In this document: one piece after another, positions 1-64,000 of the stretch
Layout of the letters: the number at the start of each line of letters is the position of its first letter
Position numbering within the stretch: position 1 is the first letter of the stretch
DNA from: Haloferax litoreum
Lineage (GTDB): Archaea; Halobacteriota; Halobacteria; Halobacteriales; Haloferacaceae
Reading direction: 5' to 3'
Assembly: GCF_009674605.1 (NCBI RefSeq)
Contig: NZ_WKJO01000001.1
Span: forward strand, 434,001 to 498,000
DNA: 64,000 nt
The notes under the pieces: model-generated
Databases searched by the model: none
What the model saw: only the letters and a program-made list of their open reading frames with translations
Told to the model about the DNA's origin: nothing
Translations under genes and position numbers: made by a program

Positions 1-495
1 GTACTGTCTGTCCGGTTCGGGAATCTCTTCTAAATTGGTCGCCGTCTCGAAGATGACGCCGTTGAGTTGCTCAGCCGTGTCGAAGTACCAGTACGGCACC
101 TCCCCGAAGACACCGCTCTGGATGACGGGCATGTCGTTCTCCTCGAACGTTTCGACGACCGCCTCAGTGTCTTCGAACGCGAAGCAAGCAACGTGGTGGA
201 GGCCTTCCCCGTGTTCGTCGAGGTGTTCGGTGTAGATGCTCTCTCCCTCCTGTGGTTCGATGAGTTCTATCATCGTGTCGCCCGCGTACGTGAGCGCCAG
301 TGTCATCGAATAGTCGTGTTCTTCTCCCCTGTAGGTCGTGTCGTGGAGCGTCGGCGGCGCGAACTCGTAGACGTCCCACGGACCGAGTCCGAGGATGCCA
401 CCGAAGCGGTCCATCCCGTCGTCGATGTCTTCGACCACGAACGCAATCTGTGTTATCTCTGGAATCTCGATTCCGAGGTCTGGTATCTCGACCAT
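1..495 (-). CDS. VOC-fold (glyoxalase/methylmalonyl-CoA epimerase-like) protein, 3' end cut by the window edge
   Basis: 165 codons run from an ATG at 495 to the edge without a stop. The N-terminus (ITQIAFVVEDIDDGMDRFGG) is a typical vicinal-oxygen-chelate beta-alpha unit, and later segments (IELIEPQEGESIYTEHL, GLHHVACFAFED) match the second half of a single-domain VOC protein with metal-binding His and Glu. Families of this type include methylmalonyl-CoA epimerase and lactoylglutathione lyase, but the substrate cannot be read from the sequence. The gene is monocistronic as far as visible. A TATA-like ATATATTG lies about 25 bases upstream, which fits a short-leader transcript. Confidence 0.8.
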   Translation of the reverse strand, partial: MVEIPDLGIEIPEITQIAFVVEDIDDGMDRFGGILGLGPWDVYEFAPPTLHDTTYRGEEHDYSMTLALTYAGDTMIELIEPQEGESIYTEHLDEHGEGLHHVACFAFEDTEAVVETFEENDMPVIQSGVFGEVPYWYFDTAEQLNGVIFETATNLEEIPEPDRQY

Positions 496-590
496 GGTCG
501 ACAATCGTGCCCGAACACAATATATCAATTTTAAGACATTCTTGACAATCAGGTTTGGGGACTCGTTGGGTTACCACCTGACCGAGTTCG

Positions 591-1079
591 CTACGTCCGC
601 AGTACCTCTCCGAACTCGTCTTGGTACATCACATTCAGTCGGGTGATAGCCGAACGAATGTTCTGAATCTCCGAGTTATTCGAGAGAACCGGATTCACGT
701 CAACGACGTAGTCAGCGAGTCGTTCTGCGGCGACGACGACACCGTGAACGAGGCGTTTGAGGTCGGTCTCGACCGGATTCGAACCAGATGTCCAGACGGA
801 AACTGTCGATGCGCCGGCCTGGTTGAGGTGGAGGATGTGGTCCGAATAGAGGTAGTGAACGTCGGCATCGCTTCCCTCCATCACGTCGATAGTGGCCTCG
901 CAGATTCGGCGTACCGTGTAGACGACGGCATCGTCGATGGGGTACGCCGTCGGACTCCCGTCGAGGTACGTGTCGTCGACGACGTACCTGATTCCTGCAC
1001 CCGCGGCTATCTCCCCGTCTTCTATCGCGTCTCTGAAGTTCTCGTTTAGGTCGAGTTCGACGTTCACGTCTCTCACCAC
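591..1079 (-). CDS. Hypothetical protein, 162 aa
   Basis: A soluble, acidic protein with no signal peptide or membrane segment that I can see. It begins MVRDVNVELDL and is predicted to be mixed alpha/beta, with a helical C-terminal third. I do not recognise the family. It resembles the unknown protein at 59187-59813 faintly: both open MV(R/N)DV-V and share a similar spacing of hydrophobic blocks. That may be a real distant relation or chance. It is transcribed divergently from the membrane protein at 1284. Confidence 0.6.
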   Translation of the reverse strand: MVRDVNVELDLNENFRDAIEDGEIAAGAGIRYVVDDTYLDGSPTAYPIDDAVVYTVRRICEATIDVMEGSDADVHYLYSDHILHLNQAGASTVSVWTSGSNPVETDLKRLVHGVVVAAERLADYVVDVNPVLSNNSEIQNIRSAITRLNVMYQDEFGEVLRT

Positions 1080-1283
1080 CGAAAGGCGTCAGTGTCACGT
1101 CGTTGGTACGCCGTGATGACCCGTCTGTTCACCTGCACGACTCGCATGTCCATTCGCAGTCACATCAGGGTTGTTGGGTTCGACTACAGTTCGTGCGGAA
1201 TACCCCTCGCTCAGTCTCACATTCGTGACAGTCGGGAGAGTGAGTAATACACGTTGATTTTGTAACAGGTCATACAGTACCGC

Positions 1284-1946
1284 ATGAGACTGGACCCAGT
1301 GATTGCACACCCACCGCGGAGCTTGTACCGTGATGCACTCACCGAAGAGGCGGAACGCGCCGCGGAGACGGAAGCAGAAGTCGGGCTAGAAGAAGAGGAA
1401 GCGGGGAGGGGATTGGACGTTCTCGTCGGTGAATCCCGTCGAGAGGAAGCCGTTGTTCGTGAACGCGAGGAAGAACCGTCTGACCTCGCGGGCGTGAGTG
1501 ATGCGCTCTACCAACTGAAGAACACCATCCCCAAGGAAGTGCTCGTCCTCTGGGCGGCGTTAGAGGGAGCAGTCAGACTCTATGGCCTCCCGTTCGAGGT
1601 GTACGTGGCGCTCGTCGCGTTCATCACGCTCGTGATGCCAGTCTACGTCTACCGCGCAATCGAGAAACCGGACACCCCGACGCTCGAAACGACACCCGGA
1701 CAGTGGTGGGACACCGCCAATATCCAGTGGCAGAGTCTCCTCTCTGCGGGTGCGTTTCTCGTCTGGGTGTACTACCTCGGCGGCCCATTTGCCATGGCCG
1801 GACTCCAAGACCCGGGCATCGCTGCCATCCTCGTCATCATCTACCCCGTGTTGGTCGTCACCTCCCAATTCTACGGAAGTTACGTCATCTACCAACTCGA
1901 AAAGATGCGTAAGCCCGGTACTGAGCGGTCACAGGACACCGTGTGA
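1284..1946 (+). CDS. Membrane protein of unknown function, 220 aa
   Basis: The first 75 residues are hydrophilic and very rich in Glu and Arg (EEAERAAETEAEVGLEEEEAG), probably a cytoplasmic or coiled-coil region. The rest holds about three to four membrane segments (VLVLWAALEGAV, VYVALVAFITLVMPVYVY, SLLSAGAFLVWVYYL, IAAILVIIYPVLVV). The protein ends in a short charged tail. No catalytic motif is visible and I do not recognise the family. The start is the first in-frame ATG after the intergenic gap. It has no co-directional neighbour within 270 bases. Confidence 0.65.
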   Translation: MRLDPVIAHPPRSLYRDALTEEAERAAETEAEVGLEEEEAGRGLDVLVGESRREEAVVREREEEPSDLAGVSDALYQLKNTIPKEVLVLWAALEGAVRLYGLPFEVYVALVAFITLVMPVYVYRAIEKPDTPTLETTPGQWWDTANIQWQSLLSAGAFLVWVYYLGGPFAMAGLQDPGIAAILVIIYPVLVVTSQFYGSYVIYQLEKMRKPGTERSQDTV

Positions 1947-2184
1947 AGTGGGAGTGGAAATTAGGATTTCACGTCGCCGCTCGTGGAGTGGACTCTACCT
2001 CACCTTTCCCGGTACGACACCCAAGTCGCGACTCCACTGATTCTCACGAGTGAGATTTTCGTCACTACTTGGTGTCAATTGAAAAGACACATCTCGGACC
2101 AGACTCTACTATAGATTCCAAGATATCACAGATAAGGCCGCTCATTCGACCGTTTTCGAGTTGGTCAGTGTTCCACAATCACAC

Positions 2185-2213
2185 TGTCAAAATTTAAATA
2201 CCGAAATCTGACA
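2185..2213 (+). promoter_or_regulatory. Promoter of the pilus operon: TATA element inside a TGTCA/TGACA inverted repeat
   Basis: AATTTAAATA at 2191-2200 is a good archaeal TATA box about 30 bases before the ATG at 2225, which predicts a leaderless or near-leaderless mRNA. TGTCA (2185-2189) and TGACA (2209-2213) are inverted copies placed on both sides of the box. A regulator bound there would compete with TBP, so this is a candidate operator. The rest of the 1947-2224 gap holds nothing else I can identify. Confidence 0.5.
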
Positions 2214-2224
2214 ATCCCCGTAAT

Positions 2225-4522
2225 ATGCCTACCCAAGGTGATACCGAGGGGACGGAGCAACCCACTCCGACCCTCGAGTTCGGACCCACCTCGACACCCA
2301 TCGAGGAGGGTGGCGTTCCAGCCCCGGTTCCACCGGACGACCCAGCGGCGTGGTACGCGCCGAGCGTTCGGTCACAGTACGAAGTCGCACCCGATACAGT
2401 CGTGACTATCAGCGACGCTGACCACGGGTTCGACTACGATGTCCGGGAACCGACGCTCGGCGTTCGAGAGACACGAGCGCTGGAGACTGTCCGCGACCAC
2501 TTCTCGACTGTCGTTCGCCGCCGACCGCTCACACGCGAAGGTGCCGCAGAACGAGCGTCAGTCGGCCTCTCTCCGAAGTACCGACGCATCCTCGACCGGT
2601 TGTTGGACCTCTCGCCACCCTCACGACGGCGCGTCGAACACTACGCACTCGCCGATTTACGCCTCCTCGGCGACGTGACACCGCTCGCGTTAGACGACCG
2701 AATCGAAGTGGTCGATGCCGGTCGTGGAGACGGGAGTGAACGACTCGTCGTCCACACGGAAAACTTCGCACCTGCGACGACGGCGTTCGACTCCGACGTA
2801 GCCTTCGCCGACCGCATCGCCGCAGAGCGTATCGAACACTATACAGTTCCGTTCGCCGGGTACGACGTCGACGTCGTCGTCTACCGCGATAGACTCCTCG
2901 GTGACGACCGGTTCGCGACGAAGTACGCGGTTCTCGAACCAGACCTGGTTCCGGGTGACACAGCACTCATCGAGGAGTGCAAAGAGCGCATCTGGGAGGC
3001 GAACGTCGACGACGTGGTCTCAGACCGCGTCGGGTTCGTTCGCGAACGCGCCCGTGAGTTCCTGTCTCGACGTCTCACCGCCCGCAACACGAAAGCGTGG
3101 GTCGATGCGACGCGATTTCGAGTTCGCTCTGCGCTGGCCGAGTACGGCATCACCCTACCACCCGTCGACCGGCGGTTCGCACAGGACCGCCTCGACGACC
3201 TAGTGTACTACGTCCTCCGCGACTACGTGGGAGAGGGTATCCTCACGGTCCCCATCCGTGACCCGAATCTCGAAGATATCGAGGCGAACCGCGTCGGCGA
3301 GCGTGTGAAGGTCATCCCACGGGCCGACGTGACCGGTCGCGGTGGTCTCCGCGTTCCGACGAACCTCGTCTTCCAAGACGAGACGGAGTTCACCAACGTC
3401 GTGACCCAACTCGCGGCGGCGGACGGCGTGGAGTTGAACGCCTCGAACCCGAGTGCGAAGGTGAACCTCCGTCCGGGTTCCGTCGGTGGGTCCCCGTCGA
3501 GCGACCCCGACGAGACGATTCGCTGTGCAGTGGCCTTACCCGTCATCTCCGAGGGCGGACCACACGTCTCGATTCGAAAGCAGTCCGGCAACGTGCTGAC
3601 GCCAATCGACCTCGTCCAGAGTGGGTCGGTCTCGACCGAACTCGTCACGCTGCTCTGGTTGTGCTACGAGCACCACCGGGTCGTCCTGTTCTCTGGGTCG
3701 ACCGGCGTCGGAAAGACGACGCTGATGAACGCACACATGCCGTTCATCCCGTACGACCATCGGCCAATCAGCATCGACGAGGGGTCGCGAGAGGTCCACC
3801 TCCCACACGAGACTGGCATCTCGCTCACGACGCGCGACCACGAATCCGAGTTCAAGCGCGTCTCGATGGCCGACCTGATGACCGAAGCCAACTACCTGAA
3901 CCCGGACGTGGAGGTCATCGCCGAAATCAACACGCCGGCGTCGTTCGCGACGTTCGCGGAGACGTTGAACACCGGCCACGGCGTCATCGGGACGACACAC
4001 GCCGCAGACGTCGAGACGCTCGTCAACCGCGTCATCGAACAGGGTCTGCCCCCATACTTGCTCCGTGAACTCGACCTCGTCGTGTTTCCGCACAAGGTCG
4101 ACGGCGAACGGTACGTCGCCGAAGTGGTCGAACTCGTCCCCGAGTCGGAGTACGACGAGACCTGGGGACGACGTGGCGTAGTCGAGAAAGACGGCCGCAC
4201 CCTCCACTGGAACACCGTCGGTCGGCGGACACCCGAAGGGGCGTTCGACATCTCGTACGAACACCCACAGTTGGGTGACGACCACCGACGCGTCGGGATT
4301 CGTTTGTTCCACCGCATCGCCGAGGCCACCGACCGAGAGGTCGAGTCCGTCGAACGCGAGTTCCACCGCAAACACCGGTACGTCGAGTACCTCGTCCGTG
4401 AGAGCGTGACCGACGTCGACCAACTGTTCGGGTTCCTCTCCGACTTGCGGACAGACGAGGCGGCGACGGTCGAACGCGTCCGTCGTCGGATGGCCGAACG
4501 CGAGACCGCAGGAGAACCGTGA
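2225..4522 (+). CDS. pilB: Type IV pilus-type secretion ATPase (PilB/GspE/VirB11 family), 765 aa
   Basis: This is the motor that powers assembly of a type IV pilus-like structure at the inner face of the membrane. A long N-terminal region of about 400 residues precedes the ATPase core. The core has a Walker A motif (GSTGVGKTT, about residues 490-498), an acidic box (PDVEVIAEIN) and a His box (TGHGVIGTTHAADVETLVNR). The length fits haloarchaeal PilB proteins, which are longer than bacterial GspE. Its stop overlaps the start of pilC by four bases, so the two are translationally coupled. Haloarchaea usually carry several pilB-pilC pairs, and which paralogue this is cannot be decided here. Confidence 0.9.
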   Translation: MPTQGDTEGTEQPTPTLEFGPTSTPIEEGGVPAPVPPDDPAAWYAPSVRSQYEVAPDTVVTISDADHGFDYDVREPTLGVRETRALETVRDHFSTVVRRRPLTREGAAERASVGLSPKYRRILDRLLDLSPPSRRRVEHYALADLRLLGDVTPLALDDRIEVVDAGRGDGSERLVVHTENFAPATTAFDSDVAFADRIAAERIEHYTVPFAGYDVDVVVYRDRLLGDDRFATKYAVLEPDLVPGDTALIEECKERIWEANVDDVVSDRVGFVRERAREFLSRRLTARNTKAWVDATRFRVRSALAEYGITLPPVDRRFAQDRLDDLVYYVLRDYVGEGILTVPIRDPNLEDIEANRVGERVKVIPRADVTGRGGLRVPTNLVFQDETEFTNVVTQLAAADGVELNASNPSAKVNLRPGSVGGSPSSDPDETIRCAVALPVISEGGPHVSIRKQSGNVLTPIDLVQSGSVSTELVTLLWLCYEHHRVVLFSGSTGVGKTTLMNAHMPFIPYDHRPISIDEGSREVHLPHETGISLTTRDHESEFKRVSMADLMTEANYLNPDVEVIAEINTPASFATFAETLNTGHGVIGTTHAADVETLVNRVIEQGLPPYLLRELDLVVFPHKVDGERYVAEVVELVPESEYDETWGRRGVVEKDGRTLHWNTVGRRTPEGAFDISYEHPQLGDDHRRVGIRLFHRIAEATDREVESVEREFHRKHRYVEYLVRESVTDVDQLFGFLSDLRTDEAATVERVRRRMAERETAGEP

Positions 4523-6438
4523 CCGAGTTTGACACCCCAATCGACGACCGACGAGTCGACCACGTGCGTTCGCTCTCGGTCCTCGACAGAGCACTGTACG
4601 CGCTGTTCGCTCGGCACGTCGATTCGTCGCGGCACGACCGAGACCGCCGGCGCTACCGTGGCACCGACCTGCGGGTGAGTTTCGACTTGTATCTCGCACG
4701 CACGTACGGTCTCGCGTGGCTAACGGGGGCGTTCGTCGCCCTACCGACGGTACTCGTCGTTCTCGCAGTCCCCGACGGAACCATCGACGGTGCGTTGGAC
4801 GTGCTTCGTACCGTCGTTCCACTCGTCGATAACGTCCCAGTTCCCGTCGTTCCACGCCTCCCCGTCGCGGTGCTGGTCGCACTCGGTGTGGTGACGGCGA
4901 CACGGCACGCCGTGCTCGTCGCCGCCGGCCGCTATCTTGGCTGGCGGGCCACTGCTCGTCGGGAGAACATCGAACGGACACTCCCCGGTGCCGTTCGGTA
5001 CCTCCACGTCCTCTCGTCGGGGAGCGACGGTCCACGCGAGATGCTCAGGCGCGTCGCCGAAACCGACGCCTACGGCGAGACGGCAGTCGCCTTCCGAGGC
5101 GTCCTCAACACGGCATCGTTGACAGGGAACGTGAACGAGGGACTCCGACGCGTCGCCCGCGACACGCCTTCAGAAGGGATGCTCTCGCCGTTTCTCCTGA
5201 AGTTCCGAGAGCACGCGGGGCAGGGGGAAGACGCCCTCCGAAACTACCTCCGCATGGAGAGTCGGATGCTCGGTCACCGACAGGACCGTGCCCGTGACCG
5301 CGCAGCGGGATTCCTCGAACTCCTCGCAGAACTGTTCATCGTCCTCCTCGTCCTTCCGTCACTCCTCGTCATCGTCCTCACGGTGATGAGTGTCATCGCA
5401 CCCGGTCTCTCGACGCAGGTCGTCACACCGGTCGGCGAGACGACCATCCGGGGCGTCGTCGTCTACGCCAGTGCGGCGTTCATCGTGGGCGTGGGACTCG
5501 CCGCCAGTCTCTTGATTGCTGGCCTCCGGCCACCAGACCAGTCCATCGAGTACGAGCGACCACCGACGGCACTCGAAACGCTCGGTACGACACTCACGAA
5601 CCCCGCCAGTGCCGCAGTCGTATTCGTGTTCCCCGCACTCGTCGTCGCCGGAATCGCTGGCCTCGCGGGGACAGACGTAGTCGGCACTGCACTCGCTGGG
5701 TACGTCGCGTACGCGACTCCAGTCGGTATCGTCGGGGTTCGACGTGCCCGCATCGATGACGCGAAAGACCGTGAATTGAAAGACTTCGTCCACGCCGTCT
5801 CGGGACACGTCAGCCTCGGTCGCCCCTTCGCGGCGGCCGTCGAACACGTCGGACGCGACGTCGACCTCGGCCCACTCGACGCCGACGTCGCCGACCTCGC
5901 ACTCAACCTCAGACTCACTGCCCCGAGTGCGGGCACGGACGTGAATCTCCGAACTGCCGCCCTCGAACGCTTCGTCGAACGTGTTGGAACACCGATGGCC
6001 GAACAGACCATCGGCCTCGTCGTCGGTGCACTCGACGGCGGGAGCGACACGGGAACCGTCTTCGACACGCTCCAGACGGAGATTGGTCGCCTCTACCACG
6101 AGAAACGCGCCCTCCGCTCTGGACTCCTCGTGTACGTCGCCGTCGGGTGGACGACTGCACTGCTGGTCGTCGGTATCACCGTCGCCGTCAACGTCCACGT
6201 CTTCGACGGATTCGCACAACTCTCGTCGCTCTCGACGACAGGGTCGTTCGCCCTCGACGCGGGTGCGGTCGACTTGACCCGTGACCGGTACCGAATGTAC
6301 GTCGTCACGCAGGCGACGATGCTCGCGTCTGGGTGGTTCGCCGGCACAGCGAGTCGCGGTCGGTACGAAGCGCTCCTCCACTCCGCCGCCCTCGTCACCG
6401 TGTGTTACCTCGTCTACGCAGGCGGTGGTCTGATATGA
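4519..6438 (+). CDS. pilC: Type IV pilus platform protein (PilC/TadC, T2SSF family), 639 aa
   Basis: A polytopic membrane protein that anchors the pilus assembly ATPase and guides pilin insertion. It has two T2SSF-type cytoplasmic domains (around residues 150-260 and 400-520), with membrane segments near 70-90, 105-135, 265-300, 310-335, 360-410, 545-570 and 600-639. The GTG start overlaps pilB (GTGA) and the stop overlaps the next gene (ATGA). This is an unbroken operon of seven genes. No prepilin peptidase gene is in the window, so processing would depend on a peptidase encoded elsewhere. Confidence 0.88.
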   Translation: MTEFDTPIDDRRVDHVRSLSVLDRALYALFARHVDSSRHDRDRRRYRGTDLRVSFDLYLARTYGLAWLTGAFVALPTVLVVLAVPDGTIDGALDVLRTVVPLVDNVPVPVVPRLPVAVLVALGVVTATRHAVLVAAGRYLGWRATARRENIERTLPGAVRYLHVLSSGSDGPREMLRRVAETDAYGETAVAFRGVLNTASLTGNVNEGLRRVARDTPSEGMLSPFLLKFREHAGQGEDALRNYLRMESRMLGHRQDRARDRAAGFLELLAELFIVLLVLPSLLVIVLTVMSVIAPGLSTQVVTPVGETTIRGVVVYASAAFIVGVGLAASLLIAGLRPPDQSIEYERPPTALETLGTTLTNPASAAVVFVFPALVVAGIAGLAGTDVVGTALAGYVAYATPVGIVGVRRARIDDAKDRELKDFVHAVSGHVSLGRPFAAAVEHVGRDVDLGPLDADVADLALNLRLTAPSAGTDVNLRTAALERFVERVGTPMAEQTIGLVVGALDGGSDTGTVFDTLQTEIGRLYHEKRALRSGLLVYVAVGWTTALLVVGITVAVNVHVFDGFAQLSSLSTTGSFALDAGAVDLTRDRYRMYVVTQATMLASGWFAGTASRGRYEALLHSAALVTVCYLVYAGGGLI

Positions 6439-7163
6439 CTCGTCCCGTGCCTTCGGCTGTTCGTGCCCAATCGAACGTCGTCGGCGCCGCCCTCTTGCTC
6501 GGCATCGGTGTCGTCGCAATCGGTCTGTTGACAGCGAGCGTCGGCACACTCGTCGATGCACAGGTCACCACAGCGGACGCCGACGCTGCGACGAACGGAT
6601 TCGCATCTCTCAGAGACGGTGTGTTCGCGGGAGGCAATAGCACGCATCCGGTTCGCGTCTCCGACGGACAACTCTCCCGTGTGAACCGTACCGTCCGGGT
6701 CGTCGCCGAACAGGGAGCAAACAGAACCTACGACGCCGACGGGTACGTCGCCACGTTCGGTGACCACCGAATCGCGTTCGTCGGCGGGGCCGTAGTCAGG
6801 GGTACAGGGAACAACTCTCGACTCGTCACGCCCGTCCCATTCTCCATCGCTGGTGACGCGGCGTTCCTCCCACTTCCGACGCTGACAGCATCGTCAACAG
6901 ACGGCGGGGGACTCGATGGTGGGTCTGTGCTTCGGGCGCGGACCACCCGACGTATCGACGACTTCCCGAGCGACGAATACGCCATCGCCGTCGAGACGAC
7001 GACGCCACGCGCGTGGGAACGAGCGTTCCAACGTCGCGGGTTCAATGCAACCCAGACAGACCTCGACGGCGATGGTATCCCGAGTGTCGTCGCAACCGCC
7101 CCTGACGAACGGACACTCACGGTGGCAACGTACGACCTCACGGTGGTGGTCGACCGTGGCTGA
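6435..7163 (+). CDS. Pilin-like protein 1 of the pil operon, 242 aa
   Basis: The ATG at 6435 overlaps the pilC stop (ATGA), which sets the start. A short positive leader ends in RAQSNV, directly followed by one membrane segment (about residues 15-38, VGAALLLGIGVVAIGLLTAS). A large extracytoplasmic domain rich in Asn-X-Thr/Ser sites and beta-strand patterns follows. This is the architecture of archaeal pilins and minor pilins: a type III-like leader, a hydrophobic helix and an outside head. I infer a pilin or pseudopilin role from this and from the operon; no family is identified with certainty. Confidence 0.7.
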   Translation: MTRPVPSAVRAQSNVVGAALLLGIGVVAIGLLTASVGTLVDAQVTTADADAATNGFASLRDGVFAGGNSTHPVRVSDGQLSRVNRTVRVVAEQGANRTYDADGYVATFGDHRIAFVGGAVVRGTGNNSRLVTPVPFSIAGDAAFLPLPTLTASSTDGGGLDGGSVLRARTTRRIDDFPSDEYAIAVETTTPRAWERAFQRRGFNATQTDLDGDGIPSVVATAPDERTLTVATYDLTVVVDRG

Positions 7164-7719
7164 CGCACGTGGGTCGTCGAGTCGTTCGTGGACCGGGGGG
7201 CGACAGTCCGACTATCGAGGGATGGTTCCCGTCGTCGGCAAAGCACTCGAAGCGGCCATCGTCGTGCTGTTTATCGGCCTGTTGACCACCGTCATGTTCG
7301 GTGGGGTCGTCCCCGACCACCGTGACGCAGTTGCGCACGAACTCGCAGAGCGAACACTCGCGACGGCGACAGAGAGCATCGAAGAGACTGGCACGGTTCC
7401 CGACTCGACAGTCCGTGGACAGCGACTGACGACAGTCGATATCCCGCGGTCGATTCGGGGGAGCACCTATCGAATCGAGTACGACCAGAACGCGTCGTTC
7501 GGCGACGACCCGAACGCGACGACACCCGCGCTGGTCCTCGACCACCCTCGCGACGTATTCGACCGTCGTATCCCAGTTACGCTCCCTGATCCGGTGAACG
7601 TCTCGGGGACGTGGGACAGCGGAACAGACAGTGTCGTCCGCGTCGTCGTCGAGGACGACGAGACGACGCTCGAACTCGTGAACGAAGGTGCCACGAGTAC
7701 CGGAGGCGGCGATGGGTGA
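7156..7719 (+). CDS. Pilin-like protein 2 of the pil operon, 187 aa
   Basis: A GTG at 7156 overlapping the previous stop is the best start, because the frame is in operon phase and the N-terminus then reads VADARGSSS. After a basic leader ending DYRGMVPVVG comes one membrane helix (KALEAAIVVLFIGLLTTVMF, about residues 30-50). An acidic extracytoplasmic domain (HELAERTLATATESIEE) follows and ends in a Gly/Thr-rich tail. The design is the same as that of its neighbours. The function is inferred from context only. Confidence 0.65.
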   Translation: MADARGSSSRSWTGGRQSDYRGMVPVVGKALEAAIVVLFIGLLTTVMFGGVVPDHRDAVAHELAERTLATATESIEETGTVPDSTVRGQRLTTVDIPRSIRGSTYRIEYDQNASFGDDPNATTPALVLDHPRDVFDRRIPVTLPDPVNVSGTWDSGTDSVVRVVVEDDETTLELVNEGATSTGGGDG

Positions 7720-8428
7720 CGGACTCTGGTCCGACCACTGGTCGGCTCCACCGAGGGGGTCTAGAGGCCAGACGACACTCGCTGGGCTGGCGGTGGCACT
7801 CGTCCTCCTGACGACAGTCACCGCCGGAAGCATCGTCGCCGCCGACCGAGCACTCTCGGACGCGACCGATACCTCACTGGACCGTGCTCGAGCAGACCGT
7901 GCTGCGACCGCACTCGTCACGGACTCGCCGGTAGTCACGTCGCATGGTTACGTCGACGCGCAACGCGCGAACGAGACGAACGCGACCGAACTCGCGGCCG
8001 CGATCCCGACACTTCGTGGCGTCGCGTTCAGTGTGCGGTTCGATGGCGACGAAATCGCGGCACGAGGAGACGTGAGCGATAGCGTCCACGTCTCACGGGG
8101 TGTCGTCGTCGCCGACTATCACACCGATAGTGAGAGCATCGACGTGGACGGCGAAGACGCGACGACACTCGACGGGAGGACCGGGCGAATCGAATTCGAC
8201 GTGGACCCTGGAGCCAACACGACAGTTCGAACGATTCGCGTCGGCGACAGAGTCGTCCTCCACCGACCGACCGGTATCGAAGGAACACACAGCGTGAACG
8301 TCTCGTCGCACGCGGCTCCCGTAATCCGTGTCGACGTGGCCGGGCCTGCACCCGCTGGGACAGTGACGGCCACGGCCCGTGTCTTCGAGACACGCACTGG
8401 TCGCATCGAGGTGGCTGTCGATGCGTGA
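7712..8428 (+). CDS. Pilin-like protein 3 of the pil operon, 238 aa
   Basis: The ATG at 7712 overlaps the previous gene by eight bases. The leader ends in SRGQTTL, followed by a membrane helix (AGLAVALVLLTTVTAGSIVAA, about residues 24-46) and a domain of about 190 residues predicted to lie outside the cell, with many Asn-X-Thr sites. The RGQ motif just before the helix is shared with proteins 4 and 5, which supports a common signal and a common family. Probably a minor pilin or pilus-associated protein. Confidence 0.67.
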   Translation: MGDGLWSDHWSAPPRGSRGQTTLAGLAVALVLLTTVTAGSIVAADRALSDATDTSLDRARADRAATALVTDSPVVTSHGYVDAQRANETNATELAAAIPTLRGVAFSVRFDGDEIAARGDVSDSVHVSRGVVVADYHTDSESIDVDGEDATTLDGRTGRIEFDVDPGANTTVRTIRVGDRVVLHRPTGIEGTHSVNVSSHAAPVIRVDVAGPAPAGTVTATARVFETRTGRIEVAVDA

Positions 8429-8870
8429 GCGAATCCTGTGGGCGATGGCCGAACTCGTCGGTTGCCGTCGGTCCGACGCCCGTGGCCAACTCTCGTTGAC
8501 GGTGGTCGAAGCGACCATCGTCACCCTCTTCGTCCTCGCCGTCGCCGCGAGTTTTACGTTGACACCGACGCCAATGCAGACAGCATCACTCGACCAGCAG
8601 GCGACCGACGCCGCGGCACTAGTCGCGAGTGTACCTGCAGACGCCCCCGGAACGCTTCTCGGCGTCGCGTGCGAGTCATCCGGAGACTTCGACACCCGGG
8701 CAGAGCAGTTGCACACCACTGCGTCGACTGGTCTCCCAGATGGTGCGTTCGTCTGGCTCCGAACGAGCGTCGGGTCGGTTGGCACACCACCTCCGGATAG
8801 CGCACGGGTCGGTACCGCGTCCGCCGTGGTCCCGCGGTGCACCGCGACGTTGGAGGTGTGGTACCCGTGA
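8421..8870 (+). CDS. Pilin-like protein 4 of the pil operon, 149 aa
   Basis: The ATG at 8421 overlaps the upstream stop by eight bases. The leader contains DARGQLSLTVVEATIVTLFV: RGQ-L-S-L with a Glu at position +5 of the mature helix, as in many pilins. The helix is followed by a domain of about 100 residues with four cysteines or fewer. The Glu near the start of the hydrophobic segment is the clearest pilin-like trait in this set. The role is inferred. Confidence 0.67.
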   Translation: MRERILWAMAELVGCRRSDARGQLSLTVVEATIVTLFVLAVAASFTLTPTPMQTASLDQQATDAAALVASVPADAPGTLLGVACESSGDFDTRAEQLHTTASTGLPDGAFVWLRTSVGSVGTPPPDSARVGTASAVVPRCTATLEVWYP

Positions 8871-9394
8871 GTCCTCGCTGTTCCGACTGCTCACAGAGCG
8901 ACCAGCGCGGACAACTCGTCCTCGTCTCGGGAGCAGTCGTCGTCGTCGCGTTGTTCGCACTCGTCCTCGTCCACGCGCAACTCGCGTACGTCGGCGCGTC
9001 GACGACGCCACCCGTCACGGACGTCGCGGCGTCGACTGAAGATGCCGTCGAGATGGCGACAGCAGGCGTCGCTGGACGATACGATTGGCCCGCGAGGAGG
9101 TCGGCAGTCACCGACTTCAGGTCACGTCTCGACCCTGCACTCGTGCGAATCGAACGAGCACACACGAACGGTGGCGGGGCCTCGCTTACGACGAACCAGT
9201 CGGCCGCCGCCGGGTGGGCGCTCAGAGACTGCCCCCGCGGGACGTACCGAGACTTCGGTCCGTGTGTCGCAGACGACGGCGTCGTCGTACAAGAACGGGC
9301 AGGCGAGACCACAGTCGTCGCCGTCGCCGTGGACATCGCCATCGGCACGCCTCGCTCACAGACCGACCTGACACTCGTCGTTCGTCCGGAGTGA
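8867..9394 (+). CDS. Pilin-like protein 5 of the pil operon, 175 aa
   Basis: A GTG start at 8867 overlaps the preceding TGA by three bases. The leader is Cys-rich (SPRCSDCSQS), then QRGQLVLVSG leads into one membrane helix (AVVVVALFALVLVHAQLA, about residues 23-42). The outside domain ends with an RDC/FGPC cysteine pair that could form a disulfide. It is the last gene of the operon; the next promoter lies after 9400. Confidence 0.65.
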   Translation: MSPRCSDCSQSDQRGQLVLVSGAVVVVALFALVLVHAQLAYVGASTTPPVTDVAASTEDAVEMATAGVAGRYDWPARRSAVTDFRSRLDPALVRIERAHTNGGGASLTTNQSAAAGWALRDCPRGTYRDFGPCVADDGVVVQERAGETTVVAVAVDIAIGTPRSQTDLTLVVRPE

Positions 9395-9541
9395 CGGAGA
9401 GGAGACGGGGACGTCTGCCCACTCACCCACAGAATTATTTGGGAATTGTTAACACATGACGCACCATATTGCTACGTAGTACTCGAACCAGCGACGACGA
9501 GGCGAGACCACCGCTGCGGAGAGTACGATGGAGAGACTAGA

Positions 9542-9988
9542 ATGGCATCAGCAAGCACACCTACACCGGGCACCGACGCGAACGCCCAACTCGCGCGACG
9601 CTACCCGGAAGACATCGCGACACAGGGTAACATCGACCTCGTAGACGAGATTTGTACCGACGACGTCGTCGACCACAGTCCACTCGGGGAACTGCGGGGG
9701 CGCGACGAACTCAAAGGACAGATTTCGATGCTTCGAGAGGCGTTCGGTGACTTCTCGGCGACAGTCGAAGACGTTGTCACCGAGGGCGACGTGGTCGCCA
9801 TGCGTGTCACCTTACGTGGCATGCACAGAGGCGAGTTCATGGGCCACGAGGCCACCGGGAACACGTTCGAAGTCGGGAACATGGTGTTCACTCGCATCGA
9901 AGACGGACTGATAGCCGAGCGCTGGGTCCAACCAGACATGCTCGGTATGCTCACGCAACTCGGTATCGTCGAACTCCCCGAGATGTGA
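9542..9988 (+). CDS. SnoaL-like (NTF2-fold) polyketide-cyclase-type protein, 148 aa
   Basis: The pattern VDEICTDDVVDHSPLG, GRDELKGQISMLREAFGDF, EGDVVAMRVTLRGMHRGEFMG and WVQPDMLGMLTQLG is typical of SnoaL-like ester cyclases in the NTF2 fold. Members act on small aromatic or polyketide compounds, or only bind ligands, so the substrate is unknown. The ATG at 9542 starts the recognisable domain. An in-frame upstream ATG would add 32 residues of poor quality and is rejected. TTATTTGG near 9436 could be part of the promoter. Confidence 0.75.
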   Translation: MASASTPTPGTDANAQLARRYPEDIATQGNIDLVDEICTDDVVDHSPLGELRGRDELKGQISMLREAFGDFSATVEDVVTEGDVVAMRVTLRGMHRGEFMGHEATGNTFEVGNMVFTRIEDGLIAERWVQPDMLGMLTQLGIVELPEM

Positions 9989-10024
9989 GCGCACCGAACG
10001 ACCATTTTTCAGAATCGTGGCCAG

Positions 10025-10489
10025 TCACTCGGACGAACGATCTTGGAGCGGCATCGTGTAGCAGACGGCAGTCCCCGTCAGGACGACGGTTCCGTCGTCG
10101 CGCGTGACCTCCGTCTCGAGTTCGGTAATCGGCTTGTCCTCCCGAACCTTCGTGACTTCGACCCATCCAGTAATCGTGTCTCCGGGACGGACCGGGGCGG
10201 TGAAGTTCCAGTTCACGTTGAGGAACACCGTGCCGGGTCCGGGGAGGTCCTCGGCGACGATGGCGTTGAGAATCGCGCTCGTGACCCCGCCCTGAACGAC
10301 GATTTCGCCGAACTTCGACGCCTTCGCGACGTCCTCGTCGTAGTGCAGTGGGTTGTGGTCGCCGCTCAACTCCGAGAATAGTTCGATGTACTCGGGTTCG
10401 ACGCTCCGCGAGCGTTCGGCGTACTCACCGACTCGCGGGGTTCCACGTGGCCAGACTTCGTCGGTTGAGTTCGGTGTCGTGTCGCTCAT
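10025..10489 (-). CDS. MaoC-like hot-dog dehydratase, 154 aa
   Basis: It contains the R-specific enoyl-CoA hydratase signature: FSELSGDHNPLHYDEDVA (catalytic Asp and His) and GGVTSAILNAIV. The hot-dog fold core follows (FTAPVRPGDTITGWVEVTKV). Members hydrate or dehydrate acyl-CoA in fatty acid or polyhydroxyalkanoate metabolism. No PHA genes are nearby, so the exact acyl substrate is open. The start chosen is the ATG at 10489. The longer in-frame reading from 10750 has no coding quality and would leave an atypical N-terminus. Confidence 0.85.
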   Translation of the reverse strand: MSDTTPNSTDEVWPRGTPRVGEYAERSRSVEPEYIELFSELSGDHNPLHYDEDVAKASKFGEIVVQGGVTSAILNAIVAEDLPGPGTVFLNVNWNFTAPVRPGDTITGWVEVTKVREDKPITELETEVTRDDGTVVLTGTAVCYTMPLQDRSSE

Positions 10490-10854
10490 ACTACTCCTTG
10501 GCGTGCGAAGTGGATAGCAGTGCGGGGGGTGATGGGAAACGTCGAACCCAGCAGTCACTCGTCGGTCAGGGTCTGGAGACTCACGTGAGAGGTGGCGAGA
10601 GAAGTAAGAGCGTAGGCGGCCGGGCACCCGCCCACACTCCACGGACACTGGGGAAAACTCCCCGGTATACGCAACCCAAGTGCAGGTATCTACCTGCAGT
10701 AGACGTATTCCAGCCCCGGGGTTAAAACGTTTTTCTAATGTCATTTGCACTGTGGGAACACGTATCCAGTGTCGACGAGAGACAGGGCGGGCGCTCTCCG
10801 GTCGGGGGAGTCACCAAAAACGAGTGTCTGTGGGCGTCTCGTCGCCGAAAACAG
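10490..10854. other. Intergenic stretch between maoC-like and globin genes
   Basis: No gene is supported in these 365 bases. The lower part carries the promoter of the MaoC-like gene. The upper part holds an A5 tract at 10816-10820, which reads as U5 on the minus strand just after the globin stop and probably ends that transcript. The short readings through this region on either strand have no recognisable protein content. Confidence 0.5.
10816..10820 (-). terminator. Probable U-tract terminator after the globin gene
   Basis: On the minus strand a T5 run follows the globin stop by about 35 bases. Archaeal termination often needs only such a short T run and no hairpin. No strong stem precedes it, so confidence is moderate at best. 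Confidence 0.35.
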
Positions 10855-11220
10855 TTAGGCGCTGACGATTTCGTCTTCGAGGCTCGCGACAGCACCCAGC
10901 ACCTCGTCGATTTCGTCTTCGGGAACGTCGAACTCCTCCAGCGCGTTCTGGAGGTGCGTGGCAGTCGCCGCGAAGTCCTCGTGTGAGAGGCCCAAGTGCT
11001 CGTGTGCCTCCTGCATATCTGCACCCGTATACTCGACGGGACCACCAGCGACGGAACTGATGAACTGGGTCTGGTGCGCTCGCTGCGCCTGCATGTCCGT
11101 GTCCTCGAAGTAGTGGGCGAGGTCGTCGTCTGCCAGCATCCGGTCGTAGAACTCGTCGACGACGGCGGAGATTGCCTCTTTTCCACCGAGTCGTTCGTAG
11201 AGAGTTTTATTGCCCGACAT
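10855..11220 (-). CDS. Truncated haemoglobin (group I type), 121 aa
   Basis: A 2-on-2 globin that binds haem and O2/NO. TrHbN-type members oxidise NO to nitrate or carry O2. The family pattern is clear: TLYERLGG at the start, FYDRML with the B10 Tyr (Y25), the E-helix segment HQTQFISSVAGGP, and proximal His73 in EAHEHLGLS. The length is normal. It is transcribed divergently from the H-NOX gene at 11400 across 179 bases, so one control region may serve an NO-handling enzyme and a gas sensor together. The start at 11220 gives the canonical N-terminus. Confidence 0.92.
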   Translation of the reverse strand: MSGNKTLYERLGGKEAISAVVDEFYDRMLADDDLAHYFEDTDMQAQRAHQTQFISSVAGGPVEYTGADMQEAHEHLGLSHEDFAATATHLQNALEEFDVPEDEIDEVLGAVASLEDEIVSA

Positions 11221-11399
11221 TAACCGGATATTAAGTCACGCTCTGATAAGTCTACCTCAGCGTGTAAATCATTTGATTGAAAATATTTTATACGATTACA
11301 TAACATATTCTTCCCAGCGTGATAACGACCACTTTCCCCGTGTCCACACCCCGGGCACCCCATCGAACAGCGACACGAGCACTCGGAGGGCGTTGAGTC
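11221..11399. promoter_or_regulatory. Divergent control region between globin and H-NOX genes, with three AGCGTG elements
   Basis: AGCGTG occurs at 11260-11265 and 11316-11321 and inverted (CACGCT) at 11238-11243. The first two form an inverted pair with a 16-base gap. An AT-rich core (AAAATATTTTATAC, from 11280) gives a TATA-like site. Three copies in under 90 bases in a shared promoter suggest an operator for a common regulator. This is inference from repetition only. Confidence 0.4.
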
Positions 11400-11951
11400 G
11401 TGCACGGAATCGTCCTCAACCAGTTGAAGGACTTCGTCGTCGAGACGTACGACCGCGAGACGTGGACGACGTTACAACAGGAAGCAGGTCTCCCCGGTAA
11501 ACTGTACGTTCCGGTGACAGAGTACCCCGACGAAGACGTTCTCGCCCTCGTCGAGACGGCATCCGAACTCACGGAGATACCCGTTCCCGACTTGCTCGAA
11601 GCGTTCGGCGAGTTCCTCGTCCCACCACTGCTCGAAACCTACGGCGTCCACGTCGACAAAGACTGGACCGGACTCGAACTCATCGCCAACGTCGAACGGT
11701 ACATCCACATCGCGCTTCGAGCGAAACAGGTTTCGACGTACACGCCACCCGAACTGGAGTCGGGGTGGCGAGACAACCATACGGTGAGCGTCGTCTACCG
11801 GTCCGACCGCCAACTGTGCCACCTCGCGAGAGGCATCATCACCGGTGTCGGCGACCACTTCGACGAACCGTTCGACGTCGACGAACCGGTCTGCATGCAC
11901 GACGGCGACGACCACTGTGAACTCGTCGTCCAACACGCCGAAGACGCCTGA
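11400..11951 (+). CDS. H-NOX (HNOB) haem-based NO/O2 sensor, stand-alone, 183 aa
   Basis: H-NOX domains hold a five-coordinate haem through one histidine and bind NO (or O2, in some anaerobes), passing the signal to a partner kinase, cyclase or chemoreceptor. Here the N-terminus MHGIVLNQLKDFV is typical. The proximal ligand is H103 in ERYIHIALRAK, and the propionate-binding YxSxR motif is present as Y133-S135-R137. The protein is a single domain, so it must act through a partner. The GTG at 11400 gives the conserved first residues. The receptor at 12162, which has no outside domain, is the obvious candidate partner. Confidence 0.92.
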   Translation: MHGIVLNQLKDFVVETYDRETWTTLQQEAGLPGKLYVPVTEYPDEDVLALVETASELTEIPVPDLLEAFGEFLVPPLLETYGVHVDKDWTGLELIANVERYIHIALRAKQVSTYTPPELESGWRDNHTVSVVYRSDRQLCHLARGIITGVGDHFDEPFDVDEPVCMHDGDDHCELVVQHAEDA

Positions 11952-12054
11952 CGAATTCCATCACGTGGTCGTTTCCGGCCGTTCGACCACCGATTGGCCG
12001 GGAGAGAGATGCCCGAGTATCGACTGAACGCGGGAACTTCACTTTGGAAAAAGT

Positions 12055-12137
12055 ACCCGTTTAGACCCGTTTAACCCGCCATATAATGCCAGAATAGTTT
12101 GAAATACTGATTGTCAATACTGTGCGAAGGTTTATAG
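12055..12137 (+). promoter_or_regulatory. Upstream region of the chemoreceptor/che operon: tandem ACCCGTTTA repeats and TATA boxes
   Basis: ACCCGTTTA is repeated at 12055-12063 and 12065-12073, then ACCCG follows at 12074-12078. The period is 10 bases, one helical turn. ATATAAT lies at 12081-12087. A second TATA-like TTTATAG at 12131-12137 is placed correctly for a transcript that begins almost at the ATG at 12162. In-phase repeats of this kind often bind oligomeric regulators. No known consensus is matched. Confidence 0.45.
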
Positions 12138-12161
12138 TATCAGATGAGACATTCGTGGCAT

Positions 12162-14327
12162 ATGGTAGATATACTCGGTCTCCTTCTACCTAGGTTCATA
12201 CGCCGACGGTATGCACTTCGGTTCGGAGTGGTGCTGGGCAGCATCGGCGTCATCGTCGGTGCGGTGGGACTAGGTGTGGGGCGAACGACGGCGTACCAAA
12301 TTCCGACAGATATCGTCGCTGCTGCCGCCGGCGGTATCGTAGTGAGTGGGTTCCTCGGGGGGTTGATGGTCAGAAGCACGATGAAGTCGGTCAGTTCCAT
12401 CAACGCGAAGACCGACGAGATGAGCGAGGGGAACCTCGACGTCGACGTCGAACAGGGACGAATCGACGCTGTCGGACGGCTTTCGGCGTCGATTGCGACA
12501 CTCCGCGACACCGTCCAAGAGCGACTCGAACAGACGACGTCGGACCGCGAACGGGTCGAGAACAGACTCCGCAAAGTCGAAGCAGTCGCAGACCACTACA
12601 GCGGCGACCTCGAAGCGGCACTCGACGACCCGACCGTCCGACTCGATACGACACCGCCGAACGAGGCGATGGCGGAACTCGCCGTGGCGACGAACGACGT
12701 TCTGGCGGCGCGCAAAGAGGACGCAGACGAACTCGAAGCACTCCGTGGACAACTGGACGCAGTCCAGAACGAACGCGACAGACTGGACACCGAGAACCAG
12801 CAGTTGCGGGCGATGGCGATGGAGTACGCCGGAGTTCTCGAGAAGTGCGCCGAGGGAGACCTCTCTCAGCGCATGGACGAAGACGTCGAGAACGAGGTTG
12901 CCGCCAGGTTCGCCGCACAGTTCAACGAGATGATGACCGAGTTCGAGAAGACGACGGTCGAAGCCGAGAACTTCGCGAAGGAAGTCGCGACCCTGAGCAA
13001 CGAAGTCACCGTGAGCGCTCGCGAGGTTCGAGAAGGGAGCGAGCAAGTCTCTGGTAGTCTCCACAGTATCTCCGGGGTTGCAGAGACACAGTACGACAAC
13101 CTCGAATCCGTCGCTATCGACATGAGCAACCTCTCTGCGACTATCGAAGAGATCGACGACTCGTCGAGCGACGTGGCAGACATCGCCCAACAGACGGTCG
13201 AAACTGGCCGCGAAGGGCGAGAGGCCGCCACCGAGGCGATCAAGGGGATGAAAGAGATCGAACAGGAGTCCGTCGACACGGTCGAAGAGATCGAGCGACT
13301 GGAATCCGAAGTCCAGCAAATCGACGACCTCATCGACTTCATCCGGGAGATTGCAGAACAGACCAACATGCTGGCATTGAACGCCAACATCGAGGCGTCC
13401 CGCGCCGGCGAATCCGGACAGGGTTTCGCCGTCGTCGCCCGCGAAATCAAGGAACTCGCAGAGGGAACCAAGGACGCCGCAGCAGACATCGAGACGCGAC
13501 TCGAAGAGATTCAGTCGCAGACCTCCGAGACAGTCGAGGAAGTGCGCGACACGCGAGAGCAAATCGCCCAGCACACCGACTCCGTCGAGAACGCGGCGGA
13601 GGCACTCAACCAAATCGCCGAAAACGCACAGGAAACCAACACCGGTGTGCAGGAGATTAGTTCGGTGACGAGTCAGCAAGCGGACGCGACGCAAGCAGTC
13701 CTTTCGGCAGTCGACGACGCGACCGAGATTAGCGCCGAGACGGTCGAAGAGGCGAGTGCCGCGGCGACTGGTGCCGAAGAGCAAACCCGCGCACTGAGCG
13801 CAGTGTCGGACAGTGCGAGTGCGCTGGCGTCGCAGGCGAGCAGGCTGAACGAGACGCTCGCTCAGTTCGAGACCGAGATGGCCGTCACGCTGGAGACCGA
13901 GGAAGACGCACCCGACGGCGACGACGACGACCACGCAGATGTACAGTCCCGCGACGACGAGTCGACCGAATCGGTCGCGGACGCGTCCGACGAACCAGCG
14001 GACGACGTCCAGTCCGACGCGCAGGACCCACTCGCAGACCCCGTCGAAGATGGAGTCGTCGAAGACGCGCCCGTGCCACAGGAAGACGGCGCTGCCGGCG
14101 ACGCCGACGCCGACGCCGACGCATTCGACCCGTTGGGCGGAGACCCAGTCGACGAAATCCCAGAGCCGGACGAATCCACGTTCGCGTTCGACGGGGAACC
14201 CGGCGACGACATCGCCCTCGACGAAATCGCGGACGAAGTCCCCGAGACCGAGGACGCTGACGCAGAAGCAGACGACGAGAACGAAGCAGAGACGCAGGAG
14301 TCACCAGTAGACAACACCACAGAGTGA
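12162..14327 (+). CDS. Methyl-accepting chemoreceptor with HAMP domains but no extracellular sensor, 721 aa
   Basis: The N-terminus has two membrane segments (about residues 20-45 and 50-72) joined by only a few residues, so there is no outside ligand domain. HAMP-type linkers follow (about 65-125 and 205-260). Then comes a standard signalling coiled coil with the hairpin tip [24 protein letters not shown] and flanking Glu/Gln methylation-type heptads. About 130 very acidic residues end the protein. The TATA box at 12131 supports the ATG at 12162 (leaderless); an ATG at 12144 is the alternative. The input is probably cytoplasmic, with the H-NOX encoded just upstream as the prime candidate. 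First gene of the che operon. Confidence 0.88.
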
Positions 14328-14373
14328 TGATGCATTCAACGACCGCGTACCGCTGCTCACAGAGGGGGGGACG

Positions 14374-14877
14374 ATGAACGAGCAGTCGGTCGACATCGAC
14401 GAGGGCGACACCGTCGCCCCCGAGTCGGTCATCGAGTTCCTCGAGTTTCGTCTCGACGGAAACCGGTACGGACTGGAGTTGGGACGGGTCGGACAGGTCA
14501 TCTGGAGACCGGCGACCACTCGTGTCCCGAACGCCCCAGCGGGCATCTATGGGTCGGCGACCGTCGAAGGCGACGTGGCAGTCGCCGTCGACACGTACGC
14601 CGTCGTCGGAAGCGACCGGCCGTTTTCCGACCCAGAGGACGCGTACCTCGTTCTCTTGGACCGTCACGACACGCCGCAACTCGTCGGCCTCCTCGTCGAG
14701 GCAGTCGACGGTATCGAACGGCACCACGTCGACACGGTTTCACCACTGGCCGAGGGAAGCGCGCCACTCGACGACCGCTGGTTCAGAGCGACGATTGGTG
14801 ACGACGAGACACCCGACATCCACGTCTTCGATAGCCACCAACTCCTCGCCGCCATCCACCCACTGGAAGCACGATAA
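14374..14877 (+). CDS. cheW: CheW-like coupling protein, 167 aa
   Basis: A CheW-fold scaffold links receptors to CheA. The core begins IEFLEFRLDGNRYGLELGRVGQVIW and includes GIYGSATVEGDVAVAVDTYAV, corresponding to the usual ILNLRG(K)-VIPVIDL strands. It is a divergent member, with an acidic N-terminus of 20 residues and a longer C-terminus. It lies 46 bases after the receptor and is followed by cheY in the same direction. The divergence suggests it is tuned to this receptor rather than shared with another array. Confidence 0.78.
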   Translation: MNEQSVDIDEGDTVAPESVIEFLEFRLDGNRYGLELGRVGQVIWRPATTRVPNAPAGIYGSATVEGDVAVAVDTYAVVGSDRPFSDPEDAYLVLLDRHDTPQLVGLLVEAVDGIERHHVDTVSPLAEGSAPLDDRWFRATIGDDETPDIHVFDSHQLLAAIHPLEAR

Positions 14878-14941
14878 CACGACTGAGAAACCACACAGAC
14901 AGATGATCACAACCGAACCGAGGTTCACGTAGGACGCACAC

Positions 14942-15319
14942 ATGTCAATCGGAATTCTAATCGTCGACGACTCAAGCTACATGCGAAGTAGGCTGAAGAG
15001 CGCGCTCGACGATGACACGTACGAAATCGTCGACGAAGCACAGAACGGCGCGTGGGCAGTCCAGAAGTACAAAGAACACGGCGACGACATCGACATCGTC
15101 TTGATGGACATCGTGATGCGCAAGGCAAACGGTGTGAAGGCAACGGCCGCCATCAAGCACCTCGACAAAGACGCCCGCATCATCATGTGTACGAGCGTCG
15201 GACAGCGCAAGAAGATGGAACTCGCCGCCCGGGCAGGCGCAGACGGGTACATCACGAAACCGTTCGACGACGACGAAATCGTCCGCGCGATAGAGAGCAT
15301 CCTCGCCGACGAATCATGA
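14942..15319 (+). CDS. cheY: CheY-type single-domain response regulator, 125 aa
   Basis: A stand-alone receiver domain with all the active-site residues: acidic pair D9/D10, phospho-acceptor D56 (VLMDIVM), T84 (MCTSVG) and K106 (ITKPF). The length is normal. It is the likely diffusible output of the CheA in this operon. The output target is not encoded here, as no archaellum motor gene or CheF is in the window. CheC-type proteins downstream would remove its phosphate. Confidence 0.92.
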   Translation: MSIGILIVDDSSYMRSRLKSALDDDTYEIVDEAQNGAWAVQKYKEHGDDIDIVLMDIVMRKANGVKATAAIKHLDKDARIIMCTSVGQRKKMELAARAGADGYITKPFDDDEIVRAIESILADES

Positions 15320-15374
15320 GACACACAGAGGAACCGTCCACGACAGCCGTCGTCAGTACTCGCGGGAGGCCACC

Positions 15375-18300
15375 GTGAGCCGAAACGATGAGTTCGTCCG
15401 CGAGACGCGGGCGTCCGTGCGGCAACTGACGAATGGACTCGTCGAACTCGAACGCGACGGGGGCAGTCGGGAACTGGTCGACGACTTATTCCGGACCGCG
15501 CACACGCTGAAGGGCAACTGCGGAATGGCCGGCCTCGACGGTGCAGGCAGACTCGCCCACGCAGTCGAAGATTTCCTGAGCGGCCTCCGCGACGGGTCGC
15601 TGACGCCCAATCCCGACCTGATAGACGCGTCACTCGCGGCAGTCGACGATATCGACGCGATACTCGACGAGTGGCGCGAGGGAGACGAAATCAAGACCGA
15701 CCCCGAGTCGACCGTCTCCACGTTCCGGTCGGAGATGCAACGGTACCGAGACCAACCGGGGACCAACGACCCGATGTCGGCACAGGACGCAGACCCGGAG
15801 TCGATTTCCGACCCACCCACCGACGAGTTCGACCAGACGGTGGTCGACGCACTCGAATCTGCGAGCGGATTCGACGACCTGGAAGGATTGCTGGCCGACA
15901 TGGACGACCCAGACGAGGAGTCGGCCGACGAACAGTCCCGCTGGGGAACGTTCGACCAGCGCGGCGCTGGCCCTCGGGACGAACCGCACGCGAGCGCCGA
16001 CGTTCCCGACGGTCAGGACGGCCCTCCGGAAGCGCTGGGTCCGTCGTCCGGACCGATGGACGACTTCGACGCCATCAAGAGCGGCGTCGAGACGGACGAC
16101 GTGTCCTCGCTCGACGACGAACTCGTCGAGACCGAGTTCGGAGAGTTCGACGACGACGACGAACTCTCGATTCAGGACCTCATCGAGGGCGAAGTCGCTG
16201 GACCCGACGTCGTAGAGGAAGACGCCGACCACCAGTCAGATTCTGCGGCAGACGACGACCAGTCGGTGGACTCGTCGGCCACCACAGCCACCGACAGCAG
16301 AAACGACGCAATCCACCCCGAGGACTTCGGCTACGAACCGGCCGCGACGTCCGACAGCGACGCCGAGTCGGTGAGCGGGACGGGCCAGACGGCGGACGAA
16401 CACGCACCGGACCAAGTGTCGGACGAACCAGCAGGCGTGACCGCCGACAGTTCCGAAGCGGCGAACCCGTTCGAGGGTGCCGACGTCGTCGACCCCGACG
16501 AACCGGTGGCAGACGAAGGGGAAGTGACTGCGAGCGGAGTTCGAGACGACACCGAAATCTCGTTCCCCGACGGCAAGACGTTCGGTCCCGGCGGCGAGGA
16601 GTCGTCTGTCGATGACGACCCAGCGCCCGGAGTCACTGCCGACGAGGGTTCGACCACGCAGTCGGACGACGAGTTCGTAGGACAACCAGACGCCGCGTTC
16701 ACAGAACAACCAGACGACGAACCCGCGTCCCCAGCCGAATCCGGCGACGGCGAACTCGACCTCTCTGAAGAGTTCGCAGACGACGGACTGGACCTGCCGG
16801 ACGAGTTCTCAGACGACGACCTGAGCTTCGACGAGGACGACGATGCAGATGCGTTCTCGGACGACGACCTCGGCCTCTCCGAGGTACTCGGCGAAGACGA
16901 CCTCTCCGAGGGATTCGTAGACCACGATATCGGGGTCTCAGACGACCACGGCGGCGAAATCACCGAGGGTGAACCGGACGAGTTCGACGACGGCCTCGAC
17001 CTCCCCGAGGACTTCCTGAGTGGTGGAATCGAACTCGACGACGACGGTCGGGCGACCACAGACGTATCCGAGTCACAGGCCGACACTGACCTGTCGGTCG
17101 AACCCGGGGCGGCCGACGTCGACTTGCCGGACATCGACCTGCCGGACGTGGACGAACTCTCTGGGGAGTCTCTCGCCGGAGAGTTCGACGGTGACTCGGT
17201 CGCTGACGTCTCGTTCGAACGCGACGAACACACGATGGCGTTCGAGTCCCGTTTCGCCGAACGGTTCGGCGGAAGCGTCGGCGACGACAAAGTCCAACTC
17301 GTCCAGGTCGCGTCGGCGACGATAGAAGAGAGCAGTCTCGACGCCGCCAGATACCAGTCGAGTGGGACCGCGTCGTACCCACCAGACTTCGGCGAGACGC
17401 GCGAGAGCGACGAGATTCAGTCGCTCACGGTGGACGTGCAGAACGCAGACTCGCTGTTGAACCTCGTCGAAGAGCTCTCGCTGACGCAACTGCGCATCAA
17501 GCAGTCCGACGGCGAAGACATCGACGACCACCTGTCGGTGATGGACTCGGTGACGTCCGAACTCCGGCGCACAGTGATGAACCTCCGTCTGATGCCGCTT
17601 TCGACGGTCACTGACGGCCTCCCGCGCGTCGTCCGCGACATCGCCCGCGCTCAAGACAAGCGAGTCGCCTTCGACGTGTCCGACGAGGGTGTGGACCTCG
17701 ACCGGAGTATCGTCGAGAAACTCGGCGACCCACTCGTTCACCTCGTCCGCAACGCGGTCGACCACGGTATCGAATCACCGGACGAACGCGTCCAACAGGG
17801 CAAGCCACGCGAAGGAACCATCGAACTCCGTGCGTGGCGAGACCGCGAACGCGTCGTCATCGAAGTCGAAGACGACGGCCGAGGCATCAGTGCCGAACGA
17901 GTCCGTCAGCAGGCCATCGACCGTGACATCGTCTCCCGCGAGCGGGCCGAACGACTCTCACTCGACGAGGTGTACGACCTCGTCTTCGAACCCGGGTTTT
18001 CGACCACCGACGAGGTGACAGACGTCAGCGGCCGGGGTGTCGGGATGGACGCCGTCAGGCGGACCGTCAACTCGCTGGACGGAACAGTCGACCTGAAGAG
18101 CGAACCGGGGTCGGGAACCACCGTCCGCGTGCGCCTTCCGGTCTCAGTCGCCGTCGCGAAGATGCTCTTCGTCGACGTCGGTCCCGAGCAGTACGCGATT
18201 CCGGCGAGCGTCGTCGACGACGTCGAAGTCGTAGACGAGACCGACCTCCCGGGCGATGGAACGGTCGCCATCGAGTGGCCCGACCACGTCGCAGACTACC

Positions 18301-18596
18301 CCGAACACATCCCACTGCTCCGTCTCGGAGAAGAACTGGGTGTCGAGGACGAGACTGACGGCGCCGCCGACAGAGGCGACACCGACGACGGCGAACCGGG
18401 CGCCGGGAAGCGCGTCCTCGTCCGACTGGCCCCGGAGACGCGGAACGCTGCCCTCCTCTGTGACGGGGTGGACGACGCACGCGAAGTCGTCGTCAAACCG
18501 TACGAGAAACTGCTCGGTGACGTGCCCGGAATCAGCGGGGCGACGATGAGCGGGGATGGCACACTGGTGAACATCGTAGACGTGACTACACTATGA
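15375..18596 (+). CDS. cheA: CheA histidine kinase with an unusually long acidic linker, 1073 aa
   Basis: Domains in order: HPt with phospho-site H43 (FRTAHTLKGNCG); a linker from about 115 to 675; the dimerisation domain (SLTVDVQNADSLLNLVEEL to LMPLSTVTDGL); a HATPase domain with N box (LVRNAVDHG), G1 (DDGRGI), F (FSTTDE) and G2 (GRGVGMDAVR); and a CheW-like P5 domain to the end. The linker is roughly 550 residues of Asp, Glu, Ser and Pro and repeats short motifs such as GLDLPDEF, DLSFDEDD and DLPDIDLPDV. The usual haloarchaeal CheA is, from memory, about 650-700 residues. The GTG at 15375 starts the HPt correctly. It overlaps the next gene by four bases. Confidence 0.92.
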   Translation: MSRNDEFVRETRASVRQLTNGLVELERDGGSRELVDDLFRTAHTLKGNCGMAGLDGAGRLAHAVEDFLSGLRDGSLTPNPDLIDASLAAVDDIDAILDEWREGDEIKTDPESTVSTFRSEMQRYRDQPGTNDPMSAQDADPESISDPPTDEFDQTVVDALESASGFDDLEGLLADMDDPDEESADEQSRWGTFDQRGAGPRDEPHASADVPDGQDGPPEALGPSSGPMDDFDAIKSGVETDDVSSLDDELVETEFGEFDDDDELSIQDLIEGEVAGPDVVEEDADHQSDSAADDDQSVDSSATTATDSRNDAIHPEDFGYEPAATSDSDAESVSGTGQTADEHAPDQVSDEPAGVTADSSEAANPFEGADVVDPDEPVADEGEVTASGVRDDTEISFPDGKTFGPGGEESSVDDDPAPGVTADEGSTTQSDDEFVGQPDAAFTEQPDDEPASPAESGDGELDLSEEFADDGLDLPDEFSDDDLSFDEDDDADAFSDDDLGLSEVLGEDDLSEGFVDHDIGVSDDHGGEITEGEPDEFDDGLDLPEDFLSGGIELDDDGRATTDVSESQADTDLSVEPGAADVDLPDIDLPDVDELSGESLAGEFDGDSVADVSFERDEHTMAFESRFAERFGGSVGDDKVQLVQVASATIEESSLDAARYQSSGTASYPPDFGETRESDEIQSLTVDVQNADSLLNLVEELSLTQLRIKQSDGEDIDDHLSVMDSVTSELRRTVMNLRLMPLSTVTDGLPRVVRDIARAQDKRVAFDVSDEGVDLDRSIVEKLGDPLVHLVRNAVDHGIESPDERVQQGKPREGTIELRAWRDRERVVIEVEDDGRGISAERVRQQAIDRDIVSRERAERLSLDEVYDLVFEPGFSTTDEVTDVSGRGVGMDAVRRTVNSLDGTVDLKSEPGSGTTVRVRLPVSVAVAKMLFVDVGPEQYAIPASVVDDVEVVDETDLPGDGTVAIEWPDHVADYPEHIPLLRLGEELGVEDETDGAADRGDTDDGEPGAGKRVLVRLAPETRNAALLCDGVDDAREVVVKPYEKLLGDVPGISGATMSGDGTLVNIVDVTTL

Positions 18597-19246
18597 CAGA
18601 GATGAATCAATCAACGACGGGACAGCACCGAATCGACATCGAAAAGCTCGGCGTCTTGAACTATCTCGGCGAGTTGGGCGTCACCGGTGTCGAATCTCGA
18701 CTCGGAAAACTGGCCGGAAAATCCACCGCCGTCCGCTCCGAAGTCGTCAAAAACGGGTTCGTCGACGAGGACAGTGTCGACCTGGCGTTCCCGTCGGAGA
18801 AGCGACTCGGCGTCAGAGTCGGCCTCAACGGCGTTCCCCACGGGTGCATCCTCGTGTTGTTCCCGCCAGCGAGTGCGAAACGCGCCGTCCGAATGATGCT
18901 CGCAGATACCAACGAGGACGTCGCCGACGTGTCGAACGACATGGCGGTCAGTTCCATCGTCGAACTCGGTGGGATGGTCGCAAACGGGTTCCTCGACGCG
19001 CTTGCAGACACGTTCGACCAGCACATCGCGACGTGGCCACCGGTCACGCGAAATAGCCAACTGCCACAGATTATCGAGCGAGCAGTCACCGACGAAGACG
19101 ACAGAGGCCTCTACCTCGAGACGAAGTTCCACATCACGAGCCACGACATCGACGTCGAACTCTACTTGTTCCCGGAGAACGAGGTGTTCGTCGAGATTCT
19201 GAACCGCCTCGACATGGACACAGTTGCCGCGGGGGTCGAGTCGTGA
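18593..19246 (+). CDS. cheC: CheC-like protein lacking the ExxN phosphatase residues, 217 aa
   Basis: The fold is that of CheC/CheX/FliY CheY-P phosphatases. Two internal sites are expected, each with Glu-x-x-Asn. The first reads LGELGVTGVES (E27-x-x-V30) and the second IVELGGMVANGF (E-x-x-G). Both lack the Asn that positions the attacking water, so phosphatase activity is doubtful. It may serve as a CheD- or CheY-binding partner instead. The ATG overlaps the cheA stop, and the stop overlaps the next start (GTGA). Confidence 0.75.
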   Translation: MTEMNQSTTGQHRIDIEKLGVLNYLGELGVTGVESRLGKLAGKSTAVRSEVVKNGFVDEDSVDLAFPSEKRLGVRVGLNGVPHGCILVLFPPASAKRAVRMMLADTNEDVADVSNDMAVSSIVELGGMVANGFLDALADTFDQHIATWPPVTRNSQLPQIIERAVTDEDDRGLYLETKFHITSHDIDVELYLFPENEVFVEILNRLDMDTVAAGVES

Positions 19247-20541
19247 AGTTAAACGTCAACGCACTCGGCACGTTCTACGAGATGGCCCGCGAGGGTGCTG
19301 GACTCGCCGCGACGCGCCTGAACTCGATGTCGGAGTTCGATAGCCGTGTGAAAGTCACCCGACTCCACTTCACGCACCGCTCTGAGATTCGCAACGAACT
19401 CGACGACGGCGGCGAGAAAGTCGGGATTCGTGTCACCATGGACGGCGAACTCTCGGGGACCTCTCTCTTGTTGTTCGACCACGAGAGCGCACTCTCGGTG
19501 GCCGGCACACTCGTCGACGACGTGGACGACGAAGCGACCAACGAACTGGCGACGAGCGCCATCGTCGAACTCTGTCACATCATGAACAGTGGGTTCGTCG
19601 ATGGATGGGCCGACGTGCTGCAGGCGGAAATCGACGTGTCCGCCCCCGAGTACGTCATCGGCGACACGGCGACGGCGTTCATCGACGAGGACGAGTTCAC
19701 CAACATGCACGAGGAGTTGGCACTCGTCTTCCAGAGCCAAATCGAGACGACCGGGACCGAATTCGGGTTCGAACACTACCTCATCCCCGAACACGACTCT
19801 ATCTCTCGTCTCTTCGAGACGCAGACGGACGACGAGGGTATCGAGTACGAGAAACTCGCCGGGTTCGACCAGATGGCCCAGCACGGTGCCACCCGCGTCG
19901 CCGAAAACCTCACACGGATGACGAACATCGAGATGGGCGTCGACATCCGCCGTATCAACTTCATCTCGCTCGACGCCATCCCGGAGACGGTTCCGAACGA
20001 ACCACTCGTCAGCGTCGCGTTCAGTTTCAGTGGGACACTCGGCGGGTACCTCCTGTTCCTGTTCGACCCGAAGTCGGCGAACGAACTCGTCGCCGCCACC
20101 GTCGGCGAGTCTCCCGGCGGCGGACTCGGTGCCTTCGAGCAGGACGCCATCAAAGAGTTGAGCAACGTCATGACGAGTGGCCTCCTCGACGGGTGGGCGA
20201 ACATGCTCGACGCGACCATCGACCACTCGACGCCTGCCTACTCTCACGACATGGGTGCCGCAGTCGTCGACCCCCTCATCGTCGGTCTGAGCGAGGTTCA
20301 GGAGTTCGCATTCGTCTTCGACACGCGCATCCACGCCGTCGACAGGGAGTTCGACGTGGATATCTACGCGATTCCAGACGAGTCGGACCTCGAAGCGGCA
20401 CTGGACCGACTCGACGCCCGACGCATCGACGAGTCGCTGGAACACGACGTCGAAGAGACCGAGTTCGAAGCTCAAGAGTTCGACGCCGACGTCGTCGAAG
20501 AGATTGCGGCCGGCACGTTCGAGGAGGTCGACGACCTGTGA
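19243..20541 (+). CDS. cheC: Tandem CheC-like protein with two CheC units, 432 aa
   Basis: The protein is twice the usual CheC length (about 200 residues) and repeats the fold: TSLLLFDHESALSVAGTL in the first half matches GYLLFLFDPKSANELVAA in the second. Four motif positions are expected. They read FYEMAREG (ExxR), VELCHIMNSG (ExxH), FDQMAQHG (no ExxN) and KELSNVMTSG (ExxN). Only the last is complete, so the protein probably keeps one active phosphatase site against CheY-P. The GTG start overlaps the previous stop, and the stop overlaps cheD. Confidence 0.78.
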   Translation: MKLNVNALGTFYEMAREGAGLAATRLNSMSEFDSRVKVTRLHFTHRSEIRNELDDGGEKVGIRVTMDGELSGTSLLLFDHESALSVAGTLVDDVDDEATNELATSAIVELCHIMNSGFVDGWADVLQAEIDVSAPEYVIGDTATAFIDEDEFTNMHEELALVFQSQIETTGTEFGFEHYLIPEHDSISRLFETQTDDEGIEYEKLAGFDQMAQHGATRVAENLTRMTNIEMGVDIRRINFISLDAIPETVPNEPLVSVAFSFSGTLGGYLLFLFDPKSANELVAATVGESPGGGLGAFEQDAIKELSNVMTSGLLDGWANMLDATIDHSTPAYSHDMGAAVVDPLIVGLSEVQEFAFVFDTRIHAVDREFDVDIYAIPDESDLEAALDRLDARRIDESLEHDVEETEFEAQEFDADVVEEIAAGTFEEVDDL

Positions 20542-21056
20542 AGACGTTCGACTTCGGCGACGACGACGTGGAGTCGACTCGCGAAGAACGCCTCGTCGGT
20601 GTCTCTGGATATCACGTCACGAGCGAGGGCGAGACGCTCATCGCCTACGGCCTCGGCGCGTGCATCGCCATCGCACTCTGGGATACCGACAGCAAAGTCG
20701 GAGCACTCGCACACACACTCTTGCCACGGCAGGACACGGGTCTCGGTGCATCCTCGGGGAAGTACGTCGACGCCGCCATCCAGACGATGCTCCGCGAGAT
20801 GGTCGAAGCGGGCGCTGGGTACTCGACTATCGAAGCGCGACTCGTCGGCGGCGCGGATATCTTCGAACTCAAAGCGCTCGGCAAGGGTGTCGGCACGAAG
20901 AACGTCGCCGTCGCCCGCGAGGAACTCGACCGTCTCGACGTTCCCATCGTCGCCGAAGCGACTGGTGGCGAACACGGTCGAACCGTCGAGTTCGACACCG
21001 CGACCGGACGACTCGAAGTCACCACCGCACACGCTGACGACGTCGAAGTACTGTAG
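20538..21056 (+). CDS. cheD: CheD-type receptor glutamine deamidase, 172 aa
   Basis: CheD deamidates receptor glutamines and binds CheC. The signature GLGACIAIALWDTDSKVGALAHTLLP is present, with the nucleophile C42 and H59 at the usual spacing of 17. The third triad position, Thr six residues before the Cys, is Ala36 here. Activity may therefore be weak, or the protein may be mainly a regulator. The GTG at 20538 overlaps the cheC-cheC stop by four bases; longer readings extend into the previous gene and are rejected. It is the last gene of the operon. Confidence 0.87.
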   Translation: MKTFDFGDDDVESTREERLVGVSGYHVTSEGETLIAYGLGACIAIALWDTDSKVGALAHTLLPRQDTGLGASSGKYVDAAIQTMLREMVEAGAGYSTIEARLVGGADIFELKALGKGVGTKNVAVAREELDRLDVPIVAEATGGEHGRTVEFDTATGRLEVTTAHADDVEVL

Positions 21057-21128
21057 CGAAAGTCTACTACCTACACGCAGAACGAGTGGTGGAAGGAGGG
21101 AGTTTGTCGGTCGATTCGTGTTACGCGC

Positions 21129-21587
21129 TCACTGGAACGTAAACGAGAGTGCGAGCGGGGTGCCGTTGGTGAGATTGTCGCTCACCGGGCAGCGTTCTTC
21201 GACCGCCGAGAGCCACGTTTGGATGGTCTCGTCGGACGCGTCGACGGTGGCCGAGATGTCGACACGAATCTCTTCGTAGCCTGCGCGGGAGTCGTCGCTC
21301 ATCCCCATGAACTTCGCGGGGTCGAGGTCACCCGCGATGTTGATTTCGAGGTCACGTACGTCGAGGTCCATCTCGCGGGCGACCTGGTGGGCGGTGACGT
21401 TCATGCACCCGGCGAGTGCACCGAGGAGGTACTCGACGGGGTTCGGGCCGACGTCGGTCCCACCGAGTGTGGCAGGTTCGTCGACGACGAACTCGAAGTC
21501 GCGGGTCGAGATGCGGGTCTTGGTGTGGCTTTCCGCCTGTGCGCTGACGTCGAAGGTGAGGATTCGAGACTGAGTTTCTGTGGACAT
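21129..21587 (-). CDS. OsmC/Ohr-family peroxide-defence protein, 152 aa
   Basis: OsmC-fold thiol peroxidases reduce organic hydroperoxides with two cysteines. Both are visible: one in LLGALAGCMNVTAHQVA (about residue 61) and the second in AVEERCPVSDNLTNGTPL. The second lies in the YhfA-type CPV motif rather than the Ohr type. Length and fold order are normal. It is convergent with cheD and separate from the che operon. The start follows a clean ATG at 21587. Confidence 0.88.
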   Translation of the reverse strand: MSTETQSRILTFDVSAQAESHTKTRISTRDFEFVVDEPATLGGTDVGPNPVEYLLGALAGCMNVTAHQVAREMDLDVRDLEINIAGDLDPAKFMGMSDDSRAGYEEIRVDISATVDASDETIQTWLSAVEERCPVSDNLTNGTPLALSFTFQ

Positions 21588-21689
21588 ATCTCAAAATTCA
21601 CTCGCTACAGTATTAACCCCAATTAGCGCTTCTCAAGCTTCGAGAAGCGTGTTAGTGACTGTCTGGCCCGTCAAGTGGCGACACTCCCC

Positions 21690-22244
21690 TCACGCAGAAT
21701 CGGACTGGTCGGCGAGGACGTCGTCGAGGCCCCACTCTTCGGCCCGAGTACGGGCCTCTCGTCTGGCCTCGGAGCGAATCGCCTCGATAGCCTCGGCGTC
21801 GGCGAGGAACGCCTCGACAGAACTCTGGTCGCGTCCCTCTTCGCGGCGGTAGTCGGGCGCTGCCGCTGTCGTTCGCTCGGCCAATCGTTCGTCGCCAGCG
21901 AGGGTGCGTGCCGGTTCGCCCGGCGGGACGCGAAACTCGACAGTCTCGTGTGCTTCTGCGAGTTCGTCGGCGTCGACGGCGTGGACTGTGACTCGGGTCG
22001 GGCCGGTGACGGCGAACCCGTCTAAGCCATCTCGTCCCCCACAGTCCCGTTCGGTGTCGTACGCGAGTACCGGGATACCGTCTTCGAAGGTGACGACGCC
22101 CCTCGTCGCTTCGCCGAGAAGGAGCGCATCCTGCGGTTCGAAGACGACGTATCCGGTGAGGCTCTCGTCGAGGACCGTTTCGAGCACCTCGCCCGGGTCG
22201 TCGACCACGCGTGACCTGAGAAGTGCGCCGCGCGGAATCCTCAT
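21690..22244 (-). CDS. Unknown protein paired with the MinD-like ATPase, 184 aa
   Basis: A soluble, acidic protein. The N-terminal 110 residues look like a small beta-rich domain (LTGYVVFEPQDALLLGEATRGVVTFEDG). The C-terminal part is a charged helix rich in Ala, Glu and Arg (AEAIEAIRSEARREARTRAEEWGL). Its ATG overlaps the stop of the minD-like gene (ATGA), so the two are co-translated and probably act together. I do not recognise the family. A role as effector or cargo adaptor of the ATPase is inference from the overlap. Confidence 0.65.
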   Translation of the reverse strand: MRIPRGALLRSRVVDDPGEVLETVLDESLTGYVVFEPQDALLLGEATRGVVTFEDGIPVLAYDTERDCGGRDGLDGFAVTGPTRVTVHAVDADELAEAHETVEFRVPPGEPARTLAGDERLAERTTAAAPDYRREEGRDQSSVEAFLADAEAIEAIRSEARREARTRAEEWGLDDVLADQSDSA

Positions 22245-23014
22245 ACGCGGTCGGGGACGACGGCGCTCTTGAACCGCTCTGCGACGTCTCGACCGTCACC
22301 ATCGCGCACGTCCAGTCGTGCTGCCGCCTCGCGAAAGGCGTCTGCCGCCGCGTCGTCCGGCGCGTGTGCCAACAGGGGTTCACCGGCCCGACGGGCGGCC
22401 CGGACGGCGTCACTCTCTGGAACCGACGCGAGAGTCTGTCCCCCGAAGTAGCGACTCGCCTGTTCGGCGATTCGGTCGACGTTCTCGTCCGGTCGGACGC
22501 GATTGAACACGACACCTGCCGTGTCGGTCCCGTACGAGTGGGCGTACTCCTGTACCTTCAGCCCGTCCGACAGTGACGGTACCGTCGGTTGCAAGACGAC
22601 GACGATTCGGTCGGCGAGTACGATTGGTAAGACCGCACTCTTCGACCCGAGGGCGGCGGGCGAGTCGAGCAAGAGCACGTCGGTGTCGCGAGCGAGTTCG
22701 GCGACCACGTCACGGAGTCGTATCGGGTCTGCCGCTTCGAACGCGGCGAGACTCGTTCCACAGGGGACGACGGACATCCCGAATCGCTCGTAGACGGCGT
22801 CGTCGACGCTGGCGTCTCGGTCCTCGACGAGCAAGTCGTGGAGGGTCACGTCGGCGTCGTCCAGACCGGCGTGAAACAGCAGGTTCGCCATCCCCGTGTC
22901 GGCGTCGATGACGGTCACGTCGTACTCCTCGGCGAGCGCCATCCCCAGCGCGAGCGTACTCGTCGTCTTTCCCGTGCCGCCTTTCCCACTGGCGACGGCG
23001 AACGCCTCGACCAT
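22241..23014 (-). CDS. minD: MinD/ParA-family ATPase, 257 aa
   Basis: A deviant Walker A (SGKGGTGKTT, residues 9-18), switch I region (VIDADTGMANLLFHAGLDD) and switch II (LLLDSPAALG) place it in the MinD group of positioning ATPases. These dimerise on ATP and bind membranes or polar complexes; in haloarchaea a MinD paralogue is known to affect polar placement of motility and chemotaxis structures. No amphipathic C-terminal membrane helix is obvious. The ATG at 23014 gives the standard start just before the P-loop; an ATG at 23041 would add nine basic residues. Its position next to the che genes is suggestive but not proof. Confidence 0.85.
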   Translation of the reverse strand: MVEAFAVASGKGGTGKTTSTLALGMALAEEYDVTVIDADTGMANLLFHAGLDDADVTLHDLLVEDRDASVDDAVYERFGMSVVPCGTSLAAFEAADPIRLRDVVAELARDTDVLLLDSPAALGSKSAVLPIVLADRIVVVLQPTVPSLSDGLKVQEYAHSYGTDTAGVVFNRVRPDENVDRIAEQASRYFGGQTLASVPESDAVRAARRAGEPLLAHAPDDAAADAFREAAARLDVRDGDGRDVAERFKSAVVPDRV

Positions 23015-23138
23015 ATCACCACGTGCCTGTCGTCTTCGCATAAGTGTTCGGAAGGATGGTTTACGTGCGCCGGCGAATCTCGACTCGTTTAGGAACAACA
23101 GTTATTGTTTTCGAGATGAGTCAAACAAACAGGAAATA

Positions 23139-23246
23139 ATGGCTTCTGTTGCAATCGGAACGTTGTCTTTTGTGGTCGATGGGTCGACACTCGCCGTCTA
23201 CGCGACGCTCGCAACCATCGCGCTCATCGTCTACCTGAATCTGTAA
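23139..23246 (+). CDS. Very small single-span membrane peptide, 35 aa
   Basis: The reading from the ATG at 23139 to TAA at 23246 codes for a peptide starting MASVAIGTLSFVVDGS, with one hydrophobic span (STLAVYATLATIALIVYLNL) to the C-terminus. Gene-like codon use continues through the frame, and AT-rich sequence with AGGAA precedes the start. It is divergent from minD and tail-to-tail with the CobD-like gene. Whether it is expressed is not known; the tidy span and clean start are the support. Confidence 0.45.
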   Translation: MASVAIGTLSFVVDGSTLAVYATLATIALIVYLNL

Positions 23247-23296
23247 CGGGTGCGTGTGCGCCCAGTCGGGCGAAAATCGTGGGACGAGTCGCCTCC

Positions 23297-24310
23297 TCAG
23301 ACCGCTTCGGCGAGTGCGTCGAGGAGGCCGTCGTTCTCGTGCGGACGGCGGACGTTTATGCGAACGTGGGAGTCGAGGCCGCGATAGTATCGGGCGTCTC
23401 GAACCGCGTATCCGCGTTTTCTGGTCTCTCCGAGGACTCGGTCGACATCGTCGGCCCGAAACAAGACGAGCGAACTGTCGGCCGGGTACACCTCGTAACC
23501 GAACGTTTCGAGTTCCGAGACCATCCGGGGTCGCTCTCGGGCGATTCGGTCGCGGGTCTCTTCGAGGAACTCCTCCTGTTTGAGGCAGTAGGTCGCCGCC
23601 TCGACGGCCGGTGCCGACAGTACCCACGTACACCGCGCACGAGTGAGTTTGTCGCGGAGTTCGCCCGTCGCGGCGGCGAATCCTGCCCTGAGCGACGGGA
23701 CGCCGAAGACGTTCGTCACCGAGTGGAGCGTGATGACACCGTCGAGGCCGGCGGTACTCGGCAGGCGGGTGAACCCGAGGAACGACTCGTCGACGAGGAG
23801 TGGCGTGTCGGCAGACTGGCACTCGTCGACGAACGCCCGGAGGTCTGACGTCGGGTACGCCGACCCCATCGGGTTGCTCGGGTGACTGAGAATCACTGCG
23901 GCGTGTTCGCCAGGGTCGACGTCGTCCAGAATTCGGTCGTACGGCACGTGGACCGGTTCGCCACCTTGCAGACGGATTTCACGCGCGTACTCGCCACAGC
24001 AGGGTGCAGGAATCGCGACGGTGTCACCGGGAGAGACAGTCACACCGATTGCGAGTCTGAGACCTTCGATGACGCCTGCTGACGGGACGATTTGGTCTGG
24101 GTCGCATCCGACGTACTCGGCAGCGGCGACGCGAAACTCCGAGTAATCGTCGAGGGAGTAGCGGCGGGACGTCGAAAACGCCGACTCGTAGATACCGGCG
24201 AGGCCTGGTGGCCGTTCTGGGTTCGAACCCAGGCTGAAATCTACGAGCGTATGGTCTGCGGTCCCGCCGTGCGTAACGGGGTCGACGTCGGGTACCGAAC
24301 CGGGGTCCAT
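23297..24310 (-). CDS. CobD/HisC-like fold-type I aminotransferase homologue lacking the PLP lysine, 337 aa
   Basis: It is a full-length paralogue of the CobD at 25142: the same opening (MDP-SV...HGGT.D), the same LRLA, YAREIRLQGG and LDSHVRINVRRP blocks. The residue that should form the Schiff base with PLP, in a motif of type S-L-T-K-x-F-G, is Asn200 here (SVTNVFGVPSLRAGF), codon AAC read from the complement of 23711-23713. The loop motif PNNPTG has also changed to PSNPMG. The Asp that binds the PLP ring nitrogen (LLVDESFL) and the C-terminal Arg remain. It is probably a pseudoenzyme or an enzyme with a new role. It is the last gene of the cobamide cluster. Confidence 0.85.
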   Translation of the reverse strand: MDPGSVPDVDPVTHGGTADHTLVDFSLGSNPERPPGLAGIYESAFSTSRRYSLDDYSEFRVAAAEYVGCDPDQIVPSAGVIEGLRLAIGVTVSPGDTVAIPAPCCGEYAREIRLQGGEPVHVPYDRILDDVDPGEHAAVILSHPSNPMGSAYPTSDLRAFVDECQSADTPLLVDESFLGFTRLPSTAGLDGVITLHSVTNVFGVPSLRAGFAAATGELRDKLTRARCTWVLSAPAVEAATYCLKQEEFLEETRDRIARERPRMVSELETFGYEVYPADSSLVLFRADDVDRVLGETRKRGYAVRDARYYRGLDSHVRINVRRPHENDGLLDALAEAV

Positions 24311-24408
24311 GGTCTCTTGCTAGATACGAGCCATATTCAATTCTTCTTAATAGACTTGTTATGTACCGGTGATAATTTTTCGGTATATGTGCCCTCACTC
24401 CACCGATT

Positions 24409-25149
24409 TCAAATTCGTGAGACGTCTGCCCTGTCGTCGGCGACGACCCCGTACTGCGCCGAGTCGACATCTCGTGGAATCGACACTGTCGCGTATCGCG
24501 AGTCGAGACTCGCCAGAAGTGCGTCACGGACGCAGACGCGTGCTGCGTGCCCCACTGGGGTCGCACTTCCAGAGAACGACTCCGACTCGCCAGCAGGGTC
24601 GGAGGCGGCGATTACGGCATCTGTCGTCGTCCCCGGCGACCCACACCGTGACAGTAACGTCGCGGCCTTCGCTTCGGCGGCAACCGCGACGAGGTTCGCC
24701 AGAGCACCCGGTTCCAGTGCCCGCGTCGTCCCGACGACGACGTTTACCGTACCGAGGTGGTCGTCGTCGCTCGGGGACGACGGCCGGTTCGTCTCTCCGA
24801 GCGTGCCTTCCTCGCTGGCGTCTGCGTCTTCCGACTCGAACTCCATCGGCAGCGCCGCCGGGTTGGACACGCCAGCAGTGACGATGGCCTCGACCGGTCC
24901 GAAGCGGGCGCGCCGGGCGTGCTGTTGTTCGACGCCCGTCAACAGCGTCGGCCCCGTCTCCTCGAACCCCGCGTCAGTCCGTCGTCGGTCGATGTAGGCG
25001 TCGAGGTCGGTCTCTGGCCACCCGTCGGGGACGGTCACGTTGTAGGCGACTGGGCCGTGTGACTCCCCTCCGGCGTATCCCGTCGAAAGCCAACGCGTCT
25101 CGGGGCGATAGATTCGGCAGACACCGTCGCGTTGTGTCGCCTCAAACAT
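24409..25149 (-). CDS. cbiZ: Adenosylcobinamide amidohydrolase CbiZ, 246 aa
   Basis: CbiZ cleaves the aminopropanol side chain from scavenged adenosylcobinamide to give adenosylcobyric acid, the archaeal salvage route. The family block around VEAIVTAGVSNPAALP and the later VNVVVGTTRALEPGALANLVAVAAEAK are clear. The ATG at 25149 overlaps the cobD stop by eight bases and fits a coupled operon; an ATG at 25161 would add four residues. Between the two blocks is an acidic insertion (EFESEDADASEEGTLGE), common in halophile enzymes. Confidence 0.87.
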   Translation of the reverse strand: MFEATQRDGVCRIYRPETRWLSTGYAGGESHGPVAYNVTVPDGWPETDLDAYIDRRRTDAGFEETGPTLLTGVEQQHARRARFGPVEAIVTAGVSNPAALPMEFESEDADASEEGTLGETNRPSSPSDDDHLGTVNVVVGTTRALEPGALANLVAVAAEAKAATLLSRCGSPGTTTDAVIAASDPAGESESFSGSATPVGHAARVCVRDALLASLDSRYATVSIPRDVDSAQYGVVADDRADVSRI

Positions 25150-26152
25150 CGGCGAGTGCACGGAGGAGTTCGTCGTTCTCTTCGGGGCGTTTCACGGCGA
25201 CGCGGACGTGCGAATCGAGCGTCGGGAACGTCGTCGCGTCGCGGATGGCGACACCGCGTTCGCGGGCCGCCTCGACCACCGAATCTACGTCGCGGTCACC
25301 CACGTCGAACAGGAGGTAGGGCGCGTCTGACGGGGACACGTCGAACTGCTCCGACACCGACTCGGCGATACGCGCTCGTTCGCGTGCGACACGGGTGCGG
25401 GTGTCTTCGACGAACGCGGTCTGTCGCATGCAGAAGGCGCCGACTCGTGCTGCGGGTGTCGAAAGCGACCACGAGCGCCGAGCGACGGCGAGTCGGTCGC
25501 CGAGGTCACCGGTTGCGACGGCGAATCCCGCCCGAATACCGGGGAGACCGAACATCTTGGTCAGCGAGCGAGCGACGACCACGCCGGGTTCGCCCGCGAG
25601 ACTCGGCGCGTCGGTGAAGTCGAGGAACGCCTCGTCCACGACGAGGACGGTATCGGCGTCGCGGCATCGAGACGCAAAGGCACGAAGTCGGTCGGGGTCT
25701 GCGAGTTCGCCAGTCGGATTGTTGGGCGTACAGACGACTGCAACCTCGTGTGGTTCCGGGTCGACGTCGAGAATCTCGTCGTGTCCGACGGCGACTGGGT
25801 CGGCCCCTTGCAGTCGAATCTCGCGGTCGTACTCACTGAAACTCGGTTCGGGGACGAGCGCCGAGTCGCCGGGGGTAAGCGTAACCTCGAACGCGAGTCG
25901 GAGCGCTTCGAGTCCACCGGCGGTCGGGACCACCGAGTCGGCGTCGCAGTCGACGTAGTCTGACGCCGCCGCTCGAAAGTCGCCGTAGTCGTCGTCGGGG
26001 TACCGTGTCGAGGCTGTGAGTGCGTCAGCGTACACGTCTTCCACGCCGGCCGGCCGGACAGAGTTGGTGTTCGCGCTGAAGTCCAGAACTGACTCGTCGG
26101 TTGTTCCACCGTGAGGGACGCGCGTCGCCCGTGCGACGGATTCAGGGTCCAT
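25142..26152 (-). CDS. cobD: Threonine-phosphate decarboxylase CobD, 336 aa
   Basis: CobD makes (R)-1-amino-2-propanol phosphate, which links the corrin ring to the nucleotide loop. It has the full HisC/CobD set: TPNNPTG, the ring-nitrogen Asp (VLVVDEAFLDF), PLP lysine K199 (SLTKMFGLPGIRAGF), and HVRVAVKRP for the substrate carboxylate or phosphate. It is clustered with cbiB, whose product attaches this arm. The intact K199 contrasts with Asn200 in the neighbour at 23297. Confidence 0.88.
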   Translation of the reverse strand: MDPESVARATRVPHGGTTDESVLDFSANTNSVRPAGVEDVYADALTASTRYPDDDYGDFRAAASDYVDCDADSVVPTAGGLEALRLAFEVTLTPGDSALVPEPSFSEYDREIRLQGADPVAVGHDEILDVDPEPHEVAVVCTPNNPTGELADPDRLRAFASRCRDADTVLVVDEAFLDFTDAPSLAGEPGVVVARSLTKMFGLPGIRAGFAVATGDLGDRLAVARRSWSLSTPAARVGAFCMRQTAFVEDTRTRVARERARIAESVSEQFDVSPSDAPYLLFDVGDRDVDSVVEAARERGVAIRDATTFPTLDSHVRVAVKRPEENDELLRALADV

Positions 26153-26203
26153 GCTCTCCCCCTGAGGCAGTCTCAGCGTCCATTCTCTGCCCCGTCGATA
26201 GCC

Positions 26204-27205
26204 TCAGTGACCATCCTCGACTCCATCGACGGCTTGCGGGTCTAACCGCGACAGCACGTCGAGCGTCGCCGCCTCCACGTCGTCGAGGACGCCCATGTGG
26301 TCGGCGAGATAGAGCGCTCCGCCCATGCCAGCACCCTCTTTGGCCTCGCCGGCGGCGTACTGGTCGAGCGGGTGCGTCTCGAATCCGGGGTCGGTGACGA
26401 CGAGGTCAACGTCGAGTTCGTCGGCCGCCGCTTCGAGTTCGGGAACGTCGTCGGCGAGGTACGCCGTCGTCGCCAACGTCAGGTCGCCGACTGCGCCTGC
26501 GTGTCGGACGAGTGCCGACGCCGCGAGCAGTTGGGTGCCGCCGCCGAGTGTCACGTCGATATCGGCTTCGAGTGCACCGACGGTCAGACCGGCGGCGACG
26601 GGGAGGACGGGGTCGCCGAGGTATCGGGCGGCGAGTTCCGGTTTGTGGGCGGCGTCGCCGGGAGACAGACTGCTCGCGTCCAATGCTTCGGCGACCACAT
26701 CTTCTTTGAGACCCGTCGGGTTCTCCGGAAGCGACGACGACACGGGGAACGTCTCGCCGAGAGCGCGGAACACCGCGAGTGCGGTTGTCGTTCCGCCGGG
26801 GACCGTCTCACCGATGACGAGTTCGTCGTCGGGGAGTGCCGCCCCGACCTGTCGTGCGGCCTCGAATGCGCCCGGCGCGGTTGGGACCGGTTCAGCCTCG
26901 CGGATGTCGCGGCCGGGCCGTGCTCCGACGTCCATCGTCGGCGCGGCAGTCGCTTCGGAGAGGCCGGCGTCGACGACGAGTGTGTCGAATCCGGTGAGTT
27001 CGCGCACCGCGCGCGTGATTGCGGCGGGCGTCGGACACCCGGTCGGACTGACGGGAGTCACGGGCGACCGGACAGTCTGACCGTACTCGATAATCTCGGC
27101 GTCGGCGCTCGGCGTGTGGCCGACGAGCGACGGGTCGGCACCGGCGGCGCTGATGCCGGGAATCTCTGCGGTCCGAGTTGTTCCCGCGACGAGGACTACT
27201 CGCAT
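26204..27205 (-). CDS. cobT: Archaeal CobT-type nicotinate-nucleotide phosphoribosyltransferase, 333 aa
   Basis: It activates the lower-ligand base of the cobamide by making its alpha-ribotide. The archaeal (MJ1598-like) family is recognised by [16 protein letters not shown] at the start, [21 protein letters not shown] and [16 protein letters not shown]. The predicted general-base region lies near the C-terminus ([12 protein letters not shown]). The gene overlaps the start of the cobY reading by ten bases and is in the same operon. Confidence 0.85.
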
Positions 27206-27813
27206 CGGTCCTCCGCGAGCGCGATGTCTGTCGGTCGGTTCACGTTGAGTGCCAATCGGGTGTCGGTAGTGAGGTACACGGTCGAATCTGTGTCTTCGGT
27301 GTCTGCTGTGTCTGGTTCGGTATCTGTACGTTCTCGGGTGTCGGGGCCGACGACGCTCAGTCCAGTCGGACAGACTGCCTCGCCGCGGTAGTCGAAGACG
27401 AGCGATTCGTCGATGCTGCTGCCGAGGTCACGTTTGGCGTCCACCGGGACACACGCCGTGAGCGACCCGCCGTCGGCGGCCTCCACGACTGCATCGACGT
27501 GGGAGGGGAGCAACAGTGGGAGGTCGGCGACGACGGTCACGACCGGACGTGAGACGCGGCCGAGGGTGAATCCGAGGTCCGAGACGTATCCGTCACCGGG
27601 GGCGTCGATGCAGTCGACACCGAGTTCTTGCGCACGCGTGCGCGTCTCAGGCGTGTGCGGAGACGTGACCGCATAGACGGCCTCGACCTGCGACTGTTGG
27701 AGTGCCTCGACGACGTGGTCGAGCATGGGCCGGCCGCAAATCTCGACCAGCGGCTTTTCCACCGGCGCGTCGAGGCGAGTCCCGCGGCCACCGCACATCA
27801 CAAGAGCGTCCAC
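27196..27813 (-). CDS. cobY: Adenosylcobinamide-phosphate guanylyltransferase CobY, 205 aa
   Basis: The archaeal, non-orthologous replacement of bacterial CobU transfers GMP to adenosylcobinamide phosphate. The nucleotidyltransferase signature [20 protein letters not shown] is at the N-terminus, with a metal Asp in [10 protein letters not shown]. The GTG at 27813 is chosen because it places the signature at residue 6 and overlaps cobS in operon phase; longer readings only add Arg-rich nonsense. A Thr/Asp-rich insertion (about residues 165-185) is unusual. Confidence 0.85.
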
Positions 27814-28562
27814 GTCACCACCCCCACGTGAATCGCCGTCGCCCGCGCGAGTTCGTTCGTCGCGCCGAGGACGTCTCCCGAGACGCCGCCGAGTCGTTGC
27901 CGCCCCCACGAGCGAACGAGGAGGGCGACGACTGGGCCACAGACGAGTGCAGCGACGACGGCAGGACCGCCTGTGACTGGCGCAAGCGCGACCACAGGGA
28001 GACAGGAAACGACGACGGCGAGGAGTCCCGACGGGTCGTTCTCGCCGACGAGCGCCGACCCGAGGCCCTCGTGGGCCGGGTCACCGAGGCAGACGAGCGT
28101 CGCCATTCCAGCCTTCGCACCAACTTCGGCCGCGAGCGCAATCGCGACGCCGGCAGTGAGTGTCAGACGACCGCCAGCGCCCGCGAGACCGAACGCCCCG
28201 AGACCGAGGACGACGAGCGTGAGTCCAAGTGCGAGGAGGCCACCGACGCCCGTTTGAGAGTCTTTGAGGACCGAGAGTCGGCGCTCGGCGTCGCCGTGGA
28301 CGACGGCCGCATCACCGAGGTCAGCGAGGCCGTCGGCGTGGGTGACGCCCGTCACGAGGTAGATGGTGACGAGGTAGAGCGCCGCCGCGGTCGGAATCGG
28401 GAGGGGAAGGAGCAACGGGAGCGCTGCGAGGCCCCCGACCACGTAGCCGACGAGTGGAAACGCGGCGGGTGTCCGTCTGAAGGCGTCCCACTCGGACTCG
28501 CCACCGCCAACCGGGAGTCGGGTGAGGAACCCGAGGCCGCCGCGGACCGCGTTCAGAACCAC
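27798..28562 (-). CDS. cobS: Adenosylcobinamide-GDP ribazoletransferase CobS, 254 aa
   Basis: This membrane enzyme joins adenosylcobinamide-GDP with the alpha-ribazole (phosphate). The family landmarks are LGFLTRLPV at the start, VTGVTHADGLADLGDA with the catalytic Asp cluster, and KDSQTGVGG. About six membrane segments are visible. It overlaps both cobY and cbiB, which indicates tight co-expression of the nucleotide-loop steps. Confidence 0.9.
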   Translation of the reverse strand: MVLNAVRGGLGFLTRLPVGGGESEWDAFRRTPAAFPLVGYVVGGLAALPLLLPLPIPTAAALYLVTIYLVTGVTHADGLADLGDAAVVHGDAERRLSVLKDSQTGVGGLLALGLTLVVLGLGAFGLAGAGGRLTLTAGVAIALAAEVGAKAGMATLVCLGDPAHEGLGSALVGENDPSGLLAVVVSCLPVVALAPVTGGPAVVAALVCGPVVALLVRSWGRQRLGGVSGDVLGATNELARATAIHVGVVTWTLL

Positions 28563-29455
28563 GCGACCACCCCCGTGAGGGCGAAGGCGACGAGTCCGGC
28601 ACGGGAGACGAGACGGACGCCGCGTGCGGCCGTGTCGGCGTCAGGGAAGTCGGCCCCTGCGTCTAACAAGTAGTGGCCGGGTTTCTCCAGTCGCGTCCCG
28701 AGAAGCGCCGCCAGCGTCGCCATCGGCCACCCGGAGTTGGGTGACGCTGGCCGGCGGGCGAGCGACCGGATGCGAGAGGGTACGCCCGGTGACCCAGCGA
28801 CCACGGCCAGTAAGACGGCCGACGCGCGTGCCGGAAGCCACATCACTGCATCGTCGAGGCGCGCCGGAACGCGGCCGACCGGTTTGTGGTGATACCCGAG
28901 CATCGAGTCGAGCGTGTTGACGGCTTTGACCCACGCGGCCGCCCCCGCCGCGAGCGAGAGTGAGACCGGCGCGAGGAGTGCGAACACGAACAGCGGTGCG
29001 ACCAGTCCGTCCGCGAGGTTCTCGGCCGCGCTCTCGACAGCAGCGCTTCGAATTTCGCCCGCAGAGAGCGACGCCGAGTCGCGTCCGGCGAGGGCACGCA
29101 GTTCCGTCCGAGCCGTCTCGATATCGTCTGTCGTCGCCACGACGACTGTCTCTGTCGCGTCGAGCAACATCCGCAGACTCGTCGTCGAAAAGAGTGTGAG
29201 TGCGGCGACGCCGACTCCCGCCCACGGAGAGACGAGCGACGCGCCCCACGTCGTGGCAGCGACGACACCTCCCGCGGCGGCGGGCAAGAAGAGCGCGACG
29301 AGTGCACCGACCGCAACTGGGAGTGACCACTCGCGGTCGAACGGGGCGACGAGACGGCCGAAGAGGGCGACCGGGTGAATCTGTGCCGGTGGTTCGGCGA
29401 ACAACCGGTCGAGGGCCGCGGCGACGACGACGGCCACTGTCGCCGTCACGGGCAC
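28553..29455 (-). CDS. cbiB: Adenosylcobinamide-phosphate synthase CbiB, 300 aa
   Basis: CbiB is a membrane protein that condenses adenosylcobyric acid with aminopropanol phosphate from CobD. The start (LDRLFAEPPAQIHPVALFGRLV) and the blocks AAVESAAENLADGLVAPLF, VKAVNTLDSMLGY and RPASPNSGWPMA are diagnostic. It overlaps cobS by ten bases and the HAD gene by ten, all in one operon. Confidence 0.92.
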   Translation of the reverse strand: MPVTATVAVVVAAALDRLFAEPPAQIHPVALFGRLVAPFDREWSLPVAVGALVALFLPAAAGGVVAATTWGASLVSPWAGVGVAALTLFSTTSLRMLLDATETVVVATTDDIETARTELRALAGRDSASLSAGEIRSAAVESAAENLADGLVAPLFVFALLAPVSLSLAAGAAAWVKAVNTLDSMLGYHHKPVGRVPARLDDAVMWLPARASAVLLAVVAGSPGVPSRIRSLARRPASPNSGWPMATLAALLGTRLEKPGHYLLDAGADFPDADTAARGVRLVSRAGLVAFALTGVVAWF

Positions 29456-30081
29456 GGGTCCCTCCCAGACCGGAATCGCGCTGCGAGCGAATCGAGCGTG
29501 GTCGTTCGTACGTCCACGAATCGCCCGCCGACGCTCTCGACACCGCCGTCGGTGTCCGAGTCGTCGCCGACGTGAACCAACTCTGCGGGGTCCACGTCGA
29601 GGGCGCGCGCGACTGCTTCGAAGGCTTGCGGGTGTGGTTTTCGCCAGCCACAGGCCACGCTGGTCGTGATGGCGTCGAATCCATGGCGGTCGAGGTCCGA
29701 CCGGATGAGCGTCCGTGCGACGAGTTCCGGAACCGAGCAGTTCGACAGGAGGCCGACAGGACCGGTATTACGGGCGGCCTCGACTGCCTCGACGGCACCG
29801 GGTCGCGTCGTCACCTCGGGGTCGAACGCAGTGATGACTGCCCGCCGAGCGGCGTTGTCTGGCGACTCGACGCCGCGTGACCGAAGTGCCGCCGAGACGT
29901 GCGCCGGGAGCGGAACTTCTGCCCCCTCGGGGGCGTCGATGTGAACCTCGCGGTAGGCGTCGTCCCAATCCGTGGGGACATCGACACCGTACGTGCGAAG
30001 TGCATCCGCGACTGCGGTTCCGGGGTCGGCGGGGTACTCGGCGTCGACGAGCGTGCCGAAGAGGTCGAACGTGACTGCCAC
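29446..30081 (-). CDS. HAD-superfamily hydrolase, first gene of the cobamide operon, 211 aa
   Basis: It has HAD motif I (VTFDLFGTLVD), motif II (GLLSNCS), the motif III Lys (CGWRKPHPQAF) and motif IV (HVGDDSDTDGG). Motif I carries Phe instead of a second Asp, as in the dehalogenase-like and some phosphatase branches. Its overlap with cbiB suggests a task in the same pathway. A plausible one is removal of phosphate from an alpha-ribazole or adenosylcobalamin intermediate, a step for which no other gene is visible in this cluster. That role is inference. Confidence 0.8.
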   Translation of the reverse strand: MAVTFDLFGTLVDAEYPADPGTAVADALRTYGVDVPTDWDDAYREVHIDAPEGAEVPLPAHVSAALRSRGVESPDNAARRAVITAFDPEVTTRPGAVEAVEAARNTGPVGLLSNCSVPELVARTLIRSDLDRHGFDAITTSVACGWRKPHPQAFEAVARALDVDPAELVHVGDDSDTDGGVESVGGRFVDVRTTTLDSLAARFRSGRDPCP

Positions 30082-30139
30082 TACGATTGCATTGGTGAAA
30101 CTCTACTTGAATTTGGCGAAGCGCGAGGCGGACGACGGT

Positions 30140-31342
30140 TCAAACGGGAATCGTGTTCGACTCGATATCGCGGGGGAAGTAGGTGAGCGTCTCCGTTCCG
30201 GACTCGGTGACGAGGACCGTGTCGGAGTGTCGATAACCGGCCGTCTCGGTGTAGAGGCCGGGTTCGATGGTGTAGACTTGACCGGGAGCGATGTCGGCGT
30301 CCGATTCGGTGTGGTCGGTGACCGGGTCGGTGCAGTGGTCGGCCCACCCTCGGTCGATGTACGGCGGTTCGTGCGCGCCGAGGCCGATGTTGTGGCCGAC
30401 GTGGTGTCGCGCGAGGTCCGTCACACCCTGTTCTTCGAAATACTCCCAGACGGCGTAGTCGACGTAATCGACTGGCACGTCGGGGCCGAGTGCGTCGATA
30501 GCGATTTCCTGTGCTTCCAGCATGAGGTCGAAGTAATACTCGTCGTCGTCGGTGGGGTCGCCGAGGAACATCGTTCGCTCCAGTTCGGAGTGGTATCCAT
30601 CGACGTTCGCCGTCGCACCCGTGATGATGACGTCTCCCTCAGACAGTCGCTCGTTGGGAGTAAACCCGTGTGGACGGGCCGTCTGTGCACCAGAGATGTA
30701 CCCAGCGTGAACCGGGCCGACGCCGCGTGTCCGAACCGCGTATCTCTCGCCGAGTGTGTCGAGCATGGCACGCGACGCGTCCATAGACGCGCGCTGTGAG
30801 ACGGTAATCGGGTGGGCACCGACCGCGGTGTAGTCGACGAGGTACTGGTGGCCGAGGTTCGCCCACCGCACTGACTCACGGATGCACACGAGTTCGGCGT
30901 CGGTCTTCTCCCAGCGCATCCGGTCGGCCCACGACTGCTCGACGACGTCGACCGAGGCCGAAAGCAGGGGTCCACAGTATCCCATCGTCTCCGGTGCGCC
31001 GTCCATGTCGGCGGCGACGCACGTCACGTCGAGTTCTCGGAGCGTCTCGACGATAGTCCCTATCGGGTCACCGTGGGGATAATCGAAGTACGAACGGACC
31101 CGGTCGATTCTGTCTATCTCACTCGCACGTTCGAATTCGAGGCGCGGGACGACGAGTTCCACCCGACCGTCGGTGACGACGAGTGCGACGGGACGTTCGG
31201 TCTGGACGTGGTTGAACCCCGAGAGGTACTCGATGTTCGTCGCATCGAACCAGAGTGCTGCGTCGGCAGTCGTGTCCGCGAGACTCCCGCGGATAGCGTC
31301 GAGGCGTGCGGCGAACTCGTTCGTGGGAAGACGCGAAGACAT
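30140..31342 (-). CDS. M24 (pita-bread) fold protein, Xaa-Pro peptidase-like, metal ligands altered, 400 aa
   Basis: The N-terminal creatinase-like domain (about 1-140) and the C-terminal pita-bread domain (about 150-400) are both present. The conserved histidine (HHVGHNIGLGAHEPPYI) and one Glu (VYTIEPGLYTE) remain. The positions of the two metal Asp residues read ITGATANV and YHSELERT, and the final metal Glu reads RHSDTVLV. So three of the five usual ligands seem changed, as in metal-free creatinase. The ATG at 31342 gives a normal N-terminus; an extended frame further upstream is not supported. The substrate is unknown. Confidence 0.82.
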   Translation of the reverse strand: MSSRLPTNEFAARLDAIRGSLADTTADAALWFDATNIEYLSGFNHVQTERPVALVVTDGRVELVVPRLEFERASEIDRIDRVRSYFDYPHGDPIGTIVETLRELDVTCVAADMDGAPETMGYCGPLLSASVDVVEQSWADRMRWEKTDAELVCIRESVRWANLGHQYLVDYTAVGAHPITVSQRASMDASRAMLDTLGERYAVRTRGVGPVHAGYISGAQTARPHGFTPNERLSEGDVIITGATANVDGYHSELERTMFLGDPTDDDEYYFDLMLEAQEIAIDALGPDVPVDYVDYAVWEYFEEQGVTDLARHHVGHNIGLGAHEPPYIDRGWADHCTDPVTDHTESDADIAPGQVYTIEPGLYTETAGYRHSDTVLVTESGTETLTYFPRDIESNTIPV

Positions 31343-31499
31343 AACATAATTATCACTTTGTATGCGGATAAGTAGCATGCTTGCGATGCAAACAATCACG
31401 GACGACATAACGTCAAAACCGGTGGTGGCCGCGAGGGCTATGCGCGAACAGTACCCGACTACCCCGGATATAGATGCCCGTGGGCCTTCGACTCGTCCG

Positions 31500-31979
31500 A
31501 TGAGTCTGCTGGGAACCGAAGCCCCCGACTTCACGCTCGAACGCACCGCCGGCGACGAAGTAACCCTCTCCGAGACGCTGGAGAGTGGTCCGACTGTCGT
31601 CCTCGTCAACCGCGGTCACTGGTGTTCGTTCTGTGCCGAACAACTCCAGACCTTCGACGAAGTCGCCTACGACCTCTGGTTCAACGACGGCGTCGACGTG
31701 TTGCCCGTCGTGACGAGCGAACTGGGCGACCTGACCGAGATGCGCGACCGGTTCGACTTCGACTTCCAACTCGCGGCCGACCCAGATGGGTCGGTCGCAG
31801 ACGAGTATAGCGGAACCGAAGAGACGAGTCACGGCGTGACCGGTATCGCCGGCACGTACGTCGTCGACGAAGACGGTATCGTTCAGTACGAACAGGTTGC
31901 CGACCACCCCGCCGACCGCACCTACGGCAACTGGGTTCGCTACTTCATCCGCAACGACTACGAAGACATCTTCGCGTAA
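31500..31979 (+). CDS. Peroxiredoxin-like (AhpC/TSA) redoxin, 159 aa
   Basis: A thioredoxin-fold protein with LGTEAPDFTLERTAGDEVTLS at the start and the active site RGHWCSFCAEQLQTF, a Cys-x-x-Cys as in thioredoxin-like reductants rather than the single Cys of many peroxiredoxins. It ends with a domain typical of the family (GIAGTYVVDEDGIVQYEQVADHPADR). The ATG at 31500 starts directly before the conserved region. An in-frame ATG at 31440 is possible, but the added residues are of low quality. Confidence 0.8.
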   Translation: MSLLGTEAPDFTLERTAGDEVTLSETLESGPTVVLVNRGHWCSFCAEQLQTFDEVAYDLWFNDGVDVLPVVTSELGDLTEMRDRFDFDFQLAADPDGSVADEYSGTEETSHGVTGIAGTYVVDEDGIVQYEQVADHPADRTYGNWVRYFIRNDYEDIFA

Positions 31980-32141
31980 CCGACCCGACTTCACTCCCAT
32001 CCGTACGCTCCCCCCGTCGCCCCGACACTGAGCCGGGTCGTGTCGTGTCGTGTCGCGTCGCTGCGACGCTCAGTTCGTCTCTCGCGGAATCCTGTCGTTC
32101 GGCACGAGAGAACACTTATCACACTCGTTTACCGATGAGCG

Positions 32142-32744
32142 ATGATGGATATCGACCCCGAGAACGCCGTCGACGACATGTACCGCCTGCTGACGAGTCT
32201 GATTATCCCGCGACCGATAGGGTGGGTCTCCACGCGGAGCGCCGACGGCGTCGACAACCTCGCCCCGTTCAGTTTCTACATGGGCGTCATCGAGGCAGAA
32301 CCACCGGTCGTGATGTTCTCGGCCGAGAACCGGGCGGATGGAACGCTGAAGGACTCGGCGCAGAACGCCGTCGAGACGGGTGCATTCGGCCTCAACCTCG
32401 TCACTGCAGACCTCGTCGAACAGATGGACCGGACGAGCGAGTCCGTCGAACCGGGCACCGACGAGTTCGACGTCGTCGGACTCGAACGGCGCGAAGCCAC
32501 CACCGTCGACGTTCCACTCGTCGCCGCGGCGAAAGCGACGATAGAGTGCACACTCCACGACACGATGGACATCGGCGACCACACCGTGGTCTTCGGACAC
32601 ATCGAACGAATCCACGTCGACGACTCACTGTTGACAGATGGGAAAATCGACGTGACGAAGATAGACGCAGTCGGTCGGTTGACCGGGTCGTACTACGCGA
32701 ACCTCGAACCGTTCCAGGTCGACCGTCCGTGGAAAGAGACGTAG
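32142..32744 (+). CDS. Flavin reductase-like FMN-binding protein, 200 aa
   Basis: Flavoredoxin/HpaC-like split-barrel fold: YRLLTSLIIPRPIGWVSTRSADGVDNLAPFS at the start is the flavin-binding core. It is followed by ENRADGTLKDSAQNAVETGAFGLNLV and the late GRLTGSYYANLEPF. Such proteins reduce FMN with NAD(P)H or transfer electrons. It is followed closely by a convergent aldo/keto reductase. The start is the first of two consecutive ATG codons at 32142. Confidence 0.85.
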   Translation: MMDIDPENAVDDMYRLLTSLIIPRPIGWVSTRSADGVDNLAPFSFYMGVIEAEPPVVMFSAENRADGTLKDSAQNAVETGAFGLNLVTADLVEQMDRTSESVEPGTDEFDVVGLERREATTVDVPLVAAAKATIECTLHDTMDIGDHTVVFGHIERIHVDDSLLTDGKIDVTKIDAVGRLTGSYYANLEPFQVDRPWKET

Positions 32745-32759
32745 CGTTCGGTCAGCGAT

Positions 32760-33743
32760 TCACCAGCGATGGTGGACGTGCTCGCGTGCGTACGTATCGT
32801 ATACCTCCTCGACGTGGTGGAACTGCTCGGCCGACAGCGGTGGCAGCGACGCGGCAGCGACGTTGTCACGGATGTGCGACGGTGTCTTGGACCCGGGGAT
32901 GACGGTGCTCACGGCGTCGAACGAGAGAATCCAGCGGAGTGTGAACTGGGTGAGTGAGACGCCGTCTGGAACGACGGATTCGAGTGATTCTGCTGCGGCG
33001 AGGCCGTCTTCGAAGGGGATACCCGCGAACGTCTCGCCCACGTCGAACGCCTCGCCGTGGCGGTTGTAGTTGCGGTGGTCGTCCTCGGGGAATTCGGTCT
33101 CTTCTGAGAGCGCACCGGTGAGGAGACCAGAGGCGAGTGGAACACGCACGATGACGCCGACGTTTCGGCGCTGGGCCTCGCGGAAGAACAGTTCGGCAGG
33201 TCGCTGACGGAGCGGGTTGAAGATTATCTGAACCGTCTCGACGCCGTCGTATTCGATGGCCTTGAGCGCGTCTTCGACCTTCTCGACGCTCACGCCGTAG
33301 TGGTCTATCTTCCCGGCGTCTTTCAGGGCGTCGAGGGCGTCGAACACTTCGGGACGATAGTAGACGTCACGCGGCGGGCAGTGCAGTTGGACCAGGTCGA
33401 GCGAGTCGACGCCGAGGTTCTCACGACTCCGGTCGACGAACTGTTCGAGGTTCTCGTGGGTGTAGCGGTCCGCCTCGTGTGGGTCGAGTCGCCGCCCCGC
33501 CTTCGTCGCGACGACGACGTCGTCGTCGCGTTCCTTCAGGACCGACTTGATTCGTCGCTCACTATCACCATCACCGTACACGTCTGCCGTGTCGAGAAAC
33601 GTGATTCCGGCGTCCAGTGCGGCGTGGACCGCGTCGGTGGCGTCCTCGTCAGAGACGGCACCCCAGTCGCCCCCGAGTTGCCACGTTCCGAGACCGATTT
33701 CCGAGACGTCGAATCCTGTCGTACCGAGTGGTCTGGAATCCAT
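32760..33743 (-). CDS. Aldo/keto reductase, 327 aa
   Basis: A TIM-barrel NADPH oxidoreductase with the catalytic tetrad in the usual places: Asp and Tyr in FLDTADVYGDGDSER, Lys in VVATKAG, and His in VQLHCPPRD. The cofactor site near the end reads STVIPGSKTPSHIRDNV. The length is normal for the family (about 320). The substrate is not predictable. It is convergent with the flavin reductase with 15 bases between stops. Confidence 0.87.
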   Translation of the reverse strand: MDSRPLGTTGFDVSEIGLGTWQLGGDWGAVSDEDATDAVHAALDAGITFLDTADVYGDGDSERRIKSVLKERDDDVVVATKAGRRLDPHEADRYTHENLEQFVDRSRENLGVDSLDLVQLHCPPRDVYYRPEVFDALDALKDAGKIDHYGVSVEKVEDALKAIEYDGVETVQIIFNPLRQRPAELFFREAQRRNVGVIVRVPLASGLLTGALSEETEFPEDDHRNYNRHGEAFDVGETFAGIPFEDGLAAAESLESVVPDGVSLTQFTLRWILSFDAVSTVIPGSKTPSHIRDNVAAASLPPLSAEQFHHVEEVYDTYAREHVHHRW

Positions 33744-33827
33744 GTACGGTGGTACAGAGAGACGACCAGTAAATCACGGGGTCGCGGAAGGTGTGTACGT
33801 GACGACACGGTTGGGCCGCGAGAGGAA

Positions 33828-33867
33828 TCACTGCTCACGTCGGTCGCACGAGAAGTCCCTCTCCCCG
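33828..33867. repeat. Degenerate direct repeat, copy 1, upstream of tRNA-Tyr
   Basis: Forty bases beginning TCACTGCTCACGT and ending CTCTCCCCG recur with about 85 percent identity at 33981-34021, where the repeat runs into the 3' end of the tRNA-Tyr gene. The stretch between (33868-33980) holds GCTC-rich simple sequence, a common intergenic type in haloarchaea, and a second GATTTGAAC fragment like the tRNA T-arm. No gene is supported from 33744 to 34008. Duplicated tRNA ends are typical traces of past site-specific integration. Confidence 0.45.
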
Positions 33868-33980
33868 TACTCGTGAGTGAAACGAGCGAGTGCTCGTGGC
33901 GAGCATGGCGAGCCACGGTGATTTGAACTCACTCGCTCACTGCGTTCGCTCGCTGCTCAAATCGGGTCGAGGGGGACGTT

Positions 33981-34021
33981 TCACTGCTCACGTTGTTCGC
34001 AGGAAAAGTCCGCTCTCCCCG
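33981..34021. repeat. Degenerate direct repeat, copy 2, overlapping the tRNA-Tyr 3' end
   Basis: The partner of the copy at 33828. The last 13 bases are part of the acceptor and T-arm of the tRNA gene on the minus strand. Comparison of the copies shows a one-base gap and a few substitutions. Confidence 0.45.
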
Positions 34022-34082
34022 ATTTGAACGGGGGACAAGCCGATCTACAGTCGGCTGCTCTGCCAGGCTGAGCTAAGAGCGG
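34009..34082 (-). tRNA. tRNA-Tyr (anticodon GUA)
   Basis: 74 bases on the minus strand. The acceptor stem CCGCTCT pairs with AGAGCGG and A is the discriminator base. The D arm (TAGCTCAGCCTGGCAGAGCA), the anticodon stem-loop with CTGTAGA (anticodon GTA) and the T arm (CCCCGTTCAAATCGGGG) are all normal. No intron and no encoded CCA are seen. GUA reads both tyrosine codons. Confidence 0.95.
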
Positions 34083-34196
34083 TCACTGATTTCTATCCGG
34101 TGGACGGTTTTAACGATTATCATTCGCCCGCCGCGCGTGTGCTGTCTGTCAGACGGAGGCGAACATTAATATGCCAACAACATGATTCCCGGATAG

Positions 34197-34805
34197 ATGA
34201 CGAAAATCACGTTCCGCGCCGACGATGCACTCGTCGAGCGTCTGGACGGCCTCGACACGTCGAAGAGCGAGGCCATGCGCGAGGCACTCCGTGAGTACCT
34301 CGACCAAGTGGAACGTGAGAACGAGTCTGCGGCCCACTCGGACACCGAAACGAAACACCCCGACGATGAAAGCGAACTCGATGCAGCGCTGGCGACGCGA
34401 GTCGAACGCCTCGTCGAAGCACAGTTGTCCGACCGTCTCCCAGAACTCGTCGAGGAGACGCTGGCTACCCAAACAGACGAACACACCCGGTCCGACGTAA
34501 ACGTCAACATCAACGTCGACGGGGCGAGTCCCGATTCGTCCGTAAACGCGGAGTACGGGCGGGAATCGACGCCGAATGGGGAACGTAAGACACCGAGTCA
34601 AATTGAAGAGGCAGAACCGTACGAGGCGGAATCAGCGTGCGGCCAGTGCGGCGAATCGGTGGACTCCTCACACGTATACTGCCCGAACTGCGGAGAGAAG
34701 ACCTCCCAACGAGTCTTCTGTGAGTGCGGTGACGAACTCCGCTCTGACTGGGCGTTTTGCCCAGATTGTGGCCGTCGGACACCTGCCGCCGACGTCCTCG
34801 AGTAG
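34197..34805 (+). CDS. cdrL: CdrL-type ribbon-helix-helix regulator with C-terminal zinc ribbons, 202 aa
   Basis: The N-terminal 45 residues are a ribbon-helix-helix DNA-binding fold (ITFRADDALVERLDGLDTSKSEAMREAL). A charged helical middle follows, then two zinc-ribbon units with paired cysteines (CGQCGE, CPNCGEK, CECGDE, CPDCGR) at about 148-193. It precedes cdrS and ftsZ2, where haloarchaea encode the long cell-division regulator CdrL. The likely targets are the repeated GTCTTAC sites just downstream, including its own operon neighbours. The symbol is given by location and architecture. Confidence 0.82.
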   Translation: MTKITFRADDALVERLDGLDTSKSEAMREALREYLDQVERENESAAHSDTETKHPDDESELDAALATRVERLVEAQLSDRLPELVEETLATQTDEHTRSDVNVNINVDGASPDSSVNAEYGRESTPNGERKTPSQIEEAEPYEAESACGQCGESVDSSHVYCPNCGEKTSQRVFCECGDELRSDWAFCPDCGRRTPAADVLE

Positions 34806-34849
34806 CATAACCACCGATTAATCGCCCGTATACGGGTGATTCAGCCCTC

Positions 34850-35007
34850 GTCTTACAATCGCCGTTACATTTATATCCTATCGCTTTGTGGTGACTATCG
34901 CGTAAGACGGTTGTCTTACAGCCACCCAACGGCGGCCCGTAACTCGGCGCAGTCCGTTGGTTTTGGGCCGTAAGACATTCGCACACAGGTGCGGCGCGCC
35001 GTCTTAC
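34850..35007 (+). promoter_or_regulatory. cdrS-ftsZ2 control region with five GTCTTAC/GTAAGAC sites
   Basis: Exact seven-base sites lie at 34850-34856 (GTCTTAC), 34902-34908 (GTAAGAC), 34913-34919 (GTCTTAC), 34970-34976 (GTAAGAC) and 35001-35007 (GTCTTAC). The second and third form a perfect palindrome GTAAGAC-GGTT-GTCTTAC. A TATA-like TTTATATCC near 34870-34878 places the palindrome at the probable transcription start, where a bound regulator would block or tune transcription. Ribbon-helix-helix proteins bind short palindromic half-sites as dimers, so CdrL or CdrS is the natural candidate. Confidence 0.75.
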
Positions 35008-35022
35008 CGGGGGAATGAAAAT

Positions 35023-35208
35023 ATGGAGCGTGTGACACTACGAATTCCGAAGCAGCAAATCGAGGAAGTCGAGCGAATGGTCGAGACGGGTGAATTCCCG
35101 AACCGATCTGAGGCCATTCGGTCCGCCGTCCGCGAGATGCTCAACGAACAGACGACCGACAAACGCCAGCGCGAATCGACCAGCAAGCGCGGCTGGGCGA
35201 AGGTGTAA
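35023..35208 (+). CDS. cdrS: CdrS short ribbon-helix-helix regulator, 61 aa
   Basis: A minimal RHH protein: the beta strand ([19 protein letters not shown]) and two helices ([19 protein letters not shown]) make up almost all of it, with a basic C-terminal tail. From published work on Haloferax and Halobacterium, CdrS is a global regulator of cell division that is co-transcribed with ftsZ2. Here only four bases separate its stop from the ftsZ2 ATG. The ATG at 35023 starts the strand; the frame opens further upstream but without coding content. Confidence 0.9.
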
Positions 35209-35212
35209 ACCG

Positions 35213-36409
35213 ATGCAAGATATCGTTCGCGAGGCGATGGAACGAGACGAGGCAGAGCGTAAGACGAAACTGGAAGACACCGGTGACGACCAGTTCGGCG
35301 ACCCTCGTATCGTGATTGTCGGCTGTGGTGGTGCTGGGAACAACACCATCAACCGACTGTACAACATCGGCGTCGAAGGTGCCGACACGGTGGCGATCAA
35401 CACCGACAAGCAGCACCTGAAGATGATCGAAGCAGACACGAAGATTCTCGTCGGAAAGTCCCTGACGCAGGGTCTCGGTGCTGGTGGCGACCCCTCGATG
35501 GGGGAGCGAGCAACCGAGATGGCACAGGGAACCGTCAAGGACGTCCTCGGCGACGCCGACCTGGTGTTCGTGACTGCGGGGATGGGCGGAGGTACCGGGA
35601 CCGGTGCAGCACCCGTCGTCTCCAAAATCGCAAAAGAGCAAGGCGCAATCGTCGTCGGCATGGTCTCGACACCGTTCAACGTCGAGCGTGCCCGGACGGT
35701 GAAGGCCGAAGAGGGACTCGAGAACCTCCGCAACGAGGCCGACTCCATCATCGTGCTGGACAACAACCGCCTCCTCGACTACGTCCCGAACCTGCCCATC
35801 GGCAAGGCGTTCTCGGTCATGGACCAGATTATCGCCGAGACCGTCAAGGGCATCTCGGAGACGATTACCCAACCGTCGCTCATCAACCTCGACTACGCCG
35901 ACATGTCGACCATCATGAACCAGGGCGGCGTCGCGGTGATGCTCGTCGGTGAGACACAGGACAAGAACAAGACCCAGGAAGTGGTCAACGACGCGATGAA
36001 CCACCCACTCTTGGACGTCGACTATCGGGGTGCATCCGGTGGTCTCGTCCACATCACGGGCGGTCCCGACCTCACACTCAAGGAGGCCGAGGGAATCGCG
36101 AGCAGCATCACCGAACGACTGGAAGCCGCCGCGAACGTCATCTGGGGCGCTCGCATTCAGGACGAGTACAAAGGGAAAGTCCGTGTCATGGCCATCATGA
36201 CCGGCGTCCAGTCGGCACAGGTCCTCGGCCCGACGACGCAGAAACAGGCCGACAAGTCGCGCCAGAGCATCGAGGGACACCAACAACAGCAACAACAGCG
36301 CTCGGAATTCGACAGTTCGCAGCGTGTCGAGACGCCGCAGAGCGGTACGTGGTCTGACGGTGGCCGAGACGAGTCCGAGAAGAACAACGGACTCGACGTT
36401 ATCCGGTAA
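35213..36409 (+). CDS. ftsZ2: Tubulin-like cell division GTPase FtsZ2, 398 aa
   Basis: FtsZ2 drives mid-cell constriction in haloarchaea, acting after FtsZ1 sets up the ring. The nucleotide site is clear: [13 protein letters not shown] and [13 protein letters not shown], with the T7 catalytic loop NLDYADMST. The C-terminal tail is Gln-rich (residues about 350-362) and ends NNGLDVIR, a likely peptide for binding partners. It is preceded at four bases by cdrS and is followed by the convergent ncsA. Confidence 0.95.
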
Positions 36410-36552
36410 CACCCTGTCGGACCCGTTCGGACGCCGCCGCGTCCGTCCGACACGAGTTCTGTCGTGGGGTTTACCCACCTTTCTACACTATCGACGACTG
36501 ACTCGTGAGTGGCGACGGCGTGGTCGCGACGAAAACAGAACCGACTCGTCGG

Positions 36553-37518
36553 TCACACCGCCTCGATAGATTCGAGGAGGCGGCACTTCCGACAGACGTC
36601 GCTCGCAGTCTTCGACCCACAGCGCTCACACTCGTTGAGGTCGACCTGTCCGTCGCCGCGGTACTCGTCGGCGACCAACTGGGCGAGCTCTTCGTACCCC
36701 GCCATAATCGAGTGTCGCGTGCCGGGGTGGTTCTCTTCGAGTTTCAACAGGAGTTGCTGAATTTCACCGCGGTACGCCTCCGACGAGTGCGGACACTCGG
36801 TGATGTGTGCCGGGAGGTCTTTGAGATGGGCGTAGAGGGCGACTTCTTTCTCGGGCACGTCGCGGAGTGGCTTGGCCCGCGGGATGAAATCGTTCGACTC
36901 CCGGCGTTTCTCGAAGTCACCGATGCTGGCGTCGAAGTGTTTCGCCACCTGCCTCAGGTCGCCTTCGAAGAAGTTCATCAGCGCGGTCTGTGCCTCGTCG
37001 TCGAGGTTGTGTCCGGTGAAGAGTTTGTCCGCGTCGAGTTCGTCTGCGAAGCGTTCGAGGAGGTCACGGCGGAACACGCCGCAGTACGCACAGGCGGCCA
37101 TGTTCTCGGGGTCTTTCTCGACTACGTCGTCCATCTGGACCCCGAACTCCTCTTGATACGAGACGACTTCGTGGCGGATGTCGAGGTCCGCGGCGAGTTC
37201 GACGCAGGCGTCCACGGACTTGTCGCGGTAGCCTTCGATTCCCTCGTGGATGGTCAACGCGACGAGTTCGATACGCGGGTCGCGTCCGAACGTCTCGTCG
37301 AGGATGTGCGTGAGGACGACACTGTCTTTCCCACCGGAGAGGCCGATGACCCACGTCTGTGGGTCCTCGGGCGTCGCATCCCGCGGGAGCATGTTGTCTT
37401 CGCGGATACGGCGGCGCACACGTTTCTCGACCGAGGCACAGAAGTGGTCGTCACAGAGGTGTGCCCCGGAGTAAGCCGCGTGCATCACCGCGTCCCGACT
37501 GCACTTGTCGCACTCCAT
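36553..37518 (-). CDS. ncsA: tRNA 2-thiolation enzyme NcsA (Ncs6/TuzA family), 321 aa
   Basis: It adds sulfur to wobble uridine of tRNAs for Lys, Glu and Gln. The N-terminal zinc finger (ECDKC...HLCDDHFC), PP-loop (GLSGGKDSVVL), catalytic CAYCGVFRRDLL and C-terminal zinc ribbon (CERCGSKTASDVCRKC) are all present. In haloarchaea the sulfur comes from the ubiquitin-like SAMP2 activated by UbaA, which is encoded at the far end of this window. It is convergent with ftsZ2. Confidence 0.93.
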   Translation of the reverse strand: MECDKCSRDAVMHAAYSGAHLCDDHFCASVEKRVRRRIREDNMLPRDATPEDPQTWVIGLSGGKDSVVLTHILDETFGRDPRIELVALTIHEGIEGYRDKSVDACVELAADLDIRHEVVSYQEEFGVQMDDVVEKDPENMAACAYCGVFRRDLLERFADELDADKLFTGHNLDDEAQTALMNFFEGDLRQVAKHFDASIGDFEKRRESNDFIPRAKPLRDVPEKEVALYAHLKDLPAHITECPHSSEAYRGEIQQLLLKLEENHPGTRHSIMAGYEELAQLVADEYRGDGQVDLNECERCGSKTASDVCRKCRLLESIEAV

Positions 37519-37710
37519 TGCCGGTCGCTTGCTTGGCAGGAGGGATACGGGTTTCGCCTCGGGACGGGCGGAATATTTTTGTCAGAGTGGCAACCATCAC
37601 GAGGCATGGAGACCCTCTCCGTCCGCGTCTGACTGCCGCTTTTCGGTCGGTCGGTCAGCCCACGTTCTGTTCTCGCGCCGCCCCTGACCAGACCTCAGTC
37701 ACAACGACGG

Positions 37711-39006
37711 ATGTATACACGACTCTCCGACCTGCTCGCATCGCTTCGTAGCCACTACGCCACACTCTCACACCTCCGCGACCGGACGGTTGCAGTCCTC
37801 GCGGTGTCGAACCTCCTCGACCACGCGTCGACCTCTATCGTCATTCCACTCCTCCCGGCATACGCCGCGACGTTCGGTATCGGCCCGGTCAGCCTCGGAC
37901 TGTTGTTTTCGCTCCCCATCGGGAGTCGGGCAGTCTTCTCGCTGGCGTTCGGGTCGCTGTCGGACCGTCTCGGCAGACGGCCGTTCATCGTCGCCGGCAT
38001 GGTCGTCGGCGCGGTGAGCGTCGTCGGCCTCGGTGTCGCCGATACCGTTCTCGAACTCCTCGCACTCCGCGCGCTCGACGGACTGGGTGCAGCGATGCGC
38101 GGTCCCGCAACGGGTGCGTACCTCGGAGACTACGCGACAGACGACAACCGCGCGGGGGTGATGGGTGCCTACCAAACGTCTGGGATGGCCGCCGCCGCAA
38201 TTGGACCTGCACTGGGTGGTGCGCTCTACGGTGTCGGCCCAGCGGTCCCGTTTCTCGTCCTCGGGGGCGTCACCGCAGTCGGTGCGGCCGTGACAGTTGG
38301 CTTTCTTCCACGAGTGTCAGACACCGCCGGCACCGAGAACGTCGACGTCGCAGACGACGCCCACAGTGTCGACACCGCACTCGAACGAATCGAACAGAGT
38401 GTGTCCGTCCTTCGTGACCCCACAGTCGCCGCGCTGGTTGTCGGGGGATTCGTCGCGGCACTCGCCGACGGGGCGTTCGCACCCACGCTCGCCCCACTCC
38501 TCGAACAGTCTGTCGGGGGCGGCCCGGCATACACCGCACTCGTCTGGAGTACCCTCGGGGCGACCATGCTCGTCGTCGTGCCCGTCGGCGGGGCCCTCGC
38601 CGACGACGTCGGGCGAAAACGCAGCGTCGTCGTCGGAAAGGCGCTGTGGGTCGTCGTTCCAGTGGGGATTCTCGTGGCCTCACACCGACTCGCCCCGCTC
38701 TCGTTGTTCGTCCTCGGCGGTATCGGGTCGGGAATCACCGCGCCGGCACTCGGTGCGCTTCGGTACGAGGTCGCACCCGATGGGCGAGAAGGGACCACAC
38801 TCGGACTCGTCTCGACGGCCGCTTCGGTCGGCGGTGCGCTCGGGCCGCTTCTCGGCGGTGTGGTGACTTCGACGACCGAACTTGGTGTCACGGCCGTCTG
38901 CATCGCTCTGCTCTGGGCCGTCGACCCGGCCCTGATGCACCGATACCTCCGAGACGACTCGTCGGACGCGACAGAGCGAACGACGGCAGCGGTGGATTCG
39001 CCGTGA
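37711..39006 (+). CDS. Major facilitator superfamily transporter, 431 aa
   Basis: Twelve membrane segments in two halves, with the MFS loop motif between helices 2 and 3 (GSLSDRLGRRPFIV) and its counterpart in the second half (GALADDVGRKRSVVV). The family includes drug and metabolite exporters, and the substrate is not predictable. A hydrophilic central loop of about 35 residues (TAGTENVDVADDAHS) is normal. Its stop overlaps a GTG that could start the next gene, so the two may be co-transcribed. Confidence 0.85.
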   Translation: MYTRLSDLLASLRSHYATLSHLRDRTVAVLAVSNLLDHASTSIVIPLLPAYAATFGIGPVSLGLLFSLPIGSRAVFSLAFGSLSDRLGRRPFIVAGMVVGAVSVVGLGVADTVLELLALRALDGLGAAMRGPATGAYLGDYATDDNRAGVMGAYQTSGMAAAAIGPALGGALYGVGPAVPFLVLGGVTAVGAAVTVGFLPRVSDTAGTENVDVADDAHSVDTALERIEQSVSVLRDPTVAALVVGGFVAALADGAFAPTLAPLLEQSVGGGPAYTALVWSTLGATMLVVVPVGGALADDVGRKRSVVVGKALWVVVPVGILVASHRLAPLSLFVLGGIGSGITAPALGALRYEVAPDGREGTTLGLVSTAASVGGALGPLLGGVVTSTTELGVTAVCIALLWAVDPALMHRYLRDDSSDATERTTAAVDSP

Positions 39007-39050
39007 CCCACACGAAATCGGTTTCTGCCTCTGGCCCCGACAGACACGCG

Positions 39051-39698
39051 ATGGAACGAGACGCCGCCCTCGACCGGGTCGAGGCTATCGTCGACGCCGT
39101 CGAATCCGAGACGCTTCCAGTCCCCGTCCGCGAGGTGTGGGTCTACGGCGACGTCGCCCTCGGACTCGACCCACTCGACCGACTCGACGTGTACGTGACG
39201 AAAGACATCCTCCTCCGTGGCGACCCCGATGCCGCCGGCGAGTTCGAGAAATCGCACGGTGTGAAAGGAGTCGGCAAAAGTATCCGCGCAGAGTGGGCGC
39301 GCGAACACCCCGACGCGATTCGAGCGAACGCGAACGGGTACGCCGCCCCCGAGAAGTGCCTCGCAGCACACCTCTTGCCGGACGACGGCGAACCAGTCCA
39401 CCTCGAAGTGTGCAACGCCTCGTTCGAAGACAACGTCACCCAGCGACTGAAGGGTGCCGTCTCCCGCGAGGCGTACGAGCAGATTCTCGACCCACGTGGC
39501 GTCTGTCTCTACGCCGACGGCCAGCGTTCACCGAGTGCGATGAAGAAACTCCGCAACGGCGAGTTCGCGTTCCCGACACTCACTGGGGCGTTAGAGATGC
39601 TCGGGTTGGAGTCCGACGAGGCAGAGACAGCAGTCGAGACGATGCGTACCTACCGCGCCGAACAGACGGGAACGACGGTTCGCGGCGACGTGGTGTAA
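39051..39698 (+). CDS. Nucleotidyltransferase-like conserved haloarchaeal protein, 215 aa
   Basis: A soluble protein with a region resembling a minimal nucleotidyltransferase core (VWVYGDVALGLDPLDRLDVYVTKDILL), here lacking the usual GS-x-D-x-D pair in strict form. A conserved middle part follows (APEKCLAAHLLPDDGEPVHLEVCNASFEDNV). I do not know its function. The ATG at 39051 gives the more typical N-terminus; the GTG at 39003, overlapping the MFS stop, is the alternative and would add 16 residues. Confidence 0.75.
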   Translation: MERDAALDRVEAIVDAVESETLPVPVREVWVYGDVALGLDPLDRLDVYVTKDILLRGDPDAAGEFEKSHGVKGVGKSIRAEWAREHPDAIRANANGYAAPEKCLAAHLLPDDGEPVHLEVCNASFEDNVTQRLKGAVSREAYEQILDPRGVCLYADGQRSPSAMKKLRNGEFAFPTLTGALEMLGLESDEAETAVETMRTYRAEQTGTTVRGDVV

Positions 39699-39745
39699 GC
39701 CGCGGGGTGTGGGCCGCGGGGGAGTGGAGGACACGACGACGCAAA

Positions 39746-39937
39746 TTACTCTCTGAACCGGTCGTCCGCAGAGCGACGGTTGTACTTCTCACCTTCCGCT
39801 TTGGCACGGCGTTCTGCTTCTTTCCGGTCCATCTTCGGACGGTTCTCGGTCTCCTGTTGCATGGCCCAGTAGAGGACCAGCGGAGCGCCAACCGCGAGGG
39901 CGAAAAAGAGTACGAAGACGAATCCATCGGCGGCCAT
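39746..39937 (-). CDS. Small single-span membrane protein, 63 aa
   Basis: One hydrophobic N-terminal helix (FVFVLFFALAVGAPLVLYWAMQ, residues 6-27), then a very basic, highly charged cytoplasmic tail (KMDRKEAERRAKAEGEKYNRR). No motif is recognised. Short proteins of this kind are widespread in haloarchaea, mostly unstudied. It is divergent from the zinc-ribbon gene at 39985. Confidence 0.65.
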   Translation of the reverse strand: MAADGFVFVLFFALAVGAPLVLYWAMQQETENRPKMDRKEAERRAKAEGEKYNRRSADDRFRE

Positions 39938-39984
39938 ACTCGTGTGTCGGACGGCACCGTTGTAGACGTTCGGGCATCAGATTT

Positions 39985-40227
39985 ATGTCATCTTCCGCAA
40001 CACGTCTCGGTGTGAGCCCTCCAACAGAAGCCGACCGCAACGGGTGTCCAAAGTGCGGTCACACGGAAGCAGAGACTGACACGATTGCGACGTCCGGAAG
40101 CGGGTTGACGAAGATGTTCGACATCCAGAACCGCCAGTTCACGGTCGTCTCGTGTACGAACTGCGGTTTCTCGGAACTCTACCGCGGCCGCTCCAGCGGG
40201 AACATGATAGACCTCTTCTTCGGCTGA
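39985..40227 (+). CDS. Small zinc-ribbon protein, 80 aa
   Basis: Two Cys-x-x-Cys pairs (CPKCGHTEAETDTI and VVSCTNCGFSELY) frame a compact zinc ribbon with a hydrophobic core (FDIQNRQFTVV) and a short tail ending LFFG. Proteins of this type are annotated as nucleic-acid-binding or transcript-elongation-like zinc fingers; no specific role is known. A GTG at 40012 could be the true start, giving about 71 residues. Confidence 0.8.
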   Translation: MSSSATRLGVSPPTEADRNGCPKCGHTEAETDTIATSGSGLTKMFDIQNRQFTVVSCTNCGFSELYRGRSSGNMIDLFFG

Positions 40228-40327
40228 GACCGGTTCGACCCGTCGTTCGGGTCGTCGGCCCCGCTTTCAGGAGTGTGACGGCCTCGGGAGCCGATGTGCA
40301 CACGTATGAGACGCTGAACAGCCCGAA

Positions 40328-41128
40328 TTACACCCGGCCAGTCGTCACGTCGAACGGGACGACTTCGGCCCGGCGATACTCCCCGTCTCGAATCTGTTCG
40401 ACCACCTCGCGGCCCATCTGTCGCCACTCGCGTCGGAGCGCATCGTAGGTGTCGGGGGCGTCGAGGCCACGGCGAAGTTCTGCCTCGTGTCGGTCGAGTC
40501 CCTCGCCGGTGGCCTTCTGTGCCGCACTCTGTACGTCCCACTCGTCGTACGGTGGTTCAACGAGTTTTCGGTGGTGGTATCGTCGGGTGCCGACGAGCGA
40601 GAGACCGGCCGCGTCGAACACGTCCGTCACGCGTTCGCCGAGTGCGACGTTGGTCTGTACGCCGTCGAGGAACGCCTCTCTGACCGTGCGTTCGAGGGGC
40701 ACTTCCGCGGCGACGGTCGAATCGACGCCGACGGCGGCGTTGTCGGGTTCGACGGTCGCCACGAGGTCAGACGAGACGCGTGCGAACTCGCGCACTGCGG
40801 CTATCGGGTCGGGGAGGTTCACGAGCAACGCCTGACAGACCACGAGGTCGAAACTGTCGTCCGAAAACGGGAGTCGCGTCGCGTCACCGGCGGTCACCTC
40901 GATTCCGGGGCGGTCGGTGGCGACGGAGAGTAAGTCGGTGTCGGCGTCGACGCCGACGACGCGGGCGTCGGACTCGTCGGTGAGGACGCGCGTGAACTCG
41001 CCCGTCCCGCATCCAACGTCGAGGATGTTCGTCCGACTGTCGAGTTCCAGGTCGGCGAGGGCCGCCCGCGAGTCGTCCCACATCCCCTGTCGCGTCCGCT
41101 GGAGATACGATTCAGAGAATCGTCGCAC
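40328..41128 (-). CDS. SAM-dependent class I methyltransferase, 266 aa
   Basis: The SAM-binding signature is intact: ILDVGCGTGEFTRVL (motif I), GVDADTDLLSVA with the acidic residue at the end of strand 2, GDATRLPFSDDSFDLVVCQALLVNL, and a C-terminal helical region. The closest look is to UbiE/COQ5-type or small-molecule methyltransferases. The substrate is unknown. It is divergent from nothing nearby and is followed by the co-directional nfo gene upstream at 42079. Confidence 0.85.
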   Translation of the reverse strand: MRRFSESYLQRTRQGMWDDSRAALADLELDSRTNILDVGCGTGEFTRVLTDESDARVVGVDADTDLLSVATDRPGIEVTAGDATRLPFSDDSFDLVVCQALLVNLPDPIAAVREFARVSSDLVATVEPDNAAVGVDSTVAAEVPLERTVREAFLDGVQTNVALGERVTDVFDAAGLSLVGTRRYHHRKLVEPPYDEWDVQSAAQKATGEGLDRHEAELRRGLDAPDTYDALRREWRQMGREVVEQIRDGEYRRAEVVPFDVTTGRV

Positions 41129-41197
41129 ACTCGTCGTCGGCCACCGTGAGACAAAAATCAGTCGGTGCAGTGAGACGGGTCTCCGAAGACGGTCGGT

Positions 41198-42079
41198 CTA
41201 GTTCCCGTCGGCGCGGTACTGTCGAACGCGCTCGATGTTCCACGCGAATCCCTTGCCGTCTTCGGTCGGTGTCTCCAAGACGAGTGGCACGTCGTTGTCC
41301 ACGATAACGTCGTGGTTGATGAACGCGCGCATGCCTTCTTCGCCGATGAGTCCCTCGCCGATGAGGGCGTGTTCGTCCTTGTTCGTGCCGCACTCGTGTT
41401 TCGAGTCGTTCAGGTGGACGCACTTGAGGTGGTCCAGACCGACCTCCGCGTCGAGTTCCTCGAACGTCTCGTCGACACCGTCGGCCGTCGAGAGGTCGTA
41501 CCCTGCCGCGAAGGCGTGCGCGGTGTCGAGACAGACGTCGAGGTCCTGACTGGATTCTTCGAGGACGTATCCGAGGTGTGCGAAGTCGCCGCCCATCTTC
41601 GTTCCCGACCCGGCGTCGGACTCGATGAGGACGGTGACGCCGTCCGGGATGTCGAGTTCGTCGAGGACGGAGACGGCGTTGTCGAGGCCCTGTTGCTCAC
41701 CTGCGCCGGTGTGAGCACCGAGGTGGACGTTCACGTACTCGATGCCGAGTTTCTCTGCCATGTCGACTTCGGTCTGCATCGAGTCGAGTGACTTCTGTCG
41801 GAGACCATCTTTCGGCGTACAGAGATTGACGAGATACGAGGAGTGAATGACCCACGGCCCTGCCAGTTCGCCGGCGGTCTCCTCGCGGAACAGTTCGGCC
41901 TCTTCGTCGGAGATATCGGGGTCACGCCACACCTGCGGTGAGGTGGTGAATATCTGTCCGCAGTTGCCGCCGAAGGCGACCTGCCGGAAGACGGCGTTGG
42001 CGACGTTGTTGTGCGGTGGCGTCTCCTCGTCGGAGGAAACCTTCGAACTCGACATCGAGACGTGTGCTCCTACTCGCAT
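41198..42079 (-). CDS. nfo: Endonuclease IV (AP endonuclease), 293 aa
   Basis: It cleaves abasic sites in DNA base-excision repair. The tri-zinc TIM-barrel ligands are all present: H in [22 protein letters not shown] in [11 protein letters not shown] and H in [15 protein letters not shown] and D in [13 protein letters not shown] in [10 protein letters not shown] and E in VLETPT. The ATG at 42079 starts the conserved MRVGAHVS. Confidence 0.93.
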
Positions 42080-42172
42080 GCGAGACCCCACGGGGTACCC
42101 GAACAAAGGGACTTCGGAGTCGGCGAACGGTGGGGCCAGAACGAATATCAGGCGTTGTGACGAGTTAGTGCT

Positions 42173-42697
42173 ATGACTGGACTCCCCGTCGGCGCAACCG
42201 CCGCCGACGTCGAGACGGCACTCGTCACGCCCGACGGTACTGTGACGGACCGATGCCTCTCGGACCTCGTCGCAGAGAACCCGGTTTTACTGTGTTTCTA
42301 CACCGCCGACTTCAGTCCCGACTGCACCGACGAGTGGTGTGCGTTCCGTGACTTCGACTGGTTCGCCGCGGGGCGAGACGTGACCGTCGTCGGTGCGAGT
42401 AAATCCGGTGTCGGGATGCACCGCCGGTTCATCGACAGGTACGACCTGACGTTTCCTCTCTACGCCGACACCGACCTCGAACTCGCGTCGGAATTCGACG
42501 TCGTCTACCGAACGTTTGGCGTCTCGAAACGTGCCCACCGGTCGTGTTTCCTCCTCGACGAAGACCTGACCGTTCGCTACCGGTGGCTTGGCGAACACTG
42601 GCTAGACCCCACGCGAGACGTTCCACCACTCACAGAAGTCCACGAGGGCATCACCGACGCTCTCGAACTCGAATCCACCGAGAACTTCGGGTTCTGA
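42173..42697 (+). CDS. Peroxiredoxin-like (Bcp/AhpC) redoxin, 174 aa
   Basis: A thioredoxin-fold peroxidase with the peroxidatic cysteine in [20 protein letters not shown], which corresponds to the usual PGCTxExxxFRD. A second Cys four residues on may serve as resolving residue. The later [23 protein letters not shown] matches the end of the fold. It is divergent from nfo with 93 bases between, both being damage-defence genes, so co-control is possible but not shown. Confidence 0.83.
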
Positions 42698-42771
42698 GCG
42701 TCGCTCCCGAGACGGATACCGGAAACCGCGTCCCTATCGGGGGGTCGCTCACTCCTCCGCCGACTTACGAC

Positions 42772-43596
42772 TCACTGACGCTCGCGCGGGTTCCGACGGA
42801 CCCACTCGTCGGTCGCGTACTTCTCTTCGACCCGCGTTCGCGCCCGGTCGAGTTCGTCGTCTGTCCACGACCCTTCTTCGGCATCCACGAAGTCCGAAAG
42901 CGAGTCAGTGACCGCCTCGACGAACGTCTCGCGGGATACGTCGGCGAGTTCGTCGACACCGACCACGCGGTCACGGAACTCCTCGGGTGTCACGCCGTGC
43001 CCGTCGAACACCCCGAGGTGCGTCTCGGCGTCGACGGAGTAGGTGAGAGAGCCGTGTTGGACGACTGCGTCGCGTCGGCGGTACTGGGCGTTGCCCGCGA
43101 TTTTCCGCCCCTCGGCGACCATGTCGTGTGCGGGGTGGAGGGCCCGAAGATAGCACGCTGGGTGCCAGATGACCGGCACGTCCTCGTCGACGAAGTCCAC
43201 GTCGATACCGACCGACTGGATGGCGTCGAGGATGGGTTCGCACAGGAGGTGGTAACAGTCGATGAGGTCACCGGGCAACTCGGCTTTGGGGGCGACGATG
43301 GAGTATGCCACGTCGCCGTATCGGTCGTGGTAGATGCCACCGCCACCGGTCGGTCGGCGCGTCACGTCGATTCCCTTTCGCTCGCAGAATTCCCAGTCGA
43401 CTGTGTCTGGGTCTTCGCCGTACCCCAGCGAGAGACAACTGGGTTCCCACGAGTAGACACGAACCGTTCGCGGACCCCCGTCTGCGGCCGTCTCGCCCGC
43501 GACTTCGTCCAGTGCCATCTGCATCGGCCCCGGGCGGATATCTTCGCGAATCAACCGCCACTCGCGGTCGGCGAGTGCGTCCTGCGAGTCGTTCAT
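42772..43596 (-). CDS. lplA: Lipoate-protein ligase A-type enzyme, 274 aa
   Basis: It attaches lipoate or octanoate to lipoyl domains of 2-oxoacid dehydrogenases or the glycine cleavage system. The signature RRPTGGGGIYHDRYGDVAYSI and the catalytic Lys in EGRKIAGNAQYRRRDAVVQHGSL are present. A conserved C-terminal half follows. The ATG at 43596 gives a standard N-terminus; a much longer in-frame extension has no coding signal. It could act on biotin instead of lipoate, but the loop pattern favours lipoate. Confidence 0.87.
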   Translation of the reverse strand: MNDSQDALADREWRLIREDIRPGPMQMALDEVAGETAADGGPRTVRVYSWEPSCLSLGYGEDPDTVDWEFCERKGIDVTRRPTGGGGIYHDRYGDVAYSIVAPKAELPGDLIDCYHLLCEPILDAIQSVGIDVDFVDEDVPVIWHPACYLRALHPAHDMVAEGRKIAGNAQYRRRDAVVQHGSLTYSVDAETHLGVFDGHGVTPEEFRDRVVGVDELADVSRETFVEAVTDSLSDFVDAEEGSWTDDELDRARTRVEEKYATDEWVRRNPRERQ

Positions 43597-43719
43597 AGGC
43601 AGGATTCGTCCATCCGGGAGAAAGCGATTTCGACGCAGACCGGCAGTGGCACGCGTCGGTGGAGACATCAGTGACGAGTCGAGCGATTCGATTATACCGC
43701 GACGCGGTGACGTTCTCCT

Positions 43720-44367
43720 ATGCACGTCCACCGCGTCGCCATCGCCGCGACCGACCCCATCTCCCTGTGTGACTTCTACGTCGAGACGCTCGGGTTCGCA
43801 TCGGTTCCCGGAGCACAACGCTCCGTGACCGCCGGCGAGACCACGCTCTGGTTCGAACTCGGTGACACGGACGCCGACCACCTCGCGTTCACTGTCGACG
43901 CCGACGTCGAGTCCGTCATCGAATGGCTCGACGAACGCGTCGATATCCTCGAGACCGACGAGGGGTCGAGCATCCGCTTCGACTTCATGGAGGCGGACTC
44001 GGTGTACTTCGAAGACCCCGAAGGCAACGTCATCGAGTACGTCTGCTACGACGGACAATCGTCGGGCGAATTCGACCCGGAGACGGACATCGTCGGCGTG
44101 ACGGAAGTCGGGATGGCCGTCCCCGACGTGGCGTCGTTCGTTTCCGACTTGACCGCCGCCATCGACGTCGACGTCTGGAGTGAGTTCGGCGACGGTGACA
44201 TCGTGTTCGTCGGCGACCAGACGGCCCGGTTCGTCGTCTCGGCCGTTGGTCGGCCGTGGTATCCGACAGACAGAGCGGCGGCGGTCGACCCAGTTTCAGT
44301 ACAGTGCGACGCCGACGGGTCGTTCGACCCGGAGGGACTGCCGTACCGCGTCAACGTCCAACCGTAA
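43720..44367 (+). CDS. VOC-family protein with two modules (glyoxalase-like), 215 aa
   Basis: The first module begins HVHRVAIAATDPISLCDFYVETLGF and ends YFEDPEGNVIEYVCYDG, with metal-type His and Glu. The second (from about 115, VGVTEVGMAVPDVASFVSDL) is a degenerate copy without clear metal ligands. Two-module VOC proteins include dioxygenases and epimerase-like proteins; the reaction is unknown. Its promoter region overlaps the start of the divergent lplA. Confidence 0.8.
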   Translation: MHVHRVAIAATDPISLCDFYVETLGFASVPGAQRSVTAGETTLWFELGDTDADHLAFTVDADVESVIEWLDERVDILETDEGSSIRFDFMEADSVYFEDPEGNVIEYVCYDGQSSGEFDPETDIVGVTEVGMAVPDVASFVSDLTAAIDVDVWSEFGDGDIVFVGDQTARFVVSAVGRPWYPTDRAAAVDPVSVQCDADGSFDPEGLPYRVNVQP

Positions 44368-44487
44368 CGGGACACTCACTTCTGTGTGGTACACACCGTG
44401 GCTGACGCACCTCGTCACAGTCGGTCGATGAAAATAGGACCACCAGTGGTTCGTGGTGGTCAGTCCGCGTCGCTTCTGCCCGGCGCG

Positions 44488-44787
44488 TTAGCGTCGGAAC
44501 TGCGACGGCGGCGCGACGACGGCCGACTCCGAACCGATGGATTCAGCAGTTCCAGTCGCTCGGTACTCCATCGGCGGTGCGACAGTCGGGATGTCTGACC
44601 CTGAACCGCCCTCTGGCACGGTGGGTTCGGCCATTCGCCCCATCTCCTGCCGCTCGGGGGTTCCGTGGCCGACGGCCATCTCTGTCGACCGTTCTTCACG
44701 CGGTGGTTCGGGAATCGTCTCCGCGCCGCCGTGTTCGATATCGACCGACTCTGTGCCTGCCTCGGTTATGTTGAAGGTGAGTTCCAT
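44488..44787 (-). CDS. Small partner protein of the trypsin-like protease, 99 aa
   Basis: A low-complexity, Pro/Glu/Gly-rich soluble protein beginning MELTFNITEAGTESVDIEHG. It starts six bases after the protease stop, with a good Shine-Dalgarno-like GAGGTGA before its ATG, so the two genes are coupled. No domain is recognised. It may be a substrate, inhibitor or export partner of the protease. The disordered composition would suit a cleaved or binding peptide, but nothing more can be read. Confidence 0.55.
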   Translation of the reverse strand: MELTFNITEAGTESVDIEHGGAETIPEPPREERSTEMAVGHGTPERQEMGRMAEPTVPEGGSGSDIPTVAPPMEYRATGTAESIGSESAVVAPPSQFRR

Positions 44788-44792
44788 CGTGG

Positions 44793-46091
44793 TCACCTCG
44801 CGAGTAGGTATTTGACCTCGAAGTTGGTCGCACTGTTCTTCCGGTTCCGCAGTTCGAGCAGGTAGTAGACCCCCGCCGAACTCCGGTACGTCGAGTGGAC
44901 GCGGCTCTCTATCCACCCGCCGTTCGTCGTCGGGCGCGCGTCGAAGTCCACCACGTAGCGTTCCGCCCACGGCCCGGACCATCGGTAGAGCGTCTGTTTC
45001 GGGCTGAGAGTTCCGGTGAAGTGCGTCCCGGTAATCCGAAGGTCGTCAGGACCGACGAGGTCCTGTGATGTCATCGGTTCTAACCGACCGTGTTCGTCTT
45101 GTACGGTCTCCATCGGAATGCCGAGCGTAACCTGGTTGCTCCCGGCGAACAGGAGGTCGGTTCCGTAGAACCCGTCAGATTCCTCGATTCCGATGAGGCT
45201 CCCACTGTCGCCACCGGCACTCATGGCGGTAAAGAGGTCGAGGCCTTCGAACTTCGCGGGTTCGTTCGGGAAGTACCCGTACACGTTGGCCGTCACGTTC
45301 CGTGCGCGGAGACGGCCAGTCGTGATGTTGGTCGTTCGACCGCTCTTCACGTGGTCACGGTTGAACTGGGCAGACCGCCATCCGCGAAGATTCTCCCAGA
45401 CACCGAGGATGTCGTGTTGGAGAACGTCCGGTTCGACTTCGACGAGGGCACTGTCAGTGCGGTTCGCCTCGCCTTTCGTTATCTCGCTGAATTCGAGGAG
45501 GCGACCGATAGACTCCGTCCCGCCGTCGTACTTGCCCGGTTGGAGGATGTTGTCCCCGGTCGAGGACTCTCCGATTGGGGCCGCCACGTGTGCGTTGGTC
45601 AGGAAGACGCGTTTACCACTTTGTGTGACGAGTGGGGGCGTTCCAAGCGTCCCCGCCGTGATGTTCGGGTGACCGACCGATACGCCTGCGGGGGCCGGTC
45701 GCCACTGTTCCTTTCGCGAGAGCGAGTCCGGGATGGCTTCGACTTCCGGTTCGGTGTGAACCTCTGCTTCTGCCGGTATCTTCGGAACGGGAACGACTGT
45801 CGGTTCCGCGGACCCCTGTGACTCCTGTAACTCCTGGATTCGAATCTCACCACCGAGGTTCTGGACGTCTGTTTTGTACGTCTTTCCCTCGATTTCGACT
45901 TCTTTCGGGACGACTTCGCTCGTGGCGAGTTGTGATTCGGGAACTTTCTCACGGACGAAGATGACGACTGCTATCTCGTCGGTCGTCACTCCGTCGACGA
46001 CTCGTGGCCCGATTCCGGTCGCTTCGACGTTCGGGAACGATTCGAGTTCGGTTCGTTGCTGCTCCGGTATCTCCTGCAGGGTTGCGTCCAT
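44793..46091 (-). CDS. Trypsin-like serine protease with N-terminal and C-terminal extra domains, 432 aa
   Basis: The catalytic triad is visible: H168 in FLTNAHVAAP, D213 in RTDSALVEV and S296 in the canonical GDSGS. A domain of about 130 residues precedes the protease (TGIGPRVVDGVTTDEIAVVIFV), resembling the N-terminal region of bacterial chymotrypsin-fold enzymes. A C-terminal beta-rich domain of about 100 residues follows (TLYRWSGPWAERYVVDFDARP). No signal peptide is seen, so it may be intracellular. An ATG at 46097 or 46130 could also serve as the start. Confidence 0.78.
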   Translation of the reverse strand: MDATLQEIPEQQRTELESFPNVEATGIGPRVVDGVTTDEIAVVIFVREKVPESQLATSEVVPKEVEIEGKTYKTDVQNLGGEIRIQELQESQGSAEPTVVPVPKIPAEAEVHTEPEVEAIPDSLSRKEQWRPAPAGVSVGHPNITAGTLGTPPLVTQSGKRVFLTNAHVAAPIGESSTGDNILQPGKYDGGTESIGRLLEFSEITKGEANRTDSALVEVEPDVLQHDILGVWENLRGWRSAQFNRDHVKSGRTTNITTGRLRARNVTANVYGYFPNEPAKFEGLDLFTAMSAGGDSGSLIGIEESDGFYGTDLLFAGSNQVTLGIPMETVQDEHGRLEPMTSQDLVGPDDLRITGTHFTGTLSPKQTLYRWSGPWAERYVVDFDARPTTNGGWIESRVHSTYRSSAGVYYLLELRNRKNSATNFEVKYLLAR

Positions 46092-46322
46092 AGACATGCT
46101 TCTCCTCGCGAGGCCGTCGTTCGGCCTCACACATCAACCGATAGACGGTATTCGGCATAAATGTTGATTGAATGTCAATATAGGTGGACTGTTGGCTGCT
46201 CGGTAACTCGACTCCCTCGTTACCGTCCTCAAAATGTGGATTTCGTATCGTCGTATGTGATTTATCGTACGCCAATTCCCAGACTCGCGGCCCTTTTACG
46301 CCTCGCCCGCGGACAGAGAGAC

Positions 46323-47234
46323 ATGGTACGGAACGTCGCCGGCGTGATGGCCGAACTCGAGTCCGAGGATTTCTATCTCCTCTCGGGTGTCGAGCAGGGC
46401 ATGCGCTTCAGCGAGTGGGTCAACCGCGACAAACTCCCGAAGAACTCGGGGATGACCCCCGAAGAGGTCGACTACCGCATCGACCGCTGCATGACCCGTG
46501 ACCTCATCGAGCGCAAGACCATCCAGTACGAAGGGTACAAACTGACGGTCGAAGGCTACGACGCGCTCGCCTTGCGGACCTTCGCTCAGCGAGACACCAT
46601 CCAGGGGTTCGGCGCGCCACTCGGCGTCGGCAAAGAGAGCGACGTGTTCGAAGTCCAGTCGTTCAAACCGCTGGCCCTGAAATTCCACCGCGAAGGGTAC
46701 ACGAACTTCCGCGAGGTTCGCCGCGAACGCGACTACACCTCTGACAACCACCACGTCTCGTGGCTCTACACCGCGCGAAAGGCCGCCGAGCGCGAGTACG
46801 ACGCGCTGGAGACGCTGTTCCCCAAGGTGTCGGTCCCTCGTCCGGTCGACCACAATCGCCACGCCATCATCATGTCGAAACTCGACGGCGTGGAACTCGG
46901 CAAGGCCCGACTCGACTCCGAGCAAGTCGTTGGCGTCCTCGACCTCGTCCTCGACGAGATGGCCTCGGCCTACGAAGCAGGGTTCGTCCACGCGGACATG
47001 TCGGAGTACAACGTCGCCGTCAGCGAGAAAGGAATCACTATCTTCGATTGGCCGCAGGCAGTTCCGACCGACCACGACAACGCCCGCGAACTCCTCGCAC
47101 GCGACGTGAAGAACATCGTGAACTACTTCGGTCGGAAGTACCCCGCAGAGATGCCCGACGACATCGACTTCGAAGCCCTCACCGACGCTATCGCTCGAAA
47201 CGAGTTCGAGAGCGTCGCGCAGGCCAGCACCTGA
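46323..47234 (+). CDS. rio2: Rio2 atypical serine kinase/ATPase, 303 aa
   Basis: It acts in late maturation of the small ribosomal subunit. The N-terminal winged helix (about 1-90) is followed by the RIO kinase core: the flexible loop GVGKESDVFEV, ATP Lys in LALKFHREG, catalytic Asp in HADMSEYNVAV and the metal Asp in IFDWPQAVPTD. Length and order match archaeal Rio2. Its promoter may include TTTTACGCC near 46294. Confidence 0.93.
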   Translation: MVRNVAGVMAELESEDFYLLSGVEQGMRFSEWVNRDKLPKNSGMTPEEVDYRIDRCMTRDLIERKTIQYEGYKLTVEGYDALALRTFAQRDTIQGFGAPLGVGKESDVFEVQSFKPLALKFHREGYTNFREVRRERDYTSDNHHVSWLYTARKAAEREYDALETLFPKVSVPRPVDHNRHAIIMSKLDGVELGKARLDSEQVVGVLDLVLDEMASAYEAGFVHADMSEYNVAVSEKGITIFDWPQAVPTDHDNARELLARDVKNIVNYFGRKYPAEMPDDIDFEALTDAIARNEFESVAQAST

Positions 47235-47570
47235 TTTTTCGCGGTCTCTGTCCACCCGGCCAACCTCCTGAGCGAGTGGGTTCGCTCTATCGTCCGTCGA
47301 TAAACCAAATAGTACGATAGAGAACCAGTGTTCGACCGGTGTCCTCGGTCGACCGACGTGAGTGACGGGTCTCGCACGCTCTGGACGGGGGAGACAGAGG
47401 CCACGTCGAGTCGGTGTGGGCGTCGTTGTTGACGCTTGCACACGAGTCGTCGTCGCTGCTGGTCAGTTCCGTGGTATAAACGAGTTTACCAGTAAAGCCA
47501 AAATATTCGGAAATATCTGCAGGGATAATTTGAGCCCCACAATTATGAGGCGTGTTAAGTACACAAGCAT
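47235..47570. other. Intergenic stretch upstream of the second chemoreceptor
   Basis: These 336 bases hold no gene I can support. The half near the receptor is AT-rich (AAATATTCGGAAATATCTGC, then ACAATTATGAGG) and probably contains its promoter. The first half has no clear structure. Confidence 0.4.
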
Positions 47571-49835
47571 GTGCTTCGACTACTTAACCGGGCCCTCCCG
47601 GCGCGCTTCCAAGAACGATACGTGTACAAACTCGCCGCCATGTTGAGCGTGCTCGTCGTTCTCACCTCGGGTATCGGCGCGTATACGTACTTCACCGTCT
47701 CCGACGAACTCCACGAGTCGGTTCACGCCGAACTAGAGAACACGGCCACGTTACAGGCCGACGAACTCTCCGTGTGGCTAGACGAACGGTCCCAGATTAC
47801 GCGGTTGCTGTCGCAGTTCCCCATCCTCGATAGCAAAGACCCCACACAGATATCGGCGTTCTTCGACAGGGAGATGACGAGTCTCCCGGACGACTTCGTC
47901 GCAATCCACTACGTGGACACCGCGTCGAACGAGGTTCTCGCGAGTTCAGCAGAGGAGCGGATCGGTGGCACTGCGATTTCCGACGGCCGAAAGTTCATCC
48001 ACGGGTCGACAACGTTCTCCAGCAACGACGAAGTCGCCATCACCGAGATGTACGAACAGGGCGGCGAGACGCACATCGCCTTCGTCAGTCCGGTCCCCGA
48101 CGCGGAGGACCGTGCCGTCGTCCTCGTCTCCTCTGCTGCACACCTCCGAGAGGTGTTCGACGTCCCGTTCGAAGGCTCGTTCGTCCAAATCGTCGATAGT
48201 GACGGTGTCGTCGAGTTCGACGAACGAGACGTCGTGAGTGGTGACGCGTACGGCGAACAAGGTTCGCAGGCACTCACCGACGGGTTCACTGGTGGGTCCG
48301 GTGCGTACGAAGCGGAAGCGAACGGGGCGTTCGACCAGCGTCACGTCGTCGCGTACGCGGGTGCCGGAGACCTCGTGGTTCTCATCCACGCGCCGACGAG
48401 TTCTGCCTACCACCTCCAGCAGACAGTCGGTACCGACATTGGCCTCCTCCTCACGGTGCTGTTACTCGGCCTCGGTGGCTTGACACTCGTTCTCAAGCGG
48501 AGTATGCTCAACCCACTCGGCGACCTCGAAGACAAACTTACCCACCTCCGAACCGGTGACCTCGACATCGACCTCGATACCACGCGTCGCGACGAGTTCG
48601 GGTCGGTCCTCGGCGCTGTCGGGTCACTTCGGTCAGACCTCCTCGACCAGCGTCGCGACGCGAACGTCTACAGCAGCGTCATGGATACCGCAGCAGCAGG
48701 GGACCTCACTGTACGGATGGACACCGACAGCAACTCCTCAGATATGCGGACCATCGCCACGTCGTTCAACACGATGATAGACGACCTCGAATCGACCGTC
48801 GGGTCGGTGATGACGTTCGCAGACGAGGTGCAGGAGCGGAGCGACCACGTCGCACAGGGGGCCAACGAAGTCAACGCTGCCAGCGAACAGGTCGCACAGT
48901 CGGTCGAACAGATATCCTACGGTGCAGACGAGCAAGCGGGCAGACTCACGCGCGTGTCCGAGGAGATGGATACGCTCTCGGCCGCCGTCGAAGAGATTGC
49001 CACCGCGGCCGACCAATTAGCCGCGAACTCGGCCGAGGCGGCCGAACTCGGTGCTGATGGACAGGTCGCCGCCGAAGGTGCACTCCACGGGATGGATGCC
49101 ATCCGTGAAGAGACGCGCTCGACGGTCGAAGACGTTGCAGAGTTCGGCGAACTCACCGAAGAGGTGGGCGACATCGTCGGCGTCATCGGCGACATCGCCG
49201 AGCAGACCAACCTGCTGGCACTCAACGCGAACATCGAGGCGGCACGCGCGGGCGAGGCGGGCGAGGGGTTCGCCGTGGTCGCCAACGAGGTCAAACAACT
49301 CGCCGAGGCGACGACGGAATCGGCCGCCGAAGTCGAAGCCCTCATCGAAGATATCCAATCACAGCGTGCGACGGTCGTCGCCGGCGTCGAGCGGATGGAA
49401 GACCGTGTCACCGAGGAGTCCGAGTCGGTCGAGACGGCAATCGACGCCCTCGACGACATCACCCAACGCGTCGAAGAGAACAACACCAGCGTACACGAGG
49501 TCACCTCCGCGACAGACGCACAAGCGTCGTCGACGGAAGACGTGACCGCGATGGTGCAGGAGGTAGCGAGCGTGAGCGAAGAGACCACCGCCGAAGCCCA
49601 GACGGTGTCTGCCGCCGCAGAAGAGCAGGCTGCGTCACTCAATCAGGTCACGCAGAGCGCGAAGACGCTCGCTTCCAACGCCGAGGGGTTACAGTCGCTC
49701 CTCGACCAGTTCGACGTCGATGCAGAGGGAGACCTGTCTGTCGGGACGGGTGAGGACGTGAGCAGTGTCGTCGACGTGACCACTGGGCACGCAGCGCAGT
49801 CGCCCGCGGTGAGCGATGGGGGAATAGACAGGTAG
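47571..49835 (+). CDS. Methyl-accepting chemoreceptor with an extracellular dCache-like domain, 754 aa
   Basis: Two membrane segments (about residues 22-42 and 283-305) enclose an extracellular domain of about 240 residues with the dCache-like pattern ([40 protein letters not shown]). Two HAMP regions follow, and then the signalling coiled coil with the tip [29 protein letters not shown]. The GTG at 47571 is the likely start (an ATG two bases earlier is in another frame). It is a normal haloarchaeal transducer, unlike the one at 12162. It lies far from the che operon and presumably feeds a CheA encoded elsewhere or this one. Confidence 0.9.
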
Positions 49836-49844
49836 CCGGCCACG

Positions 49845-51038
49845 TCACTCCGCGTTCGTCGCCGTGGGGTCTGTTCGCTCTGTTTTCGCCAGTGTCTCGT
49901 GAACGGCGAGGACGAACGCGGGGACGACGAGCATGAAGAGATGTTCTTCGAGTGGGATACCGAGCAGTTCGACGCCAGTCCGCAGCGGAATCGAGAAGAC
50001 GCCGACTTCGAGCGTGTACCAGTCCCAGACGTAGGCGACGGGGTAGACGATTGCAACTGTTCGGAGCGTGCGGTACATCGCGTCGCGGCCGATTCGAACG
50101 AGGAGGATGGCGGTGATGCTCCCGAAGAACAGTTCGGTTGCGAGGTAGGTGTACGGACCGAGGACGGCGATATTGGGGAGCGAGACCCCGGAAAGGGGGT
50201 GAAACGCCACGGCGACGACGAGGAGTGCGAGGAAGACGTACGACCCGCGAACGAGGAGCATCGTCGCGAGCGTCGGCGTCGCACGACGGGCGACGAGGAC
50301 GACGAGCGCGAACGGAAGGACGGCGACTGACGCGAACGGTGGGAACGTCCCGGTAATCGACCCTGCGACGACGAAGAAGAGACCAGCGGCGACGAGTGCG
50401 TAGGCCAGACGAAACGCAGACGACTCACCGAGGACGACGGTGACGGTTCGTTTGTCGATAGACCGGTCGTAGTCGTAGTCCTGTGCGTCGTCGATTATCT
50501 TGATGCCCGAGAGGACGAAGAGGAGGACACCCGCGAACGCGAGCGGTGTCACGTCGAGTCCACCGACCTGCGCGTAGTACCCACCGAGGATACTGAGCGC
50601 GATACCGAGGGGATATCCGACTGTCGTCGTCACCGGATTCGTGTCCAACTGCGGGGCGTGGAAGTACCCGAGTAGCCATCCGGGGACGGTGAAGACGAGG
50701 ATACCAGCACCGACGAGTCCGGCGAGTGCCCCCGCCGAGAGGACGAACCCGATAGTCGCACCCACGAGACAGAGGTAACACCCGCGTCGAGTCAGTGGGT
50801 GGTCGTCGTCTTCGCCACGTCGGTAGAAGTCGACGTATCCGTCTTTGACGTGTGCGGTGTACACGCCGAAGAAGACTGCAACAGCGTGGAGCACCCCCAC
50901 GAGGAACGAAAACTCTCCCGCGAGGACGGCACCGAACCACGACGCCGCGAGCGGTGGGAGCATGAACACTGGATGCACCTGCGAAGCGAGGGCGTTGAGG
51001 GCCGCCGTCGGTCCGGTGTCGTGCCGTGCGATAGCCAT
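49845..51038 (-). CDS. UbiA prenyltransferase fused to a lycopene-cyclase-type domain, 397 aa
   Basis: The N-terminal 275 residues are a polytopic UbiA-family prenyltransferase with the second Asp-rich motif DDAQDYDYDRSIDKRT and a first polar motif around HVKDGYVDFYRRGEDDDHP. The C-terminal 100 residues match the heterodimeric lycopene cyclase domain (YVWDWYTLEVGVFSIP, then GIPLEEHLFMLVVP, whose Glu-Glu pair is conserved). UbiA enzymes extend lycopene to C50 carotenoids in haloarchaea (LyeJ), and Corynebacterium cyclises such products with CrtYe/CrtYf. The fused order here suggests coupling of prenyl transfer and ring formation or double-bond shift. The reaction is inferred. Confidence 0.82.
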   Translation of the reverse strand: MAIARHDTGPTAALNALASQVHPVFMLPPLAASWFGAVLAGEFSFLVGVLHAVAVFFGVYTAHVKDGYVDFYRRGEDDDHPLTRRGCYLCLVGATIGFVLSAGALAGLVGAGILVFTVPGWLLGYFHAPQLDTNPVTTTVGYPLGIALSILGGYYAQVGGLDVTPLAFAGVLLFVLSGIKIIDDAQDYDYDRSIDKRTVTVVLGESSAFRLAYALVAAGLFFVVAGSITGTFPPFASVAVLPFALVVLVARRATPTLATMLLVRGSYVFLALLVVAVAFHPLSGVSLPNIAVLGPYTYLATELFFGSITAILLVRIGRDAMYRTLRTVAIVYPVAYVWDWYTLEVGVFSIPLRTGVELLGIPLEEHLFMLVVPAFVLAVHETLAKTERTDPTATNAE

Positions 51039-51115
51039 GTGTTAGCATATGTGACACCAGCCTAAAATTGTGTAGTGAACACCCAGAAGCAGAACTCAAA
51101 GATAGCCGAGAGAGT

Positions 51116-52165
51116 TCAGGAGATTGGAGCGAACTCGACGTATTCGGCCTCGAAATCTTCGACGAACGCGCCGGGGCCACCGATGCTGTAGGTGCCGTCG
51201 TCAGTCTCGACGACGAGCGTGTTCTCGACTGGGAACGAGTTGTTCGCGGGTTCGAGGAGGCCCTGTCGGATATCGACGATTCGGCCGCGGAGTTCTGTCG
51301 GCCCGTCGGTGTGGACCATCTGCCCGTGTGCGGTGACGGTGAGTTCGATACCGGCGCGGTCACACAGTGTCGCCTGCAAGACGGCGTGGCGGAAGTTGTA
51401 GTACGTCGCCGGCAGGGAGTCGGGTTCGGTGGTGTACGCCTCTGCGGCCATCGGCCAGTAGTTTCCGAAGAACGACCCGACGATGACCGGCCCGAGGTGC
51501 GGTTGGGCGAAGACGATAGCCTGTGACTCGGAGTTCGACCGGGCGACCATCTCGCCGGGCGCGACGAGGCCGATGCGGGAATCGACGGTGAGCATCGTCG
51601 GCATCGGTTCGTGCCAGACGCGGACGAGCGAGGCGAGTCCGTCCAGCGAGAGGTCTTCGTGGGGTTCGACGCCACTCACGACGAGCGAGACGAGGACACC
51701 TCTGTCGCGGGCAGCGCGCAACTCGTCGGCAACCTCGTCGAGGACGTCGTACGGGAGCGACAGCGTGATTTCCGATTCGGCCCGGTCGACGAGTTGGGCG
51801 ATGCGCTTGAGGACCGTGACCCGGGATTTGATGACCTCGAATCGTTCCTCGTCGGGGGCCGTCTCCGTGTACCGCGCTTCGAGCGCCGGTCGCATGGACT
51901 CGACACTCTCCGAGAGCGACTCCACGACTTCTGCGGGTGGGAGTGGTCGAATCGTCGTCGGAACGACGTGGTCGTTCACTTCGACGAAACCCCGTTCTTC
52001 GAGTTCTTGGCTCACGCTGTAGACGTAGCGCTTGGAGACGCCCGCCGCGTCGGCGATTTGGCTCGCCTTCGCCTCCCCGAGTTCGAGAAGCGTCAGGTAC
52101 GTGTCGATGACCTTCTCGGAGAGGCCAAATCGCTCCAGAAGGTCGGCGAGTTCCCGGTCGTCCAT
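51116..52165 (-). CDS. trmB: TrmB-family sugar-responsive transcription regulator, 349 aa
   Basis: The N-terminal winged helix (about 1-75, LERFGLSEKVIDTYLTLLELGEAKASQIADAAGVSKRYVYSV) and long dimerisation helix are followed by the TrmB C-terminal sugar-binding domain (about 110-340). TrmB proteins sense maltose, glucose or similar sugars and repress or activate sugar transport and gluconeogenic genes. It is divergent from the glucoamylase at 52329 and close to the ABC importer, its likely targets. An overlap with an operator at the importer promoter is untested. Confidence 0.88.
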   Translation of the reverse strand: MDDRELADLLERFGLSEKVIDTYLTLLELGEAKASQIADAAGVSKRYVYSVSQELEERGFVEVNDHVVPTTIRPLPPAEVVESLSESVESMRPALEARYTETAPDEERFEVIKSRVTVLKRIAQLVDRAESEITLSLPYDVLDEVADELRAARDRGVLVSLVVSGVEPHEDLSLDGLASLVRVWHEPMPTMLTVDSRIGLVAPGEMVARSNSESQAIVFAQPHLGPVIVGSFFGNYWPMAAEAYTTEPDSLPATYYNFRHAVLQATLCDRAGIELTVTAHGQMVHTDGPTELRGRIVDIRQGLLEPANNSFPVENTLVVETDDGTYSIGGPGAFVEDFEAEYVEFAPIS

Positions 52166-52328
52166 ACTCGACAGTCAACAACCACGGTACTTAATTACTC
52201 GAATCCAACGCCGTCGCCGCGACTACTCACCGGCGTCGACGTCTCTCTCGTGTCCCACTCGAAAAGTGTGAAAGTATGAAGGAACATTACACCAAGATTA
52301 TTATCAGGGGAGAACGCACGAGTCACCA

Positions 52329-54326
52329 ATGCAATTACGCGACGCACTGGCCGACTACAAGCGGCACGCAGAACACCCGACTCGCTTCCCCGGCGAGCGA
52401 CGAACCACGAGTGGCCTCTTTTCGGGCCTCGGTGGACGACTCGTCCACGTGGAGCGAGACGGGTCGCTACGAGACTTCGGCTATCCACTCTCCGGGCGGT
52501 GGGGCGTCGAGCGCTCACGGTTCGGTGTCAGGTCGGTCGGTGACGACACGGGTGTCGTCTGGTTCGACGACGGCGCGACGCAGTCGTACGTCGGCGATGG
52601 TGGTCTCGTCGTCACCGAACACGAGACGTGCTACGGCGACGTGACGCAGTACGACCTCACGCTGGACGACGCGCACGTCACGCGGTTCGAGACGGACGCC
52701 GACGTGGAACTCGTCTCGTTCGTCCACTTCCACCCGGACGGCCGTGACACGCTGGTCGGCCAACTCCTCCACGGCGACGCCGTCGAAGCGTACCACGCCG
52801 ACGAACACGACTTTCTCGCGTCGCATCCGACGTTCGAACACGTCGAAGGCCGCGTCCCCGAGCAGTTCGACGAGTTGCTCTCGGACGCCGAAGTCGAACT
52901 CCCACGCCCCCTCTCGGACGACAGATACGAGGAAGGCCAGTTGAGTGGGGCCGTCGTCGCGACGACCCCGTTCGAATCGGGTGCGGCCACCGTCGGAACC
53001 CTCCTCACCGACGAAACCGAGACGGACCGAGATGCCGCGCTCGATACCATCCGTTCGCTCGTGACTCTCGGTCGTGAGGCGCTGGAATCCCGTGCCGCCG
53101 AACAGGCAGTCGGGTCGGTTCCCACTCACGACGAGGCTGGCGCGATGCGCGACGACGTTCGCGTCCTCTCGCTTCTCTCCGGTGCGCTTGGACTCCGTAT
53201 CGCCGGTCCCGACTTCGACCCCTACTACGCGTACTCCGGCGGATACGGGTACACGTGGTTCCGCGACGACGCCGAAATCTCGCAGTTCCTCTTCGAATCC
53301 GACGAGAAACTCGGCCTCGGACTGGACACGTGGCACGAGCGAAGCGCCCGTGCCTACTGCGAGACGCAACGCGACGACGGGTCGTGGCCCCACCGCGTCT
53401 GGCCGTTCGACGGGTCGCTCGCACCGGGGTGGGCGAACGCTCGCCTCGAATCAGGTGACGACGCCGACTATCAGGCCGACCAGACGGGGAGTGTCATCGC
53501 CTTCCTCGCGACGTACTACGACGACTGCGACGACCCAGACCTCCGTGCTGACATCGAAGAGACGCTCACGCTCGCACTGGACAGTCTGGACGAGACGCTC
53601 GGCGACGACGGCCTCCCAATCGACTGCCAGAACGCGTGGGAGAACATGACCGGCCGGTTCAGTCACACGACGGCGACGTTCCTCGAAGCGTACGCCGCAC
53701 TCGCCCTGTCGGGCCTCGACAGCGACCTGACCGACCGCGCCGCGGCACGTGCACGCGAAGTCTACGAAGGTGTCGACGCACTCTGGAGCGACGAGCGAGA
53801 CTGCTACGCACTCCGTCTCGTCGGCGACGAACTGGACGACCGGTACGATTCTGCGGCCCTCGCACTCGTGTCGGCACACCGCACCTACGACGAACTCGAA
53901 TCGGTCGACGGCGACAGACTGGACCGACTCGTCCGCCACGTGGAGTCAGTCTTCGACGGCCTCTGGCACGACCCAGACGAGAGCGACGTGAAGGGCCTCG
54001 TCCGATTCGAAGGCGACGACTGGCGGATGCGCGAGCAGTCCACCGAAAAGATATGGACCGTCTCCACCGCGTGGGGGGCGAACGCCGCAGTCGAACTCGC
54101 TGCACTCCTCGCAGACCACGACGACGAGCGCCGGTCGTCGTTCGTAGACGAAGGCACGTCACTGCTCTCGCTCGTCCTCCCGGACGGGCCACTCTGTACC
54201 GACGAGGGGTACCTCGCAGAGCAGTTCTTCGACGACGGAACGCCAGACAGCGCGACCCCGCTGGGATGGCCACACGCCCTCCGACTGGCGACGGTGGCGA
54301 CGCTCACCGACGAAGGGATGCTGTAA
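52329..54326 (+). CDS. GH15 glucoamylase/glucodextranase-type enzyme, 665 aa
   Basis: A glycoside hydrolase that releases glucose from the non-reducing ends of alpha-glucans. An N-terminal beta-sandwich domain (about 1-265) precedes the alpha/alpha-barrel of family GH15. Signatures: YAYSGGYGYTWFRDDAEIS, the catalytic acid region QNAWENMTGRFSHTTATFLEAYAAL and the catalytic base in YLAEQFFDDGTPDSATPLGW. No signal peptide, so it is probably cytoplasmic and acts on imported maltodextrins or stored glucan. Promoter: GATTATTATCAG near 52293. Confidence 0.9.
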   Translation: MQLRDALADYKRHAEHPTRFPGERRTTSGLFSGLGGRLVHVERDGSLRDFGYPLSGRWGVERSRFGVRSVGDDTGVVWFDDGATQSYVGDGGLVVTEHETCYGDVTQYDLTLDDAHVTRFETDADVELVSFVHFHPDGRDTLVGQLLHGDAVEAYHADEHDFLASHPTFEHVEGRVPEQFDELLSDAEVELPRPLSDDRYEEGQLSGAVVATTPFESGAATVGTLLTDETETDRDAALDTIRSLVTLGREALESRAAEQAVGSVPTHDEAGAMRDDVRVLSLLSGALGLRIAGPDFDPYYAYSGGYGYTWFRDDAEISQFLFESDEKLGLGLDTWHERSARAYCETQRDDGSWPHRVWPFDGSLAPGWANARLESGDDADYQADQTGSVIAFLATYYDDCDDPDLRADIEETLTLALDSLDETLGDDGLPIDCQNAWENMTGRFSHTTATFLEAYAALALSGLDSDLTDRAAARAREVYEGVDALWSDERDCYALRLVGDELDDRYDSAALALVSAHRTYDELESVDGDRLDRLVRHVESVFDGLWHDPDESDVKGLVRFEGDDWRMREQSTEKIWTVSTAWGANAAVELAALLADHDDERRSSFVDEGTSLLSLVLPDGPLCTDEGYLAEQFFDDGTPDSATPLGWPHALRLATVATLTDEGML

Positions 54327-54345
54327 GCGGGCCGGTCGCGTCTCG

Positions 54346-54352
54346 AAAAAAA
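54346..54352 (-). terminator. U-tract terminator of the ABC ATPase gene
   Basis: Read on the minus strand this is T7, about 60 bases after the ATPase stop and inside the short gap to the convergent glucoamylase. Archaeal RNA polymerase terminates well at such runs. Confidence 0.55.
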
Positions 54353-54410
54353 CAGCGAACTATCGTTTCACGCTGGGGCTATGCTTCCGGCGACTGCCGA
54401 GTCAGCGCAG

Positions 54411-55544
54411 TTACTGCGCCGGCGCGGCCTGCTTCTTCGACTCGCGGTACAGGAGCGACTCACCGGTTTGCGAGTCGAAGACGTGCAGGTCGGACTCGTC
54501 GAAGGTGACGCCAATCGTCTCGCCGGGGGTTGGGTCGACGTCGGAGTCGACGCGGGCGATAAAGTCGGGTGCGACGTCGAGGTGGAGATAGTTGTCAGAC
54601 CCGATTGGTTCGACCACACCGACTTCGGACTCGACCAGATTCGCCCCGTCGTCGGCGGTGAACACGTCTTCGGGGCGGATGCCGATACGCACGTTTCGCT
54701 CGTCCGTCGCCTCGCGGAGGGACTCGGAGAACGACGTTGAGAGTCGGTAGGAGAACGACCCACCGTCGTCGAGAACGAGGTGGTCGCCGTCGCGTTCGGC
54801 GGTCACGTCGAGGAAGTTCATCGAGGGTGACCCGACGAACCCACCGACGAACTCGTTGGCTGGGTTCTCGTACACGTCCTTCGGCCGCCCGACTTGCTGG
54901 AGGTTGCCGTCTTTCAGGATGACGATGCGGTCACCCATCGTCATCGCCTCTTCTTGGTCGTGCGTGACGTACAGCGAGGTGATGCCGAGTTCGTTCTGGA
55001 GGCGTTGAATCTCCGTCCGCATCGTCGTCCGGAGTTTCGCGTCGAGGTTCGACAGTGGTTCGTCGAAGAGGAACACGTCGGGTTCGCGGACGATGGCGCG
55101 TCCGAGGGCGACACGCTGTTTCTGTCCGCCGGAGAGTTCGTCCGGTTTGTCGTCCAGCAGGTCTTCGATACCCATCATCTCCGCCGTCTCGCGGACACGT
55201 TCGCGGCGCGCGTCTTTCGAGAGGTCGGTGCTCATCCGCAGGCCGAACGCCATGTTCTCCATGACCGTCTTGTGTGGATACAGTGCGTAGTTCTGGAACA
55301 CCATCGCCACGTCGCGTTTGCGAGCGTTCTGGTCCGTGACGTCTTCCTCGCCGATTCGAATCGTGCCCCCGGAGGGCGATTCGAGTCCAGCGACCATCCG
55401 AAGCGTCGTCGACTTCCCGCACCCCGAGGGGCCGACGACAGTGATGAACTCACCGTCGTCGACGTCGAGCGAGAGGTCTTCGACGGCGACGACGCGACCC
55501 CTGTCGTACTCCTTCCGTAACGTTTCGAGCGTGAGACGTGCCAT
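54411..55544 (-). CDS. ABC transporter ATP-binding protein, MalK/UgpC type, 377 aa
   Basis: It energises a sugar importer. Walker A (GPSGCGKST), the Q-loop (MVFQNYALYPHKTV), signature LSGGQKQRVALGRA, Walker B (FLFDEPLSNLDA) and the switch His (YVTHDQEEAMT) are in order. The C-terminal OB-fold TOBE-type regulatory region of the MalK group (about 240-370) follows. The ATG at 55544 has GGAG just upstream. It is divergent from the permease operon at 55771 and must supply its ATPase, since none is in that operon. Confidence 0.92.
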   Translation of the reverse strand: MARLTLETLRKEYDRGRVVAVEDLSLDVDDGEFITVVGPSGCGKSTTLRMVAGLESPSGGTIRIGEEDVTDQNARKRDVAMVFQNYALYPHKTVMENMAFGLRMSTDLSKDARRERVRETAEMMGIEDLLDDKPDELSGGQKQRVALGRAIVREPDVFLFDEPLSNLDAKLRTTMRTEIQRLQNELGITSLYVTHDQEEAMTMGDRIVILKDGNLQQVGRPKDVYENPANEFVGGFVGSPSMNFLDVTAERDGDHLVLDDGGSFSYRLSTSFSESLREATDERNVRIGIRPEDVFTADDGANLVESEVGVVEPIGSDNYLHLDVAPDFIARVDSDVDPTPGETIGVTFDESDLHVFDSQTGESLLYRESKKQAAPAQ

Positions 55545-55603
55545 TACTCCTCGTCTGTCCCCATCGTCCATAATCGTTTTCCTATTTTCTGAATTTGTGA
55601 TGC

Positions 55604-55624
55604 AATAGTTCGTAGCGAATTATT
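55604..55624. promoter_or_regulatory. Near-perfect palindrome AATAGTTCG-N3-CGAATTATT in the ABC divergent promoter
   Basis: The nine-base arms match with one mismatch. It lies about 60 bases upstream of the ATPase start and could operate that promoter. A second, different palindrome is at 55742. Both are candidate sites for TrmB or another sugar regulator. Confidence 0.45.
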
Positions 55625-55741
55625 TGAGTGGCAAAATCGACAGACAACGGTACGCCCAGTTCGCGTATTGGAGGCCGGAATGGGCCGAATTCGGGCGATT
55701 TTTTGCGTCCAGAATCGCCTCGTTTCCTAACTATTAAATAT

Positions 55742-55758
55742 ATGAACACATAGTTCAT
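55742..55758 (+). promoter_or_regulatory. Palindrome ATGAAC-N5-GTTCAT at the sugar-binding protein promoter
   Basis: Perfect six-base arms with a five-base gap. It lies between a TATA-like TATTAAATATA (55732-55742) and the ATG at 55771, so a bound protein would cover the transcription start: a repressor site by position. It does not match the TACT-N7-8-GAGTA type that I recall for Halobacterium TrmB. Confidence 0.5.
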
Positions 55759-55770
55759 CATAGATTCGCA

Positions 55771-57069
55771 ATGCCAACGAACCGACGCACGATTCTCAAG
55801 CAACTGGCTGGCACGACTGCCGTCGGCGCACTCGCAGGGTGCGTCGGCGTCTCCGAGACTGATTCGACGTCGACACCCGACGAGAGCGGAAACGGCGGCG
55901 GTGACGACGGCGAAGAGACTACCGCACAGGAGGAGACGGAGTCCGCTGGTCCGGCAGGGACCTTCACGCTCTGGCACCAGCGCGCAGAGGCCGAGAAGAA
56001 GGCACTCGAACAGAACGCAGAGGCGTTCACGTCCGAGACGAAGCACACTGCTGACCCCGCGGAAATCGCCGACCTTCGGAAGAAGACGACGTCGGCCATC
56101 CCGGCCGGACAGGGTGCGAGCATGTTCGACTGGGCCCACGACTGGACCGGCGAGTACTACCAAAACGGGTTCCTCTCCGACCAGAGCGAGAGCCTCGACG
56201 TCGACCTCTCGGTGTACACCCAACCCGCACAGGCGGCAGTCCAGTTCGACGGCGCGACCGTCGCACTCCCGTACGCGGCAGAGACGGTGGGCCTCATCTA
56301 CAACGAGGACCTCGTCGACGAACCGCCGGAGACCATCGCCGAGATGGTGTCCATCATGGAGGAACACCACGACCCCGAAAACGGGAAGTACGGCCTCAGC
56401 TACCCGCTGAACGCCTACTTCATGAGTGCGTGGGCGCACGCCTTCGGTGGCTACTACTTCGACGAGTCGAACGTCGAACTCGGCCTCTCGAAGGAGGCGA
56501 CCCTCGACGGGTTCCGTCTCATCCTCGACAACTTCGTGCCGTACCAGCCGAAAGACACCGGCTACGACCCGCAGGCCGCCGTCTTCCTCGAAGGCAACGC
56601 GCCGTTCGCCATCAACGGCCCGTGGTTCCTCGGTGACGTGAAGTCGAACGGCATCGACGCGGGCATCGCTCGTCTCCCCTCGCCCGAGGGCGACGCCGAA
56701 CCCAAGCCGTACACGACGGTCAAGCAACTGTACTTCACCACGAGAGTAGACGAAGACGAGGCCAAGGCCGCCGCTGCACGAGAGTTCGCCGAGTGGTACA
56801 CCACGAACACCGACGTGCTCTCGAACAACGCCGAAGAGTTCGGCTACATCCCGGTGTACAAGGAACTCGCCGAGAGCGGTGACCTTCCGGCCGCCGTCGA
56901 AGGCTTCTCGAAGTCCGTCGCACTCGGGACGCCGATTCCGTCGCACCCGAACATGGGCGACGTGTGGGGGCCACTCGAAGACGCCTTCAACAGCGTGAAG
57001 AACGGCGATGCAGAACTCCAGTCGGCCTTCGAGAAGGCCGAATCTGACATTCGGTCCAACTGGGAGTAA
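55771..57069 (+). CDS. ABC sugar-binding lipoprotein (maltodextrin-type), Tat-exported, 432 aa
   Basis: The twin-arginine signal NRRTILKQLAGTTAVGALAGC ends in a lipobox (LAGC), so it is exported folded and anchored by lipid on Cys23. A linker rich in Thr, Glu and Gly leads to an extracellular substrate-binding domain of the MalE type (TFTLWHQRAEAEKKALEQ at its start, PFAINGPWFLGDVKSNGIDAG later). The substrate is probably maltose or maltodextrin, by the glucoamylase and TrmB nearby; a related alpha-glucoside is possible. Confidence 0.88.
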   Translation: MPTNRRTILKQLAGTTAVGALAGCVGVSETDSTSTPDESGNGGGDDGEETTAQEETESAGPAGTFTLWHQRAEAEKKALEQNAEAFTSETKHTADPAEIADLRKKTTSAIPAGQGASMFDWAHDWTGEYYQNGFLSDQSESLDVDLSVYTQPAQAAVQFDGATVALPYAAETVGLIYNEDLVDEPPETIAEMVSIMEEHHDPENGKYGLSYPLNAYFMSAWAHAFGGYYFDESNVELGLSKEATLDGFRLILDNFVPYQPKDTGYDPQAAVFLEGNAPFAINGPWFLGDVKSNGIDAGIARLPSPEGDAEPKPYTTVKQLYFTTRVDEDEAKAAAAREFAEWYTTNTDVLSNNAEEFGYIPVYKELAESGDLPAAVEGFSKSVALGTPIPSHPNMGDVWGPLEDAFNSVKNGDAELQSAFEKAESDIRSNWE

Positions 57070-57073
57070 GGAC

Positions 57074-58009
57074 ATGAGTGTCGTCGACAGCGCCGTCGAG
57101 AAAGCCACGGACAACCCCGTGGTGAACAAAGAAGACCTGCCCTTGCTGTTGGTCCTGCCGGGGCTTTTCGTCTTCCTCGCATTCATGCTCTTTCCGGTCA
57201 TGTATCTGGTCTATCTCTCGTTCACCAACGCAGAGCCGGCCACCCTGTTTCAGGGGAAAGAGCAGTGGGTGGGTCTCGCGAACTACGTCACGGTACTCAC
57301 AGACGGGCAGTTCTGGAACTCGATGTGGGTCACGTGGTTGTTCGTCGCAACCTCCGTCGCGCTCAAGGTCCTCGTCGGTATCGGCGTCGGCCTCGTCGTG
57401 ACGGGGGCGCGCGTCCGTGGCAAGCGACTCATGCGGGCGCTCATCATCATCCCGCTGGGACTGCCGGGTATCTTCACCATCACCATCTGGCGCGGTATCT
57501 TCAGTTCGGCCGAGTTCGGACTGGCGAACCAACTCCTTCGCTCGGCAGGACTCGGCTCTGTCGCGTGGCTTTCGGAGCGCTGGATGGCCTTTATCGCCTA
57601 CAACGTCACCGAGGCGTGGTTGGCGTACCCGTTCATGGTCATCATCACGGTGAGCGCGTTGCAGGACGTGTCCGAGGAACTCCACGAAGCCGCCATGATA
57701 GACGGTGCGGGGTTCTTCGCGCGGTTCCTGCACGTGACGCTCCCGTCTATCAAGCGGCCGGTGCTGTTCGCGTCCATCCTCACGGCCGCGGCGTCGTTCC
57801 AGCAGTTCCTCATCCCGTACGTGTTCAATCAGGGCGGGCCGTCGCGGACGAACGAACTGCTCATCGTCTACGGGTACCGTGAGGCCTTCCGGTTCCAGAA
57901 GTACGGCGAGGGTGCCGCTATCATGCTCGTCGCCGTCCTCGTCATCGGGGCGTTCATGATGTTGAACGTCTGGAAAGGCCGTCTCGCAGACGGGGTGGAC
58001 GACGCATGA
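57074..58009 (+). CDS. ABC sugar permease, MalF type, 311 aa
   Basis: Six membrane segments with the inner-loop EAA motif (DVSEELHEAAMIDGAGFFARFLHVTLPSIK) that docks to the ATPase. It starts five bases after the binding protein and its stop overlaps the next start by four bases. It lacks the long second periplasmic loop of enteric MalF, as is usual for archaeal importers. Confidence 0.9.
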   Translation: MSVVDSAVEKATDNPVVNKEDLPLLLVLPGLFVFLAFMLFPVMYLVYLSFTNAEPATLFQGKEQWVGLANYVTVLTDGQFWNSMWVTWLFVATSVALKVLVGIGVGLVVTGARVRGKRLMRALIIIPLGLPGIFTITIWRGIFSSAEFGLANQLLRSAGLGSVAWLSERWMAFIAYNVTEAWLAYPFMVIITVSALQDVSEELHEAAMIDGAGFFARFLHVTLPSIKRPVLFASILTAAASFQQFLIPYVFNQGGPSRTNELLIVYGYREAFRFQKYGEGAAIMLVAVLVIGAFMMLNVWKGRLADGVDDA

Positions 58010-59082
58010 GCGTCCTCTCGGACATCGCCGCGGAAGTCGGTGACGACGTTCGCACCGCCGCAAGAGCGCCTGTCGAGAGTCTGAAAGACGCGCGGTACAC
58101 GCTCGAAGGCATCCGCGAGGGTCGCGTGAGCGCCGCGTCGGTGCTCAAGACTGCCGGTATCACGGCAGGCGCAGTCGTCGTGGTCGCACTGCTGTTGTTC
58201 CCACTCTACTGGGTCGCTGTCGGTGCCTTCTCCGGTACCGGCGCGTCGCTGTACTCGTCGAGTGGGATTCGACTCTGGCCGGCCGACCCCACCATCGAAC
58301 CGTTCCTCTGGGTCGTCGGTGACCTCATCCTCCCGAGTTATCGGATTACGATGGGTCTCGGCGGGTACGAACTGTTCGTACAGACGCCGGAACTCGCGTT
58401 CCTCGACGTGTCCGACTACGGCGTCACCGAGACGTCGAACTTCAAGGCGTTCTTCGTGAACAGCCTCACCGTCGCTATCCCGACGGTGATTCTCGCCATG
58501 TGCCTCATCGTCCCCGGTGCGTACGCGCTGTCGCGCCGGCAGTTCATCGGCCGGTCGAAGGTGCTCTACGGGTACGTCCTGTTCACCCAAATCGGCGGGG
58601 GCCTCGGCGTCGCGCTCCTCATCGCCCTGTACGCGCTGTTCGTGCAGTTCGGGTTCAACGACAACAAACTCGCGCTGTCGGCGTACTACGCCGCAACCGC
58701 GGTGCCGTTCAACACGTGGCTTCTCAAGACGTACATGGACGGCATCCCCGTCTCGTACGAAGAAGCCGCGATGATGGACGGCGCGCCGTCGTGGAAGATT
58801 GTCACCGAAATCATCCTTCCGCTCTCCAAGGCGGGATTGGCGACGGTGTTCATCTTCACCTTCCTCACCGGATGGACCGAGTTCGTCGTCGCCCAGACGT
58901 TGCTCTCGACGGACAACTACACCCTGCCGGTCGGCCTGTACTCACTCGTCGGTCGCTACTCCATCCCGTGGGCGCGCTTTTCGGCGTTCGCACTCACGTT
59001 CGCCGCGCCGATTATGCTCATCTACCTGTTCGCACAGCGCTACATCGAAGGTGGCCTGTCGTTCGGTGGGATGGAAGGCTGA
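58006..59082 (+). CDS. ABC sugar permease, MalG type, 358 aa
   Basis: Six membrane segments, the EAA loop (IPVSYEEAAMMDGAPSWKIVTEIILPLSKAG) and a C-terminal end typical of MalG (AQRYIEGGLSFGGMEG). A first 45-residue cytoplasmic helix region (VGDDVRTAARAPVESLKDARYTLEGIREG) is longer than usual. With 57074 it forms the heterodimeric channel. It is the last gene of the importer operon. Confidence 0.9.
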   Translation: MSVLSDIAAEVGDDVRTAARAPVESLKDARYTLEGIREGRVSAASVLKTAGITAGAVVVVALLLFPLYWVAVGAFSGTGASLYSSSGIRLWPADPTIEPFLWVVGDLILPSYRITMGLGGYELFVQTPELAFLDVSDYGVTETSNFKAFFVNSLTVAIPTVILAMCLIVPGAYALSRRQFIGRSKVLYGYVLFTQIGGGLGVALLIALYALFVQFGFNDNKLALSAYYAATAVPFNTWLLKTYMDGIPVSYEEAAMMDGAPSWKIVTEIILPLSKAGLATVFIFTFLTGWTEFVVAQTLLSTDNYTLPVGLYSLVGRYSIPWARFSAFALTFAAPIMLIYLFAQRYIEGGLSFGGMEG

Positions 59083-59186
59083 CGGACGAATCGACGTACA
59101 GCTCGGTTTATATTTATTATGCTGTTGAATCGGTCAGGAGTGACGACACCTCTTTCTAGTCTGTTACTCAACAGGTCACATGACTA

Positions 59187-59813
59187 ATGGTAAACGACGT
59201 TTCGGTCTCGATTGCGTTCGACGACCCCGCCGACAAGGCGATGATAATGACCATCGCTGGTGGCATCAGAATCGAGGTGGATGGCGTCGAACTGACGAGG
59301 CTGGTCAACCAAGCGGAGTACAACCGCAAGGTCAACGAAGAAGAACCAGACGAGACGTGGTGGTACGATTACACCGGTGAGGCACTCGATGCCGGCAACA
59401 TCGACTACAAAGGGACAGTGATGCTGTTTATCACTCTCAGTTTTTTTGCCGAGAACGTCCTCGAACTCGCACGTGGTTCGGCTGAACGGTTCGACCAACT
59501 CGTGAGCGAAGTCGGCGATTCACCGCATCGACTCGTCGTATCGTATCTCGATGGGCAACACGGCCTCGTCCGAGTCGCATACCAGAGTTACGGCTTCTCG
59601 GTCGGGAAAAATCTCCGACCTGTTGTCCAATCATCGGTCGGCTATGCAGTCTCACTCCCCCAACTCTGCGGGGAAGTTGCTCGGTGTCTCAACGAGTTCA
59701 AGGGATACGCTGACGCCCATGCGCCTGACGCGGACTCGAACTCGTGGTATCGAGAGCGCGTAGCGATTGCCGACGAACTCGAACAGTACGCCGCAGAGAA
59801 GTCGTCTCGCTGA
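59187..59813 (+). CDS. Hypothetical protein, 208 aa
   Basis: A soluble alpha/beta protein with no recognised motif, beginning MVNDVSVSIAFDDPADK. Its own promoter (TTTATATTTATT near 59108) sets it apart from the importer operon. It faintly resembles the protein at 591 in its first residues. The family is unknown to me. Confidence 0.6.
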   Translation: MVNDVSVSIAFDDPADKAMIMTIAGGIRIEVDGVELTRLVNQAEYNRKVNEEEPDETWWYDYTGEALDAGNIDYKGTVMLFITLSFFAENVLELARGSAERFDQLVSEVGDSPHRLVVSYLDGQHGLVRVAYQSYGFSVGKNLRPVVQSSVGYAVSLPQLCGEVARCLNEFKGYADAHAPDADSNSWYRERVAIADELEQYAAEKSSR

Positions 59814-59829
59814 TGCTGAGCGATGACAC

Positions 59830-60705
59830 CTATCGGCCAACGAATCGTCTGTAAACCGTCGTCTCGACGCTGTACGTCAGATAACTGGACACAGCGAGCG
59901 CAGCGACAATCGGCACGAGAATCGTGACGAACGACGGAAATCCGGGCACGGACACACCGAGCACCGCGAGTGCAACCGAACCGAGACCAACGACGAGCGT
60001 GAGTGCGAGTACCGACGGCAGGAAGATGACGAGGAATTCGGCGGACCGGTCCCCACTTCCATCGGTGTCGGTGAAGGCATAGCCAGCAATCGCACCGAGG
60101 CAGACCCCACCGACGATTTCCGGTCCACCGCTGAGACTGTAACTCGTCTGCGTCGCGGCGAGGTAGCCCCCGTAGACGACGAATGCGACAACCCCGAGAA
60201 CCAGTCCGACGACGGCACCTTTTGCTGTTCCCAGTAACTTGGTCCGGTAGCGGCGGTACCACTCCGTCTCGACTCGATACGCGATCAGGGACGCCCCACC
60301 AACTGCCAACACCGCCGCGATGGTCGGAATGACGAAGAACGGCACCGTGAAGAATCGGTCGCCGAGCATCCACTGGAATGCCACCGTCGGTACGATAGCG
60401 AGCGCCCAGCAGACGAGTAGCGACCCGACGAAGAGGGCACGTCTACGGTGTGCTGCGGCCGAAATCGTCGCTCGGCCGCCCGTCACCCATCGATACCCGC
60501 CGATTCCACCGACGAGAAGTCCGAGCGGTGCGGCGACTTGAATCGAAAACACCCAATCAGGAGTGACGAACGAGTCCATCGTCGCTCGATAGTAATTTCT
60601 GAGCAAGCGGGCGACTGTATCGAGAACGAACGCCTGCACTAGGCCCCACTGAAGAGCAGTGACGAGTGCCTGTTGTCGCGTGGAGGGTGGGTCCGGGGAC
60701 GACAT
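59830..60705 (-). CDS. Polytopic membrane protein, 291 aa
   Basis: About eight hydrophobic segments in evenly spaced pairs, with short polar loops (VETEWYRRYRTKLLGTAKGAVVG in the middle and VETTVYRRFVGR at the end, two similar Tyr-Arg-Arg motifs). It may be built from two related halves. No catalytic motif is seen and the family is unknown. It is convergent with the protein at 59187 with 16 bases between. Confidence 0.65.
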   Translation of the reverse strand: MSSPDPPSTRQQALVTALQWGLVQAFVLDTVARLLRNYYRATMDSFVTPDWVFSIQVAAPLGLLVGGIGGYRWVTGGRATISAAAHRRRALFVGSLLVCWALAIVPTVAFQWMLGDRFFTVPFFVIPTIAAVLAVGGASLIAYRVETEWYRRYRTKLLGTAKGAVVGLVLGVVAFVVYGGYLAATQTSYSLSGGPEIVGGVCLGAIAGYAFTDTDGSGDRSAEFLVIFLPSVLALTLVVGLGSVALAVLGVSVPGFPSFVTILVPIVAALAVSSYLTYSVETTVYRRFVGR

Positions 60706-60790
60706 ATTCGGGACGTTTCACACGTCGAAGTATAATACGTTGACACGTGTTCCGACGAGTTCACTGTGTTCTACTCCGGGAGGCCTACTG

Positions 60791-60846
60791 GCAATCCGAA
60801 GTTCTGAACCACCTTACCAGCGATGTTCGACAACTCACTGGCACGC
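60791..60846. repeat. Direct repeat copy A, upstream of the alpha/beta hydrolase
   Basis: Starts GCAATCCGAAGTTCTGAACC and ends CAACTCACTGGCACGC. It recurs at 62018-62074 (GCAATCCGAAGTTCTTAACC to CAACTCGCTGGCACGC), so similar sequence brackets the gene at 60927-61946. The ends are well conserved and the middle is diverged. This copy lies 80 bases before the hydrolase start. Confidence 0.6.
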
Positions 60847-60926
60847 TGTCGGAGAAGCACCCTAGTTCACAGAATCTAACATATCCCCGACATTATTAGG
60901 TCGGTTTCCCACGTCTCTAGTCTGCT

Positions 60927-61946
60927 ATGAGTCGAAACTGGGTGCGGTGGACTGCCGTTGGAGCGGGTCTCCTCCTCGGAGCAGTGGGTAGTGTACTCTC
61001 GCGCTGGAAACACAGACGGCTTGCCGACCTCGCGGCCGGGAGTGAACTCGTCACGACAGACCGCGGTGTCGTCGAAGTCGCACGGCGTGGGTCTGGCTCC
61101 CCCGTTCTCGTGCTCCACGGTGACCCCGGTGGATACGACCAGGGACTCCACGTCGGTGACGCCCTCTTCGGCCGCGACTTCGAGGTCATCGCACCCTCCC
61201 GGCCGGGATACCTCAGGACACCACTGGACCACAATGGGTCGTTCGAAGCACAGGCCGAACTCCTCGTGGCACTCCTCGACGAACTCGACGTGGAGCAGGC
61301 GGTAGTCGTCGGCCTCTCGGGTGGTGGACCGACCGCGCTTCAACTCGCGGCGGAGTATCCCGAACGAGTGTCGGGCCTCCTCCTCGCGTCGGCGATTACC
61401 ACGGAAATCGACGAACGGTTGTTCGACACCGGAAACCCGTTCGTCGACCCACTCCTCACGTCCACACCGGTCCTCGACGTACAGTCCGGTGTGTTCGCGC
61501 TGTTCCACCGGTTCGCACCGGACCGCGCACTCGAACAGTTGCACGAAGACCTATCGAACCTCGAAGGCGAGGAGTTCGACGCGTACGTCGACGCCATCGT
61601 AACGAACCCGCGGTATCGGGAGCAATCACTCGCGTTCTTCTCGACGATACTTCCCATCGGTGCGCGCATCGAGGGGACGCTCAACGACGAACGGTGGTTC
61701 CGTGAGTTACCGCGCATCTCGTACGAGCGAATCGAGTGCCCGACACTCGTCGTCCACGGCGAGTACGACGGCGCAGTTCCAATCGAGCACGCGGAGTTCG
61801 CAGCGGAGTCGATACCGAACGCCGAACTTCTGCGTCTCGAAGCCGACCACGCGGCGTGGATTGGTCCCGGTTCGGAAGACGCGTGGCAGGCAGTCGACCA
61901 GTTCACTGAATCGAGCATCGCCGCCAGCGAACGACGGACGGCGTGA
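60927..61946 (+). CDS. Alpha/beta-hydrolase fold protein, 339 aa
   Basis: One N-terminal hydrophobic stretch (RWTAVGAGLLLGAVGSVLS) may anchor it. The hydrolase core has the oxyanion-hole motif VLHGDPGGYDQG, nucleophile Ser in VVGLSGGGPTALQLA, Asp in VVHGEYDGAVP and His in EADHAAWIGPG. It most resembles epoxide hydrolase-like or esterase-like members. The substrate is unknown. It sits between two copies of a short repeat, one of which belongs to the rpl15e upstream region, so it may be a late insertion there. Confidence 0.8.
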   Translation: MSRNWVRWTAVGAGLLLGAVGSVLSRWKHRRLADLAAGSELVTTDRGVVEVARRGSGSPVLVLHGDPGGYDQGLHVGDALFGRDFEVIAPSRPGYLRTPLDHNGSFEAQAELLVALLDELDVEQAVVVGLSGGGPTALQLAAEYPERVSGLLLASAITTEIDERLFDTGNPFVDPLLTSTPVLDVQSGVFALFHRFAPDRALEQLHEDLSNLEGEEFDAYVDAIVTNPRYREQSLAFFSTILPIGARIEGTLNDERWFRELPRISYERIECPTLVVHGEYDGAVPIEHAEFAAESIPNAELLRLEADHAAWIGPGSEDAWQAVDQFTESSIAASERRTA

Positions 61947-61992
61947 GACGCGGGACGCCGATACCGGCGACCCGATTCTCCCGGCACCCTCC

Positions 61993-62011
61993 GTGTGTCT
62001 CTTCGACACAC
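61993..62011 (+). other. Perfect seven-base hairpin GTGTGTC-TCTTC-GACACAC
   Basis: It lies 46 bases after the hydrolase stop. No T run follows, so it is not a standard archaeal terminator. It may be a processing or stability element or chance. Confidence 0.35.
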
Positions 62012-62017
62012 CCGCTC

Positions 62018-62074
62018 GCAATCCGAAGTTCTTAACCCTCGCCCAGAGGTAGATTCGCCAACTCGCTGGCACGC
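62018..62074. repeat. Direct repeat copy B, upstream of rpl15e
   Basis: The partner of the copy at 60791. It contains TTCTTAACC, a plausible TATA-type element for the ribosomal protein gene 110 bases downstream. If so, copy A is a duplicated promoter segment. Confidence 0.6.
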
Positions 62075-62187
62075 GGGCCCGCCAGTGGGCACCCGTCACG
62101 AACGGGACGAAATGTGGTCTTCGGGACGTTCCCGATGAGGATGAATCCTCACAACGACTGAATCGCAAGCGCCCGCGGTGATATACA

Positions 62188-62778
62188 ATGGCACGAAGCT
62201 TCTATTCCCACATCAAGGAAGCGTGGAAGACCCCGAAAGAAGGCAAACTGGCCGAACTCCAGTGGCAGCGAAAACAGGAGTGGCGCAACCAGGGCGCAAT
62301 CGAGCGCATCGAGCGTCCTACCCGCCTCGACAAGGCGCGTGAACTCGGCTACAAGGCCAAGCAAGGAATCGTCGTGGTTCGCGTCTCCGTCCGCAAGGGT
62401 GGCGCACGCAAGCAGCGACACAAGGCTGGCCGCCGGACGAAGCGTCAGGGTGTCAACCGCATCGGTCGCCGGAAGTCCATCCCGCGCATCGCCGAGGAAC
62501 GCGCCTCGCGCAAGTACCCGAACATGCGTGTGCTCAACTCCTACGGCGTCGGACAGGACGGCTCCCAGAAGTGGCAGGAAGTCATCCTCGTCGACCCCGA
62601 ACACCCCGCCATCCAGAACGACGACGACCTCAGCTGGATTTGCGACGACGCACACGACGGCCGCGCCTTCCGTGGTCTGACCAACGCGGGCAAGAAGAAC
62701 CGCGGCCTCCAGAACCGTGGCAAGGGTACGGAACACGTCCGTCCCTCCATCACGGCCGGTCGCCGCCGCGGCAAGTAA
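62188..62778 (+). CDS. rpl15e: Ribosomal protein eL15
   Basis: 196 residues with the family start ARSFYSHIKEAWKTPKEGKL and the conserved RHKAGRRTKRQGVNRIGRRKSI and GLTNAGKKNRGLQ blocks. It is a core large-subunit protein of archaea and eukaryotes and is highly basic, unlike most proteins in this window. A palindrome TGAGGATGAATCCTCA lies at 62136-62151 in its leader. Confidence 0.97.
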   Translation: MARSFYSHIKEAWKTPKEGKLAELQWQRKQEWRNQGAIERIERPTRLDKARELGYKAKQGIVVVRVSVRKGGARKQRHKAGRRTKRQGVNRIGRRKSIPRIAEERASRKYPNMRVLNSYGVGQDGSQKWQEVILVDPEHPAIQNDDDLSWICDDAHDGRAFRGLTNAGKKNRGLQNRGKGTEHVRPSITAGRRRGK

Positions 62779-62970
62779 ACGCCCCGCGCACCGCACACTC
62801 TTCTCTCTTTATCCACCGCCGAGCGACTGCTCAGTGTCGTAACTGAGAGCTATCGTTCGAGAATCTACCGAGCACTATCGTCGAACCTGACGGGTAGCAT
62901 CGGTGAATACACCGGATACGCTCGGGATACGTGACGTGTATCGTCACAGAATAATTCGCGAACGATTCGG

Positions 62971-63321
62971 TCAGAACGGTGCCGACGGCCCGAGGTCAGG
63001 TTCGTCTTCGGACCCGCGTTCGACTGCACCATCCCACCCGTCGAACCCACCGCGGAGGCTGCTCACGTCGGCATCGACGTTGTCGTCGAGGACGGACGCG
63101 ACGCGCTTCGAACTCTTCCCGACGTAACAGGAGACGACGACTTCGTCGGGCCACGCTCTGTCGAACACCTCGGGGCCGAGCGTCGCCGCCGGGAGATTCT
63201 CCGAGTCGGGGATGTGCCCGGACGTGTACGACGATGGGTCTCGGATATCGACGATGGCGACGTTCGTCTCGTCCGCGTCCAGTTTCTCGCGCAGTTCGTC
63301 TGGCGTCGTCTCGACGACCAT
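62971..63321 (-). CDS. Single-domain rhodanese (sulfurtransferase), 116 aa
   Basis: The rhodanese fold with IVDIRDPSSYTSGHIPDSENLP and the catalytic C65 in VVSCYVGKSSKRVASVL. It would carry a persulfide. It is divergent from ubaA across 128 bases; in eukaryotic Uba4/MOCS3 a rhodanese domain is fused to the same E1 enzyme, so a shared pathway is likely. The ATG at 63321 gives the canonical start; 63348 is an alternative. Confidence 0.87.
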   Translation of the reverse strand: MVVETTPDELREKLDADETNVAIVDIRDPSSYTSGHIPDSENLPAATLGPEVFDRAWPDEVVVSCYVGKSSKRVASVLDDNVDADVSSLRGGFDGWDGAVERGSEDEPDLGPSAPF

Positions 63322-63449
63322 ACGCGGGTGTGACGGGCGAGGCGCCAAAGGCGCGTCGCTTCCGGCGAGACGGGTGTGAAGCCACCGTCAGCGACGGATA
63401 TCGACCTCCGGGCCGCGGATTTATTCGCTGCCGACGCCAACGTCGGAGT

Positions 63450-64000
63450 ATGACACTCTCACTCGACGCCACCCAACTCGACCGCTATTCGAGGCACATC
63501 ATCATGGACGAAGTCGGTCCGGAGGGACAAGAGCGACTACTCACCTCGCGGGCCGTCGTCGTCGGGGCGGGTGGCCTCGGGTCGCCCGTCATCGAGTACC
63601 TCGCCGCTGTCGGCGTCGGCGAGTTGGTCGTCGTCGACGACGACGTCGTCGAGCGGAGCAACCTCCAGCGTCAGGTCATCCACCACGACGACGACGTGGG
63701 AGTCCCCAAAGCCGAGAGTGCCGCCGAATTCGTCCGTGACCTCAACCCGGACGTGACCGTCGAACCCGTCGAGGCGCGGGTCGACAAGTCGAACGTCCAC
63801 GAACTCGTCGACGGTGCGGACGTGGTCGTCGACGCCTCGGACAACTTCCCGACGCGATACCTGCTCAACGACGTCTGCCGGTTCGAGGAGATTCCACTCG
63901 TCCACGGCGCGATTTACAAGTTCGAAGGGCAGACGACGACGCTCCTCCCGGACGGGCCGTGTTACCGCTGTCTCTTCCCCGAAGCGCCCGAACCGGGGAC
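63450..64000 (+). CDS. ubaA: UbaA, E1-like activating enzyme (MoeB/ThiF family), 3' end cut
   Basis: UbaA adenylates the C-terminus of the ubiquitin-like SAMP proteins, for protein tagging, tRNA thiolation and molybdopterin synthesis. The visible 183 residues contain the nucleotide-binding VVVGAGGLGSPVIEYLAAVGVG, DDDVVERSNLQRQ, VVVDASDNFPTRYLLND and the first zinc pair CYRC near the edge. The catalytic Cys loop lies beyond the window. The ATG at 63450 sits behind a TATA-like TTTATTCG. Confidence 0.92.
   Translation, partial: MTLSLDATQLDRYSRHIIMDEVGPEGQERLLTSRAVVVGAGGLGSPVIEYLAAVGVGELVVVDDDVVERSNLQRQVIHHDDDVGVPKAESAAEFVRDLNPDVTVEPVEARVDKSNVHELVDGADVVVDASDNFPTRYLLNDVCRFEEIPLVHGAIYKFEGQTTTLLPDGPCYRCLFPEAPEPG

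Follow-up and report, generated by a model that had tools for sequence, protein, structure and literature searches.

A stand-alone H-NOX as probable detached sensor of a second Che array in Haloferax litoreum

Gene content of the locus

The window, a stretch of 64,000 nucleotides from Haloferax litoreum, carries a truncated haemoglobin gene divergent from an H-NOX gene, the latter followed by a receptor and a set of Che genes. This content was confirmed by Pfam (trHb, H-NOX, receptor, CheW, CheY, CheA, two CheC-like proteins and CheD), and the features are as follows.

10855..11220, minus strand: truncated haemoglobin (trHb); Bac_globin PF01152, E 2.8e-24, 86 bits; Y25 and H73
11221..11399, no strand: intergenic region shared by trHb and hnox; conserved AT-rich stretch TATTTTATACGATTAC in an alignment of four Haloferax and Salinigranum
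11400..11951, plus strand: stand-alone H-NOX, 183 aa; HNOB PF07700, E 1.6e-32; H103 and YxSxR
12162..14327, plus strand: receptor (transducer); MCP signalling domain PF00015, E 6.5e-38; HAMP 18.5 bits; hydropathy
14374..14877, plus strand: CheW; PF01584, E 1.1e-13
14942..15319, plus strand: CheY, phosphorylatable Asp present; PF00072, E 9.5e-27
15375..18596, plus strand: CheA, 1073 aa; PF01627 (Hpt), PF02518 (HATPase_c) and PF01584 (CheW)
18593..19246, plus strand: CheC-like protein 1 (CheC1); CheX 23 bits, below cut-off
19243..20541, plus strand: CheC-like protein 2 (CheC2), two domains; PF04509, E 9e-13
20538..21056, plus strand: CheD, deamidase family; PF03975, E 8e-25; conserved Cys and His

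From the receptor to cheA the genes are separated by gaps of 46, 64 and 55 bases, and three four-base overlaps follow downstream of cheA; in this layout, as in gene content, Pfam and the coordinates agree with the preliminary description of this DNA. The longest open reading frame of the receptor starts at 12144; we prefer the ATG at 12162, since it is conserved in 5/5 aligned relatives and lies just after a TATA-like box. The distance between hnox and the receptor is 192 bases, or 210 with the 12162 start, and it holds a promoter-like box, so that co-transcription of the two genes is not required.

Upstream, at 2225-6438, lies a pair formed by a secretion-type ATPase and a membrane protein, type IV pilus-like in character. 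These genes were rejected as members of the cluster, because they are kept at the same site in a Haloferax genome (L198) that is without the Che cluster, and pilus genes were not found near the Che cluster in other genera.

H-NOX and its predicted haem pocket

The H-NOX matches PF07700 with 113 bits (cut-off 25.5), covering positions 1-161 of 163, and its haem motif (H103, Y133-S135-R137) is invariant in 29 relatives (alignment A1). The top PDB match of its AF2 model (pLDDT 88) is the H-NOX of Shewanella oneidensis (4u99; Z 24.3, 182 residues aligned, rmsd 2.4), which is also the closest solved sequence and has the same three cysteines. TRAPP/Bet3 proteins were also among the fold matches (Z ~9), far below true H-NOX proteins. 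A separate V4R domain was rejected, since the match overlaps the C-terminal half of the H-NOX. For the scan of named genomes a narrower alignment was used, the broad H-NOX alignment being too diverse, and no account of H-NOX in haloarchaea was found in the open-access literature.

In O2-binding H-NOX of the Thermoanaerobacter type, a distal-pocket Tyr follows the YxSxR Tyr at a distance of nine residues. This Tyr is absent in the window H-NOX, which has L142 there, and the H103-keeping relatives have V, I, L, F or W. The ligand, earlier given as NO/O2, leans to NO on this ground. Three further residues, C140, C165 and C173, do not vary in alignment A1 (29/29 sequences) and correspond in position to the cysteines of the S. 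oneidensis protein. The zinc ligands in H-NOX of the S. oneidensis type are three Cys and a His; the His, which in S. oneidensis precedes the second Cys by three positions, is not conserved, and the window H-NOX has Glu in its place. These cysteines could be read as a zinc/thiol switch, in which case the H-NOX would respond chiefly to O2, redox state or thiols and not to NO. Their invariance speaks for this reading, which we nonetheless regard as unlikely: the three Cys are retained in most His-less H-NOX too, and for that reason may be structural, the Tyr that marks the distal pocket of O2-binding H-NOX is absent, and retention of H103 goes with the presence of a receptor.

The receptor

Two hydrophobic helices, at about residues 29-47 and 59-77 (numbered from the start of the open frame) and ~11 residues apart, anchor a receptor that has no extracellular domain, an acidic C-terminal tail and a HAMP match that is weak and below cut-off. 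Receptors with such a short loop number 3/16 in this genome, the window receptor among them. Across 391 genomes, relatives of its input half at 69% or above are confined to the four Haloferax genomes that also have H-NOX; this region thus has no close relative in a genome without H-NOX, in line with the earlier proposal that the H-NOX serves as the detached input domain of this receptor. The finding that was to refute that proposal, relatives of the receptor mostly in genomes without H-NOX, was therefore not obtained. At two methylation-type positions the Haloferax receptors retain Glu-Glu pairs, and in most relatives these sites are eroded. A total loss of methylation sites in receptors of clusters free of CheB and CheR is consequently unsupported for Haloferax, the erosion being confined to relatives.

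Pairing of H-NOX and receptor across archaea

Within the Halobacteria (families f1, f3, f4, f6 and f7), an H-NOX that keeps its His lies just upstream of a receptor in 36/44 scorable cases, eight being without a neighbouring receptor, compared with 0/39 in the His-less sister group. All of the adjacent receptors scored (32/32, one of them a fragment) are without an extracellular domain; 29 have two transmembrane helices 6-12 residues apart and three have none, whereas the receptors found 2.5-4.7 kb from His-less H-NOX have extracellular domains of ~250 residues. Full clusters of H-NOX, receptor, CheW, CheY, CheA, CheC and CheD were found in Haloferax, Salinigranum, Halocatena, YIM A00013, Actinarchaeum and two f6 genomes. 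The pairing is therefore recurrent and more than chance would give, although its independent gains are few, since the H-NOX neighbourhoods share descent and state changes on the tree are few. By sequence comparison, the H-NOX is probably the detached sensor of the neighbouring receptor, and this part of the preliminary description was strengthened.

A shared mobile island bringing H-NOX and Che genes together without joint function would fit the Haloferax distribution, where the module is present in 4/15 genomes and in others the site is empty of it. We consider this very improbable, however, since the pairing recurs across families with different flanks and a consistent receptor type, and appears again in distant archaea.

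In those distant archaea the H-NOX is devoid of the three Cys, and its gene is flanked by cheB and cheA in che operons whose CheA is of another lineage. As its neighbour is cheA and no receptor gene adjoins it, this H-NOX might act on CheA or on the whole array. By extension, the window H-NOX could belong to the array but act on CheA/CheW or on the array as a whole, and not on the window receptor, in keeping with bacteria, where stand-alone H-NOX proteins have kinases, HnoK among them, as direct targets (PMC8846402). We judge this improbable, given about 24 haloarchaeal cases in which the H-NOX adjoins a receptor and the surrounding 10 kb hold no cheA, those receptors being consistently sensorless.

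The Che core

The window cluster is the second Che system of this Haloferax genome, the other being a canonical che/archaellum cluster, complete, at a different site. As previously described, the window contains no cheB, cheR, cheF or archaellum gene; the only CheB and CheR genes genome-wide (C1:2773607 and C1:2776713) and both CheF-family genes (C1:2777358 and C1:2779065) lie ~2.3 Mb away. The wording "without CheB/CheR" consequently holds for the cluster but not for the genome. Indeed, the window CheA falls, apart from canonical CheA, in a clade of 15 CheA proteins with 100/100 support, and cheB or cheR is present in none of the clusters of this clade, so that a local loss was rejected and the absence is a trait of the lineage. 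Within this clade the inputs are H-NOX, an opsin with its transducer or ordinary extracellular receptors, opsins being found only in the related clusters L159-L161.

The CheA retains its phospho-acceptor His43 and intact N and G boxes, and has a long acidic linker. The phosphatase active-site motif of CheC proteins is [DS]...E..N-x22-P; it occurs exactly (D...E..N-x22-P) at residue 301, in the second domain of CheC2, and a motif scan did not find it in CheC1, which has no catalytic Asn, or in the first domain of CheC2. In an alignment of 22 CheY proteins, alpha-4 reads GQRKKM in the window versus GQ[ER]EKM in canonical haloarchaeal CheY; the acidic residue is lost in 8/8 H-NOX-linked CheY and is Glu in 8/8 canonical ones.

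These data bear on whether the cluster is an ordinary additional taxis system, which would reach the archaellum via the genome's CheF and borrow CheB and CheR from the canonical cluster. The presence of all three there, together with the Glu-Glu pairs kept in Haloferax receptors, makes this a possibility to be taken seriously, if a somewhat doubtful one, since the CheY acidic alpha-4 residue is gone, most relatives show erosion of the methylation-type sites, and CheF was not found in 8/14 genomes that carry a Che system of this kind. Halocatena marina and Actinarchaeum (A. halophilum) are among these eight, and neither seems to have any other Che system. The want of CheF suggests that the output is perhaps not the archaellum. 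With nearly even confidence, we tentatively place the window cluster in a haloarchaeal Che class that does without CheB and CheR, often occurs without CheF, has interchangeable inputs (haem NO sensor, opsin or ordinary receptor) and may control something other than the archaellum, e.g., pili, aggregation or buoyancy.

Proposed mechanism and comparison with known systems

We consider it quite probable that the locus encodes an NO-responsive second Che array with a detached H-NOX sensor, similar to rhodopsin-transducer pairs. This explanation starts from what was observed, namely the gene content, the recurrent pairing, the receptor topology, the single CheA lineage and the intact catalytic motifs; from these we infer the ligand, the contact, the direction of the response and the output. 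NO would bind the ferrous haem of the H-NOX, as suggested by its fold, by H103 and YxSxR, and by the lack of a distal Tyr. The ligand-driven change of shape would then be passed on to the adjacent receptor by direct contact with its HAMP-like region in the cytoplasm, a contact proposed because the adjacency is conserved and the receptor has no sensor of its own. The array of receptor, CheW and CheA would set the phosphorylation state of the cluster's own CheY, while the CheC2 phosphatase and CheD may end and adapt the signal in place of CheB and CheR, and the adjoining truncated globin would probably remove NO. Thus, the preliminary description stands in part, its detached-input proposal being reinforced, and its wording on NO/O2 and on CheB/CheR being changed.

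Sensory rhodopsin-transducer pairs (SRI/HtrI and SRII/HtrII) and pairs with opsin-related proteins share with the window a separate sensor beside a two-helix HAMP/MCP transducer, and opsins feed the same CheA clade as the window H-NOX system. The window system is not a member of this group, its sensor being a soluble haem protein and not a seven-helix opsin; for this reason, the contact between H-NOX and receptor would have to be cytoplasmic and not between membrane helices. In Thermoanaerobacter tengcongensis Tar4H (PDB 1u4h, "methyl-accepting chemotaxis protein"; sequence match E 6.5e-12, fold Z 20.8), an H-NOX feeds a chemoreceptor, as proposed here, but Tar4H is an H-NOX-MCP fusion that binds O2 through its distal Tyr, whereas the window H-NOX and receptor are two genes and that Tyr is missing. 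In HnoX-HnoK of Shewanella and Vibrio and in Hnox1 of Legionella, too, the H-NOX is a protein of its own that regulates another signalling protein; in bacteria this partner is a histidine kinase or diguanylate cyclase, and in the window it would be a chemoreceptor accompanied by a complete Che core. Canonical haloarchaeal Che clusters (CheW, CheY, CheB, CheA, CheR, CheF, CheC and CheD, with archaellum genes) have CheW, CheY, CheA, CheC and CheD in common with the window cluster, which differs in being without CheB, CheR and CheF, in its separate CheA clade and in its altered CheY alpha-4.

An H-NOX-type haem domain serves NO sensing in the soluble guanylate cyclase of animals. Should the proposed mechanism hold, archaea would use this type of domain to sense NO as well, in the form of a separate soluble protein plugged into a chemoreceptor array, and the detached-sensor principle of rhodopsin-transducer pairs would extend to a gas. 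Haloferax, which is genetically tractable, would then become a testbed both for a soluble sensor driving a receptor and for adaptation of a Che array without CheB and CheR; a possible output other than the archaellum is a separate question, which the window system makes testable.

Globin and nitrite reductase

Going by its family, H73 of the trHb would be the proximal His and Y25 the B10 Tyr. The trHb gene adjoins hnox in both Haloferax and Salinigranum and is at the edge of the cluster in two f6 genomes, a position that fits the detoxifying role earlier ascribed to this globin but is no proof of it. A tie between H-NOX and denitrification was rejected, since nitrite reductase is too widespread, being over the cut-off in 208/391 genomes, and is missing in at least one genome with an H-NOX cluster: no match to copper nitrite reductase was found in Hfx. 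marinum, and Halocatena marina is not among the genomes listed. Copper nitrite reductase is a source of NO, and these two cases count against the proposed mechanism; the genome studied here has this enzyme.

Gene content and genomic setting of the cluster

All genes listed for the cluster in the preliminary description were recovered by Pfam matches and sequence inspection:

10855-11220, minus strand, Bac_globin protein (Pfam)
11400-11951, plus strand, H-NOX (Pfam HNOB)
Downstream of H-NOX and upstream of CheW, receptor (Pfam MCPsignal)
After the receptor, in order, CheW, a receiver domain, CheA, two CheC/CheX-like proteins and CheD (Pfam)

CheA carries Hpt, HATPase_c and CheW domains, and the first CheC/CheX-like protein matches Pfam below the family cut-off. 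Four-base overlaps were found at each cheA-cheC1-cheC2-cheD junction, as first described, and genes ahead of cheA are spaced by 46-64 bases. The longest receptor reading frame begins at 12144; however, the originally proposed start at 12162 is preferred as the likely one, since its ATG is kept in five relatives closely behind a conserved TATA-like box. The proposed receptor topology also agrees with hydropathy, which gave two hydrophobic helices separated by ~11 residues, without an extracellular domain. Upstream, at 2225-9394, lies a type IV pilus-type operon (T2SSE ATPase, T2SSF, DUF7263, DUF7261), which also occupies that site in a Haloferax locus lacking the Che cluster (L198); at 47571-49835, an ordinary receptor with extracellular, HAMP and MCP domains is unrelated to the cluster.

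The 3.56-Mb Haloferax host genome, whose near relatives include Hfx. profundi (H-NOX 98%) and Hfx. marinum, encodes 16 receptors, one H-NOX, one CheB, one CheR and two CheF. The sole CheB and CheR and both CheF belong to a canonical cluster at ~2.77-2.79 Mb, together with CheA, CheW, archaellum genes and further CheY/CheC/CheD; therefore, the window cluster is a second Che system, and the lack of CheB/CheR reported earlier holds for the cluster but not for the genome. In 7 of 10 Haloferax genomes without the cluster, its SnoaL and OsmC flanks occupy the same site ~1.1 kb apart, against 11 kb here, so this Che system is an accessory module within Haloferax.

Pairing of H-NOX and receptor

H-NOX was found in 85 of 391 Halobacteria genomes, a sample of a larger class, from which ~80 neighbourhoods were read and a tree was built; genes there were identified by homology together with a simple ORF finder, and transmembrane segments by hydropathy only. 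The tree splits with full support into group A, which keeps H103, and group B (39 sequences), which has lost it. A receptor accompanies 36 of 44 scorable group A genes (24 directly downstream on the same strand, 12 inside a Che cluster) but adjoins none of the 39 in group B, counts which are not independent cases, these neighbourhoods being related by descent. The group B neighbour resembles a ribose-phosphate pyrophosphokinase gene, an assignment made from its sequence rather than by profile.

Among group A-adjacent receptors, 29 of 32 (one fragment counted) have two helices 6-12 residues apart, three have no helix, and hydropathy gave an extracellular domain in none; a large one, as usual, is present in receptors lying 2.5-4.7 kb from group B genes. 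The short inter-helix loop is found in 3 of the 16 host receptors, including that of the window. A search with the receptor input half (residues 1-224 of the open frame) returned relatives at 69% or above only from the four Haloferax genomes carrying the H-NOX, all remaining matches being generic HAMP (25-40%). This outcome is the opposite of the refuting condition set earlier, in which relatives would occur mostly without H-NOX.

The recurrent pairing and the receptors devoid of extracellular domain support the earlier proposal that H-NOX is a detached receptor input, a role that we consider probable. Bacterial stand-alone H-NOX proteins act in trans on a kinase or cyclase (PMC8846402), whereas the putative partner here is a receptor; in the known fused H-NOX-MCP (PDB 1u4h) both are one protein, whereas here they are separate genes. 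As in rhodopsin-transducer pairs, where the sensor acts on its receptor in trans, the receptor is probably the partner of the window H-NOX. Searches of the open-access literature yielded no prior account of haloarchaeal H-NOX.

Group B genes (L083, L085, L090-L108, L111-L128; H-NOX at ~9.5-10.5 kb of each locus) carry Tyr, Val, Thr, Ala or other residues in place of the haem-ligating His103, with YxSxR-like residues and the three Cys mostly retained; they encode an H-NOX fold unlikely to bind haem in the usual way. In group A, tandem H-NOX genes, each retaining the haem histidine, precede one receptor in L054 (9200-10310), L056 (8943-10116) and L068 (9828-11061), possibly a heterodimeric sensor resembling soluble guanylate cyclase. 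Receptors beside H-NOX in L084, L086 and L088 lack a membrane helix, which suggests wholly cytoplasmic pairs. In L110 (9826-11483), a group A H-NOX overlaps by 4 bases a PNPOx_N (pyridoxamine-phosphate oxidase-like) gene, a possible alternative partner.

One Che lineage with different inputs

Related clusters were located by a class-wide CheC2 search, after which neighbourhoods were read. The same make-up, with H-NOX and without CheB/CheR, occurs in Haloferax, Salinigranum salinum, Halocatena marina, Actinarchaeum halophilum, archaeon YIM A00013 and two genomes of family f6; three of these clusters have tandem H-NOX. Three g65 genomes carry a CheB/CheR-free cluster without H-NOX, with ~260-320 residues between the receptor helices. 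In three further genomes, a two-helix transducer adjoins a Bac_rhodopsin-family protein beside such a cluster:

L159, 3252-11094
L160, 8576-16623
L161, 8642-17829

The retinal lysine is kept in two of these opsins and lost in that of L161, which thereby resembles previously described opsin-related proteins (PMC4915679). CheA from H-NOX, opsin and ordinary-receptor clusters forms a single clade (100/100) separate from canonical haloarchaeal CheA; thus, one Che lineage carries varied inputs.

In other, distant families of the phylum, hnox also lies in or next to che operons, all in metagenome-type assemblies:

L203 (3668-10152), L206 and L208 (1261-7965), hnox between cheB and cheA
L205, L207, L209 and L210, hnox in or next to the operon

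The order in L203 and L208 is cheW, receptor, cheY, CheX-like, cheB, hnox, cheA. Their H-NOX lack the three Cys and their CheA fall elsewhere in the tree, outside the CheB/CheR-free clade; this association is independent. The receptors of these loci are multi-helix.

Ligand, adaptation and output

The window H-NOX keeps H103 and Y133-S135-R137, and its predicted model best matches the S. oneidensis H-NOX. NO appears the likelier ligand, since the distal position is Leu where the O2-binding Thermoanaerobacter H-NOX carries Tyr; the suggested NO/O2 response hence leans towards NO. CheA has the phospho-acceptor His, N box and G box, the second domain of CheC2 an exact CheC phosphatase motif, and CheD its Cys and His; adaptation would proceed via CheC/CheD in place of CheB/CheR. 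Most relatives show erosion of the methylation-type receptor sites, but Glu pairs are kept in Haloferax, so a contribution from the canonical CheB/CheR is possible there.

The archaellum is coupled to CheY through CheF (PMC6718144). Among 14 genomes carrying this Che type, eight, each at least 94% complete, gave no CheF match. Near the start of CheY helix 4, a proposed CheF contact (PMC6718144), 8 of 8 canonical proteins have Glu, whereas 8 of 8 H-NOX-linked ones have Lys, Gln or Ala. Together, these observations suggest that the output may be other than the archaellum. Halocatena marina, Actinarchaeum and one of the g65 genomes yielded no second copy in the CheC2 search, a hint that they have no other Che system. 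Two of the eight CheF-less genomes hold another Che cluster, G005 (L158, with CheB and CheR) and G238 (other CheC2 copies); therefore, CheF absence alone is not decisive. CheF has been described as going strictly together with che genes, yet these two genomes, with several Che clusters, lack the family altogether. Gas-vesicle genes (GvpL/F) lie near two opsin-linked clusters of this Che type, L159 and L160.

Follow-up and report, generated by a model that had tools for sequence, protein, structure and literature searches.

The cdrL-cdrS-ftsZ2 locus

The window, a stretch of 64,000 nucleotides, carries the genes cdrL, cdrS and ftsZ2 in this order, and Pfam confirms both the order and the ribbon-helix-helix (RHH) and zinc-ribbon domains at the locus. 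The genes, the promoter elements and the seven-base boxes discussed below are the following.

34148 to 34154, plus strand: CdrS-type box GTCAGAC in the cdrL promoter, directly 5′ of a TATA-like element
34197 to 34805, plus strand: cdrL, encoding an RHH domain, a middle region and a double zinc ribbon (Pfam RHH_1, CdrL_M, DZR)
34585 to 34591, minus strand: box 6, GTAAGAC, conserved within the cdrL coding region over Arg-Lys-Thr codons, where codon choice was compared
34850 to 34856, plus strand: box 1, GTCTTAC, exact, 13 bp 5′ of the TATA box
34870 to 34876, plus strand: predicted TATA box TTTATAT of the cdrS-ftsZ2 promoter, whose distance to the pair was followed across loci
34902 to 34908, minus strand: box 2, GTAAGAC, which forms the left arm of the pair and lies at the predicted transcription start
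34913 to 34919, plus strand: box 3, GTCTTAC, which forms the right arm and follows the gap GGTT
34920 to 34969, plus strand: hairpin-prone leader stretch between boxes 3 and 4, judged by its folding z over 91 genera
34970 to 34976, minus strand: box 4, GTAAGAC, a leader site that 100 of 170 loci have in exact form
35001 to 35007, plus strand: box 5, GTCTTAC, in the leader, directly 5′ of the presumed ribosome site GGGGGAATG
35023 to 35208, plus strand: cdrS, encoding a 61-residue RHH protein (Pfam RHH_1)
35213 to 36409, plus strand: ftsZ2 (Pfam Tubulin, FtsZ_C)

An earlier note on this DNA had described five exact GTCTTAC/GTAAGAC sites between cdrL and cdrS, two of which were said to form a perfect palindrome with a four-base gap at the predicted start of transcription. 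All five sites are present, spanning 158 bp from first to last base, and the palindrome is GTAAGAC-GGTT-GTCTTAC at 34902-34919, which begins 32 bp downstream of the first T of TTTATAT; the transcription start is itself a prediction from the TATA box. A seventh copy of the 7-mer, at 35259-35265 inside ftsZ2, is not conserved. It was rejected as a member of the array, only one of 29 other loci having a box in that stretch, and at another position. Directly 5′ of cdrL, on the minus strand, lies a tRNA-Tyr gene (34008-34082).

Over the whole 64 kb the two 7-mers are only mildly enriched, with nine copies against 5.4 expected, a number reached in 11 of 100 shuffles. The 250 bp before cdrS, on the other hand, hold five boxes, while shuffles average 0.03 and, in 5000 rounds, never give more than 2, which excludes chance clustering. 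The significance of the array is thus in its clustering and not in the window-wide count of the 7-mer. A scan for GTAAGAC-N4-GTCTTAC, which had been proposed together with the original observation, finds the exact pair once in the 3.56-Mb genome to which the window belongs. When up to two mismatches are allowed, this genome has 14 sites against two for the reversed pattern, and the other near-matches are mostly within genes or in a context that is not clear. A window-specific repeat or a mobile element can also be set aside, since the array is orthologous, with one pair per genome.

Conservation of the boxes in Halobacteriales

The exact pair with a four-base gap occurs in 306 of 392 Halobacteriales genomes, where a control pattern is found in one, and the pair GTAAGAC-N2..6-GTCTTAC occurs in 373 of 392, against seven of 392 for the reversed-pattern control. 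Among near-complete genomes of this order, 340 of 345 have the pair with a gap of 2-6 bp. It is present in one copy per genome, the exception being G390, which has two. The five near-complete genomes without it are G019, G023, G048, G119 and G285. The first four lack the pair yet have three or four exact boxes 5′ of cdrS, while no match to cdrS was found in G285 at the threshold used.

Conservation upstream of cdrS, on which the earlier note had made its reading of the sites depend, extends to all 170 cdrS loci that were read, from 96 genera: each has at least one box, and the mean within 250 bp of cdrS is 4.3 boxes per locus. This set is deliberately rich in genomes without the exact N4 pair, and its rates for that pair are biased low (the 392-genome scans are an even draw). 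The exact pair with a gap of 2-6 bp is found in 160 of the 170 loci, with a gap of 4 bp in 104, 5 bp in 44, 2 bp in seven, 6 bp in three and 3 bp in two. Box 5, the start-proximal box, is found in 157 of the 170 loci and box 4 is exact in 100. The position of box 1 is shared by all 15 Haloferax loci; in other families it is shifted or flipped. With one representative per genus (96 genera), GTAAGAC is the commonest 7-mer: it is found 401 times, where shuffles average 4.3 and never exceed 12. Selection on the boxes is thus extreme, and the letters between them drift from locus to locus. Among the best 80 of 284 relatives, the pair has a gap of 4 or 5 bp in 78 of 80 loci, and in the family of the window box 5 and the CGGGGGAAT that follows it do not change in any of the 29 loci aligned. 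On one chromosome of Haloferacaceae archaeon XH8 there are two cdrS loci that match equally well (L236 and L243).

Geometry of the pair

Of the 150 loci where both the TATA box and the pair are recognised, 112 have a distance of 32 bp between the first bases of the two elements and 34 have one of 33 bp. A gap of 4 bp, as in 104 of the 170 loci, places the centres of the two arms 11 bp apart, which is about one helical turn; short inverted or tandem boxes about one helical turn apart, a trait of RHH operators, are therefore what is found here. The earlier note regarded the pair as the kind of palindrome to which RHH dimers bind. Its letters are indeed palindromic, but a single-palindrome site is not what the comparison of loci suggests. 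Lineages differ in the gap, which can be anything from 2 to 6 bp, and boxes that stand alone are also conserved, whichever way they point; the pair is therefore better read as two boxes, each of which would accommodate a single dimer. From the predicted start the cdrS mRNA would be at least about 310 nt long, whereas the one reported for H. volcanii is shorter, at about 250 nt.

The box inside cdrL

Box 6 lies 317 bp 5′ of the pair, over the Arg-Lys-Thr of the cdrL linker (CGT-AAG-ACR). The RKT tripeptide is present in the linker in 79 of 150 cdrL loci, with CGT as the Arg codon in 82 of 82 cases and ACA or ACG as the Thr codon, again in 82 of 82. Elsewhere in cdrL the Thr codon is ACC or ACT in 619 of 1714 cases, and at the linker RKT it never is. 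A looser count gives CGT for the linker Arg in 96 of 96 cases, in 81 of 150 loci. At two control positions CGT encodes Arg in 16 of 150 (TFR) and 13 of 144 (MRxALR) cases; the first Arg of CGRRT in cdrL likewise favours CGT, and the preference for CGT alone is not unique. Because CGT is used in 82 of 82 cases and the Thr codon is never ACC or ACT, the codon choice at box 6 points to selection on the DNA. These counts leave out 20 of the 170 loci that have no CdrL protein by a text rule, some of which do have CdrL.

CdrS-type boxes and their proposed ancestry

In Haloferax volcanii, ChIP places CdrS at 18 sites (Liao et al. 2021, PMC8406309), and the targets include ftsZ1 and dacZ; in the available text, the cdrS promoter is absent from this list and none of the genes listed is identifiable as cdrL. 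Upstream of ftsZ1, 22 of the 28 genomes compared have a palindrome of the type GTCNGAC-N4-GTCNGAC (up to two mismatches to the scanned pattern), placed at -63 to -68. Counted to the tenth base of this palindrome, a start 50 nt downstream would be about 8 nt before the ATG, and the position of the palindrome is consistent with that given for the CdrS motif in the accessible part of PMC8406309. The dacZ promoters of five Haloferax have one arm of the box only, at a fitting distance; of the 14 dacZ loci in all, two others have pairs at one or two mismatches, three have nothing close and in four the start codon was not located. Because of these boxes in the ftsZ1 and dacZ promoters we infer that GTCNGAC is the CdrS box, the match to the published logo being one of position rather than of letters. 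Besides ftsZ1, the only exact GTCNGAC-N4-GTCNGAC pairs in the genome of the window are at G000:C1:661777 and G000:C1:989586 (L212 and L213), one in the gap between divergent open frames and one at the 3′ end of an open frame. Both are candidate CdrS targets.

Boxes of this second type are also a feature of cdrL promoters, in which 66 copies of GTCNGAC, spread over 51 of 82 genera, stand against an expectation of 5.1; 14 of 15 Haloferax have such a box. Since GTCNGAC is found 65 times in the window, which is below expectation, a single box such as that at 34148 is not significant by itself. Taken across genera, the boxes lead to the prediction that CdrS controls cdrL. At two loci of family f9 (L131 and L164) a second gene lies directly before cdrL, and that of L131 encodes an RHH-like protein (MGRINVRVDEDLL...).

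The boxes of cdrS-ftsZ2 in the window are of the GTAAGAC and not of the GTCNGAC type. Among haloarchaea, GTCNGAC within 130 bp of cdrS is a feature of one family, f7, where 32 of 37 loci have it, against five of 133 others. The picture is different in the non-haloarchaeal set, which consists of 20 of 57 non-Halobacteriales genomes of the same phylum that gave a match (L308-L327), all with ftsZ downstream. The 150 bp before cdrS contain 40 copies of GTCNGAC at these loci against 0.5 expected, with all 20 loci represented, and only one GTAAGAC/GTCTTAC. With up to one mismatch, the distances between boxes are 11, 22, 33, 44 or 55 bp in 97 cases, and any other distance up to 60 bp is found at most twice. 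These relatives are referred to here as methanogen-type because PMC7439475, as far as its available text goes, reports synteny in Methanomicrobia and the absence of CdrL outside Halobacteria. Their GTCNGAC lattice is most simply read as a site of putative CdrS autoregulation.

CdrL and the genomes that lack it

One of the genomes without the pair, G119, is taken as Halobacterium salinarum, since its bacteriorhodopsin is identical over 248 residues to that of this species. Its cdrS locus (L158), which has cdrL upstream, carries GTAAGAC at -178 and -54, GTGAGAC-GGTC-GTCTTAC at the predicted start and GTCTTAC at -25. In CdrL-FLAG ChIP-seq of H. salinarum, the region 5′ of cdrS-ftsZ2 is described as the only reproducible site genome-wide (Darnell et al. 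2020, PMC7439475, available text). The single CdrL peak and the single copy of the pair agree well.

A CdrL profile search gave no match in 15 of the 32 genomes searched, five of these 15 being incomplete. Ten near-complete genomes from six genera have no detectable CdrL (G030, G053, G061, G069, G094, G082, G093, G153, G264 and G407), and all ten keep the pair, so CdrL is not its only reader. In two of the six genera, other species do have CdrL. All Halobacteria are reported to encode CdrL, and the ten genomes look like exceptions to this rule. Four of the loci without CdrL (L114, L121, L124 and, in part, L129) have translated tRNA-like stretches 5′ of cdrS.

The claim of the earlier note that the array is the operator by which CdrL and/or CdrS set ftsZ2 levels is therefore upheld in one part only. 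A regulatory site of cdrS-ftsZ2 is what both the 170 of 170 loci and the CdrL ChIP in the available text of PMC7439475 indicate. CdrL as the sole reader is rejected on the ten genomes just named, and a role of CdrS at this promoter in H. volcanii finds no backing in the 18 ChIP sites of PMC8406309, from which, in the text available, its own promoter is absent.

Proposed circuit

Our main reading, to which we give a probability of about 0.7, is that the array is a predicted ancient CdrS-type autoregulatory operator of cdrS-ftsZ2, bound by RHH dimers and re-lettered in haloarchaea, with CdrL as its main reader where present and with a feedback loop. RHH proteins touch DNA via alternate residues of their first strand, and the first strands are near-invariant, RVTLR in CdrS and KITFR in CdrL. 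Each 7-mer has the outer symmetry GT...AC, and each 7-bp box would seat one RHH dimer. The pair, with its arm centres 11 bp apart at a gap of 4 bp, would seat two dimers on one face of the DNA. One dimer per box would explain why isolated boxes occur in either orientation and why the gap of the pair is elastic. As an operator, the array is well supported by its conservation together with the published CdrL ChIP. The likeliest reader is CdrL in the species that have it, with CdrS as a second or ancestral reader.

Since CdrL would occupy the pair at the start site, it would most likely block initiation and so lower cdrS-ftsZ2. The sign of its action is not given by the CdrL deletion strain of H. 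salinarum, because this strain carried second-site mutations (PMC7439475, available text). The box site would be older than the arrangement with CdrL, and its ancestral form would be GTCNGAC on an 11-bp lattice. Haloarchaea would then have re-lettered the boxes of cdrS-ftsZ2 to GTAAGAC while keeping GTCNGAC at ftsZ1 and at the cdrL promoter. CdrS would switch on ftsZ1 and cdrL, and CdrL would hold back cdrS-ftsZ2, a role that CdrS itself may have in the lineages that lost CdrL. Such a loop would balance FtsZ1 and FtsZ2. The CdrS ChIP of H. volcanii (PMC8406309), in its available text, argues against the loop, having neither the cdrS promoter nor an identifiable cdrL, and it also argues against CdrS reading GTAAGAC in that species; competition with CdrL or the limits of ChIP may be the reason that the cdrS promoter is missing from the list. 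In H. salinarum, ftsZ2 is reported to be 1.3- to 2.2-fold lower without CdrS (PMC7439475, text available), which looks like activation, direct or not, and the drop in the cdrS deletion may be indirect.

A more detailed version is put forward tentatively, as less likely than not. Ancestral CdrS would have regulated itself through the GTCNGAC lattice, at least as long ago as the split between haloarchaea and the methanogen-type relatives. In haloarchaea this would have divided into two codes. Through the first, GTCNGAC, CdrS would recognise ftsZ1 and also cdrL, a newcomer at that time; the second, GTAAGAC, would be recognised by CdrL and confined to a single operon, giving a negative feedback that fixes the ratio of FtsZ1 to FtsZ2. 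The second code would reach into cdrL, would survive the repeated loss of CdrL since CdrS can read it, and would be coupled to a structured leader.

Alternative readers and the leader RNA

If CdrL alone read the array and CdrS had no direct part, it would be easy to understand why there is one CdrL ChIP peak and one pair per genome, why the CdrS ChIP of H. volcanii, in the text available, misses the cdrS promoter and why the array boxes differ from the CdrS-type box. This is nevertheless unlikely in view of the ten near-complete genomes of six genera that keep the pair without detectable CdrL, and of the non-haloarchaeal loci, where CdrL is reported to be absent, that have a related array. The persistence of CdrS and boxes together where CdrL is lost and the ancestry of the array outside haloarchaea would, like the published fall of ftsZ2 without CdrS, fit an array that is a CdrS autoregulatory operator throughout, CdrL occupancy being indirect, for example through CdrS. 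The same H. volcanii ChIP, in which the cdrS promoter does not figure as far as the text goes, and the lettering of the array boxes, which is unlike that of the ftsZ1 boxes in the same genomes, make this arrangement improbable as well, and slightly the less probable of the two. A third conserved DNA-binding protein would be compatible with boxes that persist without CdrL at a site that the CdrS ChIP misses. We know of no such factor, and the CdrL ChIP of the available text binds exactly at the array region, so that a third protein is very unlikely to be the reader.

The boxes might also act in the mRNA leader as a regulatory RNA structure, with box 2 pairing with box 5 (or 3) and box 4 with box 3 (or 5). 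The leader in the window does fold in this way, with a z of -2.0, and the leaders of 91 genera have a mean z of -4.0, a value that is inflated by the complementary boxes. In addition, hairpins are favoured even in the segment from box 3 to box 4 taken alone: its mean folding z over 91 genera is -1.75, with 40% below -2, while five control segments from the same loci have means of -0.10 to -0.56, with 4-11% below -2. Against this, box 1 is 5′ of the TATA box and box 6 is in cdrL, so neither is in the leader. Box 5 is kept in 157 of 170 loci while its fellow box 4 is exact only in 100, and a pair gap of 2-3 nt, found in some lineages, is too short for a normal loop. Because the whole-box pairs hardly vary, covariation cannot speak for them, and a search of Rfam over 34000-35300 gave the neighbouring tRNA as the sole match, the leader having no family match. 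A purely RNA reading of the boxes is rejected on box placement, the retention of boxes 4 and 5, the short gaps and Rfam, and it is the least credible of the readings considered here. The leader hairpin may be something separate from the box array, possibly an attenuator or a stability element. It forms in most genera even though its sequence drifts among them, and in aligned Haloferax it is followed by GGTYTT. RNAalifold on two alignments gives a double change in two of 17 and seven of 25 predicted pairs; broken cells are numerous in the inner hairpin, and there is little alignable covariation.

Relation to known systems

The CdrL-bound region of H. salinarum (PMC7439475, available text) is at the same place in the same operon, and the locus carries the boxes. 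The words "motif" and "palindrom" do not occur in the text available of PMC7439475, which likewise neither spells out the bases bound nor mentions the array and how it is conserved, the box inside cdrL or the genomes without CdrL. The array offers a direct mechanism for the CdrL ChIP peak described in that text. The CdrS motif from ChIP in H. volcanii (PMC8406309, available text) is a symmetric RHH motif near promoters, and the GTCNGAC-N4-GTCNGAC of ftsZ1 fits its reported position. The array differs from it in that the cdrS promoter is not among the 18 sites of that text and the cdrS boxes read GTAAGAC, the identity of the published motif with GTCNGAC being presumed. A description of the boxes was not found in the literature searched, among the matches listed and within a scope of main texts, nor was a CdrS-CdrL feedback loop found in the literature searched.

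For the question of how archaea set the amount and ratio of FtsZ, the array supplies the exact bases of a probable operator with one site per genome. Species with and without CdrL, together with the non-haloarchaeal relatives, form a natural test set. An ancient regulatory code that was re-lettered in one operon as a second regulator joined would be a clean case of co-evolution between a regulator and its site.

The RHH operators of Arc, MetJ, CopG and NikR consist of short boxes in inverted or tandem arrays, on which dimers bind side by side. In contrast to these, the array at cdrS-ftsZ2 has an elastic gap of 2-6 bp, is found in one copy per genome and has a box in the neighbouring gene. The proteins differ as well, since CdrS has no metal domain and CdrL has a double zinc ribbon. 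NikR and antitoxin chains are matched by sequence, and the alignment of CdrS to E. coli NikR begins at residue 1.
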